Under the pieces are notes generated by a model. The model was not told the DNA's origin, ran no database searches, and saw nothing but the letters and a program-made list of their open reading frames with translations. Shown here piece by piece: positions 1 to 59,544 of a DNA stretch of 59,544 nucleotides. Positions within the stretch are counted from its first letter, which is position 1. Each line of letters begins with the position of its first letter. Made by a program: the position numbers and the translations under genes. The stretch comes from Acidimicrobiia bacterium. GTDB lineage: Bacteria; Actinomycetota; Acidimicrobiia; Acidimicrobiales; Bin134. Where the stretch lies: positions 1 to 59,544 of the forward strand of contig VYEX01000039.1 of assembly GCA_009842675.1 (NCBI GenBank). The letters are read 5' to 3'.

Positions 1-822
1 GCTCAGACTGACTACGTCCTTGAACGTTCGGAGATACCTTCGGAAATAGAAGCTCGGATTCTGGAGAGGTCATATGACGCCATAAATACTCTTCCTGGCG
101 ATGGAACCTCCGAATCTGGACCCTATGTGAGCAAGATAACGTGCGAAAAGCCGAATTCAATCGCTTACGTTCGAAATCTCGTTGAGCAGGCAAGTCTTGG
201 AGGGGAAGATCTTCAGGAAATTGAGGCTATAGAGGAGATTGGCCAATTTTCGTGGAGAGTTCCATGGAATGGCGGCTTCCTCCAATTTGGGTATCCCACA
301 GCCATCGACCCATGCATGGTTGAAATTCTATCGGGCACCGGTGGTGGAACAGTTTGGTGGTTCCCCTCACTATTTGGCGAACCTTATCTGTTGGCAAGGA
401 CATCTCATGATGGGAACGATTGGACCACGCCAGAGCGCTTCTCGCTTCCCTTTGAGACTCCTGCTTTGCGTCAATTCGGAGGCAATGTGGAACTGCCTTT
501 ACTTGAGGTGACGTCTGATGGCGAGAATTTGCTCTTGGCTACTGATGATGAAGATAAGGTCCTTGTTTGGGTTTCATACGACTTAGTTGAATGGGATAAA
601 TCTGAATTCTTGTTCCAACGGCCTGAAAACCTTCACCCGATGCTCCGACACTCATTTTATCTGGATGATGTAATATTGGGTCCAAATGGCTGGCTTTTGA
701 GAGCCGTTGCTACTGCGGTGCCTAGTGCTAGATCAATGGCTCCTGAAGACATAAGAGCCGAAGCCGTGTACATTTCCTTTGATGCTTGGGCAGATTGTTT
801 AGATGGTATGACGCTGGAGTGA
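1..822 (+). pseudogene. 5'-truncated secreted/propeller-like protein, first part (ends at in-frame TGA)
   Basis: The reading frame is open from base 1, so the gene starts outside the window; a GTG at 127 is the first internal start codon but is unlikely to be the real one. The protein shows recurring S-x-D-G-x-x-W-like strands (SHDGNDW near 405-425, SYDLVEW near 575-595), as in BNR/sialidase-type beta-propellers. It ends at TGA 820-822, but the same frame continues without another stop to 1428 with the same kind of repeats, so this looks like one gene split by a nonsense mutation. G+C in sampled lines is about 37-47%, against 65-70% in neighbours after 1428, suggesting foreign origin. Function unknown; the propeller idea is inference. 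Confidence 0.55.
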
Positions 823-1428
823 TTTACGGCGGACACTACATATGAATCCCGTGTCAGTCGATGTGTGACTTGGGACGAACTAGGAATAGACGAAGACACA
901 TTTTGGCGATACGCAAGCTTCCTTGGCAACAAACCATATCTTCAGAGTCCAAACTTCTCAGGTTGGGTGTTACCGCAAGAATGGGATGCAACGGTTTCTT
1001 CGAGAAATTCACGGGATTGGATCGAATTACCGTATATTGGCGAGAAGTTATGTTGCGATATTATCGGGACAAGTGCAGGCTACCTTGCATTGACCGAGCC
1101 ATATCTTGCAGGCTATAACCCACTGTGGAGCGGAACACAGAGAATGTTCTTTTCTCCAGACGGATACGAGTGGAAGCCAATTGAAACTCCAGATATAACA
1201 CATACGCAGTGGCACACTGACCACGATGGCACTCCCTTCGTGTTCATCTGGTCCATTCATAATCTCGGAGACAGCGTTCTTGTATCTGGGAATTGGTTTG
1301 CTGACTATTATTCGAGCCCTGTTGAACCGGCAATGTGGATCATTGATCCAGACGGAACCAATTGGCGGGAGATCGACCCAGCCGAGCACCCCGACTTGTC
1401 TAGGTACGTACGTCGGTACGAAGGCTAG
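823..1428 (+). pseudogene. second part of the interrupted propeller-like protein
   Basis: It continues in the same frame as 1-822 after the TGA at 820-822. The first start codon after the stop is GTG 865, which would give a 187-residue protein, but the frame is already coding-like between 823 and 864. It contains another propeller-type strand (SPDGYEW near 1155-1173) and a related one near its end (DPDGTNW). Base composition is as AT-rich as the first half. The TAG stop (1426-1428) lies in a CTAG palindrome that also provides the stop of the convergent P450 gene (1425-1427), and the change in base composition falls at this point. Alternatives are a separately translated short protein or a sequencing error at 820-822. 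Confidence 0.5.
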
Positions 1429-2615
1429 CGCCAGGTGATGTGGGCGGGGAGGTCGCTGTAGGCGAGGTTGGCGGGGAGAGGAGGGTACTCGAAGCCCGCC
1501 ACGGGGGTTAGGGCGGCCACTCGGTCCAGCAGGGTCTCGATGGCGGTGACTCCTTCGAGGCGGGCCAGGCTGGCCCCGGGGCAGACGTGGGCGCCGGCGC
1601 CGAAGGCCACATGGTTGAGCGGGTCGGGTCGGTCGAGCCGGAAGTCCTCGGGGTCGTCGTATTGCTCCTCGTCCCGATTGGCGGACGCCAAGCCCACCTC
1701 CACCCAGTCGCCCTGCTTCATGTCCACCCCGCCCAAGGCGGTGTCCTTCAGGCACCGCCGGGCCACTCGTGGGGCAGGCGAGTCGTGGCGCAGGGATTCT
1801 TCGACGAAGACCGGGATCAGCTCTCGGTCGGCTTCCAAGGCAGCCCAGGTGTCGGGCTCGACAATGAGCCGGTGCATGGAGTGGGCCAGCAGCCCCCGGG
1901 TGGTGTGAACCCCGCCCAGCACCATGGTCTGGAGCTGGTGGGCGATCACCGTGTCGCTGAGGGGCTCGCCTTCGATTTCGGCGTCCAAGAAAACCCTGTA
2001 GGTGTGTGAGGTGGGTTCGTCGGCCAACCGTTCCTGGGCCACCAAGTCCTTCAGGTAGCCGGTGATGGGCGGGCCGTCGGGGGCGTACTGGGGGCACACC
2101 GCCCGGAACATCACCGAGCCGTCCGACGACCACACCTTCAGGTTGTCGGCCCCGCCTTCGGGCAGGCCGATGATGTGGGCGATCACCTCGCAGGGGATGG
2201 GCACGGCGTAGTCGGCGTGTAGGTCGGCAGGGCCCTCGCCAGACAGGGCGTCAAGCAGCCGCTCGCAGGTCTCCCGCACGAACGGTTGGATTCTCATGGT
2301 GCGGTGGGGCCCCAGCGCCGAGTTGTACAGCCGGCGGATCTGCCCGTGGACCGGCTCGTCGATCTCAGGAAGGAACAGCTGCTCTTGGGGCACTTCCTCC
2401 ACGCCACCGAGCCCGGTGCCCGGCGTCATGTCGGAGCCGTAGGTGTCTACCGCGTACAGCAGTTCGTCGGCCTCTTGGCGACGGGTCAGGTAGTAGCCCA
2501 GCGGGGTCTTGGCCACCGGCCCCTGCTGGCGCAGCTCGGCCAAATGGTCGAAGGGCAGGCCGGTTTCGAAGTACTCAGGATTGTGGGGGTCGAACGCAGG
2601 GAGGGTGTCGGTCAT
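1425..2615 (-). CDS. cytochrome P450
   Basis: Soluble bacterial cytochrome P450 of 396 residues from the ATG at 2615 (MTDTLPAFDP). An upstream in-frame start at 2654 would overlap the preceding SDR, so the shorter start is chosen. Seen: I-helix GGVHTTRG, K-helix ESLR, and the haem loop FGAGAHVCPGASLARLE with the cysteine thiolate near residue 345. The I-helix acid of the usual (D/E)-T pair is replaced by His, with the threonines kept. It is the last gene of a leftward operon after a flavin monooxygenase and an SDR (14 nt after the SDR stop). Substrate unknown; the flanking Baeyer-Villiger-type enzyme and SDR suggest sequential oxidation of an alicyclic or terpenoid compound. A redox partner is not encoded nearby. 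Confidence 0.92.
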   Translation of the reverse strand: MTDTLPAFDPHNPEYFETGLPFDHLAELRQQGPVAKTPLGYYLTRRQEADELLYAVDTYGSDMTPGTGLGGVEEVPQEQLFLPEIDEPVHGQIRRLYNSALGPHRTMRIQPFVRETCERLLDALSGEGPADLHADYAVPIPCEVIAHIIGLPEGGADNLKVWSSDGSVMFRAVCPQYAPDGPPITGYLKDLVAQERLADEPTSHTYRVFLDAEIEGEPLSDTVIAHQLQTMVLGGVHTTRGLLAHSMHRLIVEPDTWAALEADRELIPVFVEESLRHDSPAPRVARRCLKDTALGGVDMKQGDWVEVGLASANRDEEQYDDPEDFRLDRPDPLNHVAFGAGAHVCPGASLARLEGVTAIETLLDRVAALTPVAGFEYPPLPANLAYSDLPAHITWR

Positions 2616-2629
2616 GGCTCTGCCGATCC

Positions 2630-3403
2630 CTATTCCTCGAACGATTCCCGCCACGGACCGGCCAGGTGCCCGCCGTCGATCACAAACTGGGCACCGGTGA
2701 CGTAGCTGGCCTCATCGCTGGCCAAGAACAGGGCCAGCGAGGCGATCTCGTGGGGCTCGCCCATGCGTTTGATGGGTTGCATGTCCATGAGCCGGTTGAG
2801 ACGGCCCAGCGTCTCAGGCGGTGCCTCTTGCACCATGGGGCTGTTGATCACTCCGGGGTGGATGGAGTTGACCCGCACCCCCAGCGGCCCCAGCTCGATG
2901 GCCGCCGAGCGGGTCATGCCCGTGACCGCGAACTTGCTGCCTGAGTAGCTGGTCATGCCCAGCACACCGACGATGCCGTCGATGGAGGAGATGTTCACAA
3001 TGGCACCGTTGCCGGTGGCCACCAGCGCGGCCTTGGCTGCCCGCATCCCCAAGTACACGCCGTGGAGGTTGATGTCGATCATCTCGTGGTGGGTCTTCAG
3101 GTCTAGACCCTTCAGCGTGCCGAACGCGCCGATACCGGCGTTGTTCACCAAGATGTCCAACTTGCCGAACCGCTCCACGGTGGCGGCTACTGCGGCTTCC
3201 CAGTCGTCTTCCCGGGTGACGTCGAGTTGCTGATAGAAGGCGTCGGGCCCCAGCTCGGCGGCCAGCTGTTCCCCGAGCACGTCCCGCAGGTCGGTGATGG
3301 CCACTTTGGCCCCCTCAGCCACAAACCGGCGGGCCTCCGCCTCACCTTGGCCCCGTGCGCTGCCGGTAATTAGCGCCACCTTTCCTTCCAACCTTCCGCT
3401 CAT
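2630..3403 (-). CDS. SDR family oxidoreductase (3alpha/20beta-hydroxysteroid dehydrogenase-like)
   Basis: Classical short-chain dehydrogenase of 257 residues, expected to be a cytosolic NAD(H)-dependent alcohol/ketone oxidoreductase. Seen: the cofactor loop TGSARGQG near residues 14-21, NNAG in the central sheet, catalytic NISS and the YSGSK pair, and the C-terminal motif GGHLAGPW. A good ribosome site (GGAGG) precedes the ATG at 3403. It sits 49 nt after the flavin monooxygenase and 14 nt before the P450, so the three are probably one transcript. Its closest relative by eye in this window is the SDR at 9661-10446 (shared ISSIDG and S-Y-x-x-SK-x-AV segments), which belongs to the neighbouring unit controlled by the same DNA element. 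Confidence 0.93.
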   Translation of the reverse strand: MSGRLEGKVALITGSARGQGEAEARRFVAEGAKVAITDLRDVLGEQLAAELGPDAFYQQLDVTREDDWEAAVAATVERFGKLDILVNNAGIGAFGTLKGLDLKTHHEMIDINLHGVYLGMRAAKAALVATGNGAIVNISSIDGIVGVLGMTSYSGSKFAVTGMTRSAAIELGPLGVRVNSIHPGVINSPMVQEAPPETLGRLNRLMDMQPIKRMGEPHEIASLALFLASDEASYVTGAQFVIDGGHLAGPWRESFEE

Positions 3404-3452
3404 TGCCGTCGCCTCCTGCCGATCTGGGTGTTTCTTGCTTACGGGGTCGAAT

Positions 3453-4946
3453 TCAGTCCGCAGGCAAAGAAGCCACCTCGTAGGCGTCTTCGTCGATGGT
3501 GGCGATCTGGTCCTTGAAGGTGGTCATGTTGTGGGGCCACTGGGTGACGATTCGGCCGCTGGGGCTGCGGTAGTAGCCGTTGCAGCTGGCGTTCCAGGGC
3601 CTGATTTCGGAGATGCCCTCCTGCACCCACTGGTTGTAGTCGGCCATGGGCTCGGCTTTGACGTCCACCCAGGCCAGGCGCTGCTCGGCCAGGCGTTGGA
3701 TGTGGGCCAGGGCGTAGTCCACCTGGTACTCGATCATGGTGATGATCGAGCCGTTGTTGGTGTTGGGGCCGTACAGCATGAACAGGTTGGGGAACCCGGT
3801 GGTGGTTATGCCCATGTAGGCGGTGGCCCCGTCGTCCCAGGCATCGTTGATGTGCAGCCCGCCTCGGCCGATCACCTCGATGGCCGACAGGTACTTGGTA
3901 GTGGAGAAACCGGTGGCCAGCACCATGGTGTCCATCACGTGCTCGGTGCCGTCGGTGGTGAGGACACCCTTGGGGGTGATGCGCTCGATGGCCTCGGTCA
4001 CCAGCTCCACATTCGAGCGGTTGTAGGTGGTGAAGTACTCGTTGTGGAACAGCGGCCGCTTGCATCCCCACATGTGGGTGGGGGTGAGCTTGGCCCGCAG
4101 CTCGGGATCGGCCACCGCCCCAAGGGCCTGTAGGCCGATGGCTTCCATCTCGGCCTGCCTCTCGGGGTCTTTGAAGGCCATGCCGGTGTCCACCTGCTCG
4201 AACAACTCGTCGCGGCGAGCCACCACGATGCTGGGATCGGCCTGGCGAGCGGCCATCTCCTCGGGGGTATAGGGGTCGTCCTCTTTGGGCAGCACCCAGT
4301 TGGCGGTGCGCTGAAATACGTAGAGCTGGCCCACCTCCAAGGCGATCTCGGGCACTAGCTGCACCGCGCTGGCCGCGGAGCCGATCACTCCGACGGTTTC
4401 GCCGGCCAGATTGTGTTCCCAGTCCCACCGGGCCGAGTGGATGGTCTTGCCCTCGAACGAACCCAAGCCTTCGATCTGGGGCAGGGGAACGTCGTTGAAC
4501 ATGCCCAGCGCGCTGATCACCACATCGGCGGTCACCTCGGCGCCGGATTCAGTGGTCAGGGTCCAAGTGGCGCTGTCCTCGTCCCACCGGGCCGAGATCA
4601 CGGCATCGTTGAAGCGACAGTGGGGGAGCACCCCGTACTTCTCAGCGCAATACTCCATGTAGCGCAATATCTCGGGCTGGCGGGCGTACGGACGGGTCCA
4701 CTCGGTGTTCACTTCGAAGGAGAACGAGTAGAGCTCCGACTGGATGTCGCAAGCGCAGCCGGGGTAGCGGTTGTGGTACCAGGTGCCGCCCACACCGCTG
4801 CCTTTCTCCAGCACGGTGAAGTTCTCAAACCCCGACTGGCGGAGCCGGATGGCGGCGCACAAACCGCCTGGCCCGGCCCCGATGATGGCGATCCGCAGAT
4901 CCCGCTCCCCGTTGCCGCTGGTTGCTCCTGCTGACTGTGTGCTCAT
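3453..4946 (-). CDS. flavin-containing / Baeyer-Villiger-type monooxygenase
   Basis: FAD- and NADPH-dependent monooxygenase, about 497 residues from ATG 4946. A GTG two codons upstream (4952) is possible, but AAGGGG is better spaced for the ATG. Seen: N-terminal FAD loop GAGPGG (residues 23-28), a GGTWYHNRYPG segment typical of the family, the BVMO fingerprint F-x-G-x-x-x-H-x-x-x-W as FEGKTIHSARW, an NADPH loop GSAASA, and the ATGF segment. Known BVMOs insert oxygen next to a ketone to make esters or lactones. It is first in the operon with an SDR and a P450, a combination able to take an alkane/alcohol through ketone to ester. The start lies 29 nt from the conserved element at 4975-5010. Confidence 0.93.
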   Translation of the reverse strand: MSTQSAGATSGNGERDLRIAIIGAGPGGLCAAIRLRQSGFENFTVLEKGSGVGGTWYHNRYPGCACDIQSELYSFSFEVNTEWTRPYARQPEILRYMEYCAEKYGVLPHCRFNDAVISARWDEDSATWTLTTESGAEVTADVVISALGMFNDVPLPQIEGLGSFEGKTIHSARWDWEHNLAGETVGVIGSAASAVQLVPEIALEVGQLYVFQRTANWVLPKEDDPYTPEEMAARQADPSIVVARRDELFEQVDTGMAFKDPERQAEMEAIGLQALGAVADPELRAKLTPTHMWGCKRPLFHNEYFTTYNRSNVELVTEAIERITPKGVLTTDGTEHVMDTMVLATGFSTTKYLSAIEVIGRGGLHINDAWDDGATAYMGITTTGFPNLFMLYGPNTNNGSIITMIEYQVDYALAHIQRLAEQRLAWVDVKAEPMADYNQWVQEGISEIRPWNASCNGYYRSPSGRIVTQWPHNMTTFKDQIATIDEDAYEVASLPAD

Positions 4947-4974
4947 GTCCACCCCTTGCGTGCGTCCGGAAAAC

Positions 4975-5010
4975 GCTACCCTTGTGGCCGCAGCGGTTAG
5001 AAAACGTAGG
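4975..5010. promoter_or_regulatory. conserved 36-bp element, copy A (divergent promoter)
   Basis: It lies between the leftward monooxygenase operon and the rightward GPP34-P450 gene. It matches 9620-9655 at about 28 of 36 positions with no gap: shared blocks GCTACCCT, GCCGC and GTTAGAAAACG keep exact spacing. On the minus strand it contains GGGTAGCGT, a possible extended TANNNT -10 box, upstream of the ATG at 4946. GAAAACG occurs at both ends of the element as a direct repeat. Role as activator site or promoter is inferred from position and conservation. Confidence 0.6.
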
Positions 5011-5112
5011 GAACATCGGGCGCTTCAAGAGCCTTAGGAAAAGGGCTGAGTTGTTGTTGTGGAAAGTGCCAATGGTTAGAGTCCCTAGCGTGGGAGAGGC
5101 AGAAAAACGCTT

Positions 5113-7140
5113 ATGACGGTTACCGAAAATGACGCGACCGCCACCCAGTTGACGCTGCTTGACGAGCTTGTCCTGACGCTTCTGAACGAGGAGAGCGGCT
5201 ATTTTCGCCAGGTTCCCGGCTGGAATCTGAACTGCGCCGTCGTGGGGGCCGCGCTCGCCGAGCTGTCGCTCATCTATCGCATCGACACCGACATGGAGTC
5301 CTTGATCCTTCTGGATCAGACCAGGACGGGCGACCCTTGTCTCGATCCGATTCTCTCCGAGATTGTCAAAGAGCCGGTTCAGCGCAACGCCCAATATTGG
5401 ATTGAGCGGCTCGCTCCGAAAGCAGACTCGATCATCGATACGACGCTGGCTCGCTTGGTCGACATGAAGATCCTGCAACACCACGAAGGGGATTTCTGGT
5501 CTCTGGCTCAAGGGGCCTGGAAGTCGGGATTCCACACCAGCTCCGAAGTGGGCACTGCCGTCGAGTTCGTGAAGACCCGCATCAGCAGGGCGATATTCAA
5601 CAACGAGATTCCCGGCCCTAGAGACGTCGTCATCATCTGTCTCATCGACACCTGTGACGTCTTGCGCTACATCTTCGAACTTGATGAGGAGTCGGAGGCG
5701 CGCGTCGAGCAGATCTGCAAGATGGACCTGATCGGTCGTTCCATCGCCGATGCGGTCAGCGAGAACATCGCCGTGTCGTTGTTCCAGCGAACCGCACTGA
5801 CCAGGGCGATTCCCCGGCTCAAGCTGCGCAAGGTGATGCGCAGCAAGCAACTCCGCAAGGGCAACGTGCCCGCATTCATGGCTGAACTCCACAAGGAGTA
5901 CGGCCCGGTATTCGACGTCAAGGTGCCATTCCAGGGTCGCATGATCTTTTTGGCCGGGCCCGAGACCAATCATTGGGTACACCGCCATGGCCGCATGCAC
6001 CTGCGAGCCAGGGACTATCTGGAGGACTTCGAGAAGGTCTACGGCGGGGTGGGGCTGCTGCCCGCTCTCGACGGTGCCGATCACTTCCGGTATCGGAAGT
6101 CCATTCAGCCGGGCTATGCCCGCGGGAGGCTGGAAGAACAGCTCGACATGGTCTTCTCCAAAGCTCGGGAGAACCTGGCGACTTGGAACGTTGGCGAAGC
6201 GGACATTGCGGTGACCATGTGCCGGAATCTGATCAACTCGGAGCTGTCACCGCTGACCATTGGCATTGACTCAAATGACGTATCCGATGATATGCACAAG
6301 TTCAAGGAGCGGGCGCTCAAGACTCACCTGGCCAAGACCCTCCCCAAGTTCATGCTGCACACTCCCTCGATGAGGCGCCGGGCGAAGCTCATCGACGACG
6401 TAGTGGATCGGGTTTTGCGGGTCCACACGCCCGCCCAGCGTGCGGGATGTCCCCGGGATCTTGCCGATGAGCTGTTGAATATGCACGGCAGTGATCGGCA
6501 GTTCCTGCCAGAGTCGAACCTGCGATTCGTGCTCTCGGCACCGTTGATCGCCAGCATGTACGTGGGCGATCAACTCTCCTTCATTGCCTACGCCATGCTG
6601 GCGCAGCCGGAATACCTCGAGAAGATCCGCGACGAGGCCGATGCCCTGTTCTCCAACGGCGATCCTGACCGCGAGACGCTCACCGGGCCGGCGATCGACG
6701 TCACTCGACGCTTCATCATGGAGTGCCTGCGCATGTATCCCATCGTCCCGATGTCGGTGCGCAACGTGATGAACAAGTGTGTGGTCGAGGGCTACGAACT
6801 GCCGGAAGGGGCTCGGATCTTCATCGCCCAAACGGCAACGCACTACATGAGCGATCACTTCCCCGATCCCTTCACGTTCGACATCGGCCGCTACGAGGCA
6901 CCCCGCAAAGAGCACATCGGCTCCACCTACGCCCCCTACGGGCTGGGGACGCACACCTGCCTGGGCATCCGCTGGACGGAACTTCAGTTGGCCATCAACC
7001 TGCTGATGATGGTGCATTACTACGATCTGGAGATTGCCCCTAAGAAGTACAAGCTCAAGATCAGCCCGTTCCCGTCGATGTCGCCAAACAAGAAGCTCAA
7101 GTTCCGGGTCGCCGGGAAGCGCCACGAACTGCCCGTCTGA
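5113..7140 (+). CDS. GPP34 (GOLPH3-like) domain fused to cytochrome P450
   Basis: A 675-residue fusion. Residues ~12-225 resemble the GPP34/GOLPH3 family (LLDELVLTLLNEESG opening, then alternating helices with a DP-x-LDPIL segment); the eukaryotic member binds PI4P at Golgi membranes, and actinobacterial copies are largely uncharacterised. Residues ~236-675 are a P450: ExxR as ECLR (537-540) and the haem loop YGLGTHTCLG with Cys616. In the I-helix, the stretch that should carry the Gly-x-(Asp/Glu)-Thr oxygen-activation motif reads IASMYV (479-484), so the acid-alcohol pair is absent. This hints at a non-monooxygenase P450 (isomerase, dehydratase or peroxygenase-like) or a peripheral-membrane enzyme on a lipid. 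It converges on the FAD oxidoreductase; sampled G+C is lower than in flanking genes. Confidence 0.85.
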   Translation: MTVTENDATATQLTLLDELVLTLLNEESGYFRQVPGWNLNCAVVGAALAELSLIYRIDTDMESLILLDQTRTGDPCLDPILSEIVKEPVQRNAQYWIERLAPKADSIIDTTLARLVDMKILQHHEGDFWSLAQGAWKSGFHTSSEVGTAVEFVKTRISRAIFNNEIPGPRDVVIICLIDTCDVLRYIFELDEESEARVEQICKMDLIGRSIADAVSENIAVSLFQRTALTRAIPRLKLRKVMRSKQLRKGNVPAFMAELHKEYGPVFDVKVPFQGRMIFLAGPETNHWVHRHGRMHLRARDYLEDFEKVYGGVGLLPALDGADHFRYRKSIQPGYARGRLEEQLDMVFSKARENLATWNVGEADIAVTMCRNLINSELSPLTIGIDSNDVSDDMHKFKERALKTHLAKTLPKFMLHTPSMRRRAKLIDDVVDRVLRVHTPAQRAGCPRDLADELLNMHGSDRQFLPESNLRFVLSAPLIASMYVGDQLSFIAYAMLAQPEYLEKIRDEADALFSNGDPDRETLTGPAIDVTRRFIMECLRMYPIVPMSVRNVMNKCVVEGYELPEGARIFIAQTATHYMSDHFPDPFTFDIGRYEAPRKEHIGSTYAPYGLGTHTCLGIRWTELQLAINLLMMVHYYDLEIAPKKYKLKISPFPSMSPNKKLKFRVAGKRHELPV

Positions 7141-7173
7141 CCCAGCATCGCTAAGCAGAAGAGAATTTGGCGA

Positions 7174-8562
7174 CTAGCGCCTCGCCCTCTTGAACCGCCA
7201 GCCGTACATGATGCTCCCGTAGTAGTTGAAGGTCCGTCTGGCGTCGGGGTCGTTGAACGGGTAACCCGCCCCCATCTGCCGGGCCGCGGCCATTCCGGTG
7301 ATGAAGCAGGTTTCCTGGCTGTTGATCAGGGTGTGGGCACCGCAGTGCCACGTACGCCGCTTGCCCTGGATGAAGCGGAACATGTTGACGATCAGGGTGA
7401 CGTGACGCACGTCGTGGACGACGTGTTGGAACCACCACTTCTTGACGATCTTGTCTTCATCGATCGGGCTGATCGCGTTGTAAGTCACCAGACAGGGCTT
7501 GTCAGACCGGCTCACCCATGGTTGCTGGTTGTGCATGATGTAGGTGATCTCGTAGTTGTCGGGTCGGGCGCCGTACTGAGCGATGTGGTTGCTGCGGGTG
7601 GTCAGGGGCTTGGCCTCGTTGTCGGGGAGAACCGAGGAGTCGAAGTGAACGACGGTGTGGTTGTGGAGTTCGCTCTCGTAGCGAATCGACGAGAGCAGAC
7701 AGCGCTCGAGGGCGGTGGGCTTGTCCAGCATCATCAGCGTCTGGTTGGCGTTGCACGCGAACACGACTTCGTCGAACTCTTCCCGGACGCCATCTGCGTC
7801 AACCACCACAACACCGGACTTCGACCGGTACACCTTTTGAACCGGCCGGTTCAGGTAGATCTTGTCCCGAAAGCCGGCTGACAAGTGTTGGTATATGCGC
7901 TGCGTTCCCTGATCCCACGTCTGCATGGGCGTAGCCGACTCGATGTCGAAAAACTCCAGATACCGGGCGAATAGGGATGCCGGCATATCGAACACGTTCG
8001 TGGCCATGAGGAAGTTGACGAACATGGGCTTGAGGATCTTGTACCGGAAGTCGCCGGAGAACCCGCCCAGATTCAGCAGCGTGCCCATGCTGATGTAGTT
8101 GAATGGATTGAGGAAGTTCAGGAACTTCGACTGGGATCGGCTCAACCAGCCCACCCGTTGCACCCGCCGCAGGAGTCGTTGGAATTTGGCAATTTCCGCA
8201 TGCAGTTGCTGCCTGATTTCGGAGTCGAAATCGTGGGCGTAGATCTGTCCTGCGTACTTCACGCTGTAGCTGAACTTCGTGTCGATTCGCTCGATTCCAA
8301 ACTGCTCCATCAAAAGCAAGATGTGTTCATAGACGGAGGGGATCAAGACAGTGACCGACATGTCGAAGGGAATAGACCCGCCATCGTCCTGGGGCATGTC
8401 AACGGTGATCGCGTTGCCACCAAGCAGTTCCTGTGCTTCGTACAGTCGGAAATCGAAGCGGTCCGGCTGTTGATGCAGGGCCCACGCGGCCCCCAGCCCT
8501 GAGACCCCACCGCCCACTATGGCGATTTTGCGCGGCGGTTTCTGCGTCTTGCCGTTTGTCAT
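7174..8562 (-). CDS. NAD/FAD-binding oxidoreductase (amine-oxidase fold, COG2907-like)
   Basis: A 462-residue flavoprotein. Seen: N-terminal dinucleotide fold IVGGGVSGLGAAWAL followed by an acidic strand end (LYEAQE), a long helical substrate region, and the C-terminal FAD segment AHTLINSQETCFITG. The pattern matches predicted FAD-binding proteins of the amine oxidase/phytoene desaturase superfamily, which desaturate or isomerise lipids and isoprenoids; some relatives sit next to fatty-acid-modifying enzymes. It starts 12 nt after the Rieske oxygenase stop, so the two are co-transcribed, and ends 33 nt from the convergent GPP34-P450. Sampled G+C is about 57-60%, below the 65-70% of the flanks. 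The precise reaction is unknown. Confidence 0.8.
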   Translation of the reverse strand: MTNGKTQKPPRKIAIVGGGVSGLGAAWALHQQPDRFDFRLYEAQELLGGNAITVDMPQDDGGSIPFDMSVTVLIPSVYEHILLLMEQFGIERIDTKFSYSVKYAGQIYAHDFDSEIRQQLHAEIAKFQRLLRRVQRVGWLSRSQSKFLNFLNPFNYISMGTLLNLGGFSGDFRYKILKPMFVNFLMATNVFDMPASLFARYLEFFDIESATPMQTWDQGTQRIYQHLSAGFRDKIYLNRPVQKVYRSKSGVVVVDADGVREEFDEVVFACNANQTLMMLDKPTALERCLLSSIRYESELHNHTVVHFDSSVLPDNEAKPLTTRSNHIAQYGARPDNYEITYIMHNQQPWVSRSDKPCLVTYNAISPIDEDKIVKKWWFQHVVHDVRHVTLIVNMFRFIQGKRRTWHCGAHTLINSQETCFITGMAAARQMGAGYPFNDPDARRTFNYYGSIMYGWRFKRARR

Positions 8563-8574
8563 TGCCAGCTATCC

Positions 8575-9606
8575 CTAGCTGTCGCTGGTCGCCGGGTCGG
8601 GATAGAACTGGGCGCAGTACGAGCGGAATTGCATGATCTCACCGTCGGCACGCGATAGGCGGGGGCGAGACCGGTATTGCTTGTTGCTCCAGATCGGTAT
8701 GTCCTGGAGGACGTCTTGCTTTTCGAAAGCCGCCATGACTTTGTTGATGATGGGAGCCCGCAGCCTCACAGGAAGAAATCCCAGTCCGGCAATCTTGCGA
8801 CCCGGTTTGCGAAGTTCTCCCGTCTGCGACACCACCGACAGATCAATCATCTCATCGTCTACGGGTGTCGCCAGAATCCAGAGACGCGTGTCCAGGCCAA
8901 TGGTGCGCTCGCGCACTTCCACAAAGGAGTACCCCAGCCCATAGATGAGAGTGTTGGCGGCGATGTCGAGCTTCAGTTTGGCGACTTTGGCGACTTTTCG
9001 GGTCCGGGCAAAGTCAAAGCGGCTCCGGAAATGGGCTCCGTCCACCGAAACCGGTTCGACGCGAGTCACGCTGTCGTAGCCATGGACATGCTGAAGGTGG
9101 GTCAGGTCCACCGAATTCTCGGTTGTCTCCTGGGGATGGCCGGCAAAGCGAGAAGTCCAGATATGAAGGCTGCTCCAGCCAGTTTGGTCTGGCTCTTCGG
9201 CGGGCAGGTGCCATTGCGGCGGTCGTCCCCCGATACCCCACCAGGCGAAGATCAGGCCGGCTATTTCACGGCTCTCAAATGTTCGCAACCGCGCCGCCTT
9301 CGGTGGGGGTCCGAAGGGAGTGGCCACGCACTGGCCATCGGCTTGGTACTCGAATCCATGGAACGGACAGACGAGCCGGCCGTCGCGAACACATCCTCCC
9401 ACTTCGGGCCCCAGATCGGCGCCCAGATGCGGGCAATAGGCCTCAGCGACGCAGACGCTCCCGCTCTCATCGCACCAAACGATGATGTTCTCGCCCATCC
9501 AGCCCCTTTTGATGAGCTTGTCCTTCATGAGGGACTGGCGGCTGGCGACGAAGTACCACCCCTCGGGAAACGGGGAGGGCAGCGGGTCGTTCGCTGTTGC
9601 CGTCAT
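8575..9606 (-). CDS. Rieske [2Fe-2S] non-haem iron oxygenase (KshA/Neverland-like)
   Basis: Terminal oxygenase of 343 residues from ATG 9606; an earlier in-frame ATG at 9630 falls inside the conserved promoter element, so it is less likely. Seen: Rieske ligands C58-P-H60 and C80-P-F-H83, then the mononuclear-iron region ENSVDLTHLQHVHG with its Asp/His ligands, and a C-terminal IWSNKQYRSRP...QFYP segment reminiscent of the DAF-36/Neverland cholesterol 7-desaturases and of KshA-type steroid hydroxylases. These assignments are by eye. It is first gene of the two-gene unit with the FAD oxidoreductase. It needs an electron-transfer reductase, not encoded here. A sterol- or triterpenoid-like substrate is a reasonable inference. 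Confidence 0.85.
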   Translation of the reverse strand: MTATANDPLPSPFPEGWYFVASRQSLMKDKLIKRGWMGENIIVWCDESGSVCVAEAYCPHLGADLGPEVGGCVRDGRLVCPFHGFEYQADGQCVATPFGPPPKAARLRTFESREIAGLIFAWWGIGGRPPQWHLPAEEPDQTGWSSLHIWTSRFAGHPQETTENSVDLTHLQHVHGYDSVTRVEPVSVDGAHFRSRFDFARTRKVAKVAKLKLDIAANTLIYGLGYSFVEVRERTIGLDTRLWILATPVDDEMIDLSVVSQTGELRKPGRKIAGLGFLPVRLRAPIINKVMAAFEKQDVLQDIPIWSNKQYRSRPRLSRADGEIMQFRSYCAQFYPDPATSDS

Positions 9607-9619
9607 ATCGCTCAGAAAA

Positions 9620-9655
9620 GCTACCCTCATAGCCGCTGTTGTTAGAAAACGGAGA
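9620..9655. promoter_or_regulatory. conserved 36-bp element, copy B (divergent promoter)
   Basis: Second copy of the element at 4975-5010, between the leftward Rieske unit (ATG 9606) and the rightward SDR (ATG 9661). GCTACCCT, GCCGC and GTTAGAAAACG are retained at identical spacing. On the minus strand it presents GGGTAGCTT, a TANNNT-type -10 candidate whose transcript would have only a very short leader before ATG 9606. The SDR ribosome site GGAGAAG directly abuts its right edge. Confidence 0.6.
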
Positions 9656-9660
9656 AGAGC

Positions 9661-10446
9661 ATGGGACGTCTGGACAACAAGGTCGCGCTCGTCTCGGGGG
9701 GCGCTCGGGGCATGGGACAGTCACACTGCCGAGTGTTCACCGCTGAAGGGGCCAAGGTGATGGTGGCCGACATCCTCGACGACGAGGGTGCCGCAGTGGT
9801 CGCCGACATCGGGTCGAATGCGGTGTACCAGCACTTGGACGTGACCAGCGAGGAGGATTGGGACGCGGCGATAGATGCGGTGATGGAGACCTTCGGCCGC
9901 CTCGACGTGCTGGTGAACAACGCCGGTATCGCCGAGCCATCCCCGCTAGCCGACCTGAGTTTGGATAGCTATCGCCGGGTCACCGAGGTGAACCAGACCG
10001 GCGTGTTCCTGGGCATGCGAGCCGCAGTAAGGCCCATGACCGAGTCCGGCGGCGGGTCGATCATCAACATTTCTTCCATCGACGGGCAGGTCGGCATGGA
10101 CAACCTCACCTCCTACATCGCCAGCAAGTGGGCGGTTCGGGGAATGACCAAGACTGCGGCCATGGAGCTGGCCCCGCTGGGCATCCGAGTGAACTCCATC
10201 CACCCCGGCTTCATCCTCACCCACATGGGTTCCAATGCCGAGGTGACTCCCGAGGAGGTACACGGGCGCTTGGAGGTCTATTCGGCCCGGATGGCCCCCA
10301 TGGGTCGGGCCGGAGTGCCCGAGGAAATCTCCCGGCTGGCGTTGTTCCTGGCCTCCGACGAGAGCTCGTATTCCACCGGGTCGGAGTTCGTGTCCGACGG
10401 CGGCTTCACCGCGGGCTATCCCAACCCAGGGGTCAGTCTCCCCTGA
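9661..10446 (+). CDS. SDR family oxidoreductase (3alpha/20beta-HSD-like)
   Basis: Classical SDR of 261 residues with the cofactor loop GGARGMGQ, NNAG, NISSIDG and the catalytic SYIASK pair. Preceded by GGAGAAG at good distance from ATG 9661. Transcribed away from the Rieske/FAD unit from the same conserved control region, so it is probably part of the same pathway. It resembles the SDR at 2630-3403, including the SIHPG segment after the active site; two similar SDRs in one regulon suggests two alcohol/ketone steps or stereospecific interconversion. NAD preference is suggested by the acidic residue (Asp) at the end of the second strand (VMVADI). Confidence 0.93.
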   Translation: MGRLDNKVALVSGGARGMGQSHCRVFTAEGAKVMVADILDDEGAAVVADIGSNAVYQHLDVTSEEDWDAAIDAVMETFGRLDVLVNNAGIAEPSPLADLSLDSYRRVTEVNQTGVFLGMRAAVRPMTESGGGSIINISSIDGQVGMDNLTSYIASKWAVRGMTKTAAMELAPLGIRVNSIHPGFILTHMGSNAEVTPEEVHGRLEVYSARMAPMGRAGVPEEISRLALFLASDESSYSTGSEFVSDGGFTAGYPNPGVSLP

Positions 10447-10452
10447 GGGTGG

Positions 10453-10749
10453 CTAGGGGATCTCGAATTGGATGGCAGCTCGGTCGGTGATGGCCGGGCG
10501 GATGATGTCGAAGACGATTCGCTGGTGCTCAGGGTGGTCGCGGTAAGTCAAGTAGGCGTCCTGATCGGCGAAGTCCCCAACGACGGCGAAGTCGAAGTTG
10601 CCGTCGGCCAAACCGAGATCAGGCCCGATGGCGTAAGACTCGGTCACGCCGGTGGCCTCAGGCATGGTGGCGATGGCGTCGTGCACGGCCTGGCGCTGAG
10701 CCTCGTCGGCGTCATCTCGGAATCGAAACATCACAACGTGGCGAATCAT
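10453..10749 (-). CDS. Dabb-family (stress-responsive alpha/beta barrel) protein
   Basis: A 98-residue protein beginning MIRHVVMFRF, the characteristic first strand of the dimeric alpha/beta-barrel (Dabb) family, with the DFAVVGDFADQDAYLTYRDH core and a closing HQRIV helix. Length is exactly that of the single-domain family. Some members are cyclases in polyketide pathways; others have no known activity. A strong ribosome site (AAGGAGAAG) precedes ATG 10749. It is 15 nt downstream of the SDR at 10765-11508, so the two form a small operon. Confidence 0.88.
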   Translation of the reverse strand: MIRHVVMFRFRDDADEAQRQAVHDAIATMPEATGVTESYAIGPDLGLADGNFDFAVVGDFADQDAYLTYRDHPEHQRIVFDIIRPAITDRAAIQFEIP

Positions 10750-10764
10750 GTCTTCTCCTTTTTC

Positions 10765-11508
10765 CTATTGCAGTCCGGCGTAGAGACCGCCATCCACCGG
10801 AAGGGCAGCACCGGTGATGAACCGGGCGTGTTCGGAGCACAGGAAGGCGGCGATCCGGCCGAAGTCGGCAGGGTTGCCCACTGTATGGGTGGCCGCGCTC
10901 GATTCCAGATCGGCCATCCGATCGCCGAACAGCTGTCGAAGCCGGTCGGTGGTGTGGTATCCGGGCTGAAGCGAGTTGACGGTTACGCCGTCGGCCGCCA
11001 CCTGGTTGGCCATGGTCTTGAGATAGCCGGTGACTCCGGCTCTGGCCGTGTTGGACAAGATGAGCATGTTCAGCGGCTGGCGAACCGATACCGAGGTGAT
11101 GGCCAGCACCCGGCCCCAGCCTTGGGCCTGCATGGCGGGCACCGCCGCCTTGGTCATGGCCACCACCGAAATGAGGTTCAACTCGAGTGCCGCCGCATAG
11201 AGACTGGTGTCGGTGTCTGCCCAGTTGCCCCCTGGTGGACCGCCAGCGTTGGTGACCAGAATGTCGATGCCGCCCAAGGCTTCGGTAGCGGCATCCACCA
11301 AAGCGGTCGCGCCGGCAGCCTCGGACACGTCGCCCACTAAGGGGATGGCGCCGGGCACGCCGCTCGCCGCTTCGTTGAGGCGGTCGGGGTCTCGTCCGTT
11401 CATCACCACCCGGCATCCCTCTTCGGCCAGTGCCACCGCGGTGGCCAAGCCCAATCCGGCTGAAGAGGCCGCCACCAGCGCCCGTCGTCCGCTGATTCCT
11501 AAATCCAC
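10765..11508 (-). CDS. atypical SDR with substituted catalytic Tyr/Lys
   Basis: A 247-residue SDR fold: glycine loop AASSAGLG near residue 14, NAGG near 87-90, and a C-terminal DGGLYAG. Counting 13 residues from the active-site Ser139 (ITSVS) lands on Ser152 of SNTAR, so the usual Tyr-x-x-x-Lys is Ser-x-x-x-Arg156. A subfamily of SDRs with this replacement exists, often labelled 3-oxoacyl-ACP reductase; whether it has normal dehydrogenase chemistry is unclear. The GTG start at 11508 has no good ribosome site, but TAATCT lies exactly 6 nt upstream, which would give a leaderless message. Divergent from the SDR at 11591. Confidence 0.85.
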   Translation of the reverse strand: MDLGISGRRALVAASSAGLGLATAVALAEEGCRVVMNGRDPDRLNEAASGVPGAIPLVGDVSEAAGATALVDAATEALGGIDILVTNAGGPPGGNWADTDTSLYAAALELNLISVVAMTKAAVPAMQAQGWGRVLAITSVSVRQPLNMLILSNTARAGVTGYLKTMANQVAADGVTVNSLQPGYHTTDRLRQLFGDRMADLESSAATHTVGNPADFGRIAAFLCSEHARFITGAALPVDGGLYAGLQ

Positions 11509-11514
11509 GGGGCG

Positions 11515-11520
11515 AGATTA
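11515..11520 (-). promoter_or_regulatory. -10-like box for a leaderless SDR transcript
   Basis: TAATCT on the minus strand, 6 nt before the GTG at 11508, where no Shine-Dalgarno is visible. Same geometry as 11579, 14822 and 56442. No convincing -35 box. Confidence 0.35.
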
Positions 11521-11578
11521 GTGGCCCGTCGCCCCGACCGATGCGCCGTGCCCTGACGGTAAGCCGCAGCCCAATGAG

Positions 11579-11584
11579 TAGTCT
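11579..11584 (+). promoter_or_regulatory. -10-like box for a leaderless SDR transcript
   Basis: TAGTCT exactly 6 nt before ATG 11591, with no ribosome site between; a weak -35-like CTGACG lies about 20 nt upstream. It forms a divergent pair with the box at 11515-11520. Confidence 0.35.
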
Positions 11585-11590
11585 GCCGCC

Positions 11591-12424
11591 ATGAATTGGG
11601 AACTCCCGGCCGATTTTTCCGATCGCTATGGCCCGTGGGCCTTGATCGCGGGAGGATCGGAGGGCACCGGAGAGGCCTTTGCCCGGCGCCTTGCCGCCGA
11701 AGGCATCAACTTGGTGCTGCTGGCTCGCCGTCAAGGTCCGCTCGACAGTCTGGCTGCCAACATCCAAGCCGAGCACAACGTCGAAATTCGAACCGCCTCG
11801 GTGGACCTCACCGAAGCCGATGCAGCGGCTGCGGCGGCCGAATTGACCAAAGACCTCGACGTTGGCCTCGTGATCTTCAACGCCGGGGCCACCATCCGGT
11901 TCAACTACTTCCCTGAATGGCCCGAGGAAGACCTCCTCGCCCTGGTGAACATGAACTGCCGGACTACAACGCTGTTGGCCCACCGGTTTGCTCCCCGGCT
12001 GATCGAGCGTGGTCGGGGTGGCTTTGTGATGGTTGGTTCTGTTGCTGGATTCGCCGGCTCCACCCACCAGACGGTCTACAACGCCTCGAAAGCCTACGAC
12101 TGGATCTTTGCCGAGGGACTGTGGCGAGAGCTTGGCATCTACGGAGTGGACGCCATCGCCATGGTGATCGGAGCCACCGATACCCCCTCCCATCGCCGGA
12201 TGGGGGCCGACTTGAGCGCGCACAGCCCGATGGAGGCCGGGGATGTTGCCGACGAAGCCCTGGCCAATCTCCATAACGGGCCGACCTATGTCGTGGGTGA
12301 GCACAACCGGGTGGCAGCCGACTTCATTCTCACTTCCCAAAACCGAGGGGCGATTGTGTCGTCGATGAGTGAGTCTTCGGCAGGCATCGCGGGAGACGAG
12401 ATGCTCCCCATGGCTGGGGGCTAG
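11591..12424 (+). CDS. SDR family oxidoreductase
   Basis: A 277-residue short-chain dehydrogenase of the group with an N-terminal extension (YGPWALIAGGSEGTG), where the glycine motif is GGSEGTGEA. It has FNAGAT in place of NNAG, GSVAGF around the catalytic Ser, and YNASKAYDW with the catalytic Tyr and Lys intact. The arginines in LLARRQ after the second strand suggest NADP preference. It stands alone rightward, divergent from the atypical SDR and converging on the CoA-transferase with only 4 nt between the stops. Substrate unknown; related proteins are often annotated as generic ketoreductases in lipid metabolism. Confidence 0.9.
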   Translation: MNWELPADFSDRYGPWALIAGGSEGTGEAFARRLAAEGINLVLLARRQGPLDSLAANIQAEHNVEIRTASVDLTEADAAAAAAELTKDLDVGLVIFNAGATIRFNYFPEWPEEDLLALVNMNCRTTTLLAHRFAPRLIERGRGGFVMVGSVAGFAGSTHQTVYNASKAYDWIFAEGLWRELGIYGVDAIAMVIGATDTPSHRRMGADLSAHSPMEAGDVADEALANLHNGPTYVVGEHNRVAADFILTSQNRGAIVSSMSESSAGIAGDEMLPMAGG

Positions 12425-12428
12425 GCCA

Positions 12429-14744
12429 CTAGCTGGGGAGGCCGTGGCCGATTGGTTTGGTCACGCCGCTGTCGTGGAGCCGGTCAATCTCTTGGGCGTC
12501 TATACCTAGTTCTCTCAGTATTTTCGAAGTGGCCCAACCGAGGGGAAGCACTTGGTCGAGAGGGATCGGAGCAGCAGAGAATTGCATGGTCGGCCCAGCT
12601 CGCCAGTAGGCGCCAAGACTGTCTTGGGCGACCTCAACGGCCGCGCCGCACTCCTGCATGTGGCCTTCGTACAGCATGTTGTGCAAGAAGTCGCCCCGGT
12701 CGGCCTGGGCTGCGGGTACTCCAGCGGCCAAGAGCCGGGTTTCCCACGCCTCAGCGGAGTCTGTCGCGAAAATTTCGGCCAGTTTGACGGCAAGCTCTGG
12801 GGTCGGCTTATCGGGCAGCTCCTCCCCCAAGATCGTGGCCAGCGAGCTGCGCTCCCGACTGGTGTGCACGTCCAACACCAGCCACCCGTCAGCGGTCTCG
12901 TAAAGCCGCTGGTAGGCGTGGTAGCCGAACTGCCCAGAATCCACCACCGGCGATTCCTTGCCCGAGTGCTGGACGCCCCATTCGGCCACCGCATAGGCGG
13001 TTGCAGTGAGCATGGTTGTCTCCAGCCTCTGGCCTCGGCCGGTGCGTTGGCAGGCCAACACCCCGGCCATGATTGCCGCCGCGGTGGCCAGAGCGGCGGT
13101 GGGGTCGCCGTAGGTGCGGTTGCGGGGCGGATTGCGGTCTCCCGACTCCACCACCCCGGCCCCCGCGATGGCGTTGGGTGAGGAATGGAAGCCGGCTTTG
13201 TGGGCCCAAGGTCCATTGCTGCCGAAGCACGAGGCGTACACGTAGAGCAAACGGGGATTGCGGCCCATCACGGTGTCGGCGTCGATGCCTAGCCGCTCAG
13301 GGGTTCCTGGCCGGAAGTTGTGCAAAAACACGTCGGCGTGATCCACCAGCCGGTACAAGATTTCGAGCCCCTCAGGAGTCTTCAGATCCAAGACGATGGA
13401 CTCTTTGCCCACGTGGGATTTCACGTAGTCGGTGGTCCAGTTGCGCCGTCCTGGGTCACCAAAAGGCGGTTCGACCTTGATCACTCGGGCGCCGGCCTCG
13501 GCCAGCAACGTGGCCGCGAACGGGCAGGCGTAGAAATAGCCGACGTCCAAAATGGTCACATCGGCCAGGGGCAGCTCACCAGCGCCGTCGGCTTGGCTAG
13601 CAGGGCCGCTCGGTGATGTTGCCGGCAACCAGCTGCTCAACACTTCGTCGGTGTGCTCATCGAGGCGGGGGGCGGGCGGGCCCACCACCGACGGCGTTTC
13701 GGAATACAGCCCAAGAGGGCCGATCTGCACTGTTGAACCCACGTCATGGTCGAGTACTTCTTGGCGTCGCCCGTTCTCCGTGCACTGCGGATGATCCAAG
13801 AACTCCCGGGGAGCCAAGAACGGATCGCCGCCAATGTCCTTGGCTGAGAAGACCTCCATCCAGTCTTCGGCGGTGCGCTGTTTCATGCCGTGTCTGATGG
13901 CCTCGATGACCTCGGACAGTCGTTCTTCGCTGGGCCACAGGTCGGGGGCATTGGGAAGCTCAGGATCGTCTAGCAGCGCCTCAAGTCCTAGCTCGGCGAG
14001 CCACCGGCGGTAGTGGTGGGCTTGACGGCTGCACATTTGGATGAAGCGGCCGTCTTTGGTGGGCGCGGTCATGAACGGCACTCGCATGACTCCATACACC
14101 CGGCCCGGTTCCGGCGGCAGGTGGGTGCGGTTCCCATGTCCGCTGGTCATGTCGTACACGCTCAAGGCGTGAAGCAGGCTGGTGTGAACTCTCTGGCCTT
14201 GACCCGTCCCGGTGCGGGCCCAGATGCCAGCCATGAGCCCGACCGCGGCCAGCATTCCCGCCCCGTATGAGGCGATGGGCACCGGGGTGAACACCGGGCC
14301 GGGACGCACACCGTCGTATGAGGTCATGCGCCCGCTTTTGGCCGCCACGATCTGCTCGTAACCAGGCAGGTCACGCCAGGGACCCGCCTCTCCGAATCCG
14401 GTAATCGAGGCATATACCAGTTGGTCGTTCAGCCGGTGCAGGGTGTTGTAGTCCACTCCTAGCCTCTCGGCGACCGACGGTCGGAGAGCCTCAACAACAC
14501 CGTCGGCCGCCCGGGCCAGATCGAGAAACCGGTCTCGATCGCTGGCGTCGGCCAAATCAAGGACTGCGCTCCTCTTGGCCCGATGCCAGACGGCGAAACC
14601 GGGTCGGCCCCGATCTCGGTCGCCATCGGGCGATTCGACCTTGACCACTTCGGCGCCGTTTTCGGCCAAGACCATTCCGGCAATACCCGCGGCCGCCCCC
14701 GAGCCGAGTTCGAGAATTCTCAAGCCCTCTAGGGCAGTGGCCAT
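12429..14744 (-). CDS. tandem two-domain CaiB/BaiF (type III) CoA-transferase
   Basis: A 771-residue protein made of two class III CoA-transferase units, about residues 1-375 and 390-771, about twice the family's usual ~400. Known family members move CoA between carboxylic acids through an aspartyl-CoA intermediate and act as interlocked dimers, so this is probably a covalent pseudo-dimer. By motif, the catalytic Asp position is Ser159 in unit 1 (PIASYGAG) but Asp547 in unit 2 (TYGDPTAA), so only the second half looks active. Both halves retain the TG-x-GQ-x segment after it. ATG 14744 is divergent from the amidohydrolase at 14834. It probably activates a catabolic acid for the acyl-CoA enzymes nearby. 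Confidence 0.92.
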   Translation of the reverse strand: MATALEGLRILELGSGAAAGIAGMVLAENGAEVVKVESPDGDRDRGRPGFAVWHRAKRSAVLDLADASDRDRFLDLARAADGVVEALRPSVAERLGVDYNTLHRLNDQLVYASITGFGEAGPWRDLPGYEQIVAAKSGRMTSYDGVRPGPVFTPVPIASYGAGMLAAVGLMAGIWARTGTGQGQRVHTSLLHALSVYDMTSGHGNRTHLPPEPGRVYGVMRVPFMTAPTKDGRFIQMCSRQAHHYRRWLAELGLEALLDDPELPNAPDLWPSEERLSEVIEAIRHGMKQRTAEDWMEVFSAKDIGGDPFLAPREFLDHPQCTENGRRQEVLDHDVGSTVQIGPLGLYSETPSVVGPPAPRLDEHTDEVLSSWLPATSPSGPASQADGAGELPLADVTILDVGYFYACPFAATLLAEAGARVIKVEPPFGDPGRRNWTTDYVKSHVGKESIVLDLKTPEGLEILYRLVDHADVFLHNFRPGTPERLGIDADTVMGRNPRLLYVYASCFGSNGPWAHKAGFHSSPNAIAGAGVVESGDRNPPRNRTYGDPTAALATAAAIMAGVLACQRTGRGQRLETTMLTATAYAVAEWGVQHSGKESPVVDSGQFGYHAYQRLYETADGWLVLDVHTSRERSSLATILGEELPDKPTPELAVKLAEIFATDSAEAWETRLLAAGVPAAQADRGDFLHNMLYEGHMQECGAAVEVAQDSLGAYWRAGPTMQFSAAPIPLDQVLPLGWATSKILRELGIDAQEIDRLHDSGVTKPIGHGLPS

Positions 14745-14821
14745 GGCTTGATTCTGGTGCCTGTCGATGCGATGTACCTATCAGAGATGCCATCGAGTCC
14801 AGCCGGGAGACCCAGCCGAGA

Positions 14822-14827
14822 TAGCGT
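14822..14827 (+). promoter_or_regulatory. -10-like box, leaderless amidohydrolase transcript
   Basis: TAGCGT exactly 6 nt before ATG 14834; no Shine-Dalgarno sequence is visible in the gap. Confidence 0.35.
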
Positions 14828-14833
14828 CGCGCC

Positions 14834-15658
14834 ATGCCGCCGAGGGCCATCGACTGCTGGGTGAACGTGAACATGGGCGATTACGAGCCGCCCGAATACC
14901 TGATCCGGGTCAAAGAGGACTATCTCCACGGAGGGGCCGATTTCTTCCGCAGCTTCACCCCCGAGGAGCTTCTGCCGCTCATGGACGAACTCGGAGTGGA
15001 GAAGGCAGTCATTCAGGCCGCAATTGGCGAGGACAACCCTCGACCCTTCGACTTCGTGGAGCGCTACCCGGAGCGGTTTGCCCTGGCCGTCCACCTTGAC
15101 CCTCGGGGATTGATGCCCGTGCTGTGGAAGCTCGAGGAAATGGTCAAGCAGTACCCGGTGGCACTGGCCCGGGTGGTGCCGTTCGGAGTGGATGTGCCCC
15201 CCAGCGACCCGGTGTACTACCCGCTCTACGCCAAGTGCACCGAGCTGGACTTGCCGTTATCGATCAACACCGGAATTCCCGGACCGCCCATGCCCGGCGA
15301 GGGCCAAGACCCGATGCTGTTGGATCGGATCTGCCTGCGCTTCCCTGACTTGAAGCTCTGCATGGCCCACGGCGCCGACCCGTGGTGGGGGGTGGCAATG
15401 CGGCTGATGATCAAGTACAAGAATCTGCACCTCATGACCTCGGCCTATAGCCCGAAGCGGCTCCCAGAGGAGTTTGTCCACTTCATGAACACCCGGGGCC
15501 AAGACAAGGTGATCTTTGCCTCCGACCATCCAGCTCTCGACATGCGTCGCTGCATCACCGAAGCCTGGGACCTCGACCTGCGCGACGGCGTGCTCGACAA
15601 GTACCTATTCGCCAACGCCGATCGTCTGTTCTTCGGGCCCCGCAATCCCCGCTACTAG
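14834..15658 (+). CDS. amidohydrolase-2 family protein lacking the first HxH motif
   Basis: A 274-residue TIM-barrel protein of the amidohydrolase-2 (ACMSD-like) group. Seen: strand-end histidine in CMAHGADPWW, SDHP near the C-terminus with the metal/base Asp, and a final NADRLFF segment typical of the group. The N-terminal D-x-H-x-H metal site is replaced by IDCWVNVN, so at least two usual metal ligands are absent; other family members with such a start exist and may be decarboxylases or hydratases with altered metal use. It is followed after 12 nt by the flavoprotein at 15671, suggesting one transcript. Substrate unknown. Confidence 0.85.
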   Translation: MPPRAIDCWVNVNMGDYEPPEYLIRVKEDYLHGGADFFRSFTPEELLPLMDELGVEKAVIQAAIGEDNPRPFDFVERYPERFALAVHLDPRGLMPVLWKLEEMVKQYPVALARVVPFGVDVPPSDPVYYPLYAKCTELDLPLSINTGIPGPPMPGEGQDPMLLDRICLRFPDLKLCMAHGADPWWGVAMRLMIKYKNLHLMTSAYSPKRLPEEFVHFMNTRGQDKVIFASDHPALDMRRCITEAWDLDLRDGVLDKYLFANADRLFFGPRNPRY

Positions 15659-15670
15659 AGGGAGCCAGAC

Positions 15671-16792
15671 TTGAGCGCTACAAGCAACTCCTATCTCGAC
15701 TCGGCGATCCAGATCGGCGACCGAGCGGCTAGTGCCGCCGATCACATCGAACAGGAGATGTCCTTGCCGTCGACGCTGGTCGAGGATCTGATTTCCTCAG
15801 GGCTGCTTCAGTTGTATTTGCGGGAATCAGTCGGCGGACCGGGCCAGGGAGCCATGGTCGCCTTTCACTGTGTGGATTCCATCGCCCGGGGCGACGGTTC
15901 TACCGCGTGGTGCGTGATGGTGTCGTCAACCACTGGCTATCTGACCGGCTGGCTCGAGGCCGACGTGCTGGCCGAGATGGCCGGGTCTCCCCCTGATTTC
16001 CGGGTGGCGGGGTCCTTCCGACCGCAGGGAAAGGCGACCGCGGTTCCCGGCGGCTATCAGATCAGCGGCCGGTGGGACTTCTGCAGCGGCATCGAGCACG
16101 CCAATTGGGCCATGCTGGCGTGCACGGTAGAGGGCGAGTCCACGTCCCGAGCCATGTTCGTTCCCGCCGATGAAGTGGAGATTGTTCGGACTTGGTCGGT
16201 TATGGGAATGGCCGGCACCGGCAGCCACGATGTGGTGGTCCGCGACGTGTTCGTGCCTAAAGAGCGGTCGGCCACCGGTGAGGGTCCACCCGACGAGGAC
16301 CTGCGCCTTTACCATCCCCGGCTCTTGCGCATGGCCACTCATGCCCCCGTGACCGCAGTGACGCTGGGCCTGGCCCAAGGGGCCATCGATGGGGTGGCGT
16401 CCCTGGCTGCCAAATCCGGGTCGAGTGGCTCAGAACAGCTGCTGCAACATCGACCCGACGTGCAGACGGCCATGGGTGAGGCGACTGCGGCGGTGGTTGC
16501 GGCCCGCGCGGGAGTGATCGACGCCACCCAGCGGGCATGGGACGACCCCGAAGATTCCCTGGCGGTGGCTGAGGCACGCCTGCTCTATGTCCACGCCGGA
16601 CGGGTCTCTCTGGACGCCGTGCAGCGCTTGTTCCACGCAGTGGGAACTCCGGCGGCCATGCGAGCCAATCCCATCGAGCGCCGTCTGCGGGATCTCTATG
16701 TGGCGCTTCAGTTTCCGGCGTTCGCGCCATCGGTGGTGCTCGGCGGCGGCCAAGCCCTGTTGGGTCTAGACCCAGATGGGCAGGGCTGGTAG
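15671..16792 (+). CDS. acyl-CoA dehydrogenase-fold flavoprotein (HsaA/group D monooxygenase-like)
   Basis: A 373-residue protein with the acyl-CoA dehydrogenase fold but the sequence features of the flavin-dependent hydroxylase branch (HsaA, HpaB-like C-terminal domain): an early helical segment with ARGDGSTAWCVMV, a central GRWDFCSGIEHANW beta domain, and C-terminal QRLFHAVGTPAAMRANPIER. Members either hydroxylate phenols using reduced flavin from a partner, or oxidise acyl-CoA. The start is TTG 15671, chosen because GAGGGAG precedes it at good spacing and the N-terminus (MSATSNSYLDSA) aligns with the fold. A dedicated flavin reductase is not adjacent. Confidence 0.85.
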   Translation: MSATSNSYLDSAIQIGDRAASAADHIEQEMSLPSTLVEDLISSGLLQLYLRESVGGPGQGAMVAFHCVDSIARGDGSTAWCVMVSSTTGYLTGWLEADVLAEMAGSPPDFRVAGSFRPQGKATAVPGGYQISGRWDFCSGIEHANWAMLACTVEGESTSRAMFVPADEVEIVRTWSVMGMAGTGSHDVVVRDVFVPKERSATGEGPPDEDLRLYHPRLLRMATHAPVTAVTLGLAQGAIDGVASLAAKSGSSGSEQLLQHRPDVQTAMGEATAAVVAARAGVIDATQRAWDDPEDSLAVAEARLLYVHAGRVSLDAVQRLFHAVGTPAAMRANPIERRLRDLYVALQFPAFAPSVVLGGGQALLGLDPDGQGW

Positions 16793-16803
16793 CAGCTAAG
16801 GGA

Positions 16804-19695
16804 CTAGCCGTCGCTGATGGCGATGGCCCGCTCGTCGGTGCCGAGGTAGCTGGCGATCACTGAGGGGTCGTTGCGCACCTCGGAGGGAGTTCCCTCGGCG
16901 ATCACCTTGCCAGCCTCAAGGCAGTACACCCGGTCGCTGATGCTCATGATGAGGGGCATGTCGTGTTCGATGATCAACATGGCCGCGTCCAGTTCCCGGC
17001 GGATGTTGACGATGAGCGGTCCGAATGCCTCGGTCTCCCGCTGGGCCACCCCGGCGGTGGGTTCGTCGAGGCATAGCACCCGGGTGCCCAGGGCCAGCAG
17101 CCCAGTGATTTCGACGATGCGCCGGGTCCCGGTGGACAGGTCGCTGATATAGGAATCGGCGTAGCGCCCCAGCCCCAGGTAGTCGATCAGCTCGTCGGCC
17201 TCGGCCCGACGCCGCCGTTCTAAGGCAAATGTGTGGGGGAGGTGAAGGGCGGTGCTCAACAGTGGTGTGCGGCCCCGAGCCTCCAAGGCCACCTGCACAG
17301 TTTCTCGCACCGACAGCTCCGGGAACAGCGCCGCGGTCTGGAAGGTGCGCCCCAGGCCGGCCCGGGCTCTGCGAGGGGCAGGGAACCGGGTGATATCGGT
17401 CCCGAGCAGCTCCACCCGGCCCGTAGACGGCACGTAGCCTCCCACCGCATTCATGAACGTGGACTTTCCGGCGCCGTTGGTGCCGATAAGGCCCACAATC
17501 TCGTCGGGATGGACCAGCACAGTGGCCTTCGACACCGCCTGCACGCCGCCAAACCGCACACTTATGTCGTGTCCGGCCAGCATGGGATCGGTGGCGGGCC
17601 GAGGATCGTCAGGCCGAGTCAGGCTGGTGGGAGCGGACTGGACGGTTTTGCCGCCGGGGTCGGGCCCCAGGCGCCGCTCGGCCAAGCCGATGAGAGCGTT
17701 GCGTGCGCTGTAGCCGATCTGAATGAGCCCGCCCGGGAAGTACATGAGCACCAGCAGCAGCCCGATGCTGGAAGAGAAGAGGGCAACGGTTTCCGCGTTG
17801 TTGAATAGGTTGGGTAGGCCATAGACCCAAATCGCCCCCAACACCGCGCCAACCGATGAGCCCAGACCCCCGATGACCACCATGCCCACAACTTGTAGCG
17901 AGTGCTCCACCTGGAAGAACCGCTCGCTGATCGGGACGTTCTGCACCAGTCCGGCCAGCATTGCTCCTCCCAGCCCGGCGATGCCCCCGGCCAACGCGAA
18001 CGACGAGAGTTTCGAGCGCACCGGCCCCACCGTGTAGCCCGAGGCCGAGTCGGCGTTGTCGCGCACCGCGATGATGCTGCGGCCCACCCCCGATCGACGC
18101 AGTCGGCTGACGATGATCACCGCGATCAACAAGAAAGCCAGGCACACGTAGTAGTAGGCCTTTTGCGACTTCAGGTCGAGACCGAACAGCTCGCCCCGGC
18201 GGAACGACACTGACGATGTGTTGCCGCCAGTGAAGAACGGTCGGCGATACAGGTACTGCTGGGCGGCCAGCGCGAACACGAAGGTGGTCACCGCCAGATA
18301 GAGGCCGCGAACTCGTAGCGACCCGACCCCGATAACCGCGGCGACCAGAGCGGAGAACAGTGTGGCAAGCGGAATGGCCACCATGAACGGAATGCCCCCG
18401 GTCTCGAATTGGACGTCGAAGAAGTCGTACGACAAAGCGTCGCCGGGCAAGAAGCCGGTGCCCACCGTGAAGTCCATGGACAACCCCCGTTTGAGGCCGG
18501 CCGCGAATAGGGCCCCCATGCCGGCGAAGGTCATCTGGGCCAGCGAGAGCTGGCCGGCCCAGCCGGTGATGATGGTGACCGAAAGCCCGCATACCGCAAA
18601 GCACAGCACTGTGGCGTACAGCAGCTGGCGGGACGGCAGGTTGGAGATGCCGGGGAGCTGCACCAGCACAATGCCGAGCGCCAACAACACGCCCAACGAG
18701 ATCTTGGACAAGTGTCGCAGCCACCACACCTCGCGCAACCGCTCCGGTATGGCTCGCACCTTGGGGGCGAAGGAGAAGACTCCAGTTTCGCCTTGGCTGC
18801 GGCTTTGGAAGTACACGGCCACCAGCACAGCCAAGAAGATGACGAAGTCGATTAGGCCGGTTTCGGTGAAGAAGTTGAACCGGAACAGAGCGTCGAGGAA
18901 CCCGATCAGCATCCCGCCCACCATGGCCCGGGGGAATGAGACCATACCGGCCAGCACCGCGGCCACCATTGCCTTACCCAGCGTCTGCGGGCCCAGGTTG
19001 GACAACCCCGCTATCTGTCCGGTCGAGCCCGACAGCATGATCATCGACAACGAGGCCAACATCCCGGCCATTATCCAAACGAAGGTGGACACGGTCTTGG
19101 GGTTGATCCCCGACAGGCGGGAGAGATCGGGGTTGTTGGCTGAGGCCGACACCGACTTGCCGAATGAGGTTCGGTTCATGAACCAGCCCAACAGCAGGGC
19201 CAGTACTGGGACCGCGATGAGGATGATGAGCTGCGGACCGCGCACCCTGATCTCGGTGAACCAGACGTCTTCCCACACCGAGCCGACAAACACCGGATAT
19301 TTCTGGCCGGCGGCTTCGATGTCGGGAAGCTGGGAAATCACCAGCTGGGCCAGCTGGGCAATGCCCACTGTGGCCACCAGCACGATCACCCGGGGAGAGT
19401 TGAACAGCCTGCGGATCACAGTCAGCTCCACCGCGGCGGCGAACAAAACCCCCAGCGCCAATGAGAGCGCCAGCGCCAGCCAGAATCCCCAGCCGTAGTT
19501 CAGCACCAGAAGCGCCATCATCGAGGCGGAGATGATGCCCATGTTGCCCACCGCGAAATTGATGACCCGGGTGGATCGGTAGATCAGCACAATCCCAATG
19601 GCCACCAGTCCGGTGACCAGGCCATTGACCACCCCGTTGAACGCCAATTGCTGGGTGATCCAGGTCCCGACCACGGAAGCGGAGGCGATGTCCAT
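16804..19695 (-). CDS. fused branched-chain-type ABC transporter LivH-LivM-LivG (module 1)
   Basis: One 963-residue polypeptide: LivH-like permease (~1-310, opening with an FNGVVNGLVTGLVAIG-type helix), LivM-like permease (~340-665, with GWAGQLSLAQMTFAGMGA and GGLGSSVGAVLGA), and LivG-like ATPase (~690-963). ATPase motifs: Walker A GTNGAGKST, signature LSTGTRRI (variant of LSGGQ), Walker B VLCLDEP, and the His switch IIEHD. Known relatives import branched-chain amino acids, amides or aromatic acids; the substrate here is unknown. The ATG overlaps the stop of the upstream MFS-LivF gene (TGATG), so the two are translationally coupled and together supply both permeases and both ATPases. It converges on the flavoprotein at 15671-16792. 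Confidence 0.92.
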   Translation of the reverse strand: MDIASASVVGTWITQQLAFNGVVNGLVTGLVAIGIVLIYRSTRVINFAVGNMGIISASMMALLVLNYGWGFWLALALSLALGVLFAAAVELTVIRRLFNSPRVIVLVATVGIAQLAQLVISQLPDIEAAGQKYPVFVGSVWEDVWFTEIRVRGPQLIILIAVPVLALLLGWFMNRTSFGKSVSASANNPDLSRLSGINPKTVSTFVWIMAGMLASLSMIMLSGSTGQIAGLSNLGPQTLGKAMVAAVLAGMVSFPRAMVGGMLIGFLDALFRFNFFTETGLIDFVIFLAVLVAVYFQSRSQGETGVFSFAPKVRAIPERLREVWWLRHLSKISLGVLLALGIVLVQLPGISNLPSRQLLYATVLCFAVCGLSVTIITGWAGQLSLAQMTFAGMGALFAAGLKRGLSMDFTVGTGFLPGDALSYDFFDVQFETGGIPFMVAIPLATLFSALVAAVIGVGSLRVRGLYLAVTTFVFALAAQQYLYRRPFFTGGNTSSVSFRRGELFGLDLKSQKAYYYVCLAFLLIAVIIVSRLRRSGVGRSIIAVRDNADSASGYTVGPVRSKLSSFALAGGIAGLGGAMLAGLVQNVPISERFFQVEHSLQVVGMVVIGGLGSSVGAVLGAIWVYGLPNLFNNAETVALFSSSIGLLLVLMYFPGGLIQIGYSARNALIGLAERRLGPDPGGKTVQSAPTSLTRPDDPRPATDPMLAGHDISVRFGGVQAVSKATVLVHPDEIVGLIGTNGAGKSTFMNAVGGYVPSTGRVELLGTDITRFPAPRRARAGLGRTFQTAALFPELSVRETVQVALEARGRTPLLSTALHLPHTFALERRRRAEADELIDYLGLGRYADSYISDLSTGTRRIVEITGLLALGTRVLCLDEPTAGVAQRETEAFGPLIVNIRRELDAAMLIIEHDMPLIMSISDRVYCLEAGKVIAEGTPSEVRNDPSVIASYLGTDERAIAISDG

Positions 19696-21896
19696 CAGCC
19701 GCCCTCGGTGCCCAGGAACACCGCCCGGGCCAGGTCGTCTCGTTCGGCTAGCTCTTGGGCCGGGCCTTCGAAGCGCACTTGCCCCTTCTCCAAGAACACG
19801 GCCCGATCAGCGATAGCCAGCGCCACATTCAACGACTGCTCCACGATGATCATGGTCTGGCCTTGGTCCTTGAGCTCCTCGACCGTCTCCAACAGCGACT
19901 GCACCACAACTGGGGCCAAGCCCAGCGACAGCTCGTCGATCATCAACACCTCGGGTTCGTGCAGCATCACCCGGGCCAAAGCCAGCATTTGCTGCTGGCC
20001 GCCGGAAAGATTGCCGGCTCGCTCATTGGTCCGTCTGCCAAGGTCGGGGAACATTTCGAGCACCTTCTCGATGCGCCGGTCTCGGTCGCTGGTATCCCTG
20101 CGATAGGCGTAGGCCCCCATGAGGAGGTTGTCGCGAATTGAGAGGTCGCTCCACACCCCGGCCCCGCCGGGCAGCATGTGCAGCCCCATGGCCGCTCGCT
20201 GTTCGGGAGTGGCGTAGGTGATGGTCTGGCCGTGCAGGCGCACCACCCCCCGCTCCGGGGTGACCAGTCCGGTGATCACCTTGAGCGCAGTGGACTTGCC
20301 GGCGCCGTTGGTGCCCAACAGGGCCAGGGTTTCCTGCTTGCGCACCTCGAATCCGAGATCGAACAGCACCTGCACCTGTCCGTAGCTGAAGTCCACATGG
20401 GCCACCTGGATGGCGGGCATGTCTTCGGGGTCGGTCTCGGCCTGACGGCGTTCTTCGTCTTGTTCTTCCCTCAGCTCGCCAACCACTAGAGAGAGGTCGC
20501 GCCGCAGCCGACTAGCCCCTCGGAGCACGAAATAGGCCCCGATCGGCATGGCACCTGCGGTGATGATGGTGATGGCGGTCTGCTCGCCGAGTTCGTTCTG
20601 GAGGAAGCCGGCGATGATGCTGCCCCCCACGCCGCCCACCATGACCATGAAGAAGGTCAAGAAGGCGGTGCCCATGCCCCGCAGCCGATAGGGGAATACC
20701 GCTTGGATGGCGGGCTGCACCATGGCGAAAGCCCCGCCCAGGAAGGTGGAGTTGATGGCGGAGAGAATCATGAACAGCGCCAGGTTGGGCATGGCGTACT
20801 GGATGGGTACCAGAACGCCTATGGGCAGCAAGAGGATGCCAATGAGCCGCACCGCCCGATCGGGGTCCTTTCGGAAGGTGGCGTCGAACCGGCGCCCGAC
20901 GAACGGCAGGAACACCAATAGGCCGATCCCCGCCGGTGCCACCGCCAGCCCGCGCTCCAGGGCATCGAGTTCGAACTCCTCCTCTAGGAAGAACGACTGG
21001 ATCGAGCCCGCTGGGAACAGGGCGAAGCCCATGGCCGCGAAGGCGATGGTCATATTGCGGATGGTGTCGATGTTCCAGATGCGGGTGAAGGCGGCTTCCA
21101 CCGAAATCGGCATCTTGTTGTCCTGTTTGAGGCCGGCGCCCAGCACATGCTTCTGTTCCCATTGGCCCCGGGGTGGCTCCCTCAAGAAAAAGGCCAAGAA
21201 GGCCAGGGCCGCGGTGGGCAGACCGAGAAGGTAGAACGCCCAGCGCCAGCCGTCATCGCCGCCAACCCACACTGCGATTCCCCCAGCCAAAACCGGGCTG
21301 ATGGCCGAAAAGATGCGCCCCACTCCGGCGTTGGTGGCGTACATGCGGCCTCGGGTCTGAAGCGGGTAGGTGTCGGCCAGCATGCTGGGGTGCACGGTGA
21401 TGGTGTTGGCCTTGGACATTCCGGCGAAGAACCGCATGAAGAAGAACATGAGGGCATTCACCGCTGCCCCCGACAGGGCGCTGAATGCGGCAAACGCCCC
21501 GCTGGCGATGCCCACGATGGGGCCGCGCCGGAAGCGGTCGGCCAGCCAGCCCATTGGCCCGGCCCCCAGCACGAAGAACATGAGCGACGCCGTGCTGATG
21601 GCAGTAACGGTTCCGTCGCTTACCCCGAAGCTCCTGCCGATGTCGGGTCCCAGGATGGCCACCGCGCTGTTCTCCAGCTCGTCGAGGCTGTTCAGCGCCA
21701 ACAAGACGACGAAGGTCTGAAAGCCCCCTTTGCGCAGGCCCTCTCTGAGCGTCGTCTGTTCGCCGCCCACACCGGGCAACAGGTCGTCAGGAAAAAGGAC
21801 CTCAGCCTTTTGGGCGTCCCGCCGAGCGGCCTCCCCTTCCAGCACCGTGGTGGCCAGCGCGTCGATGGACTCGCTTTGAGATGGCTGCTCTTCCAA
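19695..21896 (-). CDS. MFS transporter fused to LivF-type ABC ATPase (module 1)
   Basis: About 733 residues. N-terminal ~450 residues are a major facilitator with roughly 12 hydrophobic segments and a loop GWLADRFRRGP (MFS motif A); the C-terminal ~240 are a LivF-type ATPase with Walker A GTNGAGKST, signature LSGGQQQ, Walker B VLMIDELSLGL and the EQSLN segment. The longest frame begins at ATG 22049, inside the divergent sulfatase; alignment with the paralogue at 39629 and a GGGGGGAG ribosome-site-like run favour the TTG at 21896. A secondary transporter joined to the nucleotide-binding subunit of a Liv importer is an unusual architecture; the partner LivHMG is the next gene. Confidence 0.85.
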   Translation of the reverse strand: MEEQPSQSESIDALATTVLEGEAARRDAQKAEVLFPDDLLPGVGGEQTTLREGLRKGGFQTFVVLLALNSLDELENSAVAILGPDIGRSFGVSDGTVTAISTASLMFFVLGAGPMGWLADRFRRGPIVGIASGAFAAFSALSGAAVNALMFFFMRFFAGMSKANTITVHPSMLADTYPLQTRGRMYATNAGVGRIFSAISPVLAGGIAVWVGGDDGWRWAFYLLGLPTAALAFLAFFLREPPRGQWEQKHVLGAGLKQDNKMPISVEAAFTRIWNIDTIRNMTIAFAAMGFALFPAGSIQSFFLEEEFELDALERGLAVAPAGIGLLVFLPFVGRRFDATFRKDPDRAVRLIGILLLPIGVLVPIQYAMPNLALFMILSAINSTFLGGAFAMVQPAIQAVFPYRLRGMGTAFLTFFMVMVGGVGGSIIAGFLQNELGEQTAITIITAGAMPIGAYFVLRGASRLRRDLSLVVGELREEQDEERRQAETDPEDMPAIQVAHVDFSYGQVQVLFDLGFEVRKQETLALLGTNGAGKSTALKVITGLVTPERGVVRLHGQTITYATPEQRAAMGLHMLPGGAGVWSDLSIRDNLLMGAYAYRRDTSDRDRRIEKVLEMFPDLGRRTNERAGNLSGGQQQMLALARVMLHEPEVLMIDELSLGLAPVVVQSLLETVEELKDQGQTMIIVEQSLNVALAIADRAVFLEKGQVRFEGPAQELAERDDLARAVFLGTEGG

Positions 21897-21993
21897 GTCT
21901 CCCCCCAGTGCTACGAGGCCATTGCTCCCGTACTGGCCCAAGAGAGTAGCGTGAGAGGCCGGAAGAAAAGCCAGATACAGGGCAGGGGGGCAG

Positions 21994-23568
21994 ATGAGCG
22001 CACCGTCGAACGTCGCAGTAGTTCTGCTGGATTCGTTGAATCGGCACATGCTGGGGAGCTACGGCGGCACCGAGTTCGAGACGCCGAACCTCGACCGGTT
22101 CGCCGCTGAGCAGGCCACTCGGTTCACCCGCCATGTGACGGGGTCGCTGCCGTGCATGCCGGCCCGCCACGACATTTTGTGCGGGGCGCTGGACTTCTTG
22201 TGGAAGCCGTGGGGTTCGATCGAGCTGTGGGAGGAGCCCATCACTCGAGTGCTGCGCCACGGCGGGGTGACCACTGCGCTGTTTACCGACCATCCCCATC
22301 TGTTTGAAACCGGAGGCGAGAACTACCACACCGATTTCCACTGCTGGGATTATCTGCGGGGTCACGAGGGCGACCCATGGCGCACCTTCTACGACCCCTC
22401 TTGGGCCGGCACCCCGACCATGCCGGCCCGAAAAGGCGGCTGGTGGTGGTCGAAGATGTGGGGCCTTGAGGAAATCGACCGGGGCTATGACCGGTCCCGC
22501 ACGTTCTTCCGTTCGGAGGAGGACTACCCCGGGCCCAAGACCATGAGCGCGGCGGCGCAATTCTTGGCTGAGGCCACCCCTCACCACGACCAGTGGTTCA
22601 TGTTCGTGGACGAGTTCGATCCCCATGAACCGTTCGACACGCCTGCGCCATGGGCCGGCCGATATTTCGACGAGACCTGGGACGAGGAGTGGATCATCTG
22701 GCCGCCCTATGTCGACGGTGGCATCGCATCCGGGAACCTCTCGGAGAAGGAGGGTCGCCACGTTAGGGCCAACTACGGGGCCAAGCTGTCGATGATCGAC
22801 CACTGGTTCGGGCAGATACTGGACCGGTTCGACGAGCAGGGCCTATGGGACGACACCGCGTTGATTGTGTGTACCGACCATGGCCACTACCTGGGCGACG
22901 TGCGGGAGGGGCGCGATATCTGGGGCAAGCCCGGGGTGCCCCAATACGAGCCTCTGGGCCACACGCCGCTGTTGATCTCGTGGCCGGGCACGCCCGGCGG
23001 GGGAACCTGCGAGGCGCTGACCACCAACGTGGACATCTTTGCCACCGTCGCCGATATCTTCGACGCCGAGGTGATGCAGACCACCCACGGCCGCTCTATG
23101 GCCCCGCTGCTGAGGGGCGAGGTCGACTCCATCCGAGAGTGGGCGCTGGGCGGGGTGTTCGGCGGCTGGGTCCAGGTCACCGACGGCCAGCACAAGTACG
23201 CCCGAGGGGCCACCGAGGACAACTTCCCGCTATCAATGTGGTCAAATCGCTGGTCCACCATGCCGTTTGGCGACATCGGCATGCCCGGCCTGCCTCCGCC
23301 CGACCACCGGGCCTGGCTCGACAGGATGCCGGGCTCGGAGGTTCCGGTGATCCGCCAACCCTATGAGCCCGGCGACACGCTGCCGCTGTGGGTAACGGTG
23401 AGTGCCAGCAACGACCGCCACTTCCTGTTCGACCTCGACCTCGATCCGAGCGAGCAGGAGAACCGCAGCAGCGAGTCATCAGCCGCTGAGATGGTTGATC
23501 TGCTCCACACTGCGCTCAACGAGGTGGACGCCCCCGATGAGCAATACGCTCGGCTGGGTCTCAAATGA
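21994..23568 (+). CDS. type I sulfatase
   Basis: A 524-residue alkaline-phosphatase-superfamily sulfatase. Seen: N-terminal metal-binding strand VVLLDSLNRHMLGSYG, the formylglycine motif C54-M-P-A-R, and the second metal site VCTDHGHYLGD. No signal peptide, so probably cytoplasmic, acting on imported sulfate esters. Cys54 must be oxidised to formylglycine by a separate enzyme. A G-rich ribosome site (GGGGGG) precedes ATG 21994. It is divergent from the MFS-LivF/LivHMG operon and followed after 40 nt by the binding lipoprotein, so uptake and desulfation of the same compound is plausible (inference). Sulfatase versus phosphodiesterase activity cannot be settled by sequence alone, but C-x-P-x-R favours sulfatase. 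Confidence 0.9.
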   Translation: MSAPSNVAVVLLDSLNRHMLGSYGGTEFETPNLDRFAAEQATRFTRHVTGSLPCMPARHDILCGALDFLWKPWGSIELWEEPITRVLRHGGVTTALFTDHPHLFETGGENYHTDFHCWDYLRGHEGDPWRTFYDPSWAGTPTMPARKGGWWWSKMWGLEEIDRGYDRSRTFFRSEEDYPGPKTMSAAAQFLAEATPHHDQWFMFVDEFDPHEPFDTPAPWAGRYFDETWDEEWIIWPPYVDGGIASGNLSEKEGRHVRANYGAKLSMIDHWFGQILDRFDEQGLWDDTALIVCTDHGHYLGDVREGRDIWGKPGVPQYEPLGHTPLLISWPGTPGGGTCEALTTNVDIFATVADIFDAEVMQTTHGRSMAPLLRGEVDSIREWALGGVFGGWVQVTDGQHKYARGATEDNFPLSMWSNRWSTMPFGDIGMPGLPPPDHRAWLDRMPGSEVPVIRQPYEPGDTLPLWVTVSASNDRHFLFDLDLDPSEQENRSSESSAAEMVDLLHTALNEVDAPDEQYARLGLK

Positions 23569-23608
23569 CGTACCTACACTTATCCGGCTACAACCTTGGA
23601 GATTGAAT

Positions 23609-25123
23609 ATGCCCGGCATCATGAGGGGATCCAGGACTGTTAGGAGATGGTGGTGGCTGCTCGCCGTGTTGGCGTTGGTGGCCGCGGCCTGCGGCGGCAA
23701 TGACGATGACGGCAGTGCCGATACCGCGGAGCCGGCCGCGGCCCAAGAGCAGACGGCTGCCCCGGAGGAGGCACCTGCTGAGGCACCGGAGGAGGAGTCT
23801 GGGGAGGCGCCCGCGGAGGAGGCTGCCGACGAGCCTGCTGAGGAACCTGGCGAGCAACCGGCCGACGAACCGGCCGAAGAGCCGGCCGAAACCCCGGCGG
23901 AGCCAACCCCAGCCCCAACGCCGGTGGAGCTCATCGCCAGCTACCAGGGTGTAACGGAAAGCGAGATCGCCATCGGGGTGGCCGCCATCGACCCGGTACA
24001 GATCAATGAGATGTTCGGCATCGACATCGACATCTTCCCGGTGCACGACCTCTACGCCGCCCTGTCGGCAGACCTGAGCGAACGGGGCGGCATCCACGGC
24101 CGCAGCGTCGTCGTCCATGTGGTCTCCTTCCTTCCCATTGGAAGCACCGACAGCGAGCGGGTGTGTACCGAGTTAATGGAGGACCAGAGGGTGTTCGTGG
24201 TGATCGGCCAGTTCCTTGAAGACAACGCCCTGTGCATTACCGAGCTCCACGGACATCCTTATGTGGGCCATTTCGGAGAGAACACCGAGCGCCAAGAGCG
24301 GTCCAACGGCTTGTTCTTTGCCACCGAGATGAAGCAGACCCGCCAGCGGGTCGGTGGGACCACTGAGATGATCCGAGCCGGTGATCTCGAAGGTCACCGC
24401 GTGGGCATCTACTACGAGGCGCCCCCCGACAAAGAGTATGCCGATGCTGTGCAGCCGTTGTTGGAGGAGGCCGGCATTGAAATCGTCGGTGTCTATTCCC
24501 CGGGTTCTCCCTCCACTGACACCGTGCAGAACGAGCAGAACACCGACAACATCTCCACTCGCATGGAGGCCGACGGGGTTGACCTGATTCTCAACCTCTC
24601 CAACGTGTACGGCATCATCCAATCGGCGCAGCGCATCGGCTGGGAGGTGCGCATTGCCCACACCAATGGACAGGCGGCCGATCGCTTGACCATCGCCGAC
24701 GATCAGGGCATTGAAGACGAGTACATGGCTCGCACCTTTGCCGTTACCACCAACAAGCCGACCAGCGAGGAAGCGCTGGCCGATCCTGCCGTACAGGAGT
24801 GCCTCGCCGTATTCGAAGAGCGGGTCCCCGACGAGCCGCTTGATCTCACCAACGACGACATAGTCAACGGTGTGGTCAACCACTGCCGGGCCTTCGCCCT
24901 CACTGTGAAGATCTTGGAGGCAGCCGGCGGCAACATCACCCCCGAGACGTTCAAGGCCGCCGCCGAGGGGCTCGGCACGTTCGACCTTCCCGCCATGATC
25001 GGGGCCAGCCTCTCGCCCGACAAGCACTCGGCTGGCTCATTGGTGCGCCGCTACGAGTACTTCCCCGAAGTTCGCACCTACTTGCCGGTCGGCGAGCCGA
25101 TTCCGACCGATCCCGTCGAGTAA
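23609..25123 (+). CDS. ABC-transporter substrate-binding lipoprotein (LivK-like, module 1)
   Basis: A 504-residue periplasmic-binding-type lipoprotein. Start ATG 23609 is set by TTGGAG upstream and by the signal sequence: RR, a hydrophobic stretch and the lipobox LVAAAC with Cys28. Then comes a ~70-residue low-complexity Glu/Ala/Pro tether, and a two-lobed receptor domain from about residue 105 (GVTESEIAIGVAAIDP) to the end. The family binds amino acids, amides or aromatic acids outside the membrane and delivers them to LivHM permeases, here presumably those encoded at 16804-19695. The next gene is 13 nt downstream. The ligand cannot be predicted from sequence. Confidence 0.9.
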   Translation: MPGIMRGSRTVRRWWWLLAVLALVAAACGGNDDDGSADTAEPAAAQEQTAAPEEAPAEAPEEESGEAPAEEAADEPAEEPGEQPADEPAEEPAETPAEPTPAPTPVELIASYQGVTESEIAIGVAAIDPVQINEMFGIDIDIFPVHDLYAALSADLSERGGIHGRSVVVHVVSFLPIGSTDSERVCTELMEDQRVFVVIGQFLEDNALCITELHGHPYVGHFGENTERQERSNGLFFATEMKQTRQRVGGTTEMIRAGDLEGHRVGIYYEAPPDKEYADAVQPLLEEAGIEIVGVYSPGSPSTDTVQNEQNTDNISTRMEADGVDLILNLSNVYGIIQSAQRIGWEVRIAHTNGQAADRLTIADDQGIEDEYMARTFAVTTNKPTSEEALADPAVQECLAVFEERVPDEPLDLTNDDIVNGVVNHCRAFALTVKILEAAGGNITPETFKAAAEGLGTFDLPAMIGASLSPDKHSAGSLVRRYEYFPEVRTYLPVGEPIPTDPVE

Positions 25124-25136
25124 AGGAGCTACAGCC

Positions 25137-26159
25137 ATGTCAACGATCACCGTTCTCGGCGATGAGGTGGCCACCACGGCCGGAGAGTGGGCGGATGGAC
25201 GCCCTCTGGTCGAGCCGGAAGGCTTGTCGGCCGCGATTGGGTGGACGCTCAAGCCAGAGGGGCTCTGCCGTGGCGATCAATGTGTGTTGATTGGAGACGG
25301 CTCGGCGATCAGGGTGGGAGACAAACTCGATCTGATCGCGGTGGCCAATGCGGTGGACCAGCCCACCGTGGTTGACCCCGACACCAGCATCGTGGTGCTG
25401 GGCCAGCCCAACGCCACTCGTCGGGCCGCCCTGCTCGACCGCCAAGCGCCGGACTTCACCCTTGCCGATCTCGACGGCGTCGAGCGCAGCCTGTCGGATT
25501 ACGCGGGCAAGAAGCGGCTCCTAGTGGCTTTTTCCAGTTGGTGAGGATGCGCCTTCGACCTGCCCGGGTGGCAGGAATTGCAAGATGAGATGGCCGATGA
25601 CGGCTTCCAGGTGATCGCCGTGGCCATTGACGAAGACATAGACGAAGTGCGTGTGCTGGCTGACGGCATCACCTATCCGGTGCTGATGGACCCCGATCAC
25701 CTTCTCACCGAGATGTACGCCATCAGCAACGTGCCCGCGGTGGTATGGATCGACGAACAGGGTCGAATCGCCCGTCCCAACGCCAGCGAATTCGGTACCG
25801 ATATGTTCAGCGAGTTCACCGGTCGCTCCTGCGAGGGCCATTTCAACCAAATTCGCGCTTGGGTTCACGATGGTGTCGTTCCTGACGACGCGGGCAGCGA
25901 AATTGCCGACCTCGACGACGATGAAATCGCCGCTCGACTGCACTTCCGTCTCGCCGCTCACCTGCGGCGCGCTGGGGATGAAGATGGCGCAGCCCGCCAC
26001 TTTGATGCCGCGGCCGAGTTGGCGCCGCTGGACTTCACTGTTGTCCGCGCCGCAATGCCGCTTCGGGGCGAGAGCCCCTTTGGTGAGGAGTTCTTCAAGC
26101 TCCTCGAGGAGTATCAGGCCGCCGGCAGCCCATTCCACGGCATCACGCCCGCTCCCTAG
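25137..26159 (+). CDS. redoxin/thioredoxin-fold protein with in-frame UGA at the active site (candidate selenoprotein)
   Basis: One frame of 340 codons interrupted only by TGA 25542-25544 (codon 136). Before it: a ~95-residue N-terminal domain (GWTLKPEGLCRGDQC) and a redoxin opening (APDFTLADLDG, then LLVAFSSW). Directly after it, in frame: GCAFDLPGWQELQ, then the rest of a thioredoxin fold (VIAVAIDED, cis-proline strand VPAVVWIDEQGRI) and a helical C-terminus. Relatives carry a Cys at this place (W-C-G-C), so UGA stands exactly where a redox-active Cys is expected, giving W-Sec-G-C. A perfect 6-bp hairpin begins 14 nt downstream (25559-25575). ATG 25137 has a strong AAAGGAG site. Probable role: thiol-dependent reductase or peroxidase. 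Without Sec machinery it would be a nonsense-interrupted gene. Confidence 0.8.
25559..25575 (+). promoter_or_regulatory. SECIS-like hairpin after the in-frame UGA
   Basis: CCTGCC (25559-25564) pairs perfectly with GGCAGG (25570-25575) around a 5-nt loop CGGGT. The apical loop begins 21 nt after the UGA and has G as its second base, as described for bacterial SECIS elements read by SelB. A lower helix (TGC 25548-25550 with GCA 25580-25582) is possible across an internal loop. Confidence 0.6.
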
Positions 26160-26164
26160 CCCCA

Positions 26165-27727
26165 GTGATCGTCCACCCCAGCCCGCTGCCCGACGAGCCG
26201 CTGAGCTTGCAGCCGGTAACCGGGTTCGTGTTGGAGCGGGCCGGGAAACTCGCCGACAAGGAGGCATTGATCGACGGGCCGGGGGAGTGGTCGCTTACCT
26301 ACGGCCAGCTCGAGCAGTCGGTGTTTTCCCTGGCCGGGGGTTTGGCCGCCAGCGGATTTCAGCGGGGCGATGTCGCCGCGCTTATCGCGCCGAACTCCCC
26401 GTGGTACCCGGTGGTGTTCCACGCGGTGGCGGTGGCGGGGGGCGCGGTGACCACAGTCAATCCCACCTACGGAGCGGAGGAGATCGCCTATCAGCTCACC
26501 GACTCCCAGGCGACGCTGGTGTTTGCCGCCGACATGTTTGCCACCCAGACCCGGGAGGCCATGAATCGAGCCGGTATTGCGGGCGATGTGGTGGTAATCG
26601 ACTCCGACCGCCCTTCGGAAGGCGTTGCCATGCAATCGCTGATGGGAGATCCGATCACCCAGGTAGAGGTCGATCCCCACAACGACGTGGTGGTGCTGCC
26701 CTACTCCTCGGGCACCACCGGTCTGCCCAAAGGGGTGATGCTCACCCACGCCAACCTGGTGAACAACATCGAGCAGTGCGTTTCGTCGGTGGCGTCCCAG
26801 ACCAGCGATGTGGTGTTGGCCGTGCTCCCGTTCTTCCACATCTACGGCATGCAGGTGCTCATGAACGACCAACTGCACCATGGGGCCAAGCTCGTCACCA
26901 TGCCCCGATTCGACTTGGCCCAGGCGCTGTCGTTGATCGAACGCCACCAGGTGACCCGCTTTTTTGCCGTACCCCCCATTGTGCTGGCATTGGCCAAGCA
27001 CCCCGCGGTGGCTGACTTTGATTTGTCGTCGCTGCGCCAGGTGCTGTCGGGGGCCGCGCCGCTGGGGGCCGAAGTGGCCGAGGAGGCGTCGGCTCGCATC
27101 GGCTGCGAGGTGGTGCAGGGCTACGGGATGACCGAGCTCAGCCCGATCTCCCACGCCACTCCGCCGGGCAACTACAAGCCGGGGTCGGTGGGGCTGACGG
27201 TGGCCAACACCGAGGCCCGGATTGTGGCCCCTGATTCCGGCGAGGATCTACCAGCCGGTCCCGAAGGAGAGCTGTGGATTCGCGGGCCTCAGGTGATGAA
27301 GGGCTACCTCAACAATCCCGATGCCACTGCTGAGACCATTGATCATGACGGCTGGCTCCACACCGGCGACATCGCCCGGATCGATGACGACGGACACGTC
27401 TACGTGGTCGACCGGCTGAAGGAGCTCATCAAGGTCAAGGGATTCCAGGTGGCCCCCGCCGAGCTGGAGGCCCTTCTGCTGGACCACCCGCAGATCACCG
27501 ATGCCGCGGTGGTCGGCCGCCCCGACGATGAGAGCGGGGAAGTGCCGCTGGCGTTCGTGGTGGCCGCCCCGGATTGCGGGCTCGACGAGCAGGCGGTGAA
27601 GGACTATGTGGCCGACCATGTGGCCACCTACAAGCACCTCGGTGAAGTGCGATTTGCCGACGCCATCCCCAAGTCGGCCTCGGGCAAGATCCTCCGCCGT
27701 GAGCTCAGGGAGCTGGTCGATGGCTGA
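26165..27727 (+). CDS. acyl-CoA synthetase / 4-coumarate-CoA-ligase-like adenylate-forming enzyme
   Basis: A 520-residue ANL-superfamily ligase that would convert a carboxylic acid, ATP and CoA to acyl-CoA. Seen: P-loop YSSGTTGLPKGVMLTH, adenylate motif QGYGMTE, hinge GWLHTGDIARIDDDG, and the C-terminal catalytic Lys in SASGKILRREL. The start is GTG 26165, five nt after the redoxin stop and without a clear ribosome site, so expression probably depends on read-through from upstream. The last codons overlap the PPOX gene (ATG 27720 before the stop at 27725-27727). Its resemblance to 4-coumarate-CoA ligases suggests an aromatic or medium-chain acid; the substrate is unknown. Confidence 0.93.
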   Translation: MIVHPSPLPDEPLSLQPVTGFVLERAGKLADKEALIDGPGEWSLTYGQLEQSVFSLAGGLAASGFQRGDVAALIAPNSPWYPVVFHAVAVAGGAVTTVNPTYGAEEIAYQLTDSQATLVFAADMFATQTREAMNRAGIAGDVVVIDSDRPSEGVAMQSLMGDPITQVEVDPHNDVVVLPYSSGTTGLPKGVMLTHANLVNNIEQCVSSVASQTSDVVLAVLPFFHIYGMQVLMNDQLHHGAKLVTMPRFDLAQALSLIERHQVTRFFAVPPIVLALAKHPAVADFDLSSLRQVLSGAAPLGAEVAEEASARIGCEVVQGYGMTELSPISHATPPGNYKPGSVGLTVANTEARIVAPDSGEDLPAGPEGELWIRGPQVMKGYLNNPDATAETIDHDGWLHTGDIARIDDDGHVYVVDRLKELIKVKGFQVAPAELEALLLDHPQITDAAVVGRPDDESGEVPLAFVVAAPDCGLDEQAVKDYVADHVATYKHLGEVRFADAIPKSASGKILRRELRELVDG

Positions 27728-28187
27728 GAAAAAGAAGCCCACGGTGCGGATGACGCCCGAGGAGTGCTGGGAAATGCTGACTAGCTCGGTAAATGGCGTC
27801 TTCACCACACTGCGGGCCAATGGCCAGCCGATTTCCCTTCCCGTTTGGTACGTGGTGCTCGACCGGAAGATCTACATGGTCACCCGGGGCAAGAAGGTGG
27901 TTCGGGTCCGCAACGACCAGCGCTGCTCTTTCTTGGTGGAGGCCGGGGATCGCTGGGCAGAGCTGCGGGCGGTACACGTGGAGTGCACCGGCCGGGTGAT
28001 CGAGCCCTCTGAGGAGTTGGCCCAGCGGATCGCCCTGGCCCTCGATGAGAAGTACGCCCCGTACCGGACGGCCCGCGACGTGATGCCCGAGCCGACCCGG
28101 GACTACTACGAGAAGAACCTAAACGCCACCATCGAGCTGACCCCGGTGGGCAAGATGCTCAACTGGGACAACAGCAAGCTCTTTTAG
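27720..28187 (+). CDS. PPOX-class flavin/F420-dependent oxidoreductase
   Basis: A 155-residue split-beta-barrel protein of the pyridoxamine-5'-phosphate-oxidase-like class: opening GVFTTLRANGQPISLPVWYVVLD, central YMVTRGKKVVRVRNDQR and the strand VHVECTGRVIE. Such proteins bind FMN or F420 and act on diverse small molecules. The ATG at 27720 is chosen over a longer upstream frame because GGGAG lies at good spacing and the family's N-terminus fits; it overlaps the ligase stop by 8 nt, so the two are co-translated. The longer frame upstream is only a shadow of the ligase. Confidence 0.82.
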   Translation: MAEKKKPTVRMTPEECWEMLTSSVNGVFTTLRANGQPISLPVWYVVLDRKIYMVTRGKKVVRVRNDQRCSFLVEAGDRWAELRAVHVECTGRVIEPSEELAQRIALALDEKYAPYRTARDVMPEPTRDYYEKNLNATIELTPVGKMLNWDNSKLF

Positions 28188-28190
28188 CCG

Positions 28191-28970
28191 TCACTCCCAC
28201 TTGTATTCGGGATCGCGTTTTTCTCGAAAGGCGCGCCGGGCCTCTCGGGAGTCGTCGAAACGCATCAGGCGAGTGGTGTAGTCCTGCTCGGTGCGATAGC
28301 CCTCCCGCACTGGCAGGTTCTCGATCCGATTCATGGACTCCTTGGCCAGCCGCATGGCGATTGGGCTCTTGGCAGCCAGCTCTCGGGCCAGCTCCAGCGC
28401 GGTGTCCATGAGCTTGTCGGGGGCAGTCACCTCTCGGACGGCGCCGATGCGGTACATCTCCTGTGCGGAGACCTGCTCGCCGGTGAGAAACATCTCTCGG
28501 GCCTTGTGGCGGCCCATCATCAACGACAGGTGGGCGCTGGCCCCCAGGAGCCCGACGTTGATTTCAGGGGTTCCGAACGTGGCGTTCTCCGAGGCCACCA
28601 GCATGTCGCAGCAGGCGGCATAGGCCAGGCCGGCGCCCAGGGCATAACCGTTGATGGCGCCGATTACCGGGACGGCGCAGTCGATGATGCCCCACATGGC
28701 CTCTCGGGCCAGGTACCCGGGGTCGGTCAGCTCGAGGGGGTGGCGCTCAGAGCGCGGTGCGCTGTTGGGCGGGCTCAGATCGGCGCCCGCGCAGAAGGCC
28801 TTTTCTCCGGCGCCGGTGAAGATGGCCACCCGCACATCTCGGTCATCGCCCAAAGCGGCGAAGACATCGCGGATCTGGACGAATGTCTCGTTGTTGACCG
28901 CATTGACCGGGGGGCGATCGAGGGTGACGATGGCGATGTGGTCGCGCTTTTCTACTCGGACATCGGGCAC
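28191..28970 (-). CDS. enoyl-CoA hydratase/isomerase (crotonase) family
   Basis: A 259-residue crotonase. Seen: first oxyanion-hole segment KAFCAGADLS, second loop GYALGAGLAYAACCDMLVAS, and TFGTPEINVGLLG, which carries the position of the catalytic Glu of hydratases. The usual GGG of the second loop is GAG here. GTG start at 28970 with GGGAG upstream. It lies downstream of the CYP125/142-like P450 in the same direction (81 nt gap containing two small inverted repeats but no U-run). Probable role is hydration or isomerisation of an unsaturated acyl-CoA, possibly from a steroid side chain or ring fragment (inference from the P450). Confidence 0.92.
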   Translation of the reverse strand: MPDVRVEKRDHIAIVTLDRPPVNAVNNETFVQIRDVFAALGDDRDVRVAIFTGAGEKAFCAGADLSPPNSAPRSERHPLELTDPGYLAREAMWGIIDCAVPVIGAINGYALGAGLAYAACCDMLVASENATFGTPEINVGLLGASAHLSLMMGRHKAREMFLTGEQVSAQEMYRIGAVREVTAPDKLMDTALELARELAAKSPIAMRLAKESMNRIENLPVREGYRTEQDYTTRLMRFDDSREARRAFREKRDPEYKWE

Positions 28971-29051
28971 AGATGGTCTCCCTCGCCTGATTCGCGGTCA
29001 GGTTCGACCCCCACAGTATCGGGGGCGGGGAGTGCGGTTGGCGAAGCCGCC

Positions 29052-30335
29052 CTAGGCCGCGGCGGCGTCGGCCACTGGGCCGTAGCGCACCGGCAGGTGT
29101 TTGATGCCGTGGACCTGCAAGTCCCGTAGCCGCACTGGAGTTCCGACCACCTCGATTTCAGGCAGGCGGTTGATCAGTGCTTCGAAGAAGACCTCCAACT
29201 CCAGCTTGGCCAGGTTGGCGCCGAGGCAATAGTGGGCCCCGCCTCCCCCGAAGGCGATGTGGGGATTGGGGGTGCGGGTGATGTCGAAGCGGTGGGGGTC
29301 GTCGAATACCTCGGGGTCGCGGTTGCCTGCGGTGTACCACAGGGCCACCTTCTCACCGGCGGCAATATGCGCCCCTCCCAGCTCGAGGTCTTCGGTTGCG
29401 GTACGGCGGAAGTACCGGACCGGAGAGCTGTATCGCAGTATTTCTTCCACTGCGCTGGACATCAGCTCGGGATGACGGCGGAGCAACTCCAACTGGTCAG
29501 GAAACTCCTGGAAGGCGAGCAGGCCGTGGGTGATGGCGTTGCGGGTGGTCTCGTTGCCGGCAACCACGAGCAGGGTGAAGAACAGCGAGAGCTCGAGGTC
29601 ATTGAGCTCGGTTACCGTTCCGTCGCCCATGGTCACTTTGGCATGGGCCAGCTTGGTCATCAGGTCGTCGCGGGGACAGCGGCGCTTCTCCTCAACGAGC
29701 TCGTGGGCGTACATGGTCATGTTGAAGGCGTCCATCGGTGCGTTTATCGGCGCGTAGGGGTCGTCGTGGTCCTGAAACTCGGGGTCGTGGCGCCCGATGG
29801 CCGAGTTGGTCCATTCGAACAGTCGTTGGCGGTCTTCTTGGGGGACGCCCACGATCTCGGCGATGACCATCAGCGGAAGCTCGGAGGCGAGATCGATCAC
29901 GAAGTCGCCCTCGGTGCGACCGTCGAGTGAGTCGATGATGAGGTGGCTGCGGGTGCGGAGCCAGACCTCCAGCTTGCGCACCATCCGAGGGGTGAACCCC
30001 CTGCTGACCAGCTTCCGGTACCGGGTGTGATCGGGCGGATCGGTCATGATCATCATGATTCCGGGGCCCGTCTCGACGTCAGGGATGGTGATCCCACCGG
30101 TGCCGTTGCGGCCTGGACCGGTCTGATGGGAAAGCACCGGGCCCATCCGGTGGGCTTTGGTGATGAGATCGTGAGAGGTGACCAGCCAGAATGGCTCGTC
30201 ATTGTGAGGGGTTTCGGGATGGCGCCAGATGGGGGAGTGGGCTCGCAGTTCGTCGTACAGCTCGTAGGGCTCCCGTTCTGCGAACATGTCCATGTCGGTC
30301 AGGTCGATCGCTGTCGCTAATGTTGAGGGAGACAT
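29052..30335 (-). CDS. cytochrome P450, CYP125/CYP142-like
   Basis: A 427-residue P450. Seen: I-helix VVAGNETTRNAITHG, K-helix EEILR, and the haem loop FGGGGAHYCLGANLAK with Cys370. The AGNETTRN and GAHYC-x-GANLA combination is the hallmark of the mycobacterial CYP125/CYP142/CYP124 group that oxidises the terminal methyl of cholesterol or branched lipids, so omega-oxidation of a steroid or isoprenoid side chain is the best guess. It starts at ATG 30335 after AAGGAGAAG. Its -10 box TATTCT overlaps the palindrome at 30355-30367, so repression by the divergent TetR protein is likely. The enoyl-CoA hydratase gene follows. Confidence 0.92.
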   Translation of the reverse strand: MSPSTLATAIDLTDMDMFAEREPYELYDELRAHSPIWRHPETPHNDEPFWLVTSHDLITKAHRMGPVLSHQTGPGRNGTGGITIPDVETGPGIMMIMTDPPDHTRYRKLVSRGFTPRMVRKLEVWLRTRSHLIIDSLDGRTEGDFVIDLASELPLMVIAEIVGVPQEDRQRLFEWTNSAIGRHDPEFQDHDDPYAPINAPMDAFNMTMYAHELVEEKRRCPRDDLMTKLAHAKVTMGDGTVTELNDLELSLFFTLLVVAGNETTRNAITHGLLAFQEFPDQLELLRRHPELMSSAVEEILRYSSPVRYFRRTATEDLELGGAHIAAGEKVALWYTAGNRDPEVFDDPHRFDITRTPNPHIAFGGGGAHYCLGANLAKLELEVFFEALINRLPEIEVVGTPVRLRDLQVHGIKHLPVRYGPVADAAAA

Positions 30336-30354
30336 AACCTGCTTCTCCTTGCTG

Positions 30355-30367
30355 AGAATACCATTCT
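30355..30367. promoter_or_regulatory. palindromic TetR operator candidate
   Basis: AGAAT-ACC-ATTCT is a perfect 5+3+5 inverted repeat between the divergent P450 and tetR genes. It covers the minus-strand -10 box TATTCT of the P450 promoter and lies where the -35 of the tetR promoter would be, the usual place for an autoregulatory TetR operator. Confidence 0.55.
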
Positions 30368-30380
30368 TACACGCGAGAAC

Positions 30381-30386
30381 TAAAAT
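30381..30386 (+). promoter_or_regulatory. -10 box of tetR
   Basis: TAAAAT, 24 nt before ATG 30411, in the most AT-rich stretch of the intergenic region; ribosome-site-like AAGAGAG follows. The palindrome at 30355 lies at the -35 distance. Confidence 0.4.
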
Positions 30387-30410
30387 ATCAACAACGAGAA
30401 CAAGAGAGCC

Positions 30411-31154
30411 ATGTCTGAAAACCCAAATATCGACACTGAGAACTTAGAAACCGATGGTGAGAACGCCGAAACCATCGCCGAGAACGCCAGTAGCGACTTG
30501 TCGGACCTCAGCTCCTGGGAGCAGCGCATGCTCGAGCGGTCGTTGGACAGCGCTCGAGTTCAAGCCCTGGCTCGCAGCGGCGAGTTCGTCCACGCCGCGT
30601 TGGCCCTGCTCGAAGAGGAGGGGTCGGTTGAGTTCACGGTGCAAGACGTGGTGCAGCGCTCGGGAGGCTCGCTTCGGCGCTTCTACCAGCTCTTTTCGTC
30701 CAAGGACGACCTCGTTCTGGCTCTATTTGAGGAACTGATCACTCAGCTTGTCGAGCACATTCCCGCCGCCGTTCATGCCGGCGCCCCTCCGCTGGACAGA
30801 CTTGAAATCTGTGTCCGAACCTTTTGGGACTTCGTGAGAGGAGAGGATGCGCCGCCAGCCAAGATCGTCCGAGACATGGCTGCACTCCACAACCAATTGG
30901 CGGCCAACAGGCCCGAAGGCCTGCGGCTGGCCTGGGACCCCTTGCGGCAGCTCATCTCCGGCATCATCGCCGATGGGGTGGCCGACGAGTCGATCCGATC
31001 GGACATCGAGGTGGAGGAGCTGTCGGAACTCTTCTTCGACGTCTCGCTGGCCTCCCATCTCTTCGCGCTCGGTCGAGTGGGTGCAACTCACGCCCGATTC
31101 GACCCGCTCTGGGCCTTCTGTCTCGGGGCGCTTCGTCCTCCTCCTGAGAGATAG
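30411..31154 (+). CDS. TetR-family transcriptional regulator
   Basis: A 247-residue regulator. Residues 1-35 are an acidic, repeat-derived leader (EN every seven residues). The DNA-binding helix-turn-helix lies near residues 60-95: TVQDVVQRSGGSLRRFYQLFSSKDDLVLALF, shown here by its core SGGSLRRFYQLF. The C-terminal ~140 residues form the all-helical ligand and dimer domain. Divergent from the CYP125/142-like P450, 75 nt away, so it very likely represses that gene and itself and responds to a lipid or steroid ligand (inference). The leader is longer than in typical TetR proteins (HTH usually within the first 50 residues); no better internal start is seen before Met near residue 40. Confidence 0.9.
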   Translation: MSENPNIDTENLETDGENAETIAENASSDLSDLSSWEQRMLERSLDSARVQALARSGEFVHAALALLEEEGSVEFTVQDVVQRSGGSLRRFYQLFSSKDDLVLALFEELITQLVEHIPAAVHAGAPPLDRLEICVRTFWDFVRGEDAPPAKIVRDMAALHNQLAANRPEGLRLAWDPLRQLISGIIADGVADESIRSDIEVEELSELFFDVSLASHLFALGRVGATHARFDPLWAFCLGALRPPPER

Positions 31155-31168
31155 CGGGAGGCAAGCCT

Positions 31169-32581
31169 TCAGCGCAGCCGGGCCTTGGCCGCTTTCTTGA
31201 ACGCCGCGAGTTGGATGCGCTCCTCTCGCTCGTTGTAGAAGTCATCCAGCGGGTAGCACCCCGAGATCAAGCCGCTGCGGGGGGCGGTGGTGCAGTCGGA
31301 GAAGGTGCGGCAGATGAGGCGCCGGTCGAGTTCTCGGCTGGCCATCACGTCGGCAGGCATGTGTGGGTACGACAGGATCATTCGGCCCAGCCCGACGGCA
31401 TCGGCCATTCCCTGGTCGACGAGAGCTTGGCCGACGTTGGGGAGCCACTCTTGGAGGTAGGACAGGCCGGCGGCCACCACGGTCATCTTGGGATGCCGGC
31501 GGGCTATCTCGGCGGTGGCGGCGATCAGTCGGGCCACACCGACCAGGGGATCCTCGGGCGGCTGGTAGCCGTCGGAGGGCGGGAAGTAGGCAGGCCGCTG
31601 GATGTGGGGTACGTAGTACGGGCTGCCTGCTGAGGCGCACACCAGCCCGACACCGAGACTGTCCAGCATGTCCAGAACCCGGTGGGTTTCAGTGAGATCT
31701 GTGCCCACCCCTGACCCGTCGCCCCCGAAGGCCAGTTGGTAGGGGCCGAAGGCCTCGGGAACCCCCACGCCGCCTTCTCCGATGGTGTGGGGAACGAAGT
31801 CGAACAGCGAAAGACGAACAGCCACTCCCAAGTCGGGGACTTGCCGGCGAATCCCGGTGATGATGGATCGCAGAAATCGTGTGCGGCCTTCCAGGTCGCC
31901 ACCGAAGGGGCCGGGCCGGTGGAATGCTGACAAGAACTCGTGGCCCAGGTAGCCGTGACAGGCCTTGATGTCCACGAATTCGAATCCGGCTTGGTGGGCT
32001 AGTACCGCCCGGTCGATGAACTGTTCAACCAGCTCGTCGAGCTCCTCGTCGGTGAGCACTTCGGCCGCACCCGACTCCACCCGGGCGTCCAGCAGCGGAT
32101 GCTCATACACCGTCTTGGGGGCCGGTCCCTCGGTGGTTGGCCGGGCATAGCGGCCCGAGTGGGTGAGCTGAAGCCCAGTGAGCTGAGAGGGATCGAGCCG
32201 GGCTCGCAGCACGGCGAACTCCTCCACGGTGGTCTCGTCCAGCACCAGCTGACGGGGGTTGGCCCGGCCATCGGGTCGCACCGCAGTGGCCTCACCCCAC
32301 AACAGCCCGGCCCCACTGGCCGCGAACCGGTCCCAGCGGCGGCGGACCAGATCGGACGGCCGACCGTCGTCTTCCCCGTCCCACCCCTCCATGGGCAGCA
32401 CGGCCCAGCGGTTCCGAGCGGTCATGGTGCCAGCCGACCCGTCGGTGATCGCCAGCGGCTGGGCCAGTGCGCCGGCGGGGTCCACCTCGTCGTCCATAGG
32501 GATCTCCACGCCGAGGTCCTCGAGATGATTGCGCAGCGCGGCAGCGCTGGCCAGGCTCTTGACCTGCCTAATTCGGGCCAT
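31169..32581 (-). CDS. NADH:flavin oxidoreductase / Old Yellow Enzyme family
   Basis: A 470-residue FMN TIM-barrel protein. Seen: NRWAVLPMEGWDG N-terminal strand, LQLTHSGRY (the usual Q-L-x-H-x-G-R of the family), DIKACHGYLGHEFLS with the paired active-site His-Gly-Y segment, and a C-terminal VGLGRMILSYP phosphate-binding segment. A C-terminal extension with CRTFSDCTTAPRSGLISGC could bind a cluster, but no full second flavin domain follows, so it is shorter than 2,4-dienoyl-CoA reductases. Probably reduces an activated C=C bond. It starts 3 nt after the DHDPS-like gene and is the last of a six-gene leftward operon. Confidence 0.88.
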   Translation of the reverse strand: MARIRQVKSLASAAALRNHLEDLGVEIPMDDEVDPAGALAQPLAITDGSAGTMTARNRWAVLPMEGWDGEDDGRPSDLVRRRWDRFAASGAGLLWGEATAVRPDGRANPRQLVLDETTVEEFAVLRARLDPSQLTGLQLTHSGRYARPTTEGPAPKTVYEHPLLDARVESGAAEVLTDEELDELVEQFIDRAVLAHQAGFEFVDIKACHGYLGHEFLSAFHRPGPFGGDLEGRTRFLRSIITGIRRQVPDLGVAVRLSLFDFVPHTIGEGGVGVPEAFGPYQLAFGGDGSGVGTDLTETHRVLDMLDSLGVGLVCASAGSPYYVPHIQRPAYFPPSDGYQPPEDPLVGVARLIAATAEIARRHPKMTVVAAGLSYLQEWLPNVGQALVDQGMADAVGLGRMILSYPHMPADVMASRELDRRLICRTFSDCTTAPRSGLISGCYPLDDFYNEREERIQLAAFKKAAKARLR

Positions 32582-32584
32582 TGG

Positions 32585-33508
32585 CTAAAGCACTCCCAGC
32601 TGCTCGCCGATGTCGCGGAGGATTTCCCGGTCGCTGTCGGGGCGCATGGGTGCCCCGGCGGGAACAGCATCGCTTTCGGCCCAGCCCCGCATCTGCAAGA
32701 ACATGGCCGCGCTGTGCCGGTAGGCGGGTACTGGCGGGCGGAATGTGAAGTGGCCTAGGTACTGGAGAACGTCATTGAGCTGGTGGAAGCCGGGGTCATC
32801 CTTGGCCCACAGGCGATCGCGTTCGGCGAACTTGTCGGGGGCGAACGTGGAGAGGCCCAGCAAATAGTCAGAGCCGTACATCACCATGTCGATGGCCAGG
32901 TCGTTGCCGGTGAGCACCATGAAATCCGGGCGCACCTCATCGCGCAGCGCCAGCCGGTCCCACTCCAGTTGCCGATTCAGCGAGGAGTGCTTGGCCCCGA
33001 TGCACTGGGAGATTTCCAGCAGCCCCCGGTAGGTGTCCAGCGACACGATGCGGCCGTAGGGAACGAACATGGGGCCGAGCTCGAACCCGATGAACCGCTC
33101 GAGGTGGCCGGCCAGCTGGCCGTGGGCGTCGAGCCAGGCGGCATCTCCGTGGTCGTTCAAACCGTGCGACGGGAACACCACCGGCAAGCCGCCTCGGGCA
33201 GTGATCTCGTCAGCGGCCCGGAGGTAGGCATCGAGGTCGAATTTCGCCCCCGGTTCGTCGGCCACGAACGCTCCGGCTACGAAGTCGCCTCCTGTGATGG
33301 CCTCGGCCCGGTCAAGCACCTGCGTACGAGTGTCGGCATCGAGCAGCTGGACGTACCCGGTGTCCATGTTCACCGCTGGGGTCAGTCCGGCCTCGTGGGT
33401 ACGGGCGATGTGGCCCTCCAGCGAGGCCCAGTCAACCGTGGTCGAATCGAGATGGGGCAACAGGATCGCCGACATCCCGGTGATGATCCGACCGGGCAGA
33501 ACCTGCAT
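32585..33508 (-). CDS. dihydrodipicolinate-synthase-like class I aldolase
   Basis: A 307-residue TIM-barrel protein of the DHDPS/N-acetylneuraminate-lyase superfamily. Seen: Schiff-base Lys candidate K173 in CIGAKHSS and a Tyr in FVPYGR near residue 151 at the expected place for the catalytic Tyr. The N-terminal G-x-x-T-x-x substrate loop is poorly kept, so the substrate is probably not pyruvate plus aspartate semialdehyde. ATG 33508 overlaps the TGA of the upstream sulfatase (TGATG); a TTG one codon earlier is also possible. Placed between sulfatases and the OYE-type reductase, it may cleave or isomerise a desulfated product (inference). Confidence 0.75.
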   Translation of the reverse strand: MQVLPGRIITGMSAILLPHLDSTTVDWASLEGHIARTHEAGLTPAVNMDTGYVQLLDADTRTQVLDRAEAITGGDFVAGAFVADEPGAKFDLDAYLRAADEITARGGLPVVFPSHGLNDHGDAAWLDAHGQLAGHLERFIGFELGPMFVPYGRIVSLDTYRGLLEISQCIGAKHSSLNRQLEWDRLALRDEVRPDFMVLTGNDLAIDMVMYGSDYLLGLSTFAPDKFAERDRLWAKDDPGFHQLNDVLQYLGHFTFRPPVPAYRHSAAMFLQMRGWAESDAVPAGAPMRPDSDREILRDIGEQLGVL

Positions 33509-35031
33509 CAAACGTCGACTCCGAGGCTCTCAAGCACGTCTTTGGGGATCCCCGACAAGCCGGTGGATGCGTCGTCAACCGGATGGCGCTGGCGAAGAAC
33601 CGCGGCGGCTTCGGATCGGCCGGTCGCTTCGAGGCGCTCCAGGTATTCGGGCAGGTGTCCCTTGCAGTGGAAGGGGCCGCCCTCGGCCAGCACGATCTTG
33701 AGGGGATCGACGGGGGAGTAGCTGCGGGTCATCTGGTCGTCGGTCCACGATTGGAGCATGTCCCGGCCTTCGGCCAGCACCGATGGGGCTTGATCGGCCA
33801 GGTCGTCGTTCTCGTGGGGGTCGGAGGCGATGTCGAACAGCATCTCTTCATTCCAGGCCGCGTGATAGCCGTCGTGCCAGGTCCGCAGGTAGAGATGGTC
33901 GCCCCAGCGGACGCCCCGCTGCACCGACCACGCCCCTTGAGACAGCATCAGGGACTCTCGCCCTCCGTGGTCGCCGGTGCGGATATCGTCGGCCACCGAC
34001 ATGCCGTCCCAGTGGAAGGGAATGTCGATGTCGGCCAGATCGACGATGGTGGCGCCCACGTCCAGGTGGTAGAGCAGCCCCTCGTGGACTTGGGGCTCGA
34101 TTCCCGGCCAGCGCAGCACCGAGGGGATGTGGCAGGTGGCCTCGTCAGCGGCCTGGTGGTCGGCGTAGACGCCCAGTTCGCCGAACGCCTCACCGTGGTC
34201 GGAGGAGATCAAGATGGCGGTCTCGTCCAGCACGCCGTGGTCGGCCAGTTGGCTGACCAGGGTCCCCACTGCGTCGTCGGCATAGCGGATGCCGGTGTCG
34301 TAGCCGTCGAAGGTCTGCTTGACCTCGTCCATGTTCGACAGGTTCCACGGGTGGCGGGGCGGGGGAGGACCCCACTCGTCGGGCTTGAACCCCCAGGGTT
34401 CCTGGGCCGAATGCGGTCCGGCCAACGGCCAATTGCGAGCCCGCACCTCTTCGGTGTGCCAGGCCGGAGGAGGATCGCCTTCGAATGGGTTCCCGTATTC
34501 GGCCGGGGCGTTGTAGGGGGTATGGGGATCCCACAGGTGGACATGGAGGAACCAGTCTTCGGTTTCGGCATTGTCGTTGAGCCAGCGCAACGTGCCAGGC
34601 AGCACCTGGTCGGCCCGCTCGCCGCCGAAGCCCCGCATCAGGTTCATCGACTCCATGAATCCGCTGTTCCACCACGTGGCCGAGTGGCGGAATGGAAAGC
34701 TGGAAATCGAGGCGGTGTGATAGCCCGACCAGTAGAAGCGCGACGCCCAGGAGCTGGCGGCAATCGTGGAGAAGAAGCTGCGCTCCGCTCCCTGGGGCCG
34801 CAGGTCGGCGGCCATGCCGCCGTGGTTGGCCACCCCATTGCGGATTCCGAACATGCCGGTGATCAGGGCGGTGCGGCTGGGCAGGCAGGGCACGTCGGAC
34901 GCATACACGTTGGAAAACCGCACCCCCTCTGCGGCCAGCGCGTCGATGTTCGGGGTGGTGTTGCGGTGATAACCGGCACAGCCCAAGTGGTCGGCCCGAA
35001 GGGTGTCAATGTCGATATAGAGAATTCGCAT
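33508..35031 (-). CDS. type I sulfatase
   Basis: A 507-residue sulfatase from ATG 35031, which has GGAGAGG directly upstream; a TTG at 35052 is possible but leaves the ribosome site inside the gene. Seen: metal strand YIDIDTLRADHLGCAGYH, formylglycine motif C49-L-P-S-R followed by TALITGM, and the metal site ISSDHGEAFGE. No signal peptide. It follows another sulfatase by 21 nt in the same operon; the two are not close paralogues, so they probably act on different sulfate positions or substrates. Needs formylglycine-generating enzyme, not in the window. Confidence 0.92.
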   Translation of the reverse strand: MRILYIDIDTLRADHLGCAGYHRNTTPNIDALAAEGVRFSNVYASDVPCLPSRTALITGMFGIRNGVANHGGMAADLRPQGAERSFFSTIAASSWASRFYWSGYHTASISSFPFRHSATWWNSGFMESMNLMRGFGGERADQVLPGTLRWLNDNAETEDWFLHVHLWDPHTPYNAPAEYGNPFEGDPPPAWHTEEVRARNWPLAGPHSAQEPWGFKPDEWGPPPPRHPWNLSNMDEVKQTFDGYDTGIRYADDAVGTLVSQLADHGVLDETAILISSDHGEAFGELGVYADHQAADEATCHIPSVLRWPGIEPQVHEGLLYHLDVGATIVDLADIDIPFHWDGMSVADDIRTGDHGGRESLMLSQGAWSVQRGVRWGDHLYLRTWHDGYHAAWNEEMLFDIASDPHENDDLADQAPSVLAEGRDMLQSWTDDQMTRSYSPVDPLKIVLAEGGPFHCKGHLPEYLERLEATGRSEAAAVLRQRHPVDDASTGLSGIPKDVLESLGVDV

Positions 35032-35052
35032 GGCCTCTCCAGTATGGGTCAA

Positions 35053-36723
35053 CTATTCGACTAGGAACGTGGCCACCGACTCGGCACTTCGTTGGTAGCC
35101 GATGCGGTGGGCGAAGGCCCGGATGCGGGTTTCGCCGACGGGAAGCCGCAGCGGCTCGTGGTACAGCAGGCGGCGCGGGGGATCGCCGCCTTGGGGGTTG
35201 TGGCCCAGCACGGCAGAAAACTGGGCGTCAAGATCGGCGGGCGGGTCGGGCAGAGGTTCGCCTTCGAAGGTGTAGCCGATGGACGCCCCTTGAGTGCTGC
35301 TTTGCATCTGAAGGACCACCGGTCCTTTGAACGTCCCGCCCTCGGGGCTGGCCTCGGTGCCGTGGTGCTCTGCTCCCAACACGATGAACTTGGGGGCATC
35401 GGTAACGGGCTGAACGCCTCCCGGCCACATCTGGGCCACCATCATGTCTTCGGGCACCATTCCCAAGTCGCCCACGTCGCGCTGCCACTGCTCCAGCGCG
35501 GCCCGGTGGCGCTCCAGCACATCCCGGTGGGCCGGGTCGCCGGCCAGGTTCTCGATCTCATGGGGGTCGGCCTCGGTGTCGTACAGCTCTTCGGCCGGTC
35601 GCCTGTCGGCCATGGCCTGCGCCGGAGGGCCCTCTAGTTCGCCGGCGGCGTAGAGCCGCCACATCTCCTGCATGATCGGGTGGTTGTTCCGAAACGAATT
35701 CCACATCATGTAGGGCTTGGCGGGGTCGTAGTGGCGGATGTACTTGAACCGCTGATCCCGGCTGGCCCGAACCATGTCGTACATCTCGTCGTAGCGGTCG
35801 CGGGAAACGAACACGTAGTCACGCCCGCCGTGGGCTTCGGGGCCGAGGAACGGGTGACCGTGCATGTGGCGGGGAACCTCCACTCCGCAGATCGACAGCA
35901 CGGTGGGTCCCAGGTCCATCGTGCTGACCAGATTGTCGCTGACCGTCCCCTGCTCGATCATTCCCGGCCAGCGGACGATGAGCGGGCTGTGGATGCCGCT
36001 GTCGTAGGGCCACCGCTTGCCCCGGGGCAGAGGGCCATGGTCGGTCCACACGAACACCGCAGTGGAGTCGCTCAGCCCGTCTTCGTCGAGCTCGCTGAGC
36101 AAGTCGCCCAATAGGCGGTCGTTGTGCTCGATGGCGGCGTACACCCGGGCCAGCGACTTCCGCACCTTGGGGGTGTCGGGGAAATAGGGCGGCACCTCGA
36201 TGCGGTCGAGGTCGATGTCGTTGTCGCCGAAGAAGCTCCCCTCCCACCCAGCCATCTCGTGGGTGTCGTCCAGGTTGAACACCGAGAAAAACGGCTGGTC
36301 GGGGTCGGGTCGGTCGCGCCAATGCCCACCCGGCAAATCCCAGGCGGTGATGGGCGGGATGAACTGGTAGTCGGTCTTGTTTCGGTTGGTGCAGAAGTAG
36401 CCGGCCGCCCGCAAGTACTCCGTGAAGCAGCGCACATAGTGGGGTATCACCGCCTCGTAGCGGGGGATGCCCTTGCCGCCATGATGCGCGCCGACGTTGG
36501 TGCGCATGTGGTGAGTTCCCAGCGTCACCGGGTGCATTCCGGTGATCACCGCGCTGCGCGACGGTGCGCACACCGGCGCGGTGGTGAATGCCTTGGTCCA
36601 CAACGCCCCCTCGGCCGCCAGCCGGTCGAGATTCGGGGTGCGGGCCACCGGATCGCCGTAACAGCCGAATCTCGGCGAGCAATCCTCAAACGACACCCAT
36701 ACAACGTTGGGGCGCGTGCTCAT
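35053..36723 (-). CDS. type I sulfatase with C-terminal chitobiase-C-like domain
   Basis: A 556-residue sulfatase resembling heparan N-sulfatase (SGSH-type). Seen: VSFEDCSPRFGCYGD metal strand, formylglycine motif C52-A-P-S-R with SAVITGMHP, FVWTDHGPLPRGKRW, and a typical LYDTEADPHEIENLA segment near residue 410. The last ~90 residues read like the CHB_HEX_C (chitobiase C-terminal) beta-sandwich: SIGYTFEGEPLPDPP, then LRLPVGETRIRAFAHRIGY. Such domains usually occur in carbohydrate-active enzymes, which points to a sulfated sugar as substrate. Ribosome site AGGAAAC before ATG 36723. It is 32 nt after the LivHMG gene. Confidence 0.9.
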   Translation of the reverse strand: MSTRPNVVWVSFEDCSPRFGCYGDPVARTPNLDRLAAEGALWTKAFTTAPVCAPSRSAVITGMHPVTLGTHHMRTNVGAHHGGKGIPRYEAVIPHYVRCFTEYLRAAGYFCTNRNKTDYQFIPPITAWDLPGGHWRDRPDPDQPFFSVFNLDDTHEMAGWEGSFFGDNDIDLDRIEVPPYFPDTPKVRKSLARVYAAIEHNDRLLGDLLSELDEDGLSDSTAVFVWTDHGPLPRGKRWPYDSGIHSPLIVRWPGMIEQGTVSDNLVSTMDLGPTVLSICGVEVPRHMHGHPFLGPEAHGGRDYVFVSRDRYDEMYDMVRASRDQRFKYIRHYDPAKPYMMWNSFRNNHPIMQEMWRLYAAGELEGPPAQAMADRRPAEELYDTEADPHEIENLAGDPAHRDVLERHRAALEQWQRDVGDLGMVPEDMMVAQMWPGGVQPVTDAPKFIVLGAEHHGTEASPEGGTFKGPVVLQMQSSTQGASIGYTFEGEPLPDPPADLDAQFSAVLGHNPQGGDPPRRLLYHEPLRLPVGETRIRAFAHRIGYQRSAESVATFLVE

Positions 36724-36755
36724 CCTCGTTTCCTACACCGTGACATGGTCTTAGA

Positions 36756-39629
36756 TCATGTCTCCCCTTCGTCGAGAACAGTAGTCGGCGTTGGGAAATG
36801 GGCTTCCTCGGCCGGATCAATTGCCCCCGACCGGCGGATGGCCCGCTCGTCGGTACCGAGGTAGGAGGCGATGACCGCGGGATCGGTGCGAATTTCGGCG
36901 GGTGAGCCCGCAGCGATCACGCGGCCTGCTTCCAGACAGCAGATCCGGTCGCTGATCTGCATGATCATGGGCATGTCGTGTTCGATCACCAACATGGCGG
37001 CGCCAAGTTGATCCTTGATCGACAACAGCAAGGGGGCAAACGCTTCAACCTCGCGCTGGGCCACCCCTCCGGTGGGCTCGTCGAGGCACAGCACGCGGGC
37101 CTCCAATGCCAAGAGGCAGCCAAGCTCCACAATGCGACGGGTGCCGGTTGAGAGCTCGGAGTTGAACTTGTCGGCGTAGGGGCCGAGGCCGAGGAAGTCG
37201 ACGATGTCTTGGGCGTGGGCCCTTTGTGCCCGGTCGCGGCGATAACCGTTGGGCAAGTAGCCGACCGCGGCCGTGAACGAGGTTCGCTGGCGAGATTCCG
37301 CCGCCACCGCCAGGGTCTCGAGCACGGTCAAGTCGGGGAACAGCCGCGACTGCTGAAACGACCGCCCCAAACCGAGCGCCGCTCGCTGGTCGGCGGCCAT
37401 CTTCTGGATGGGACGGCCTTCGAATTCGATTCGACCGGAGCACGGGACGAATCCACTGATGGCATTCATCAGCGTGGTTTTGCCCGCCCCGTTGGTACCG
37501 ATGAGGCCCACCACCTCTCCGGAGCGGACTCGGATAGAGGCGTTGTCGACTGCTGTCAGGCCTCCGAAAACCACCGTCACCTCGTCGGCAACCAGCACTG
37601 GCCCAGTGGGGTCAGGAGCGGCCACCGATCGGGAAACCACGCTGGCCACTTCTCGTCTCGGCGGCGGTTCGGGTTGGGGAAGCCGGCCCGCATACCAGGC
37701 CAGGAAGCGGTCGCGGCCGGTGAGCACCACTTGGGCGAATCCGCCGGGAAAGTACATCAACAAAACCAGCAGCCCGATCGAGGAAGTCAGAAGCGGCACC
37801 AAGTTGTTGGCCGGCCAAATCGCGGGGAGGCCCACGATCCACAGGGCGCCGAGAATCGGACCGACCACGGTGCCGGCGCCGCCGATCACCGCGATGGCGA
37901 CAACCATGATGGAATCTTGGAGCTGGAATCGCTCGGTCAGCCCGACGGAGACGTACAGCCCGGCCAACAGACCGCCGCCGAGCCCGGCGATCACCCCGGA
38001 CACAACAAACGCTTGGACTCCGGCCCGGGAGGGCGAGATCGTGAATGCCGAGGCCGCCGCGCTGTTGTCTCGCACCGCCAGCCATCGGCGCCCTACCCCG
38101 GTGGCCCGCATCCTGGCCACCAGAACGATCACCGCCACCAGGGCGATCAGCGAGAAGAAGTAGTAGGTGCGCTGATCGGCCAGATCGACAGGCCCGGTGG
38201 CCCGGGGGAGAGAGACGGTATTGGAACCCCCGGACAGGAACGGCCGCCGCCAGAGAAACTGCTGACCAAGGAGGGCCAACGCCAAAGTAGCGATGGCGAG
38301 GTGAAAGCCCCGAATCCGCAATGCGCCCAACCCGATGATTGCTGCGACGGCACCAGTGGCCGCCGCGCCCACCAGCACGGCCAACAAGAAGTGAATGTCG
38401 GGAAGGGGGAGGGTGAACGACGCCCCGCCCAGGCCGATCCCGATGTCGCGCCCGGCGACCAGCGCCGCCGTGGCCAATCCCCCGATGCCGGCCAGCGCGG
38501 CCTGTCCCAGTGAGATCTGACCGGTCCACCCAGAAAGCACCACCAACGAGACCCCGATCAGCGCGAAGAGCAGCACCTCGCTGAACAGGAGTTGGCGCGA
38601 GGCCAGGGTGATCAGGAAGGGGAGGATCGCCGCGGCGGCAAGGAGCAGCCCCATGCCGATGCGAGACGAGTGGCGGACCCACCAGAGGCGGGCCACCGCG
38701 TGGGGAAGCGGGCGGGTGGTGGGCACGAATGAGAACGACTCATCGCTGCCGGTGAGCCGCCGGCTGGCCACCAGCGTGGTAGCGATGACGATCAGGAACA
38801 GCGAGCCGTCGTAGAGCCCCGCGGTGGTCGGCCAGTTGAAGACCAGCAGCGACCGGAGCAATCCGAGGGCCGCCCCGGCAATCATCGCCATCGGGAAGTT
38901 GCGAAGTCGCCCGATCAGGGCCGCGGCCAGAACCTGTACCAGGGTGGCCGGGCCTAGCGAACGGAAGCCGCTGGGCTGGCCGTTGATTCCCGCCACCAAG
39001 ATCAGCGCCACCGCCGCCAGCAGGCCCGCGATGATCCAGGTGACGGTCGAGATGATCTTGGGGCTGATGGCGGTGAGCCGGGCCAGGTCGGGATTGGAGG
39101 CCGCGGCCCGAATCGCCCGTCCCTGTGCTGTGCGCTGGAGGTAGTAGGTGAGGGCCACGGTGAGGACGGGAACGACGATGATCACGATCAGCTCGGGGCC
39201 CCGTACCCGGAGACCGAGAATCTCCCACTGGCCGGAGAACGCCACCGGGTATCTCACGGCCATTGTCGTCTCGATGTCGGGTAGCGCCACTTGGAGCAGT
39301 TCGCAGAGCTGGGCGATGCCGATGGTGGCCACCAGGAGGATGACCCTGGGGGCTCGGAACAACCGGGTGATCACGGTGAGCTCCGATGCGGCGGCCACGA
39401 GGCCGCCCGCTACCACCGCAACGATGACGGCGGGCCAGAAGGGCCAGTCGTAAGTGAGCACCAGCAGGGCCAGAAGGCTGGCCGACAGCACGCCGAGCGA
39501 TCCCACCGCGAAGTTGATGACCCCGCTGGCCCGGTAGATCAGCACAATGCCCAAGGCCAGCAAGCCGATCAGCAAGCCGTCGATCACCCCGAGGTACGCG
39601 ATCTGGCTGGTGAGGGTGAAGGCCAGCAT
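36756..39629 (-). CDS. fused branched-chain-type ABC transporter LivH-LivM-LivG (module 2)
   Basis: A 957-residue paralogue of the protein at 16804-19695 with the same order: LivH-like permease (~1-310), LivM-like permease (~335-650, with GWTGQISLGQAALAGIGG) and LivG-like ATPase (~680-940). ATPase motifs: Walker A GTNGAGKTT, signature LSTGTRRI, Walker B VLCLDEP, His switch IEHD. The variant signature is shared with module 1. ATG 39629 overlaps the stop of the upstream MFS-LivF gene. Downstream are two sulfatases, so it probably imports their sulfated substrate or a related one (inference). Confidence 0.92.
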   Translation of the reverse strand: MLAFTLTSQIAYLGVIDGLLIGLLALGIVLIYRASGVINFAVGSLGVLSASLLALLVLTYDWPFWPAVIVAVVAGGLVAAASELTVITRLFRAPRVILLVATIGIAQLCELLQVALPDIETTMAVRYPVAFSGQWEILGLRVRGPELIVIIVVPVLTVALTYYLQRTAQGRAIRAAASNPDLARLTAISPKIISTVTWIIAGLLAAVALILVAGINGQPSGFRSLGPATLVQVLAAALIGRLRNFPMAMIAGAALGLLRSLLVFNWPTTAGLYDGSLFLIVIATTLVASRRLTGSDESFSFVPTTRPLPHAVARLWWVRHSSRIGMGLLLAAAAILPFLITLASRQLLFSEVLLFALIGVSLVVLSGWTGQISLGQAALAGIGGLATAALVAGRDIGIGLGGASFTLPLPDIHFLLAVLVGAAATGAVAAIIGLGALRIRGFHLAIATLALALLGQQFLWRRPFLSGGSNTVSLPRATGPVDLADQRTYYFFSLIALVAVIVLVARMRATGVGRRWLAVRDNSAAASAFTISPSRAGVQAFVVSGVIAGLGGGLLAGLYVSVGLTERFQLQDSIMVVAIAVIGGAGTVVGPILGALWIVGLPAIWPANNLVPLLTSSIGLLVLLMYFPGGFAQVVLTGRDRFLAWYAGRLPQPEPPPRREVASVVSRSVAAPDPTGPVLVADEVTVVFGGLTAVDNASIRVRSGEVVGLIGTNGAGKTTLMNAISGFVPCSGRIEFEGRPIQKMAADQRAALGLGRSFQQSRLFPDLTVLETLAVAAESRQRTSFTAAVGYLPNGYRRDRAQRAHAQDIVDFLGLGPYADKFNSELSTGTRRIVELGCLLALEARVLCLDEPTGGVAQREVEAFAPLLLSIKDQLGAAMLVIEHDMPMIMQISDRICCLEAGRVIAAGSPAEIRTDPAVIASYLGTDERAIRRSGAIDPAEEAHFPTPTTVLDEGET

Positions 39630-41872
39630 CAGCTCTCGTCCAGATCAACCTGTGGGTCGGCGGTGGCGTCACGGCCCAAGAACACGGCGCGGGCCAAGTC
39701 GTCGCGCTCCAACAGACTTTGGGCCGACCCGGTGAACCGCACGTGACCCTTCTCCATGAATACCGCACGGTCGGCCAGTGTCAGGGCGACATTGAGGGAC
39801 TGCTCCACGATGATCATCGTCTGACCGGCGTCGCGGAGACGTCCGACCACGGCCAGCAGGTCTTGGACGACAACGGGAGCCAGGCCGAGGGACAGCTCGT
39901 CGATGATTAGCACTTCCGGGTCGTGCATGATCACCCGGGCCAACGCCAGCATCTGCTTCTGCCCGCCGCTGAGGTTGTGGGCCAGAGTCTTGGGCCGCTC
40001 GCCGAGTACCGGGAACAGCTCGAAGGCCCGATCGAGTCGCCCAGCGATATCGGGCTTGTCTTCGGCGCCGCTGCGGACAATCGCCGCCGACGTTTCGAGA
40101 TTTTCTCGCACCGACAAGTGGGGGAATACCCCCTGGCCGCCCGGCAGCAAGAAGATGCCCTCTCTCACCCGCTGCTCGGGCGACGCCAAAGTCATGTTGC
40201 GGCCGTTGAGCCGCACCACGCCCCGAGAGGGAATGCCCAGGCCAGCGGCAACCCGCAGGGCGGTGGACTTGCCCGCACCGTTGGTGCCCAGCAGGGCCAG
40301 AGTCTCACCTCGGGCCACTTCGAGGTCGACGTCGAACAAAACCTGCACCGGTCCGTAGGAGAAGTCGATGTTGTGGAGCTGAAGCACCGGGATATCGCTG
40401 GGATCAGCCCTCATCCGGTCGCGCTCGGCCTTCTCCTCCTTGATCTCCTCGACCACCAGGGTGAGGTCGGCCCGGATGTGTCGGGAGCCGTTGATGGTCA
40501 ACAGACCGCCGATGATCATGGCTCCGGGAACAACGGCCAACAGAGCAGTGCGGGGCGAAGTGGCATCGGAAATGAGGCCCATCAGGATGGCCCCGCCGAG
40601 ACCGCCGACCCCGAACACCAGCGAGGCCCCGATGGCCGAACCCAGCGCCCTCATGCGGTAGGGGTTGATGTTGGCCAGGGTTGGCCCCAGCAGCGAGAGG
40701 GCCGGGGCGGCGAACAGCGCCTTAAGCCCGGCCATCACCGCGAAGGTCACCGGTGATGGCATCAACAGCTGGAGCACGGTGAAGAACGCCATTGGGAAGA
40801 AGAGCGACCCCAGCAAGGCCATTGCCTGCGGAGGGGTACGGCGGTAAAAGCCGTCGTACCACTTGGCCACGAAGGGGATCATGAACAGGGCAATCACCCC
40901 AGGGGTGCTGTTGGCCAGGGCCCGCTCGAATGGGCCGAGATCGAAGCGCTCGTCGAGGTAGAGATTGAGGAAGAGCCCGTCGGATATCAGACTGAAGCCG
41001 AGGGCCACCGCGGCCATCAGCGCCCATTTCATTGTCCGCACCTTGAATAGCCGCTGGAAGGCGGCGCCCAGCGAGATGGGTCCCGGCTTCATGTCGGTGA
41101 GTGTCTCGCCGATGGTGGAGCGCTGCTCGAACTGTCCCCGCGGCGGGTCGGTGAGGAAAAAAATGGCCGCGCCGACGATCAGCGTGGGGACCGACGCGGC
41201 GATGAACCCCCAGCGCCAGGCGTCGTCCCCGCCGATCAGCGAGACCAACCCGCCCACGGCCAGCGGCGCGATGAATGCCCCCGATCGTCCGGCCACATCC
41301 TTGGCGGCATACACCCGGGCCCGGGCCTCGATGGGATAGCTGTCCGCCATGATGGCGCCCTGCACCGGATGGGTCTGCGATCGGCCGAACGCGATAGCGC
41401 AATTCACGATGAAGAACCAGAACGCGGTTTGCACGAAACCGAGCAGCAGGGTCATGGCCGACCAGAAGATGGTGGCCAGGGCCACCAGCTTGGCCCGATT
41501 GCTGTTGTCGGCGATCCGGGACAGCAGCAGGCCGCCGGCCACTATGAAGACATTGCCTCCAGCGGTGATGGTGCCCAGCACGGCGTCGCTGACCCCCAGA
41601 GAATCTTGGATGTCGGGCCCGAGGAGCCCCATTGCGCTGATTCCCAGGGCGTCGGTGGCATCGAGGGCTCCCAGCAGGACGATGGTGGACACGCCCCCGA
41701 TCGAGATGGCCTCTCTCAGCGAGAGTTCCTTGGCGCCGACGCCGGGAAGCTGGTCGTCGTCGAGGATCACCGGCTCGGCGGCCAGTTCGGCCTGGCGCTC
41801 GGCTTCCGCGGCCAGTATCTGGTCGCTGAGGGCGCCAGCGTCTGGAGGTCTCCCCTCGGAAGGGTCACTCAT
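39629..41872 (-). CDS. MFS transporter fused to LivF-type ABC ATPase (module 2)
   Basis: A 747-residue second copy of the MFS-LivF fusion. Start ATG 41872 (MSDPSEG); the TTG at 41881 would lie inside the -10 box of a candidate promoter. Seen: a conserved pre-membrane segment DDDQLPGVGAKELSLREA matched in module 1 (DDLLPGVGGEQTTLRE), about 12 membrane segments, a short linker, then the ATPase with Walker A GTNGAGKST, signature LSGGQKQM, Walker B VLIIDELSLGL. Conservation of the fusion in two diverged copies argues against an assembly artefact. First gene of a six-gene operon ending in the OYE-type reductase. Confidence 0.9.
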   Translation of the reverse strand: MSDPSEGRPPDAGALSDQILAAEAERQAELAAEPVILDDDQLPGVGAKELSLREAISIGGVSTIVLLGALDATDALGISAMGLLGPDIQDSLGVSDAVLGTITAGGNVFIVAGGLLLSRIADNSNRAKLVALATIFWSAMTLLLGFVQTAFWFFIVNCAIAFGRSQTHPVQGAIMADSYPIEARARVYAAKDVAGRSGAFIAPLAVGGLVSLIGGDDAWRWGFIAASVPTLIVGAAIFFLTDPPRGQFEQRSTIGETLTDMKPGPISLGAAFQRLFKVRTMKWALMAAVALGFSLISDGLFLNLYLDERFDLGPFERALANSTPGVIALFMIPFVAKWYDGFYRRTPPQAMALLGSLFFPMAFFTVLQLLMPSPVTFAVMAGLKALFAAPALSLLGPTLANINPYRMRALGSAIGASLVFGVGGLGGAILMGLISDATSPRTALLAVVPGAMIIGGLLTINGSRHIRADLTLVVEEIKEEKAERDRMRADPSDIPVLQLHNIDFSYGPVQVLFDVDLEVARGETLALLGTNGAGKSTALRVAAGLGIPSRGVVRLNGRNMTLASPEQRVREGIFLLPGGQGVFPHLSVRENLETSAAIVRSGAEDKPDIAGRLDRAFELFPVLGERPKTLAHNLSGGQKQMLALARVIMHDPEVLIIDELSLGLAPVVVQDLLAVVGRLRDAGQTMIIVEQSLNVALTLADRAVFMEKGHVRFTGSAQSLLERDDLARAVFLGRDATADPQVDLDES

Positions 41873-41880
41873 CGTGATCA

Positions 41881-41909
41881 AACTTGATCTTGTTCATCCT
41901 CGCTGTCAA
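41881..41909 (-). promoter_or_regulatory. promoter of the module 2 operon
   Basis: On the minus strand TTGACA (41909-41904), a 17-nt spacer, then CAAGTT (41886-41881) 8 nt before ATG 41872. The -35 is a perfect consensus; the -10 is weak. The geometry predicts a very short leader. Confidence 0.4.
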
Positions 41910-41952
41910 GCAAGCTAGGGTCTCCAGGGCAGTACCCACTTGAGGCAAAGCA

Positions 41953-43176
41953 ATGATCGACTCGTCTTCAATTCGCGGCATAACCGACAACGGGCGGTAC
42001 ATCGTGGTGAGTGCTGACACCCATGGTGGGGCCCGGTTGGCCGACTACCGCCCCTACCTCCCCGCGTCGCTGCACGATGACTTTGACGCCTGGGCTGCGG
42101 AGTACCTGCCCGATGGCGACCAGACCAATCCGAACAACTATGACCACGACCAGCGTCGCACCGAGCAGTTCGCCGATTACGTGGTGGCTGGCGTCGTTCT
42201 GCCCAACACGGATACACCCTTTGCGTTCAACGTGTTCGAACGGGGTCACGATCGCCAGGCCGTCGAACTCCACTGGGAGGGCCTCAAGGCACACAACCGG
42301 TGGATGGCCGACCACTGCGCCGAAGATCCGGACCGCCTGCGCGGCGTGGTGCAGACCAGCCCGTTCCTCCCCGAGGAGTCAGCGGCCGAAATCCGGGCGA
42401 TGGCAGAGCGCGGGGTGATGAGCGGTGGCGTGTTGGTAAAGGTCTCGACCCCAGATGGAGCTTTCCCCCAGCTCTATGAGGAGCATTGGGAGCCGGTCTG
42501 GGCGGCCGCCGCCGAAGTGGGGAATCCCATCACCACCCACGGCGGAAACGAGCCGGTATACGGTGACGGTCCCGGCAAGGTCGCCATTCAGTTGACCGAA
42601 ATCGGGTATTGGACCCGGCGGTCGCTCAACCAGTTCTTGCTCGGCGGCATCCTCGACCGCCATCGCGACCTCAAGGTGGTACTCACCGAGCAAGGGGTGA
42701 GCTGGATCAAATCAGATCTGCCCATGCTCGGCTGGTTTGCCAAACAGGTGCGGCTCAAGCACGACGCCGCCGGCGCCGATCATCTGGAGCGGACACCGCG
42801 GCAGACCTTCCGGGATCAGGTTCGATTCGGCGCCAGCTTCCCCAGCGCTGGCGAGATCGCCTCATTGGCCGATGACGCGGTCCACCACATCATGTGGGGC
42901 AACGACTACCCCCACAACGAGGGCACGTGGCCTCACACAATGGAGGCGCTACGGGTGGCCTTCGCCGGACGCGACCCCGGTGATGTGGCCCAGATGGTGT
43001 CCACCAATGCGGCCGATCTCTACGGATTCGACCTCGACGCGCTAGCGCCGCTGGCCTCGGAGGTCGGTCCGGAGGTCGAAAGAGTCGCCCGACCTATCGG
43101 TGCCGAAGAGATTCCGACCGACAGCTACTCCCCGGCATTCACCTTGGCGTCGGTTGGGACGATGGCGAACGCCTGA
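41953..43176 (+). CDS. amidohydrolase-2 family protein
   Basis: A 407-residue metal-dependent hydrolase/decarboxylase-like TIM barrel. Seen: first motif SADTHGG (one His of the usual pair), AHNRWMADHCAEDPDRL, central THGGNEPVYGD, LTEQGVSWI, and the C-terminal WGNDYPHNEGTWPH with the metal Asp, followed by NAADLYGFD. The second half closely parallels the truncated gene at the window end (58633-59544), which shares the pattern HNRW-x-AD-x-CAE, TEQG and SDYPH-x-EGT. GAGG precedes ATG 41953. Divergent from the module 2 operon. Substrate unknown. Confidence 0.88.
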   Translation: MIDSSSIRGITDNGRYIVVSADTHGGARLADYRPYLPASLHDDFDAWAAEYLPDGDQTNPNNYDHDQRRTEQFADYVVAGVVLPNTDTPFAFNVFERGHDRQAVELHWEGLKAHNRWMADHCAEDPDRLRGVVQTSPFLPEESAAEIRAMAERGVMSGGVLVKVSTPDGAFPQLYEEHWEPVWAAAAEVGNPITTHGGNEPVYGDGPGKVAIQLTEIGYWTRRSLNQFLLGGILDRHRDLKVVLTEQGVSWIKSDLPMLGWFAKQVRLKHDAAGADHLERTPRQTFRDQVRFGASFPSAGEIASLADDAVHHIMWGNDYPHNEGTWPHTMEALRVAFAGRDPGDVAQMVSTNAADLYGFDLDALAPLASEVGPEVERVARPIGAEEIPTDSYSPAFTLASVGTMANA

Positions 43177-43248
43177 GCCCCCTCTTAATTCGGCCGCGAC
43201 GAGGCTGGATCCTGTGGCCGTGGGCCGGGTGCTCGATTTGGCCGGCCG

Positions 43249-44781
43249 TCAGCCCCCGGTGTCGATCAAGTCGGAAATGACGACGAAGTCGCCTCTGTTG
43301 TCATCACCGGCTTCGGGATCCCATTGCATAAGCACAACGCCATCGCGGGCGTCGTACTTGCTGGCGCGGAGCGAGGCGAACGCCTCGTTGGGCAGTTCGA
43401 TGGGTCCGAAACCGTCGATCGCCGCCTGAAGAGTCTCGTTGGTGAGGTTCGGGCCGGCCGCGGCCGCCAACTGTACGAAGAGATCGAATACGCGGCAGAA
43501 ACCGCGTACCGGGATAAACCAGTCGGTCTCGTCTTCCGGCAACTGCTCGGTGGGGATCACCTCAATTCCCGACTGGCGCTCGAAAGCGTCAATGCAGTCC
43601 TCCATCCGCTGATTGTTGTCATCGCCGGCGTATGGCGAGCCGAGCGTGTAGGCCTCGAAAAAGCCGGGGTCGCTGGAGTCTTGGAGTCCAAAGGTGAACG
43701 TGGCGCGTTCCGCATTGAAAAGCGTGACATCGAGGCCGCCCTGGATGAGCTGTTCTACCCCGAAGACGTTGTCGCCATCGATGAAGACAGTATTGATGTC
43801 GGCGTTCCGGTAGATCTCCACGAACGTCCGCCACACCGCCGCCCCGGCCTGGGTGTCGCCGGCCGGCACATCGATCACGGTCCGCTCGGCGATTTCCACC
43901 CCAGCCGCTTCAAGGGCGGGAACGAGCACCCTGTCAACCAGGTCGGCGCGATTTGCGCCGGAGTGTACGGCCACGTTTCCGAGATCGGTGAGCAGGCCGG
44001 CCTTGTCCAGCGCGGTTACGAATACTTCAAGCGCCCGGTCGGTGGCGACTTCCAGGTGTACCCAGGGAGCATTGGCCCGGGCCCGATCTTCGGCAGTGAA
44101 CGGGGCGCCGATGAGCGCAGTGGCGTGGGTCTCGGTCACGCAGATGTTCCCCGTGGGCACTCTGATGAAGCTGCCCAAGACCGCGAAGACCTTCTCGTCT
44201 TCGGTGAAGTAGACGCAGCCGGCTAGCGAGGTATCGGTGCCGAAGGGAAGGAACTTGTAGGTCACCGTCTCCACCATGCGACCGCAGATCCCCCCGTTGT
44301 CGTTCACTTCCTGGGCCAACGCCTGGAGAATCACCTCGTTGTCGCCTCGGTCGATCTGAACCAGGCCCAGACTGCCCAGTTCCGCGTAATCGATCTGCGG
44401 GGCACCGACCTTGATGGTGTCCGCGGTGACGCCGGTGGCCGTAGCGCTGAGGTCGCCTTCTCCCTGGCAGGTTGGCTGGAAGATGGGGTCGGCTGTGGGC
44501 GCCGCTTCCTCCCCGGGCGATGGGTCATCCGCAGGCTCTGGGCTGGCACTGTCCTCGGGAGCTTCGTCCTCTGTGTCGTCTCCAGTGGGTTCGGAGGCAT
44601 CGTCGCTATCGCTGACGGCGGTGTCTTGGGCCGCGCCGGTGTCTTCGGGCGCGGGGGCCTCGGAAGCTTGGGTCGGGGGTGGTGCGTCGGGTGCGGCCCC
44701 ATCCTCCTGGCCGGAGTCACCACCTCCGCAGGCGGCAACGAGTAGCGCGAAAACTGCGAAGAAAATGAGCAGTCTCTTCAT
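43249..44781 (-). CDS. ABC-transporter substrate-binding lipoprotein (LivK-like, module 2)
   Basis: A 510-residue lipoprotein. ATG 44781 is preferred over the frame's first start (44799) because GGGGGAGG precedes it and the signal sequence MKRLLIFFAVFALLVAAC then begins correctly; Cys18 is the lipidation site. A ~90-residue Asp/Glu/Ala/Pro/Ser tether follows, then a periplasmic-binding-protein fold from about residue 105 (TGVTADTIKVGAP). Several Cys pairs (CQGEG, GGICGRM, AGCVYF, NICVTE) may form disulfides outside the cell. It is presumably the receptor for the LivHMG/MFS-LivF system at 36756-41872, though separated from it by a divergent gene. Divergent from the amidase. Confidence 0.88.
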   Translation of the reverse strand: MKRLLIFFAVFALLVAACGGGDSGQEDGAAPDAPPPTQASEAPAPEDTGAAQDTAVSDSDDASEPTGDDTEDEAPEDSASPEPADDPSPGEEAAPTADPIFQPTCQGEGDLSATATGVTADTIKVGAPQIDYAELGSLGLVQIDRGDNEVILQALAQEVNDNGGICGRMVETVTYKFLPFGTDTSLAGCVYFTEDEKVFAVLGSFIRVPTGNICVTETHATALIGAPFTAEDRARANAPWVHLEVATDRALEVFVTALDKAGLLTDLGNVAVHSGANRADLVDRVLVPALEAAGVEIAERTVIDVPAGDTQAGAAVWRTFVEIYRNADINTVFIDGDNVFGVEQLIQGGLDVTLFNAERATFTFGLQDSSDPGFFEAYTLGSPYAGDDNNQRMEDCIDAFERQSGIEVIPTEQLPEDETDWFIPVRGFCRVFDLFVQLAAAAGPNLTNETLQAAIDGFGPIELPNEAFASLRASKYDARDGVVLMQWDPEAGDDNRGDFVVISDLIDTGG

Positions 44782-44841
44782 GCCTCCCCCTCGTTGCACA
44801 GCGTACAGTTCGTGTTCGCTAGAGATCGGATGGGCTGTGAG

Positions 44842-46284
44842 ATGACGGATATTGGGGATCTACTTGATTCAGCTGACGCCATGGAGATTGCCGCGGCCGT
44901 CAGGAGCGGAGCTGCCGACCCGGTTGAATTGGCGGAGGATGCGATTGGACGGATTGAGGAGCGAAATCCGGAGATCAACGCGGTGATTGCCACGTGTTTC
45001 GACGTTGCGCTGGACAGCGCCCGCAACGTGGATCGGGATGCGCCGTTCGCTGGCGTCCCGTTTGTGGTGAAGGACTGTCGAGTACGACTTGCCGGCGTTC
45101 CCGAGACATGGGGTTCGAAACTGTTGGCAGGCGCTGTTCCTGACGAGGACAGCGAGTTGGCCAAGCGTTATCGGGCCGCAGGGTTCGTGATTCTCGGCGT
45201 CACCAACATGCCGGAGATGGGCAAGATGGCCACAACAGAGCCGGCCGCTTATGGCCCGACTCACAACCCGTACGATCTCGGCAAGTCGTCGGGCGGGTCG
45301 TCGGGCGGCACAGCCGCCGCAGTGGCGTCGGGCATGGTGCCCATCGGGCATGGCAACGATGGTGGTGGGTCGATTCGGGTGCCGTCAGCCGCCTGCGGTC
45401 TTTTTGGGTTGAAGCCGAGCAGGGGTCGAGTGACGGGACATCCTGCCCCCACGATGATGTCGTATCCGATGGGCATTGACCATGTGTTGACCCGCTCCGT
45501 TCGGGATTCGGCGCATGTACTCGACCTGACGGCAGGGCCGGTTCCCGGTGACCCTTATGAGATCTCCTCGCCGACGGCGTCTTGGCTGTCGTCGCTCGAA
45601 ACGGAGACTGGTCCGCTGCGGATCGGCGTTGCCGGTCGCTCGATAGAAGGGCCTGCATTCGACCCGATGTGCGCAGAAGCCCTCGAGCGTGCTGCCGGAT
45701 GCCTTGAGGGGATCGGTCACCACGTGGAGGTGGCCGACCTCCCGGTGGAGCCTGGCGTCATGGTGACCATGGGCGCGTTGATGGCCACCGCGGCCAAGGT
45801 GATGATCGATGACCGGCTCGCAGAGCTTGGCCGCGGACTCCAAGACGACGACATCGAACCGTTCACTCGCTACATGTACGACCTCGGGGCTGGATTCGAT
45901 GGCGCTGATGTCATCCGAGGACTTCAGGCCGCTGAGCTGATCGGCCGTAGAGCGGCAACCTACTTCTCGCGGTTTGACGTCTTCCTGTCGCCAACCACGA
46001 GAACGGTCGTTCCAGAGCTCGGCGTGTATGACACGAGCAACGTCGAAGAGTTGCTGCCGATCGCCGGGACGCTCGCCAGCGAGACTTCGGTATTCAATGT
46101 CGGCGGGCAGCCGGCGGCGTCGGTGCCCATGGGTTATGACGAGGCCGGTGTGCCGCTTGGCGTGCAGGTCGCGGCGCCCTTTGGCCGCGAAGACCTGGTG
46201 TTGGCCGTGTCACGGCAGCTGGAGGAAGCAGCTCCGTGGTCGACGGCGGCCATGTGGCCGGCCCGGCCATCTTCGTCGTCGTGA
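44842..46284 (+). CDS. amidase (amidase-signature family)
   Basis: About 480 residues from ATG 44842 (MTDIGDLL); ATG 44830 is an alternative start and ribosome sites are weak for both. Amidase-signature triad seen: Lys77 in FVVKDC, cis-Ser154 in GGSSGG, nucleophile Ser177 in GGGSIRVP. Family members hydrolyse amides to acids and ammonia. A C-terminal segment NVGGQPAASVPMGYDEAGVP is typical. Divergent from the binding lipoprotein, 60 nt away, so it may act on the imported ligand (inference). It could instead be a Glu-tRNA amidotransferase-like subunit, but no GatB or GatC gene is adjacent, which favours a catabolic amidase. Confidence 0.9.
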   Translation: MTDIGDLLDSADAMEIAAAVRSGAADPVELAEDAIGRIEERNPEINAVIATCFDVALDSARNVDRDAPFAGVPFVVKDCRVRLAGVPETWGSKLLAGAVPDEDSELAKRYRAAGFVILGVTNMPEMGKMATTEPAAYGPTHNPYDLGKSSGGSSGGTAAAVASGMVPIGHGNDGGGSIRVPSAACGLFGLKPSRGRVTGHPAPTMMSYPMGIDHVLTRSVRDSAHVLDLTAGPVPGDPYEISSPTASWLSSLETETGPLRIGVAGRSIEGPAFDPMCAEALERAAGCLEGIGHHVEVADLPVEPGVMVTMGALMATAAKVMIDDRLAELGRGLQDDDIEPFTRYMYDLGAGFDGADVIRGLQAAELIGRRAATYFSRFDVFLSPTTRTVVPELGVYDTSNVEELLPIAGTLASETSVFNVGGQPAASVPMGYDEAGVPLGVQVAAPFGREDLVLAVSRQLEEAAPWSTAAMWPARPSSSS

Positions 46285-46366
46285 GTCCTCGAGCAGGCCG
46301 CTAAGACCGACCGCAACCTTCCCATTGTTGGCTGTGGCGGTCTGAGATGGTGATCTGGTCCTCTGG

Positions 46367-46372
46367 TACGGT
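46367..46372 (+). promoter_or_regulatory. -10-like box, short-leader transcript
   Basis: TACGGT 8 nt before ATG 46381, with no Shine-Dalgarno sequence in between. Confidence 0.3.
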
Positions 46373-46380
46373 CAGGGGCG

Positions 46381-47340
46381 ATGCATGTGTCCGATCCGCC
46401 CATCTTGCTCACCGATGTAATTGACGATGTTGGCGTCGTGGTCAAGCTGCTGGCCCAGGAGGCGCCCTATGCGCCTTTAGGGGGTTGGTACAACCCCGGC
46501 GCCGATCCCCACGCCCGCACCCGTCCGCTGTGGTTCCGGGACGACTGGGTGAACGAGACCATCGCCGTGCCGGGTTCAGAGGTGTTTCTGGATAATCAGG
46601 CCTACATCGACTCGGCCAAGGCCTACTACCGCGCCGAGATCGTCGAGCCCCACAGCGTGTACGTGAACCAGATGATGGCCATTCCCCAAGCGGGTCCGGC
46701 CCATACCGACAATCCCCGCTTTGCGGGCCGCGACCGCACCAACACCCCGATGTGGCTGCTGCGGGCCATGCTGTGGTCGGGCCTGTTCGACGACCTGTCG
46801 TTCCCTCAGGCCACCGCCATCTGGTGGCTCAACGATGTTGAAGGGGGCGGGATCCGCTACTGGCCCTACGGGCCCGATCATCCCCCCGAGGAGCACGTCG
46901 GCAAAATGGCCAACACCGCGCTGATGGGCGACAACCACGGCATGTTCCATCAGGTCAACTCCATCGGCCCCTTCGACATTGGCACGCCGATGGTCACTCC
47001 CACGGCCCAATTCGCCCCGGCGGGCAGTCCCGACGGGGAGTGGGTGGTAACCGATCACGGCGAGGAGATTTACCGCACGCCTCTGGCCGACGTCCGTATC
47101 AGCGTGCTGTGGAAGGCCGACGTGTACATCGACGCCGACCACAAGAATCGACTGGCTTCCAATCCCTTGAGCCGCGACGACATCGCCGCCCGCTTCAACG
47201 CCGATCTGGCTGAGCGGGGGATCGACGCTCGCTTCGATCCCAATCGCATCGACGACGATCCCGACCACGCGGCCATGATTGCCGAGCACTACCCCGAGGC
47301 CCGACCCGTCGAATCGCTGCCGTCGGTTTTTGATTACTGA
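46381..47340 (+). CDS. unknown protein, 2OG-Fe(II)-oxygenase-like, copy 1
   Basis: A 319-residue protein that I do not recognise by name. Seen: HTD at residues 108-110, then WWLNDVEGGGIRYWP (148-162), ALMGDNHGMFHQV with His190, and R239-x-S in DVRISVLWK. H-x-D, a -LND-x-E-x-GG- strand, a distal His and an R-x-S strand occur in that order in Fe(II)/2-oxoglutarate dioxygenases with the double-stranded beta-helix fold, such as prolyl-4-hydroxylases. The distance from distal His to Arg (49 residues) is longer than usual, so an insertion would be required. The gene is tandem with a paralogue 13 nt downstream. Fold assignment is inference; function unknown. Confidence 0.8.
   Translation: MHVSDPPILLTDVIDDVGVVVKLLAQEAPYAPLGGWYNPGADPHARTRPLWFRDDWVNETIAVPGSEVFLDNQAYIDSAKAYYRAEIVEPHSVYVNQMMAIPQAGPAHTDNPRFAGRDRTNTPMWLLRAMLWSGLFDDLSFPQATAIWWLNDVEGGGIRYWPYGPDHPPEEHVGKMANTALMGDNHGMFHQVNSIGPFDIGTPMVTPTAQFAPAGSPDGEWVVTDHGEEIYRTPLADVRISVLWKADVYIDADHKNRLASNPLSRDDIAARFNADLAERGIDARFDPNRIDDDPDHAAMIAEHYPEARPVESLPSVFDY
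47014..47303 (+). repeat. near-identical block shared with 47987-48276
   Basis: 290 nt that differ from 47987-48276 at only three positions, covering the last third of the first paralogue, while the remaining two thirds are only about three-quarters identical as protein. The offset (973 nt) equals the distance between the two start codons, so no insertions or deletions occurred. Confidence 0.9.
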
Positions 47341-47353
47341 TCGAATTCGGTCG

Positions 47354-48313
47354 ATGGACATGGTTGGTCCGCCGATCCTTCTCACCGATGTTCTCGACGA
47401 TGTCGGGGCGGCCATCAAGCTTCTGGGCTGGGGTGCGCCGTACCCCGTGCTGGGCGGTTGGTACAGCCCCGGTGCCGATCCCCACGCCCGTACCCGTCCG
47501 CTGTGGTTCCGCAACGACTTGGCCAACGAGACGGTTGCCGTGCCGGGGTCTGAGATGTTCATGGACCATCCGATGTATTTGGAGTGCGCCAAGGCCTTCT
47601 ACCGCACCGATCTTGTCGAGCCCCACAGCGTCTATGTGAACCTGATGATGGCCATGCCCGTGGCGGGGCCGGCCCATACCGACAACCCGAGGTTTGCGGG
47701 CCGCGACCAGTCCAACACCCCGATGTGGGTGCTGCGGGCCATGTTGGAGTCAGGCCTGTTTGAGGACATGGCCTTTCCCCAGGCCACTGCCATCTGGTGG
47801 CTCAACGACGGGGAAGGCGGTGGGATTCGCTATTGGCCCCACGGACCCGACCAGCCGCCCGCAGAACACGTCGACAACATGACCAACACCGCGCTGATGG
47901 GCGACACCCACGGCATGTTCCATCAGGTCAACGCCATCGGCCCCTTCGACATCGGCGCGCCTCAGGTCACCCCAATGGCCCAATTAGCCCCGGCGGGCAG
48001 TCCCGACGGGGAGTGGGTGGTAACCGATCACAGCGAGGAGATTTACCGCACGCCTCTGGCCGACGTCCGTATCAGCGTGCTGTGGAAGGCCGACGTGTAC
48101 ATCGACGCCGACCACAAGAATCGACTGGCTTCCAATCCCTTGAGCCGCGACGACATCGCCGCCCGCTTCAACGCCGATCTGGCTGAGCGGGGGATCGACG
48201 CTCGCTTCGATCCCAATCGCATCGACGACGATCCCGACCACGCGGCCATGATCGCCGAGCACTATCCCGAGGCCCGGCCCGTGGACGCGCTCCCCTCAGT
48301 CTTCGACTACTGA
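47354..48313 (+). CDS. unknown protein, 2OG-Fe(II)-oxygenase-like, copy 2
   Basis: A 319-residue paralogue of the preceding gene, same length without gaps. Start ATG 47354 (MDMVGPPILL) aligns with the first copy's start; a longer frame upstream lies inside the first gene. It keeps all candidate metal residues: HTD, WWLNDGEGGGIRYWP, GMFHQV and the R-x-S strand. The last ~96 codons are practically identical in DNA to the first copy (block 47987-48276), while the N-terminal two thirds differ at many residues around a constant core, e.g. GADPHARTRPLWFR. That pattern fits duplication, divergence, then gene conversion of the 3' part, or selection for different substrate pockets on a common C-terminal domain. 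Function unknown. Confidence 0.8.
   Translation: MDMVGPPILLTDVLDDVGAAIKLLGWGAPYPVLGGWYSPGADPHARTRPLWFRNDLANETVAVPGSEMFMDHPMYLECAKAFYRTDLVEPHSVYVNLMMAMPVAGPAHTDNPRFAGRDQSNTPMWVLRAMLESGLFEDMAFPQATAIWWLNDGEGGGIRYWPHGPDQPPAEHVDNMTNTALMGDTHGMFHQVNAIGPFDIGAPQVTPMAQLAPAGSPDGEWVVTDHSEEIYRTPLADVRISVLWKADVYIDADHKNRLASNPLSRDDIAARFNADLAERGIDARFDPNRIDDDPDHAAMIAEHYPEARPVDALPSVFDY
47987..48276 (+). repeat. near-identical block shared with 47014-47303
   Basis: Second member of the 290-nt pair: three mismatches, two of them synonymous and one giving Gly/Ser (DHGEE against DHSEE). Both edges of high identity fall inside coding sequence. Confidence 0.9.
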
Positions 48314-48320
48314 CCAGCCC

Positions 48321-49487
48321 TCAGCCCAGGTCGGTGAGGCGCACCAGCTTGGTGGTGATCACGGGGGTGGACTCGTGCTCCACGAACCGCAGCCCCATCA
48401 CCCCGTGGTCGCGACCCGCGGTGTCAACCCAGATGCCCGTAGCCGGCTTCTCGGAGGCCACCACCAGCCGTACTACGCCGTCGGCGTCGGCCTCGACGTC
48501 TTGGGACGACGCGTAGCCCTGGCCGGTGAAGTAGTTGGCCAGATTCTCCATCCAGTGGTTGCACAGCTGGAAATTCCAGTGCCGGCACACCGGAGGTTTG
48601 AACTCCACCACCAGGGCCTCGCCCTCACCAATGCGCCAGTAGCCGAACTCGAAGTGGCGGTCGTCGGGGGAGCCGCCCACTCGGAGGTAGTGCTCGGTGG
48701 TGAGCTGCAACTGGTTCTCTTCCTTTAGCAGTGTGTCGGTCCAGTCGGAATAGTCGGACTGCACCGACAGCACCATCTGGGCCGCGATGGCCAGCCGCTT
48801 CGACATCTCGCCCGCGTCCGGCGTGTGGATCACCGGGGTGGGCTCAAGCGGCTCGATCATCAGCCGGGGCGCCGACTGGGAGTCACGGTCGTCGTAGACG
48901 ATACGCATCATCAACTCCCGAGTTTCCGGGGCTACCGCCATCCAGTTGTCGACGCCGGGATCGTCCACCGAGAGAATGAAATCCACGTTTCCGGCACCGT
49001 CGGTGAACTCGTCAAGCAGGGCGGTGAACGGCGTCTGCGACCAGCTCGGATTGAACTCCTCCAGCACGGCGACGGCCCGGTCGCCCACTGACTCCACTCC
49101 GACCCAATCGGGCACCTTCGGCGTCCACGCCGACATATGGACGTAGGGGGCAGAACCCCGCTGGCCGGTTACCCGATAGCGCTTGGCGGCGTCGATGGGC
49201 TGCACCACGTGATCTTGGTCGGGCGATTGGACCCCCTGGCCGCCCTTCATGGGTGGGGGGATGATCCAAATCGACGACTTCTCCATCGGAGGGAGGTTCT
49301 CGATACAGCGCATATAGGCCATCAACGACATGCGGGTCAGGTAGCGGAACCCCTCCACCCGGTCTTGCTCGTTGGCGTCGGGGGTGCGGTCGACTACCAC
49401 TTGACCTGCGGCTCTCATCGTGTCGCAGAAGTCGTTCCACGCCTCACCGGTCATCAGGCGCTCTCGTGCCGCGGCGTCATTCGTCAT
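48321..49487 (-). CDS. DUF1214-like protein of unknown function
   Basis: A 388-residue protein from ATG 49487 (MTNDAAARER), preferred over GTG 49514 because AAAGG lies upstream at usable spacing. The C-terminal third has a Trp/His-rich stretch VCRHWNFQLCNHWMENL followed by a beta-rich WVDTAGRDHGVMGLRF segment, resembling the DUF1214 family seen in actinobacterial catabolic clusters, usually of unknown activity. The N-terminal half is helical with an acidic DP-GVDNWM segment. No signal peptide or membrane span. It converges with the tandem 2OG-like pair (7 nt between stops) and is divergent from the F420-type oxidoreductase. The family call is tentative. Confidence 0.7.
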   Translation of the reverse strand: MTNDAAARERLMTGEAWNDFCDTMRAAGQVVVDRTPDANEQDRVEGFRYLTRMSLMAYMRCIENLPPMEKSSIWIIPPPMKGGQGVQSPDQDHVVQPIDAAKRYRVTGQRGSAPYVHMSAWTPKVPDWVGVESVGDRAVAVLEEFNPSWSQTPFTALLDEFTDGAGNVDFILSVDDPGVDNWMAVAPETRELMMRIVYDDRDSQSAPRLMIEPLEPTPVIHTPDAGEMSKRLAIAAQMVLSVQSDYSDWTDTLLKEENQLQLTTEHYLRVGGSPDDRHFEFGYWRIGEGEALVVEFKPPVCRHWNFQLCNHWMENLANYFTGQGYASSQDVEADADGVVRLVVASEKPATGIWVDTAGRDHGVMGLRFVEHESTPVITTKLVRLTDLG

Positions 49488-49561
49488 GGTTTGACCTTTC
49501 TGAAGCTCCGGCACACTCTATTGACGACAGGACCAAAGCGAGGAAGCGTTGGAGGCAATCC

Positions 49562-50401
49562 ATGAAGCTGGCGTTCAAAACCAGGCCCCAGAACATCGAG
49601 TGGTCTGTCATGTTGGAAACTTGGAAGGAGCTCGACGCCGACCCTCGGTATGAGTCGGCTTGGGTCTTCGACCACTTCTATCCCATCTACGGCAGTGAGG
49701 AAGGCCCGTGCCTAGAGGCATGGGTGACGTTGAGCGCATTGGCCCAGGCAACCGAGCGCATCCGGGTCGGATCGATGGTCAACGCCGCCCCTTACCGCCA
49801 CCCCGGTCTCTGTGCGGCCATGGCCTCGTCCCTTGACATCGTGTCCAACGGCCGGCTCGAGCTCGGTCTGGGCTCCGGGTGGAACGAGGTGGAGGCTGGC
49901 GCCTACGGGATCAGCCTCTCCGAGCGCTTTGATCGCTTTGAGGAGTATCTGGAGTGCGTGGTGTCGCTGCTCAGCGAACCCGTCACCAACTTCGAGGGCC
50001 GTTACTACACCTTCACCGAGGCCCGAAATGAGCCCAAAGGCCCCCAGCAGCCTACCCCGCCCATCGTCATCGGCGGAGCAGGACCTCGAAGGACCATGCC
50101 ACTGGTGGCTCGATGGGCCGACCACTGGAACTTCCCCGGCGGAGAGGCCGAGAAGTTTGCCGAAGTCAAAGCCCGGCTAGTCGAATGCTGCGAGGAGATC
50201 GGCCGCGATCCTGCTGAGATCACCACCTCAACCCACATCATCTACCAAGCCGACGACCCCATCGACAACGTCCTGGCCCAAGCCGAGCAGTACCAGCAGG
50301 CCGGCCTCGACCTCGCCATCTTGTACCCCTTCTCAGACATCGACCCCGCCTCCGTCCACGACATGGCCGACGCCCTCGAGCCCCTCGTGGAGCCTGTCTA
50401 G
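49562..50401 (+). CDS. LLM-class F420-dependent oxidoreductase
   Basis: A 279-residue luciferase-like TIM-barrel oxidoreductase. Start ATG 49562 has GGAGG upstream; a longer frame from 49466 runs through the divergent promoter and is rejected. Seen: WVFDHFYPIYG N-terminal loop, the strand RIRVGSMVNAAPYRHPG, the signature RLELGLGSGWNE, and GGAGPRRTMPLVARWADHWN, all typical of actinobacterial F420-binding members. It transfers hydride between reduced F420 and an unknown substrate. It stands alone rightward, converging on the SurE-like gene. FMN rather than F420 use cannot be excluded. Confidence 0.9.
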   Translation: MKLAFKTRPQNIEWSVMLETWKELDADPRYESAWVFDHFYPIYGSEEGPCLEAWVTLSALAQATERIRVGSMVNAAPYRHPGLCAAMASSLDIVSNGRLELGLGSGWNEVEAGAYGISLSERFDRFEEYLECVVSLLSEPVTNFEGRYYTFTEARNEPKGPQQPTPPIVIGGAGPRRTMPLVARWADHWNFPGGEAEKFAEVKARLVECCEEIGRDPAEITTSTHIIYQADDPIDNVLAQAEQYQQAGLDLAILYPFSDIDPASVHDMADALEPLVEPV

Positions 50402-50457
50402 CTCGTCGTTGATGACGAATAGTGGCGGGCTGTTGGCTGGGGGAGCGTTGGCTGTTG

Positions 50458-51501
50458 TCAGGAACGCGGCGGCTCGAGGATCAGCTCTTCGGGGATCGAT
50501 GTCATGGTGGCATAGCCGTTCAAGAAGGCGGCCACATCGTTGTCAAAGTCCTCTAGCGTCGATGAGCAGTCGGCCGCGAACATGTCTACCCCACGTTCGA
50601 ATTCAGCGGCGATGATGGTGTGGATCAGGCCCCGCACCTCGCCAACGCCCCCGCATGAGGGCGTGTTGAGGCTCCACACTGGGGCAACGTCGCCCTCGAA
50701 CGCCAGCACATCATCCAGATTCTCGTTGAGCCACTCGACCATGAAGGGGATCCCGCTCTCGTGCTCGGCGTCCACGGTGACGCCCCCTTGGCTGATGGCA
50801 AACGCGGGAACTCCCCGTCTCGCCGCGGTTCGGGCGGCGCCGACCGTGCCGGAGATCTCCGAGAAGGGGCCGAAGTTCTGCCCGTCGTTCGATCCGGAAA
50901 CCACCAGGTCGGGAGGCTCGGCGAACACGAAGTCGAGCGCATAGTTGACCGAGTCGGCTGGAGTGCCCTCGACGGCCAAAGCGGGATAGCCGCTCGCGGT
51001 GGCGGTCTCCGTGGCCGTGGTGGGTGCGGGATCGGACACGCGGTTCGATGTGCCGCTTTGGTTGGTGGCCGGGGCAACCACGGTGACCTCAACGTTGTCG
51101 ATGCTGATGAGCGCCTCCACCACGAGATTGATGCCGTCGGAATCGATGCCGTCATCATTGGTCACCAGAATCTGCACCGGCGGTGGGGGCGGTGGAGTCG
51201 GGGTGGGCGTCGGTGTCGGCGCGGCGGTGGGCTCTGGCGCCTCCGTTGGCGCGGGTGCCTCAGTGGCTGCCGGCGCTTCCGGGGTGGGCTCTGGCGCCTC
51301 CGTTGGCGCGGGTGCCTCAGTGGCTGCCGGCGCTTCCGGGGTGGCAGTTTCGCGTGGCGCCTCGGTGCTTTCGGCGGCCTGCGTCGGCTGTCCGACGCTG
51401 CCGTCACCACTGCCGTCATCGTCGTTGCCACAAGCAGCGCTGAGAAGCGCAGCCACTACCGCGAGCGCTAGGAATTGAATCACGCGCTTGCTCAAATTCA
51501 T
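50458..51501 (-). CDS. lipoprotein-anchored SurE-like 5'/3'-nucleotidase
   Basis: A 347-residue protein: signal sequence with lipobox LLSAAC (Cys24), an Ala/Glu/Pro/Thr tether (residues ~25-108) containing a 19-residue duplicated unit, then a SurE domain from V109. SurE metal ligands are all visible: the Asp pair in TNDDGIDSDG, Ser in NQSG and Asn in SGSNDGQNFG. Bacterial SurE is normally a small cytoplasmic phosphatase; here it would be displayed outside the membrane, with a C-terminal half that departs from typical SurE and has Cys residues (PSCGG, DCSS) that could pair. Ribosome site GGAAGGGAA before ATG 51501. It probably scavenges phosphate or nucleosides from external nucleotides (inference). 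Confidence 0.88.
   Translation of the reverse strand: MNLSKRVIQFLALAVVAALLSAACGNDDDGSGDGSVGQPTQAAESTEAPRETATPEAPAATEAPAPTEAPEPTPEAPAATEAPAPTEAPEPTAAPTPTPTPTPPPPPPVQILVTNDDGIDSDGINLVVEALISIDNVEVTVVAPATNQSGTSNRVSDPAPTTATETATASGYPALAVEGTPADSVNYALDFVFAEPPDLVVSGSNDGQNFGPFSEISGTVGAARTAARRGVPAFAISQGGVTVDAEHESGIPFMVEWLNENLDDVLAFEGDVAPVWSLNTPSCGGVGEVRGLIHTIIAAEFERGVDMFAADCSSTLEDFDNDVAAFLNGYATMTSIPEELILEPPRS
51226..51344 (-). repeat. 57-bp tandem duplication in the SurE lipoprotein tether
   Basis: About 2.1 copies of a perfect 57-bp (19-codon) unit, 51226-51282 and 51283-51344, encoding the alternating Ala/Glu/Pro/Thr tether between the lipid anchor and the catalytic domain. In frame, so copy number changes only the tether length. 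Confidence 0.85.
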
Positions 51502-51665
51502 CTGCCGTTCCCTTCCAGTCGTTTGACCATTCCGGCCTGCTGGTCTCCACGAGGCCTTGAGTCAGCCTCGCCAGTATTCCAGATGCCGGCTTCCCGTTCG
51601 CACTGCTCAGTTTCCCGGTGCCGCCAATGGTGCCGTGTCTGTTCGTGACCGAGAAAGTCGTTAGG

Positions 51666-51671
51666 TACAGT
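51666..51671 (+). promoter_or_regulatory. -10-like box for the acyl-CoA oxidation operon
   Basis: TACAGT 7 nt before GTG 51679, with no ribosome site in between; predicts a leaderless or near-leaderless message. Confidence 0.35.
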
Positions 51672-51678
51672 CCCAGAC

Positions 51679-52956
51679 GTGTCCGACGCAGGGGCGATCA
51701 CCGACGAGGCCATTGCCCGGTTGCGGGCTCGGATCGGGATCGCCCAACCCCATCCCCAGCCGCCTTGGTATCGGGATCCCAACACCGATGCGTTTCGCCA
51801 GGTTGCGGAGGCTTATGGCGACGACAACCCGCTGTGGTGCGATCCCGACTACGGCGCCGGCACGGTGTGGGGAGGACCGATTGCGTCGCCCAACATGAAC
51901 GGGGGCGACACCCTCATCGGGGAGAACGAGGTCCAGGAGCTCGATCCCGACACCAGGGCATTGCTCAAGGGCGACCCGCTCAAGGGGGCCCACGCCTACT
52001 ACTCGGGCAGCTACCGGGAGTGGTGGGCGCCGCTGCGCTCCGGAATGCGGGTCACCCGGCGCAACGCCCTGGTCGGCGTTCACGACAAGACCAGCCAGTT
52101 CGCCGCCCGCACCGTCCACGAGTGGACCGCCGAGGTGTTCGCCACCCAGGGTGCAGTGCTCTCGGCCCAGTACCGGCTGATGATCCGCACCGACCGGGGG
52201 GCAGTGGAGCGCATGGCCGACGAGGGCGGGGGCAAGTACGACGACATCGAGATTGAGCCTTACACCGACGAGCAGATCGCCGAGATCACCGAAGCGGTGA
52301 GTACTGAGCCCGAGCGCCGCCGGGGGGCTGAGCCCCGCTGGTGGGAGGACGTCGAGGAGGGCGACGAGCTGCCGGCACTGGTCAAGGGGCCCATGCGGGT
52401 CACCGACATGGTGGTGTGGCACACCGGCATGGGCATGGGCCTGTACGGGGTCAAGGCGCTGCGGCTCGGCGTGCAGCAGCGCCAGCGGGTGCCGGGGTTC
52501 TTCCGCCCTGACGATCTCAACATCCCCGACGTCCAGCAGCGGGTCCACTGGGATCCCGAGTGGGCCCGGCGGGCCGGCAACCCGGCGATCTACGACTACG
52601 GCCGGATGCGCGAGACCTGGTTGGTACACCTTTGTACCGACTGGATGGGCGACGACGCCTGGCTGGCCGCCCTCGACGTGCAGTTCCGACGGTTCAACTA
52701 CGTGGGCGACACCCACTGGATGCGGGGCACGGTGACCCGCAAGTACCGCACCGACGAGGGCGCCCCGGCGGTGGACCTCGACATCTACGGCGAGAACCAG
52801 CGAGGCGAGGTCACCTGTCCAGGGCACGCCACGATCCTGCTGCCCAGCCGAGAGCAAGGGCCGGTGAAGCTGCCCACGCCGCCCGGAGGGGCGACGACCG
52901 CCGCTGACGCGCTCGACGCGCTAGTAGAGCGGTTCGAGGCGATGTCGGCGGAATGA
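51679..52956 (+). CDS. double hot-dog acyl dehydratase (FAS1_DH/MaoC-like)
   Basis: A 425-residue protein with two hot-dog modules. N-terminal part resembles the FAS1-type dehydratase/MaoC N-domain (AEAYGDDNPLWCDPDYG, then GGPIASPNM, YYSGSYREWWAPLRSGMRV); C-terminal part is MaoC-like (WWEDVEEGDELPALVKGPMRVTDMVVW; NPAIYDYGRMRETWLVHLCTDWMGDDAW). It probably hydrates an enoyl-CoA or dehydrates a 3-hydroxyacyl-CoA. GTG 51679 fits a TACAGT box 7 nt upstream. First gene of a rightward operon; its last four bases overlap the start of the acyl-CoA dehydrogenase (ATGA). The canonical MaoC hydratase Asp/His pair could not be placed with certainty. Confidence 0.85.
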   Translation: MSDAGAITDEAIARLRARIGIAQPHPQPPWYRDPNTDAFRQVAEAYGDDNPLWCDPDYGAGTVWGGPIASPNMNGGDTLIGENEVQELDPDTRALLKGDPLKGAHAYYSGSYREWWAPLRSGMRVTRRNALVGVHDKTSQFAARTVHEWTAEVFATQGAVLSAQYRLMIRTDRGAVERMADEGGGKYDDIEIEPYTDEQIAEITEAVSTEPERRRGAEPRWWEDVEEGDELPALVKGPMRVTDMVVWHTGMGMGLYGVKALRLGVQQRQRVPGFFRPDDLNIPDVQQRVHWDPEWARRAGNPAIYDYGRMRETWLVHLCTDWMGDDAWLAALDVQFRRFNYVGDTHWMRGTVTRKYRTDEGAPAVDLDIYGENQRGEVTCPGHATILLPSREQGPVKLPTPPGGATTAADALDALVERFEAMSAE

Positions 52957-54227
52957 CTCCCGAGCGGTTGCCGATAAACGCAACCACCAGCGACGAGGAA
53001 ATTCGGGCTGCGGTGGTGGAATGGGTGGCCGAGTACGTCCCCCAGGCGTGGCGCGACGCCGCACCCCACGGGCGGCGGGCCATCCGCGAAGTGCGGCCCC
53101 GGGCCGAATACGAAGCCTGGTATCCCACATTCGCCGCTTCCGGGCTGGCCGTGGCCACCTGGCCCGTCGAATACTGCGGCCTCGGCCTGCCGCCGACCAA
53201 GGCCCGGGTGGCCGAGTCGATCCTGGCCCCGTTCAACCTGGGGCGGCTGAACCCGCTTGGATTGCACAACACGGCCCCGGCTCTGTTCGCCCACGGCACC
53301 GAGGAACAGCGCATGCGCTTTCTCCCTCCACTGGTAGCCAATCAAGAGCGGTGGTGCCAGATGTTCAGCGAGCCCGGTGCGGGCTCTGATCTGGCGTCTT
53401 TGGCGATGCGGGCCGAACGCGACGGCGACGAGTGGATCCTCACCGGCCAGAAGGTGTGGAGCACGTGGGCCCACCAGTCCGAGTTCGCCATCTGCCTGGC
53501 CCGCACCGATCCCACCGTCGCCAAGCGCCGGGGCATCACCTACTTCCTGGTCGACTTGTCGTCGCCGGGTGTCGAGGTGCGGCCCCTGCGCCACATCGGC
53601 GGCGAGATCGACTTCAACGAGGTGTGGCTCGAGGAGGTGCGGGTGCCCGACTTCCACCGAGTGGGCGCCGCGGGAGACGGCTGGCGAGTGGCGGCGTCCA
53701 CGCTGGCTGGCGAGCGCCAAATGGTGGCCGGCGCGGGATCAGGAGGCGTCGACCGCATCGGCGGCGGGGGGATCGACAGCCTGCTCAACCAGGCTCGACA
53801 AGTGAGCATCGGCCCAGTGGAGCGCGACCGGCTCATACGGCTCTATTGCGAGGAGAAGATTCGGACGTGGACCAACGAGCGGGTCCGGGCCGCGGTCAAA
53901 GCCGGAGGCACGCCGGGACCGGCCGCGTCCATCGGCAAGGTCCACCAAAGCCAGCTCAACCAGGCTCTTCAGCTGGCCGCCGCCGATCTCGTGGGCATGG
54001 AGTCGGTGGCTTGGACCCCCGGCGAGCCGTCCGAAGAACTCGACCCCATCGAAACGTGGGCCGCTCACATGCCCTATGTGGTCAAAGGCATGCTGCGCAG
54101 CCGGGCCAACACCATCGAAGGGGGCACAACCGAGGTCAACAAGAATGTGATCGGCGAGAAGGTGCTGGGCCTGCCCCGCGAGCCCGATCCCTTCCACGAC
54201 ATGGCGTGGCAGGACGTCCCGAGATAG
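52953..54227 (+). CDS. acyl-CoA dehydrogenase
   Basis: A 424-residue FAD-dependent acyl-CoA dehydrogenase that introduces a 2,3 double bond. Seen: TWPVEYCGLGLPPTKARV N-terminal helix end, the central MFSEPGAGSDLASL and QKVWSTWAHQ motifs around the flavin, an EVWLEEVRVPD strand, and the C-terminal GKVHQSQLNQ plus RANTIEGGTTEVNKNVIGEKVLG, with Glu in the IEGG segment. ATG 52953 overlaps the hydratase stop (ATGA), so translation is coupled. Length and motifs resemble the FadE-like enzymes of steroid and branched-acid catabolism, some of which form heteromers; no second ACAD gene is adjacent, so a homomer is likely here. Confidence 0.93.
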   Translation: MTPERLPINATTSDEEIRAAVVEWVAEYVPQAWRDAAPHGRRAIREVRPRAEYEAWYPTFAASGLAVATWPVEYCGLGLPPTKARVAESILAPFNLGRLNPLGLHNTAPALFAHGTEEQRMRFLPPLVANQERWCQMFSEPGAGSDLASLAMRAERDGDEWILTGQKVWSTWAHQSEFAICLARTDPTVAKRRGITYFLVDLSSPGVEVRPLRHIGGEIDFNEVWLEEVRVPDFHRVGAAGDGWRVAASTLAGERQMVAGAGSGGVDRIGGGGIDSLLNQARQVSIGPVERDRLIRLYCEEKIRTWTNERVRAAVKAGGTPGPAASIGKVHQSQLNQALQLAAADLVGMESVAWTPGEPSEELDPIETWAAHMPYVVKGMLRSRANTIEGGTTEVNKNVIGEKVLGLPREPDPFHDMAWQDVPR

Positions 54228-54240
54228 CTGGGCGCAGAAG

Positions 54241-55677
54241 ATGAACCTGGCCGATCTGATCCTGGAGCACCCCTTCAACGACGATGAGCCGCTGCTCCAT
54301 GACCTCGAACGATCATGGAGCGCAGGCGAGGTCCGCCACGAGGTGCGCTCGCTGGCCCAGCAGCTTGAGTCAATGGGCTGCGCCCGCCGGGGGGTGGCCG
54401 TCAACCTGGCCCGGGGGGCCGACGTGGTGCTGGCCATGGCGGCCATCTGGCATGCCGACGCCGTGTTCGTCCCCGTCAATCCCCGTCTTCCCACCCGAGC
54501 GGTGGCCGAGTTGGTGGAAAGGCTTCGCCCTGCCCTGATGATTGACGCCGACGGCGTCCACACCGTTGAGGCGGAGGCCGCGGCATACGACGAGGGGGAT
54601 GCCTTCGTGCTGTGGACCTCGGGCACCACCGGCGATCCCAAGCCCGTGCTCAACACCCACGACGGCTACATCGAGCTCATCGACCGGGTGCTGGCACCCC
54701 TGCGGGGCGGGCGTGACCCCGGCGACCGATCGGCCAAGAAGCCGACTCCCAACCTGATACCGGTGTCGATGGCGCTCAACGCCGGCATCTACAACGCCTT
54801 GTTCGGTTTGCGGGCCGGTGCCGAGCTGGTGGTGATGGACCGCTTCGCCACCGGCGACTTTGCCACCCTGGTCCGCCGCCACCAGATTCGCTCCACCATC
54901 TTGCCCCCCGCGGCAATGGCCATGCTCAACGACGATCCCGAGGTGGGCGATCTGGGACCGCTCAGATATGTGCGGTCGGTGACCGCTCCGCTGTCGCCGT
55001 TCCAGGCCCGGCGGTTTGCCGACCGATTCGGGGCCATCGTGCTCAACGGATACGGCCAGGCCGAGATGGGCGAGGTGATCGGATGGACCGCGGCCGACGC
55101 CAAGGCCCATCCCGAGAAGCTGGGAGCGGCCGGTCGTCCCCATCCGGGGGTCAGCGCCCGCATCGATAACCCCGACGCCAACGGGGTGGGCGAGCTGTTG
55201 GTGCGTCCCCCCTTGGTGTGGGACGACACCCGACGGGCCGTGCTGGCCGACAGGCTCACCGACGACGACCACATTCGCACCGGCGACCTGGCCCGCATCG
55301 ACGACGACGGGTATGTGTGGATCGAGGGTCGGGTGGGCGACGTGATCAACCGGGGCGGGAACAAGGTGGTCCCCACCGAGGTGGAGGAGGTGCTCACCGC
55401 ATTGCCCCAGGTGAGCGAGGCTGCCGTGGTCGCCGCCCCGGACGAGCGACTGGGCCAAGTGCCGGTGGCGTTCGTGGTCGAGCGCCAGCCGGTGGACGAC
55501 CGAGCCCTCGAGCAGGCCTGCCGGGATGCGCTGGTGCCCTATAAGGTGCCGGTGCGCTACGAGCGGGTCGATGCGATCCCCCGAAGCGAAGTCGGCAAAG
55601 TGTTGCGCCGCCAACTAGAAGAGGGCCAGATAGAAGAGGGCCAGATAGAAGAGGGCCAGATAGAAGAGGGACTGTGA
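54241..55677 (+). CDS. AMP-binding acid-CoA ligase with C-terminal repeat tail
   Basis: A 478-residue ANL ligase. Seen: P-loop LWTSGTTGDPKPVLNTH, NGYGQAEMGEVIGW in place of the usual GYG-x-TE motif, TGDLARIDDDGYVWIEGR hinge, and the C-terminal catalytic Lys in SEVGKVLRRQL. The last ~19 residues are a Glu-Glu-Gly-Gln-Ile pentapeptide repeated three times and then truncated, encoded by a 15-bp DNA tandem repeat, so the tail length may vary between strains. It supplies acyl-CoA to the dehydrogenase and hydratase upstream in the same operon. ATG 54241 lies 13 nt after the dehydrogenase stop. Confidence 0.9.
   Translation: MNLADLILEHPFNDDEPLLHDLERSWSAGEVRHEVRSLAQQLESMGCARRGVAVNLARGADVVLAMAAIWHADAVFVPVNPRLPTRAVAELVERLRPALMIDADGVHTVEAEAAAYDEGDAFVLWTSGTTGDPKPVLNTHDGYIELIDRVLAPLRGGRDPGDRSAKKPTPNLIPVSMALNAGIYNALFGLRAGAELVVMDRFATGDFATLVRRHQIRSTILPPAAMAMLNDDPEVGDLGPLRYVRSVTAPLSPFQARRFADRFGAIVLNGYGQAEMGEVIGWTAADAKAHPEKLGAAGRPHPGVSARIDNPDANGVGELLVRPPLVWDDTRRAVLADRLTDDDHIRTGDLARIDDDGYVWIEGRVGDVINRGGNKVVPTEVEEVLTALPQVSEAAVVAAPDERLGQVPVAFVVERQPVDDRALEQACRDALVPYKVPVRYERVDAIPRSEVGKVLRRQLEEGQIEEGQIEEGQIEEGL
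55616..55670 (+). repeat. 15-bp tandem repeat at the ligase 3' end
   Basis: Unit TAGAAGAGGGCCAGA repeated perfectly three times from 55616 to 55660, with a fourth partial copy to 55670. It encodes the repeated Glu-Glu-Gly-Gln-Ile tail and ends 7 nt before the stop at 55675-55677. Being a multiple of three, it can expand without a frameshift. Confidence 0.9.
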
Positions 55678-55691
55678 AGGGAGCCACATCC

Positions 55692-56429
55692 ATGTTCGAT
55701 CTCAACGGTAAGACCGCGCTGGTCACCGGCGCGGGCCAGAACGTCGGCGCCGGGGTCGCCCGCACGCTGGCGTCGCAGGGGGCCCAAGTCTTCGTCAACG
55801 ACATCGTCGCCGATCGGGCCGGAGAGGTGGCCGAGGCCATTGCCGCTGCCGGGCACTCTGCCGAAGCGCTGCCCTTCGACGTCACCGACGGTGAAGCGGT
55901 GCGGGAGGCCATCGCCGACCGGCCCATCGACATCCTGGTCAACAACGCCGGCAACGGCGGGGCCGAGATGATGCAGGTCAAGCCCTTTGCCGAGACCGAG
56001 CCGGCCGATTGGATCGGGCCCCTCGCCGTCAATCTCGGCGGCGTCTTGAACTGCACCCACGCGGTGTTGCCGGGGATGATCGAGCGGGGTTGGGGCCGGG
56101 TGATCGGAGTCGTCTCAGGAGCGGGCACCGTGGGCGTGAACATCGGCGTGGCGGCCTACTCGGCCGGCAAGGGGGGCGCGGCCGGACTGCTGCGCTCAGT
56201 GGCCCTTGAGGTGGCCCAAACCGGCGTGACGGTGAACTCCATCGCCCTGGGCTTGATGTCCAACACCGGTGACACCGGCGTCACCGACCACTTGGCCAGG
56301 GCCATCCCCACTCGGCGTTTAGGCACCCCAGAAGACGTCGCCGCTCTGTGCGCCTACCTCGCCTCCGAGGAGGCCTCGTGGATGACCGCCCAGACCATCC
56401 CCCTGGCCGGCGGCTCCATCACCAGCTGA
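55692..56429 (+). CDS. SDR family oxidoreductase (3-oxoacyl/3-hydroxyacyl type)
   Basis: A 245-residue SDR from ATG 55692, preferred over GTG 55674 because GGGAG lies 9 nt upstream and the family's N-terminus (MFDLNGKTALVTGAG) starts there. Seen: TGAGQNVG cofactor loop, NNAGNGG, VVSGAG around the active Ser, and AAYSAGKGG with Tyr and Lys intact. The Asp in VNDI favours NAD. In the operon order ligase-dehydrogenase-hydratase-SDR it fits the 3-hydroxyacyl-CoA dehydrogenation step. The last residues lack the usual DGG. Confidence 0.92.
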   Translation: MFDLNGKTALVTGAGQNVGAGVARTLASQGAQVFVNDIVADRAGEVAEAIAAAGHSAEALPFDVTDGEAVREAIADRPIDILVNNAGNGGAEMMQVKPFAETEPADWIGPLAVNLGGVLNCTHAVLPGMIERGWGRVIGVVSGAGTVGVNIGVAAYSAGKGGAAGLLRSVALEVAQTGVTVNSIALGLMSNTGDTGVTDHLARAIPTRRLGTPEDVAALCAYLASEEASWMTAQTIPLAGGSITS

Positions 56430-56441
56430 GCCCCAACCGCG

Positions 56442-56447
56442 TAGGTT
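56442..56447 (+). promoter_or_regulatory. -10-like box, leaderless ADH transcript
   Basis: TAGGTT exactly 6 nt before ATG 56454; the intervening GTGAAC contains an in-frame GTG that could serve as an alternative start. Confidence 0.35.
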
Positions 56448-56453
56448 GTGAAC

Positions 56454-57569
56454 ATGGCGATAACCACAGAGGCTGCCGTTTTGCGGGCGGTGGGAGATCC
56501 GTTGTCGATAGAGGCGATTGAGATCCACCCGCCCGCCGACGGAGAGGTGATCTTGGAGATGGGGGCCGCGGGGATTTGCGGTTCTGACCGCCGCGTGATC
56601 GAGGGGACATATCCGGTGGAACCGCCCGTCGTGTGCGGACACGAGGGCGCCGGGGTCGTGGTCGAGGTCGGGCCGGGGGTGCAGTCGCTGGAGGTGGGCG
56701 ACACCGTCGTGCAGATGTTCAAGGGACCGTGCGGCACCTGTCGGAATTGCCTGCGGGGCCTCAAGACCTTCTGCCCCACCGCCATGGATGTTTCGGGGCG
56801 GCTGCGCGACGGCACCTATCGCATGTTCGACCAGTCGGGCGCGGCGGTGGGAACCCACATCGGGCTCGGGAGCTTTGCCCGCCACACCGTCACGCCTGAG
56901 CGCCACCTGGTGAAGATTCCCGATGGGGTAGAGCCCGCGGTGGCCGCCCTGGTTTCCTGCGGTGTGTCCACCGGCGTGGGCGCGGCGGTGAATGTCGCCG
57001 GTGTCCAGCCCGGCGATGCAGTCATGGTGCTGGGCATCGGAGGGGTGGGCGCCGCCGCGGTGATGGGCGCCGCGCTGGCCGGTGCCGAGCGAATCGTGGC
57101 CGTTGATATCAATGCCGACAAGCTCGCCCTCGCCTCCGGCTATGGGGCCACCGACGTGGTCGATGCCAGTGCCGCCGACGTCGCCGACGCCGTGGGCGAG
57201 CTCACCGGCGGCTGGGGGGTGGATGCGGTGTTGCTCGCTCCCGACAAGGTCCGATCCGAGCACTACGAGACGGCCATAGCCTGCCTTGGCGCCGGCGGCA
57301 TGGTGGTGCAGGTGGGAGGTACGGCGCACGGCATGGAGTCGATCCCCATTTCCCCGAACCTGCTGTTGGCCCAAAAATCGATTGTCGGGACCACGTTCGG
57401 GGGTCCCGATCCGGCCCGGGACGTGATGCGGTGGATCGACTTCCATCTGGCCGGGAGGCTGCCGCTGGAGAAGCTCATCACCCAGCGCTACCCGCTGGAG
57501 GAGATCAACACCGGATTTTCCGACTTGGTGGCCGGCCGCAACATCCGGGGCGTTGTCGAAATGGGCTGA
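56454..57569 (+). CDS. zinc-dependent alcohol dehydrogenase (MDR family)
   Basis: A 371-residue medium-chain dehydrogenase. Seen: catalytic zinc site with Cys in GICGSD and His-Glu in GHEGAG, four Cys of the structural zinc in GPCGTCRNCLRGLKTFC, the second catalytic Cys in VSCGVSTG, and the NAD-binding GIGGVGAAAV ending with VDINADK, an Asp that favours NAD. It resembles the class III and NDMA/mycofactocin-linked alcohol dehydrogenases of actinobacteria, so tightly bound NAD recycled by mycofactocin is possible (inference). A separate TAGGTT box suggests its own promoter although it follows the SDR by 24 nt. The tRNA-Leu gene converges on it. Confidence 0.9.
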   Translation: MAITTEAAVLRAVGDPLSIEAIEIHPPADGEVILEMGAAGICGSDRRVIEGTYPVEPPVVCGHEGAGVVVEVGPGVQSLEVGDTVVQMFKGPCGTCRNCLRGLKTFCPTAMDVSGRLRDGTYRMFDQSGAAVGTHIGLGSFARHTVTPERHLVKIPDGVEPAVAALVSCGVSTGVGAAVNVAGVQPGDAVMVLGIGGVGAAAVMGAALAGAERIVAVDINADKLALASGYGATDVVDASAADVADAVGELTGGWGVDAVLLAPDKVRSEHYETAIACLGAGGMVVQVGGTAHGMESIPISPNLLLAQKSIVGTTFGGPDPARDVMRWIDFHLAGRLPLEKLITQRYPLEEINTGFSDLVAGRNIRGVVEMG

Positions 57570-57579
57570 GGCAATGAAG

Positions 57580-57666
57580 TGCCCGGGGTGGGAGTCGAAC
57601 CCACACGCCCCCTTAGGGGGCTGGGGGGTTTAAGCCCCCTGCGTCTGCCTATTCCGCCACCCGGGC
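57580..57666 (-). tRNA. tRNA-Leu (anticodon UAA)
   Basis: An 87-nt class II tRNA read on the minus strand. Acceptor stem GCCCGGG pairs with CCCGGGC, the anticodon loop is CTTAAAC with anticodon TAA (Leu), there is a long variable arm built on a CCCCCT/GGGGG stem, and a T-arm GGGTTCGACTCCC. The discriminator base is A, and CCA is not encoded. It sits 10 nt past the stop of the alcohol dehydrogenase. Confidence 0.95.
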
Positions 57667-57722
57667 CTGACCCCACGGTACTGGGCTAGCCGGGGGGTGG
57701 CTTCTCAATTGCGGTGGGGGAT

Positions 57723-58571
57723 TCAGACCACCCGGAAGACGCCTGATCCGGTGGTGATGGTGCGGTCGTCGCGGCCTTCGTCGAACAGGGTGAGGTTGAC
57801 GTTGATGCGGCCGCTGCGAGCGGTGATGGCCTCGGCCTCGCAGCGGAACGGGCCGATTAGGCCCGGCTTCACGAACATCACGTACCAGTTCTCTACCTGG
57901 ATGCGGTCAGTGTCGGCCGCCTGTTCGGCCAGCTCGTGGGCGGTGATGTCGAACACGATGTGGATGGGGCCCAGGTGCAGGGCGGCGTGGGGTGCCGAGA
58001 ACTCCTTGGACAATTCGGGAAGCCGGTACCAGCCGTCTTCGCCCTTTTCCACGCCGAACACATCGTGCAGCCGGGGCATGTCAGGCGAGTCCACCACCGG
58101 GATGAGCGGGTTTTCCACCGCCTCGTAGCCGTCAGGCACATCGCCCAGGCTCACGCCCATGCCTGCGGAGGTGGAGATGATACGGGAGTGGTCGGCGGCG
58201 TCCACCACTTTGGATCGGGTGAACCCCATCTGGCGTCCGAAGTTGATCACCTCGCGGTAGACCTCGATCCGATCAACCCCCCGGGCGTCGTCGAGGATCT
58301 GGGTGAACGACACCACCGGAGCGGGCACCACCTGATCGTCGTTCCAACTGGGCTCGGGGCAGCCGATGGCCAGCGGGGCGGCCATGATCCCGCCGTGGGC
58401 GTTGCGCATGTCGTGGCGCAGCGGCATCGACTCCAGTTCGTCATTGGCGAAACCGGTGTCCAGCGACGGGGTGGTCTTGTTGAGGTACCGATACGACATC
58501 AGCCCGGTCCACAGCTCCTCGAACGCATCCCAATGCTCGTCGGGCGTCACTTCGCGGATGTCCTTCACCAT
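57723..58571 (-). CDS. hot-dog-fold-like protein of unknown function
   Basis: A 282-residue protein from ATG 58571, chosen because GAAAGGGA precedes it; a much longer frame upstream is a shadow of the next gene. The C-terminal half has the pattern of a hot-dog thioesterase or hydratase (PGLIGPFRCEAEAITARSGR, then a beta strand VNLTLFDEG). The N-terminal half (NAHGGIMAAPLAIGCPEP) could be a first hot-dog unit, making it a double hot-dog. It lies after an amidohydrolase fragment in the same direction. I do not recognise a named family; an acyl-CoA thioesterase role is only inferred from fold features. Confidence 0.75.
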   Translation of the reverse strand: MVKDIREVTPDEHWDAFEELWTGLMSYRYLNKTTPSLDTGFANDELESMPLRHDMRNAHGGIMAAPLAIGCPEPSWNDDQVVPAPVVSFTQILDDARGVDRIEVYREVINFGRQMGFTRSKVVDAADHSRIISTSAGMGVSLGDVPDGYEAVENPLIPVVDSPDMPRLHDVFGVEKGEDGWYRLPELSKEFSAPHAALHLGPIHIVFDITAHELAEQAADTDRIQVENWYVMFVKPGLIGPFRCEAEAITARSGRINVNLTLFDEGRDDRTITTGSGVFRVV

Positions 58572-58632
58572 GGGCTTGTCCCTTTCAGGTTCGGTGTGGG
58601 CCAGGGTATGCCCCTGGAACCGGGGCGAACTT

Positions 58633-59544
58633 CTACTTGCCCCAGAACGCTGGGGAGGTGGCGTCTTTGGGGATCTCAGCCAAGGGCTCGGCGATCTCGG
58701 CCACCGTCGGGCCGTGCTCGGCGGCCAGCGGGGCCAGGGCGTCGAGGTCGAAGCCGTACACGTCGGCGGCGTTTCCGGCCAGGATGCGGCGCATCGACTC
58801 CTCGTCCCGGTCGTGCAGGGCAAAGCGGATGCCCTCGCGGCTGTAGGGATAGGTGCCCTCCACGTGGGGATAGTCGGAGCCCCACATCACTTTGTGGTCG
58901 CCCACCTTGTCGAGCAGGCGCATTTCGTTGGGGCCGGGGAAGCTGATGCCGATCCAGATGTTGCGCTCGAAGTAGAAGCTGGGCTTCTCGGGCAGCACCG
59001 AATCGGCGGAGAAGCCCAACTCGCCGGTGCGCCCGGTCATCGACATCTGGGCATGGAGGCCGTCGAGTCGGCGCAGGATCTCGGGCACCCAGCCGAAGCC
59101 CTGCTCGGTGAATACCGCCTTGAGACCGGGGTAGCGCTCGAACACCCCGCCCATGATGAGGTGCCACATGGAGCGGTTGGAGAAGAACGGGGTCTCGATC
59201 ACGAACATCGGCCCGGCCGCGGGGGAGTCGCCGTAGTCGGGCATCCCGGTTCCCCCGGAGTGCAGGGTCATCACCACGTCGTGCTCTTCGCAGGCGGCCC
59301 ACACCGGGTCGTAGCGGGGGTGGAATAGCGGGGGCAGATCGGAGTTGGGAGCGATGCTGGGGATGAGCGCCCCGCCCCGCAGGTCGTGCTCGGCGATCCA
59401 CTTCACATCGGCGACCGCCTGGTCGATATCGTTCAGGAAAATCTGGCCGATGCCGGCCCGGCGCTCGGGGTACTCGGCGCAGAAGTCGGCCAGCCAGCGG
59501 TTGTGGGCCCGGATGCCGGCAAGTCGGCGGGGGAGGTCTTTGTC
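58633..59544 (-). CDS. amidohydrolase-2 family protein, 5'-truncated by window edge
   Basis: The frame is open to base 59544, so at least 303 codons are present and the start is outside. Seen: HNRWLADFCAEYPERR near the cut end, central LHSGGTGMPDYGD with the metal/base His, TEQGFGW, and MWGSDYPHVEGTYPY with the metal Asp, followed by NAADVYGFDLDALAPLA. The same signature runs through the complete paralogue at 41953-43176, to which it is closely similar. The gene precedes the hot-dog-like protein by 61 nt and is probably co-transcribed with it. Confidence 0.85.
   Translation of the reverse strand, partial: DKDLPRRLAGIRAHNRWLADFCAEYPERRAGIGQIFLNDIDQAVADVKWIAEHDLRGGALIPSIAPNSDLPPLFHPRYDPVWAACEEHDVVMTLHSGGTGMPDYGDSPAAGPMFVIETPFFSNRSMWHLIMGGVFERYPGLKAVFTEQGFGWVPEILRRLDGLHAQMSMTGRTGELGFSADSVLPEKPSFYFERNIWIGISFPGPNEMRLLDKVGDHKVMWGSDYPHVEGTYPYSREGIRFALHDRDEESMRRILAGNAADVYGFDLDALAPLAAEHGPTVAEIAEPLAEIPKDATSPAFWGK

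Follow-up and report, generated by a model that had tools for sequence, protein, structure and literature searches.

Our analysis revealed that a gene encoding a GPP34 (GOLPH3-like) domain fused to a cytochrome P450, carried by an acidimicrobial genome, is associated with sterol genes across bacterial phyla. This association is the main and new result of this work. It goes beyond the earlier note, made by reading the sequence alone: the unusual lipid enzyme proposed there is borne out, and the lipid concerned now appears to be specifically a sterol. From the gene context, an involvement of the fusion with sterols is very probable, and the protein probably catalyzes an unstudied step in bacterial sterol reshaping. 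As a whole, our reading, to which we give a probability of about 50%, is that the fusion would be a lipid-docked haem-thiolate enzyme acting on sterols within a conserved gene set, its usual O2 relay being replaced by another step.

Architecture of the fusion protein

The analyzed stretch of DNA (59,544 nucleotides, hereafter the window) carries an ORF that begins with ATG and encodes a protein of 675 aa; its antisense frame is interrupted by stops. The gene and its features are as follows:

5113..7140, + strand: GPP34-P450 fusion protein, 675 aa (ORF; 45 close homologues)
5155..5763, + strand: GPP34 (GOLPH3-like) domain, residues 15-217 (Pfam PF05719; GOLPH3 fold match)
5839..7098, + strand: cytochrome P450 domain, residues 243-662 (Pfam PF00067; CYP51 profile match; P450 fold matches)
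6550..6570, + strand: I-helix A480-S-M-Y483-V-G485-D486 replacing the acid-Thr motif (alignments)
6721..6732, + strand: ExxR motif E537-C-L-R540 (alignment of homologues)
6928..6966, + strand: haem-binding loop YAPYGLGTHTCLG with the thiolate Cys616 (alignment of homologues)

Both domains match their Pfam profiles far above the cut-offs: GPP34 over residues 15-217 (96.3 bits for a cut-off of 29.1, E = 3.4e-27, positions 1-200 of a profile of 201) and p450 over residues 243-662 (123.4 bits for a cut-off of 22.8, E = 1.4e-35). Fold matches agree, so that the GPP34-P450 architecture put forward in the earlier note stands, GPP34 similarity being clear within residues 1-230. An assembly or frame artefact was rejected since some 45 sequences, drawn from many assemblies, share this architecture. 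Furthermore, the two-domain protein is also present in MAGs of Actinomycetota, Chloroflexota, Gemmatimonadota and Pseudomonadota, which argues against a chance association of the domains. The mean pairwise identity within the fusion family reaches 68% for the GPP34 part and 65% for the P450 part; the conservation of the GPP34 domain is therefore no lower than that of the P450. Our search of the open-access literature for GPP34 or GOLPH3 joined with a P450 retrieved no relevant paper, and the fusion supplies an enzymatic context for the bacterial GPP34 domain.

The GPP34 part of the full-length AlphaFold model is confident and its best fold matches in the PDB are GOLPH3 structures (9qpq and 3kn1; for 9qpq_B, E = 1e-7 and TM = 0.67 by target length). 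In GOLPH3, Trp81, Arg90 and further Arg residues belong to the basic pocket that binds PI4P. In an alignment that reached the first half of GOLPH3, Trp81 aligns with the invariant Trp37 of the fusion, and the Arg90 position is occupied by Val, Ile, Ala or Thr, none of them basic. Several of the fusion-bearing bacteria are proteobacteria not known to produce phosphoinositides. By analogy with GOLPH3, the domain may serve as a docking module for a membrane or lipid surface. Another protein encoded by the window's genome consists of GPP34 only and shares 40% identity with the N-terminal part of the fusion. A stand-alone GPP34 gene on contig C37 of this genome (L071:7802-8473) lies among genes that were named by eye as thiolase-like, short-chain dehydrogenase and luciferase-like oxidoreductase genes.

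A P450 domain with an intact haem site and an altered I-helix

The full-length model was not used for the P450 half, since its mean pLDDT of 55 was too poor. A P450-only model, obtained with other P450s added to the input, was usable (pLDDT 71, pTM 0.77) and matched solved P450s with Foldseek E-values down to 1.4e-14 and VIA Z of about 30-32 over 370-420 residues, which places the domain in the cytochrome P450 superfamily. The CYP51 of Methylococcus capsulatus is both the top Foldseek match (1.4e-14) and, among the CYP51s that are the closest solved P450s by sequence profile, the first one (158 bits, E = 2.4e-45). The best VIA matches, lying within about 1 Z of each other, include CYP170A1, CYP46A1 and CYP90B1.

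The haem loop and ExxR motif had been described as intact from the sequence of the window, and they proved invariant wherever homologues cover them: Cys616 of the FxxGxxxCxG-type loop in 44 out of 44 homologues, E537 and R540 of the K-helix ExxR motif in all 45 close homologues. These data bear on the idea of a pseudoenzyme, in which the P450 part would bind haem but serve as a sterol carrier or as an activator of the methyltransferase, Rieske or flavin enzyme described below. Missing O2-activation residues and a fused lipid-binding-type domain would fit this idea, for which P450-derived glycosyltransferase activators provide a precedent (weak match to TIGR04515, 19 bits for a cut-off of 343). 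However, these activators have no working haem site, whereas Cys616, the ExxR motif and the haem loop are retained in every covering sequence of the fusion family, making a pseudoenzyme very unlikely.

The acid-Thr pair of the I-helix was previously proposed to be replaced by IASMYV at residues 479-484. Our analysis confirmed that it is missing there in all 45 close homologues, and neither the MAFFT nor the HMMER sequence alignments place such a pair elsewhere in the I-helix. Instead of the canonical monooxygenase motif (A/G)Gx(D/E)T, the fusion displays A-S-M-Y-V-G-D with a one-residue deletion, Tyr483 and Gly485 being found in 45/45 and Asp486 in 44/45 close homologues. Conserved anchors are separated by 34 residues in 43 of the 44 family members measured and by 35 in four divergent GPP34-P450s; likewise, the HMMER alignments to solved P450s open a one-residue gap in the I-helix. 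As judged from these alignments, the I-helix is shortened by one residue with respect to canonical relatives, the oxygen-groove region being devoid of both the pair and one residue, and the usual bulge of this helix is probably changed. Since the gap position differs between alignments (acid at Met482 and Thr at Tyr483 for HMMER, acid at Tyr483 and Thr at Val484 for MAFFT, the pair missing in both), the counterpart of the Thr is either Tyr483 or Val484. Among the divergent GPP34-P450s, L088 and L089 (about 30% identical) keep AGIDT, and L090 and L091 have SSDQ. Therefore, loss of the pair probably took place inside the GPP34-P450 family, which amounts to a natural experiment on the mechanism of P450s, some members keeping AGIDT and others having lost the pair and a helix residue. 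The Arg-Pro of CYP152 peroxygenases is also absent, with Met/Tyr or Tyr/Val at these positions, and the CypC NCBIfam model yields 21.9 bits for a cut-off of 600.

The missing pair and the deletion make a chemistry other than monooxygenation plausible for this P450, if somewhat short of an even chance. The lack of the pair is no proof of an isomerase, dehydratase or peroxygenase, since some P450s devoid of the I-helix Thr, such as P450eryF and P450cin, still hydroxylate. The fusion could thus hydroxylate or desaturate sterols in the ordinary O2-dependent way, with Tyr483, Asp486, a hydroxyl of the substrate or water taking the place of the acid-Thr relay and the GPP34 domain acting only as an anchor. 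The conservation of Asp486, one helical turn from Tyr483, and the presence of the sterol hydroxylases CYP46A1 and CYP90B1 among the nearest folds are consistent with such an enzyme. The deletion at the oxygen groove and the invariant bulky Tyr argue against it, as does the fact that no ferredoxin or reductase gene was recognised beside the fusion in the annotated loci. Overall, we consider an ordinary hydroxylase to be quite possible, although on the doubtful side.

Conserved partners and co-occurrence

The neighbouring genes in the window are:

1425..2615, - strand: separate P450 with a GGVHTT I-helix, genus-level neighbour (profile search, alignment)
2630..3403, - strand: short-chain dehydrogenase, genus-level neighbour (profile search)
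3453..4952, - strand: FMO/Baeyer-Villiger-type flavin monooxygenase, genus-level neighbour (profile search)
7174..8562, - strand: FAD amine-oxidase-family enzyme of the LkcE/polyunsaturated fatty acid isomerase (PAI) type, 462 aa (Pfam PF01593)
8575..9606, - strand: Rieske oxygenase of the KshA_C type, 343 aa, or 351 aa from the start at 9630 (Pfam PF00355, PF19298)
9661..10446, + strand: short-chain dehydrogenase, genus-level neighbour, near the fusion only in loci of close relatives (Pfam)

The nearest solved relatives of the FAD enzyme are LkcE (6f7l, 2e-32) and the PAI of P. acnes (2b9w, 9e-11), and that of the Rieske oxygenase is the 3-ketosteroid 9-alpha-hydroxylase KshA (5e-22). The flavin monooxygenase shows similarity to the NCBIfam model of neopentalenolactone D synthase, below its cut-off. 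Elsewhere in the window, two similar blocks (16804-22049 and 36756-41872), with sulfatases nearby, each encode a protein joining a branched-chain-type ABC permease to an ATPase and a second one in which an MFS domain is fused to an ABC ATPase, the latter fusion looking unusual.

Across phyla, the partners that stay with the fusion are the FAD enzyme, the Rieske oxygenase, a methyltransferase with a Sterol_MT_C domain (SMT) and an MMPL transporter that has a Pfam sterol-sensing match. The partners of L054 and L060 carry PF08498 (Sterol_MT_C) together with PF08241, which identifies them as sterol C-24 methyltransferases. All five genes lie within 8.2 kb in L085. In L062, from a gammaproteobacterium, about 11 kb contain the fusion, the MMPL and SMT genes, a squalene epoxidase-oxidosqualene cyclase fusion and a CYP51. 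The SMT gene adjoins the fusion in loci from Chloroflexi, Gemmatimonadales, Alpha- and Gammaproteobacteria and Acidimicrobiaceae. The genome of the window encodes two SMTs, both on other contigs, away from the fusion locus, one of them 72% identical to that of L054. In the window's genus, we do not count the MMPL transporter among the linked partners, since its homologues in the window's genome are only 31-34% identical.

Two kinds of SMTs were observed (L052-L064, L069, L082-L086, L092 and L093 versus L058, L062, L070 and L091): one with the usual region I (FYEFGWGxSFHF-like) and a divergent one of the FMVFGWGESLHF type, usually located beside the fusion; their substrate or position specificity may differ. 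Near the second SMT of the window's genome (L070:57-1082 and 2351-3121, contig C62), a membrane protein of the DUF1295/steroid 5-alpha-reductase-like kind is encoded, which could be a sterol reductase.

Co-occurrence was analyzed in 298 genomes of the order, 26 of which carry a full-length fusion. SMT was found in 23 genomes (22 of the 26 with the fusion versus one of the 272 others; Fisher 3e-28), the FAD enzyme in 20 (20 of 26 versus none; 4e-26) and the Rieske oxygenase in 23 (22 of 26 versus one; 3e-28), values that overstate independence because the genomes are related and share ancestry. When only the four carrying families are considered, the association with SMT has p = 0.003. The single-contig genome G176 carries the fusion, FAD and Rieske genes but no SMT; therefore, this core of three genes may be able to do without side-chain alkylation.

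Probable origin of the sterols

Matches to PF13249 fall into two groups, squalene-hopene cyclases with E of about 1e-106 and oxidosqualene cyclases with E of about 1e-45; the sequences that were read carry DxDDT in the former group and DCTAE in the latter. In the eight genomes of the window's genus that carry the fusion, neither an oxidosqualene-type cyclase nor a CYP51 was found, only a squalene-hopene cyclase; MAGs being incomplete, such absences call for caution, which is softened here by two genomes that are single contigs. De novo sterol synthesis by the window's organism was rejected: its PF13249 match is a DxDDT squalene-hopene cyclase located beside hopanoid-type genes, and no CYP51 was found in its genome. 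Therefore, in this genus, the gene set probably acts on sterols acquired externally. No PF13249 match was found in two other carrier groups, the five genomes of f59 and three of g35. One of these five f59 genomes, G100, nevertheless has a CYP51, which is also present in G302 and G304.

The CYP51s of L062, G302 and G304 argue against the fusion being itself a sterol 14-alpha-demethylase (CYP51) with an added domain, as its best profile and fold matches to the M. capsulatus enzyme might suggest. The true CYP51 that shares the L062 locus (GQHTS-type, best PDB match a CYP51 at 1.6e-98) is only about 21% identical to the fusion, too low for clear orthology, and the (G/A)GQHTS signature that it carries is absent from the fusion. 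Moreover, most carriers lack oxidosqualene cyclase and hence make no substrate for this step. The fusion as a CYP51 was therefore rejected as extremely improbable.

Squalene epoxidase and oxidosqualene cyclase fused into a single protein of about 1100 aa were observed in a gammaproteobacterium and in Acidimicrobiia (L062:9094-12489, - strand; L106:8202-11549, + strand; L107:2624-6004, + strand; L108:7829-11104, - strand), with a DCTAE motif. In L062 and L106, these proteins contain PF08491, PF13249 and PF13243, and L109 has separate neighbouring genes.

The use of external sterols could also reflect breakdown, the gene set importing and degrading the sterols of the host. The KshA-type Rieske oxygenase, the catabolic look of several neighbours in the window (HsaA-like, CoA-transferase, short-chain dehydrogenase and Baeyer-Villiger-type genes) and the absence of oxidosqualene cyclase and CYP51 from the carrier genus are in line with this. 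However, the catabolic-looking genes are kept only within the genus, whereas the partners conserved across phyla include a methyltransferase that builds side chains, and some carrier genomes contain sterol biosynthesis genes. Breakdown is thus unlikely to be the role of the set.

Distribution and possible transfer

A scan of 84,980 species genomes found close relatives of the fusion in Acidimicrobiia, two Chloroflexota lineages, Rhodobacteraceae/Boseongicola, Rhodospirillales, one gammaproteobacterium and one Gemmatimonadales MAG, with 56-66% identity to the window's protein between phyla. Among 346 genomes sampled from the phylum, only the window's own genome carries the fusion. In the midpoint-rooted tree of fusion proteins, the divergent members separate, and the sequences from Chloroflexota, Gemmatimonadota and Pseudomonadota fall in one family with the acidimicrobial ones, whose deepest forks lack resolution. 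This grouping across phyla fits horizontal transfer. The isolate-name prefixes SB, IRC, COS, RHO and Sva0996 suggest that the carriers are probably sponge symbionts; a study of sponge MAGs (PMC8163846) mentions such hosts.

Tandem or extra copies of the fusion, 75-83% identical to that of the window, were observed in L045, L046, L047, L048 and genome G282, and these second copies form their own clade in the tree. Two copies (L050:10001-12022 and L047:2824-4833) contain one in-frame stop each and are possible pseudogenes or assembly errors. A detached C-terminal fragment (L057:14012-14308, residues 577-675, 57% identity), located 2 kb from an intact gene, is a probable remnant.

Proposed function

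According to the reading that we favour, the fusion would be a haem-thiolate enzyme that modifies sterols while its own GPP34 domain holds it at a membrane or lipid surface. It would work with the flavoenzyme, the KshA-type Rieske oxygenase, the SMT and, in many lineages, the MMPL transporter. The substrate is presumably a sterol: in the window's genus, devoid of oxidosqualene cyclase and CYP51, it would probably be taken from the host or from neighbours, and in other carriers the set is located beside sterol biosynthesis genes. The P450 step could be a rearrangement, a dehydration or a peroxide-driven reaction, at a site that the Rieske and flavin enzymes would have made ready.

A bolder and rather improbable extension is that a horizontally shared cassette (GPP34-P450, LkcE/PAI-like flavoenzyme, KshA-like Rieske oxygenase, divergent SMT and sterol transporter) lets sponge symbionts rebuild the sterols of their host, the P450 being a new lipid-docked class of non-monooxygenase sterol enzymes. 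If so, the divergent SMT and the P450 together could supply missing steps in the chemistry of sponge sterols, for example those leading to unusual side chains that serve as fossil biomarkers.

Comparison with known systems

The closest known system is the CYP51-ferredoxin fusion of M. capsulatus (6mcw/7jj1), which resembles the window's protein by profile and fold, by its sterol context and by the joining of a P450 to a second domain. However, it has an AGQHTS-type I-helix and a C-terminal ferredoxin, whereas the window's protein has neither and carries an N-terminal GPP34 domain. Unlike bacterial CYP51s, the fusion can coexist with a true CYP51, as in L062. With GOLPH3/Vps74, it shares a full-length Pfam GPP34 match, the fold and an invariant Trp at the counterpart of Trp81, but it is bacterial, its GPP34 domain is covalently joined to an enzyme and the Arg90 counterpart is not basic.

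CYP74 (AOS/HPL), CYP8A1, CYP5A1 and CYP152 are P450s that keep the haem thiolate and have lost the usual O2-activation pair. The fusion is similar to them in both respects but differs by its S-M-Y-V-G-D motif and, from CYP152, by the lack of Arg-Pro. LkcE and the PAI of P. acnes are the closest solved relatives of the partner encoded at 7174-8562, with low similarity, and a sterol substrate for this partner is suggested by context only.

The sponge-symbiont clusters are comparable at the level of the gene set. In the parts of the two papers considered here, Brown et al. 2023 (PMC10070321) show in vitro that SMTs from symbiont metagenomes add alkyl groups to the side chains of sterols, with three of these enzymes reaching the 24-isopropyl level. 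Kelly et al. 2022 (PMC9531527) describe clusters of sterol genes from Ircinia symbionts of ten phyla, which show traces of transfer. As in the loci analyzed here, the SMTs and other sterol genes of these papers belong to bacteria, namely sponge-associated Acidimicrobiia, Dehalococcoidia, Gemmatimonadetes, Alpha- and Gammaproteobacteria, and horizontal transfer was proposed for them. They differ in that the genes described in these parts are of the erg/sdm type; the GPP34-P450/FAD/Rieske set was not found there, and the words P450 and Rieske are absent from the main text of PMC10070321. The same parts of PMC10070321 name unsolved enzymes of sponge sterol side chains and point out that bacterial contributions to sponge sterols bear on the reading of fossil steranes as evidence of early animals. 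Besides these known clusters, our analysis puts forward one defined set of genes, which is shared by several phyla, as a candidate in sponge sterol chemistry.
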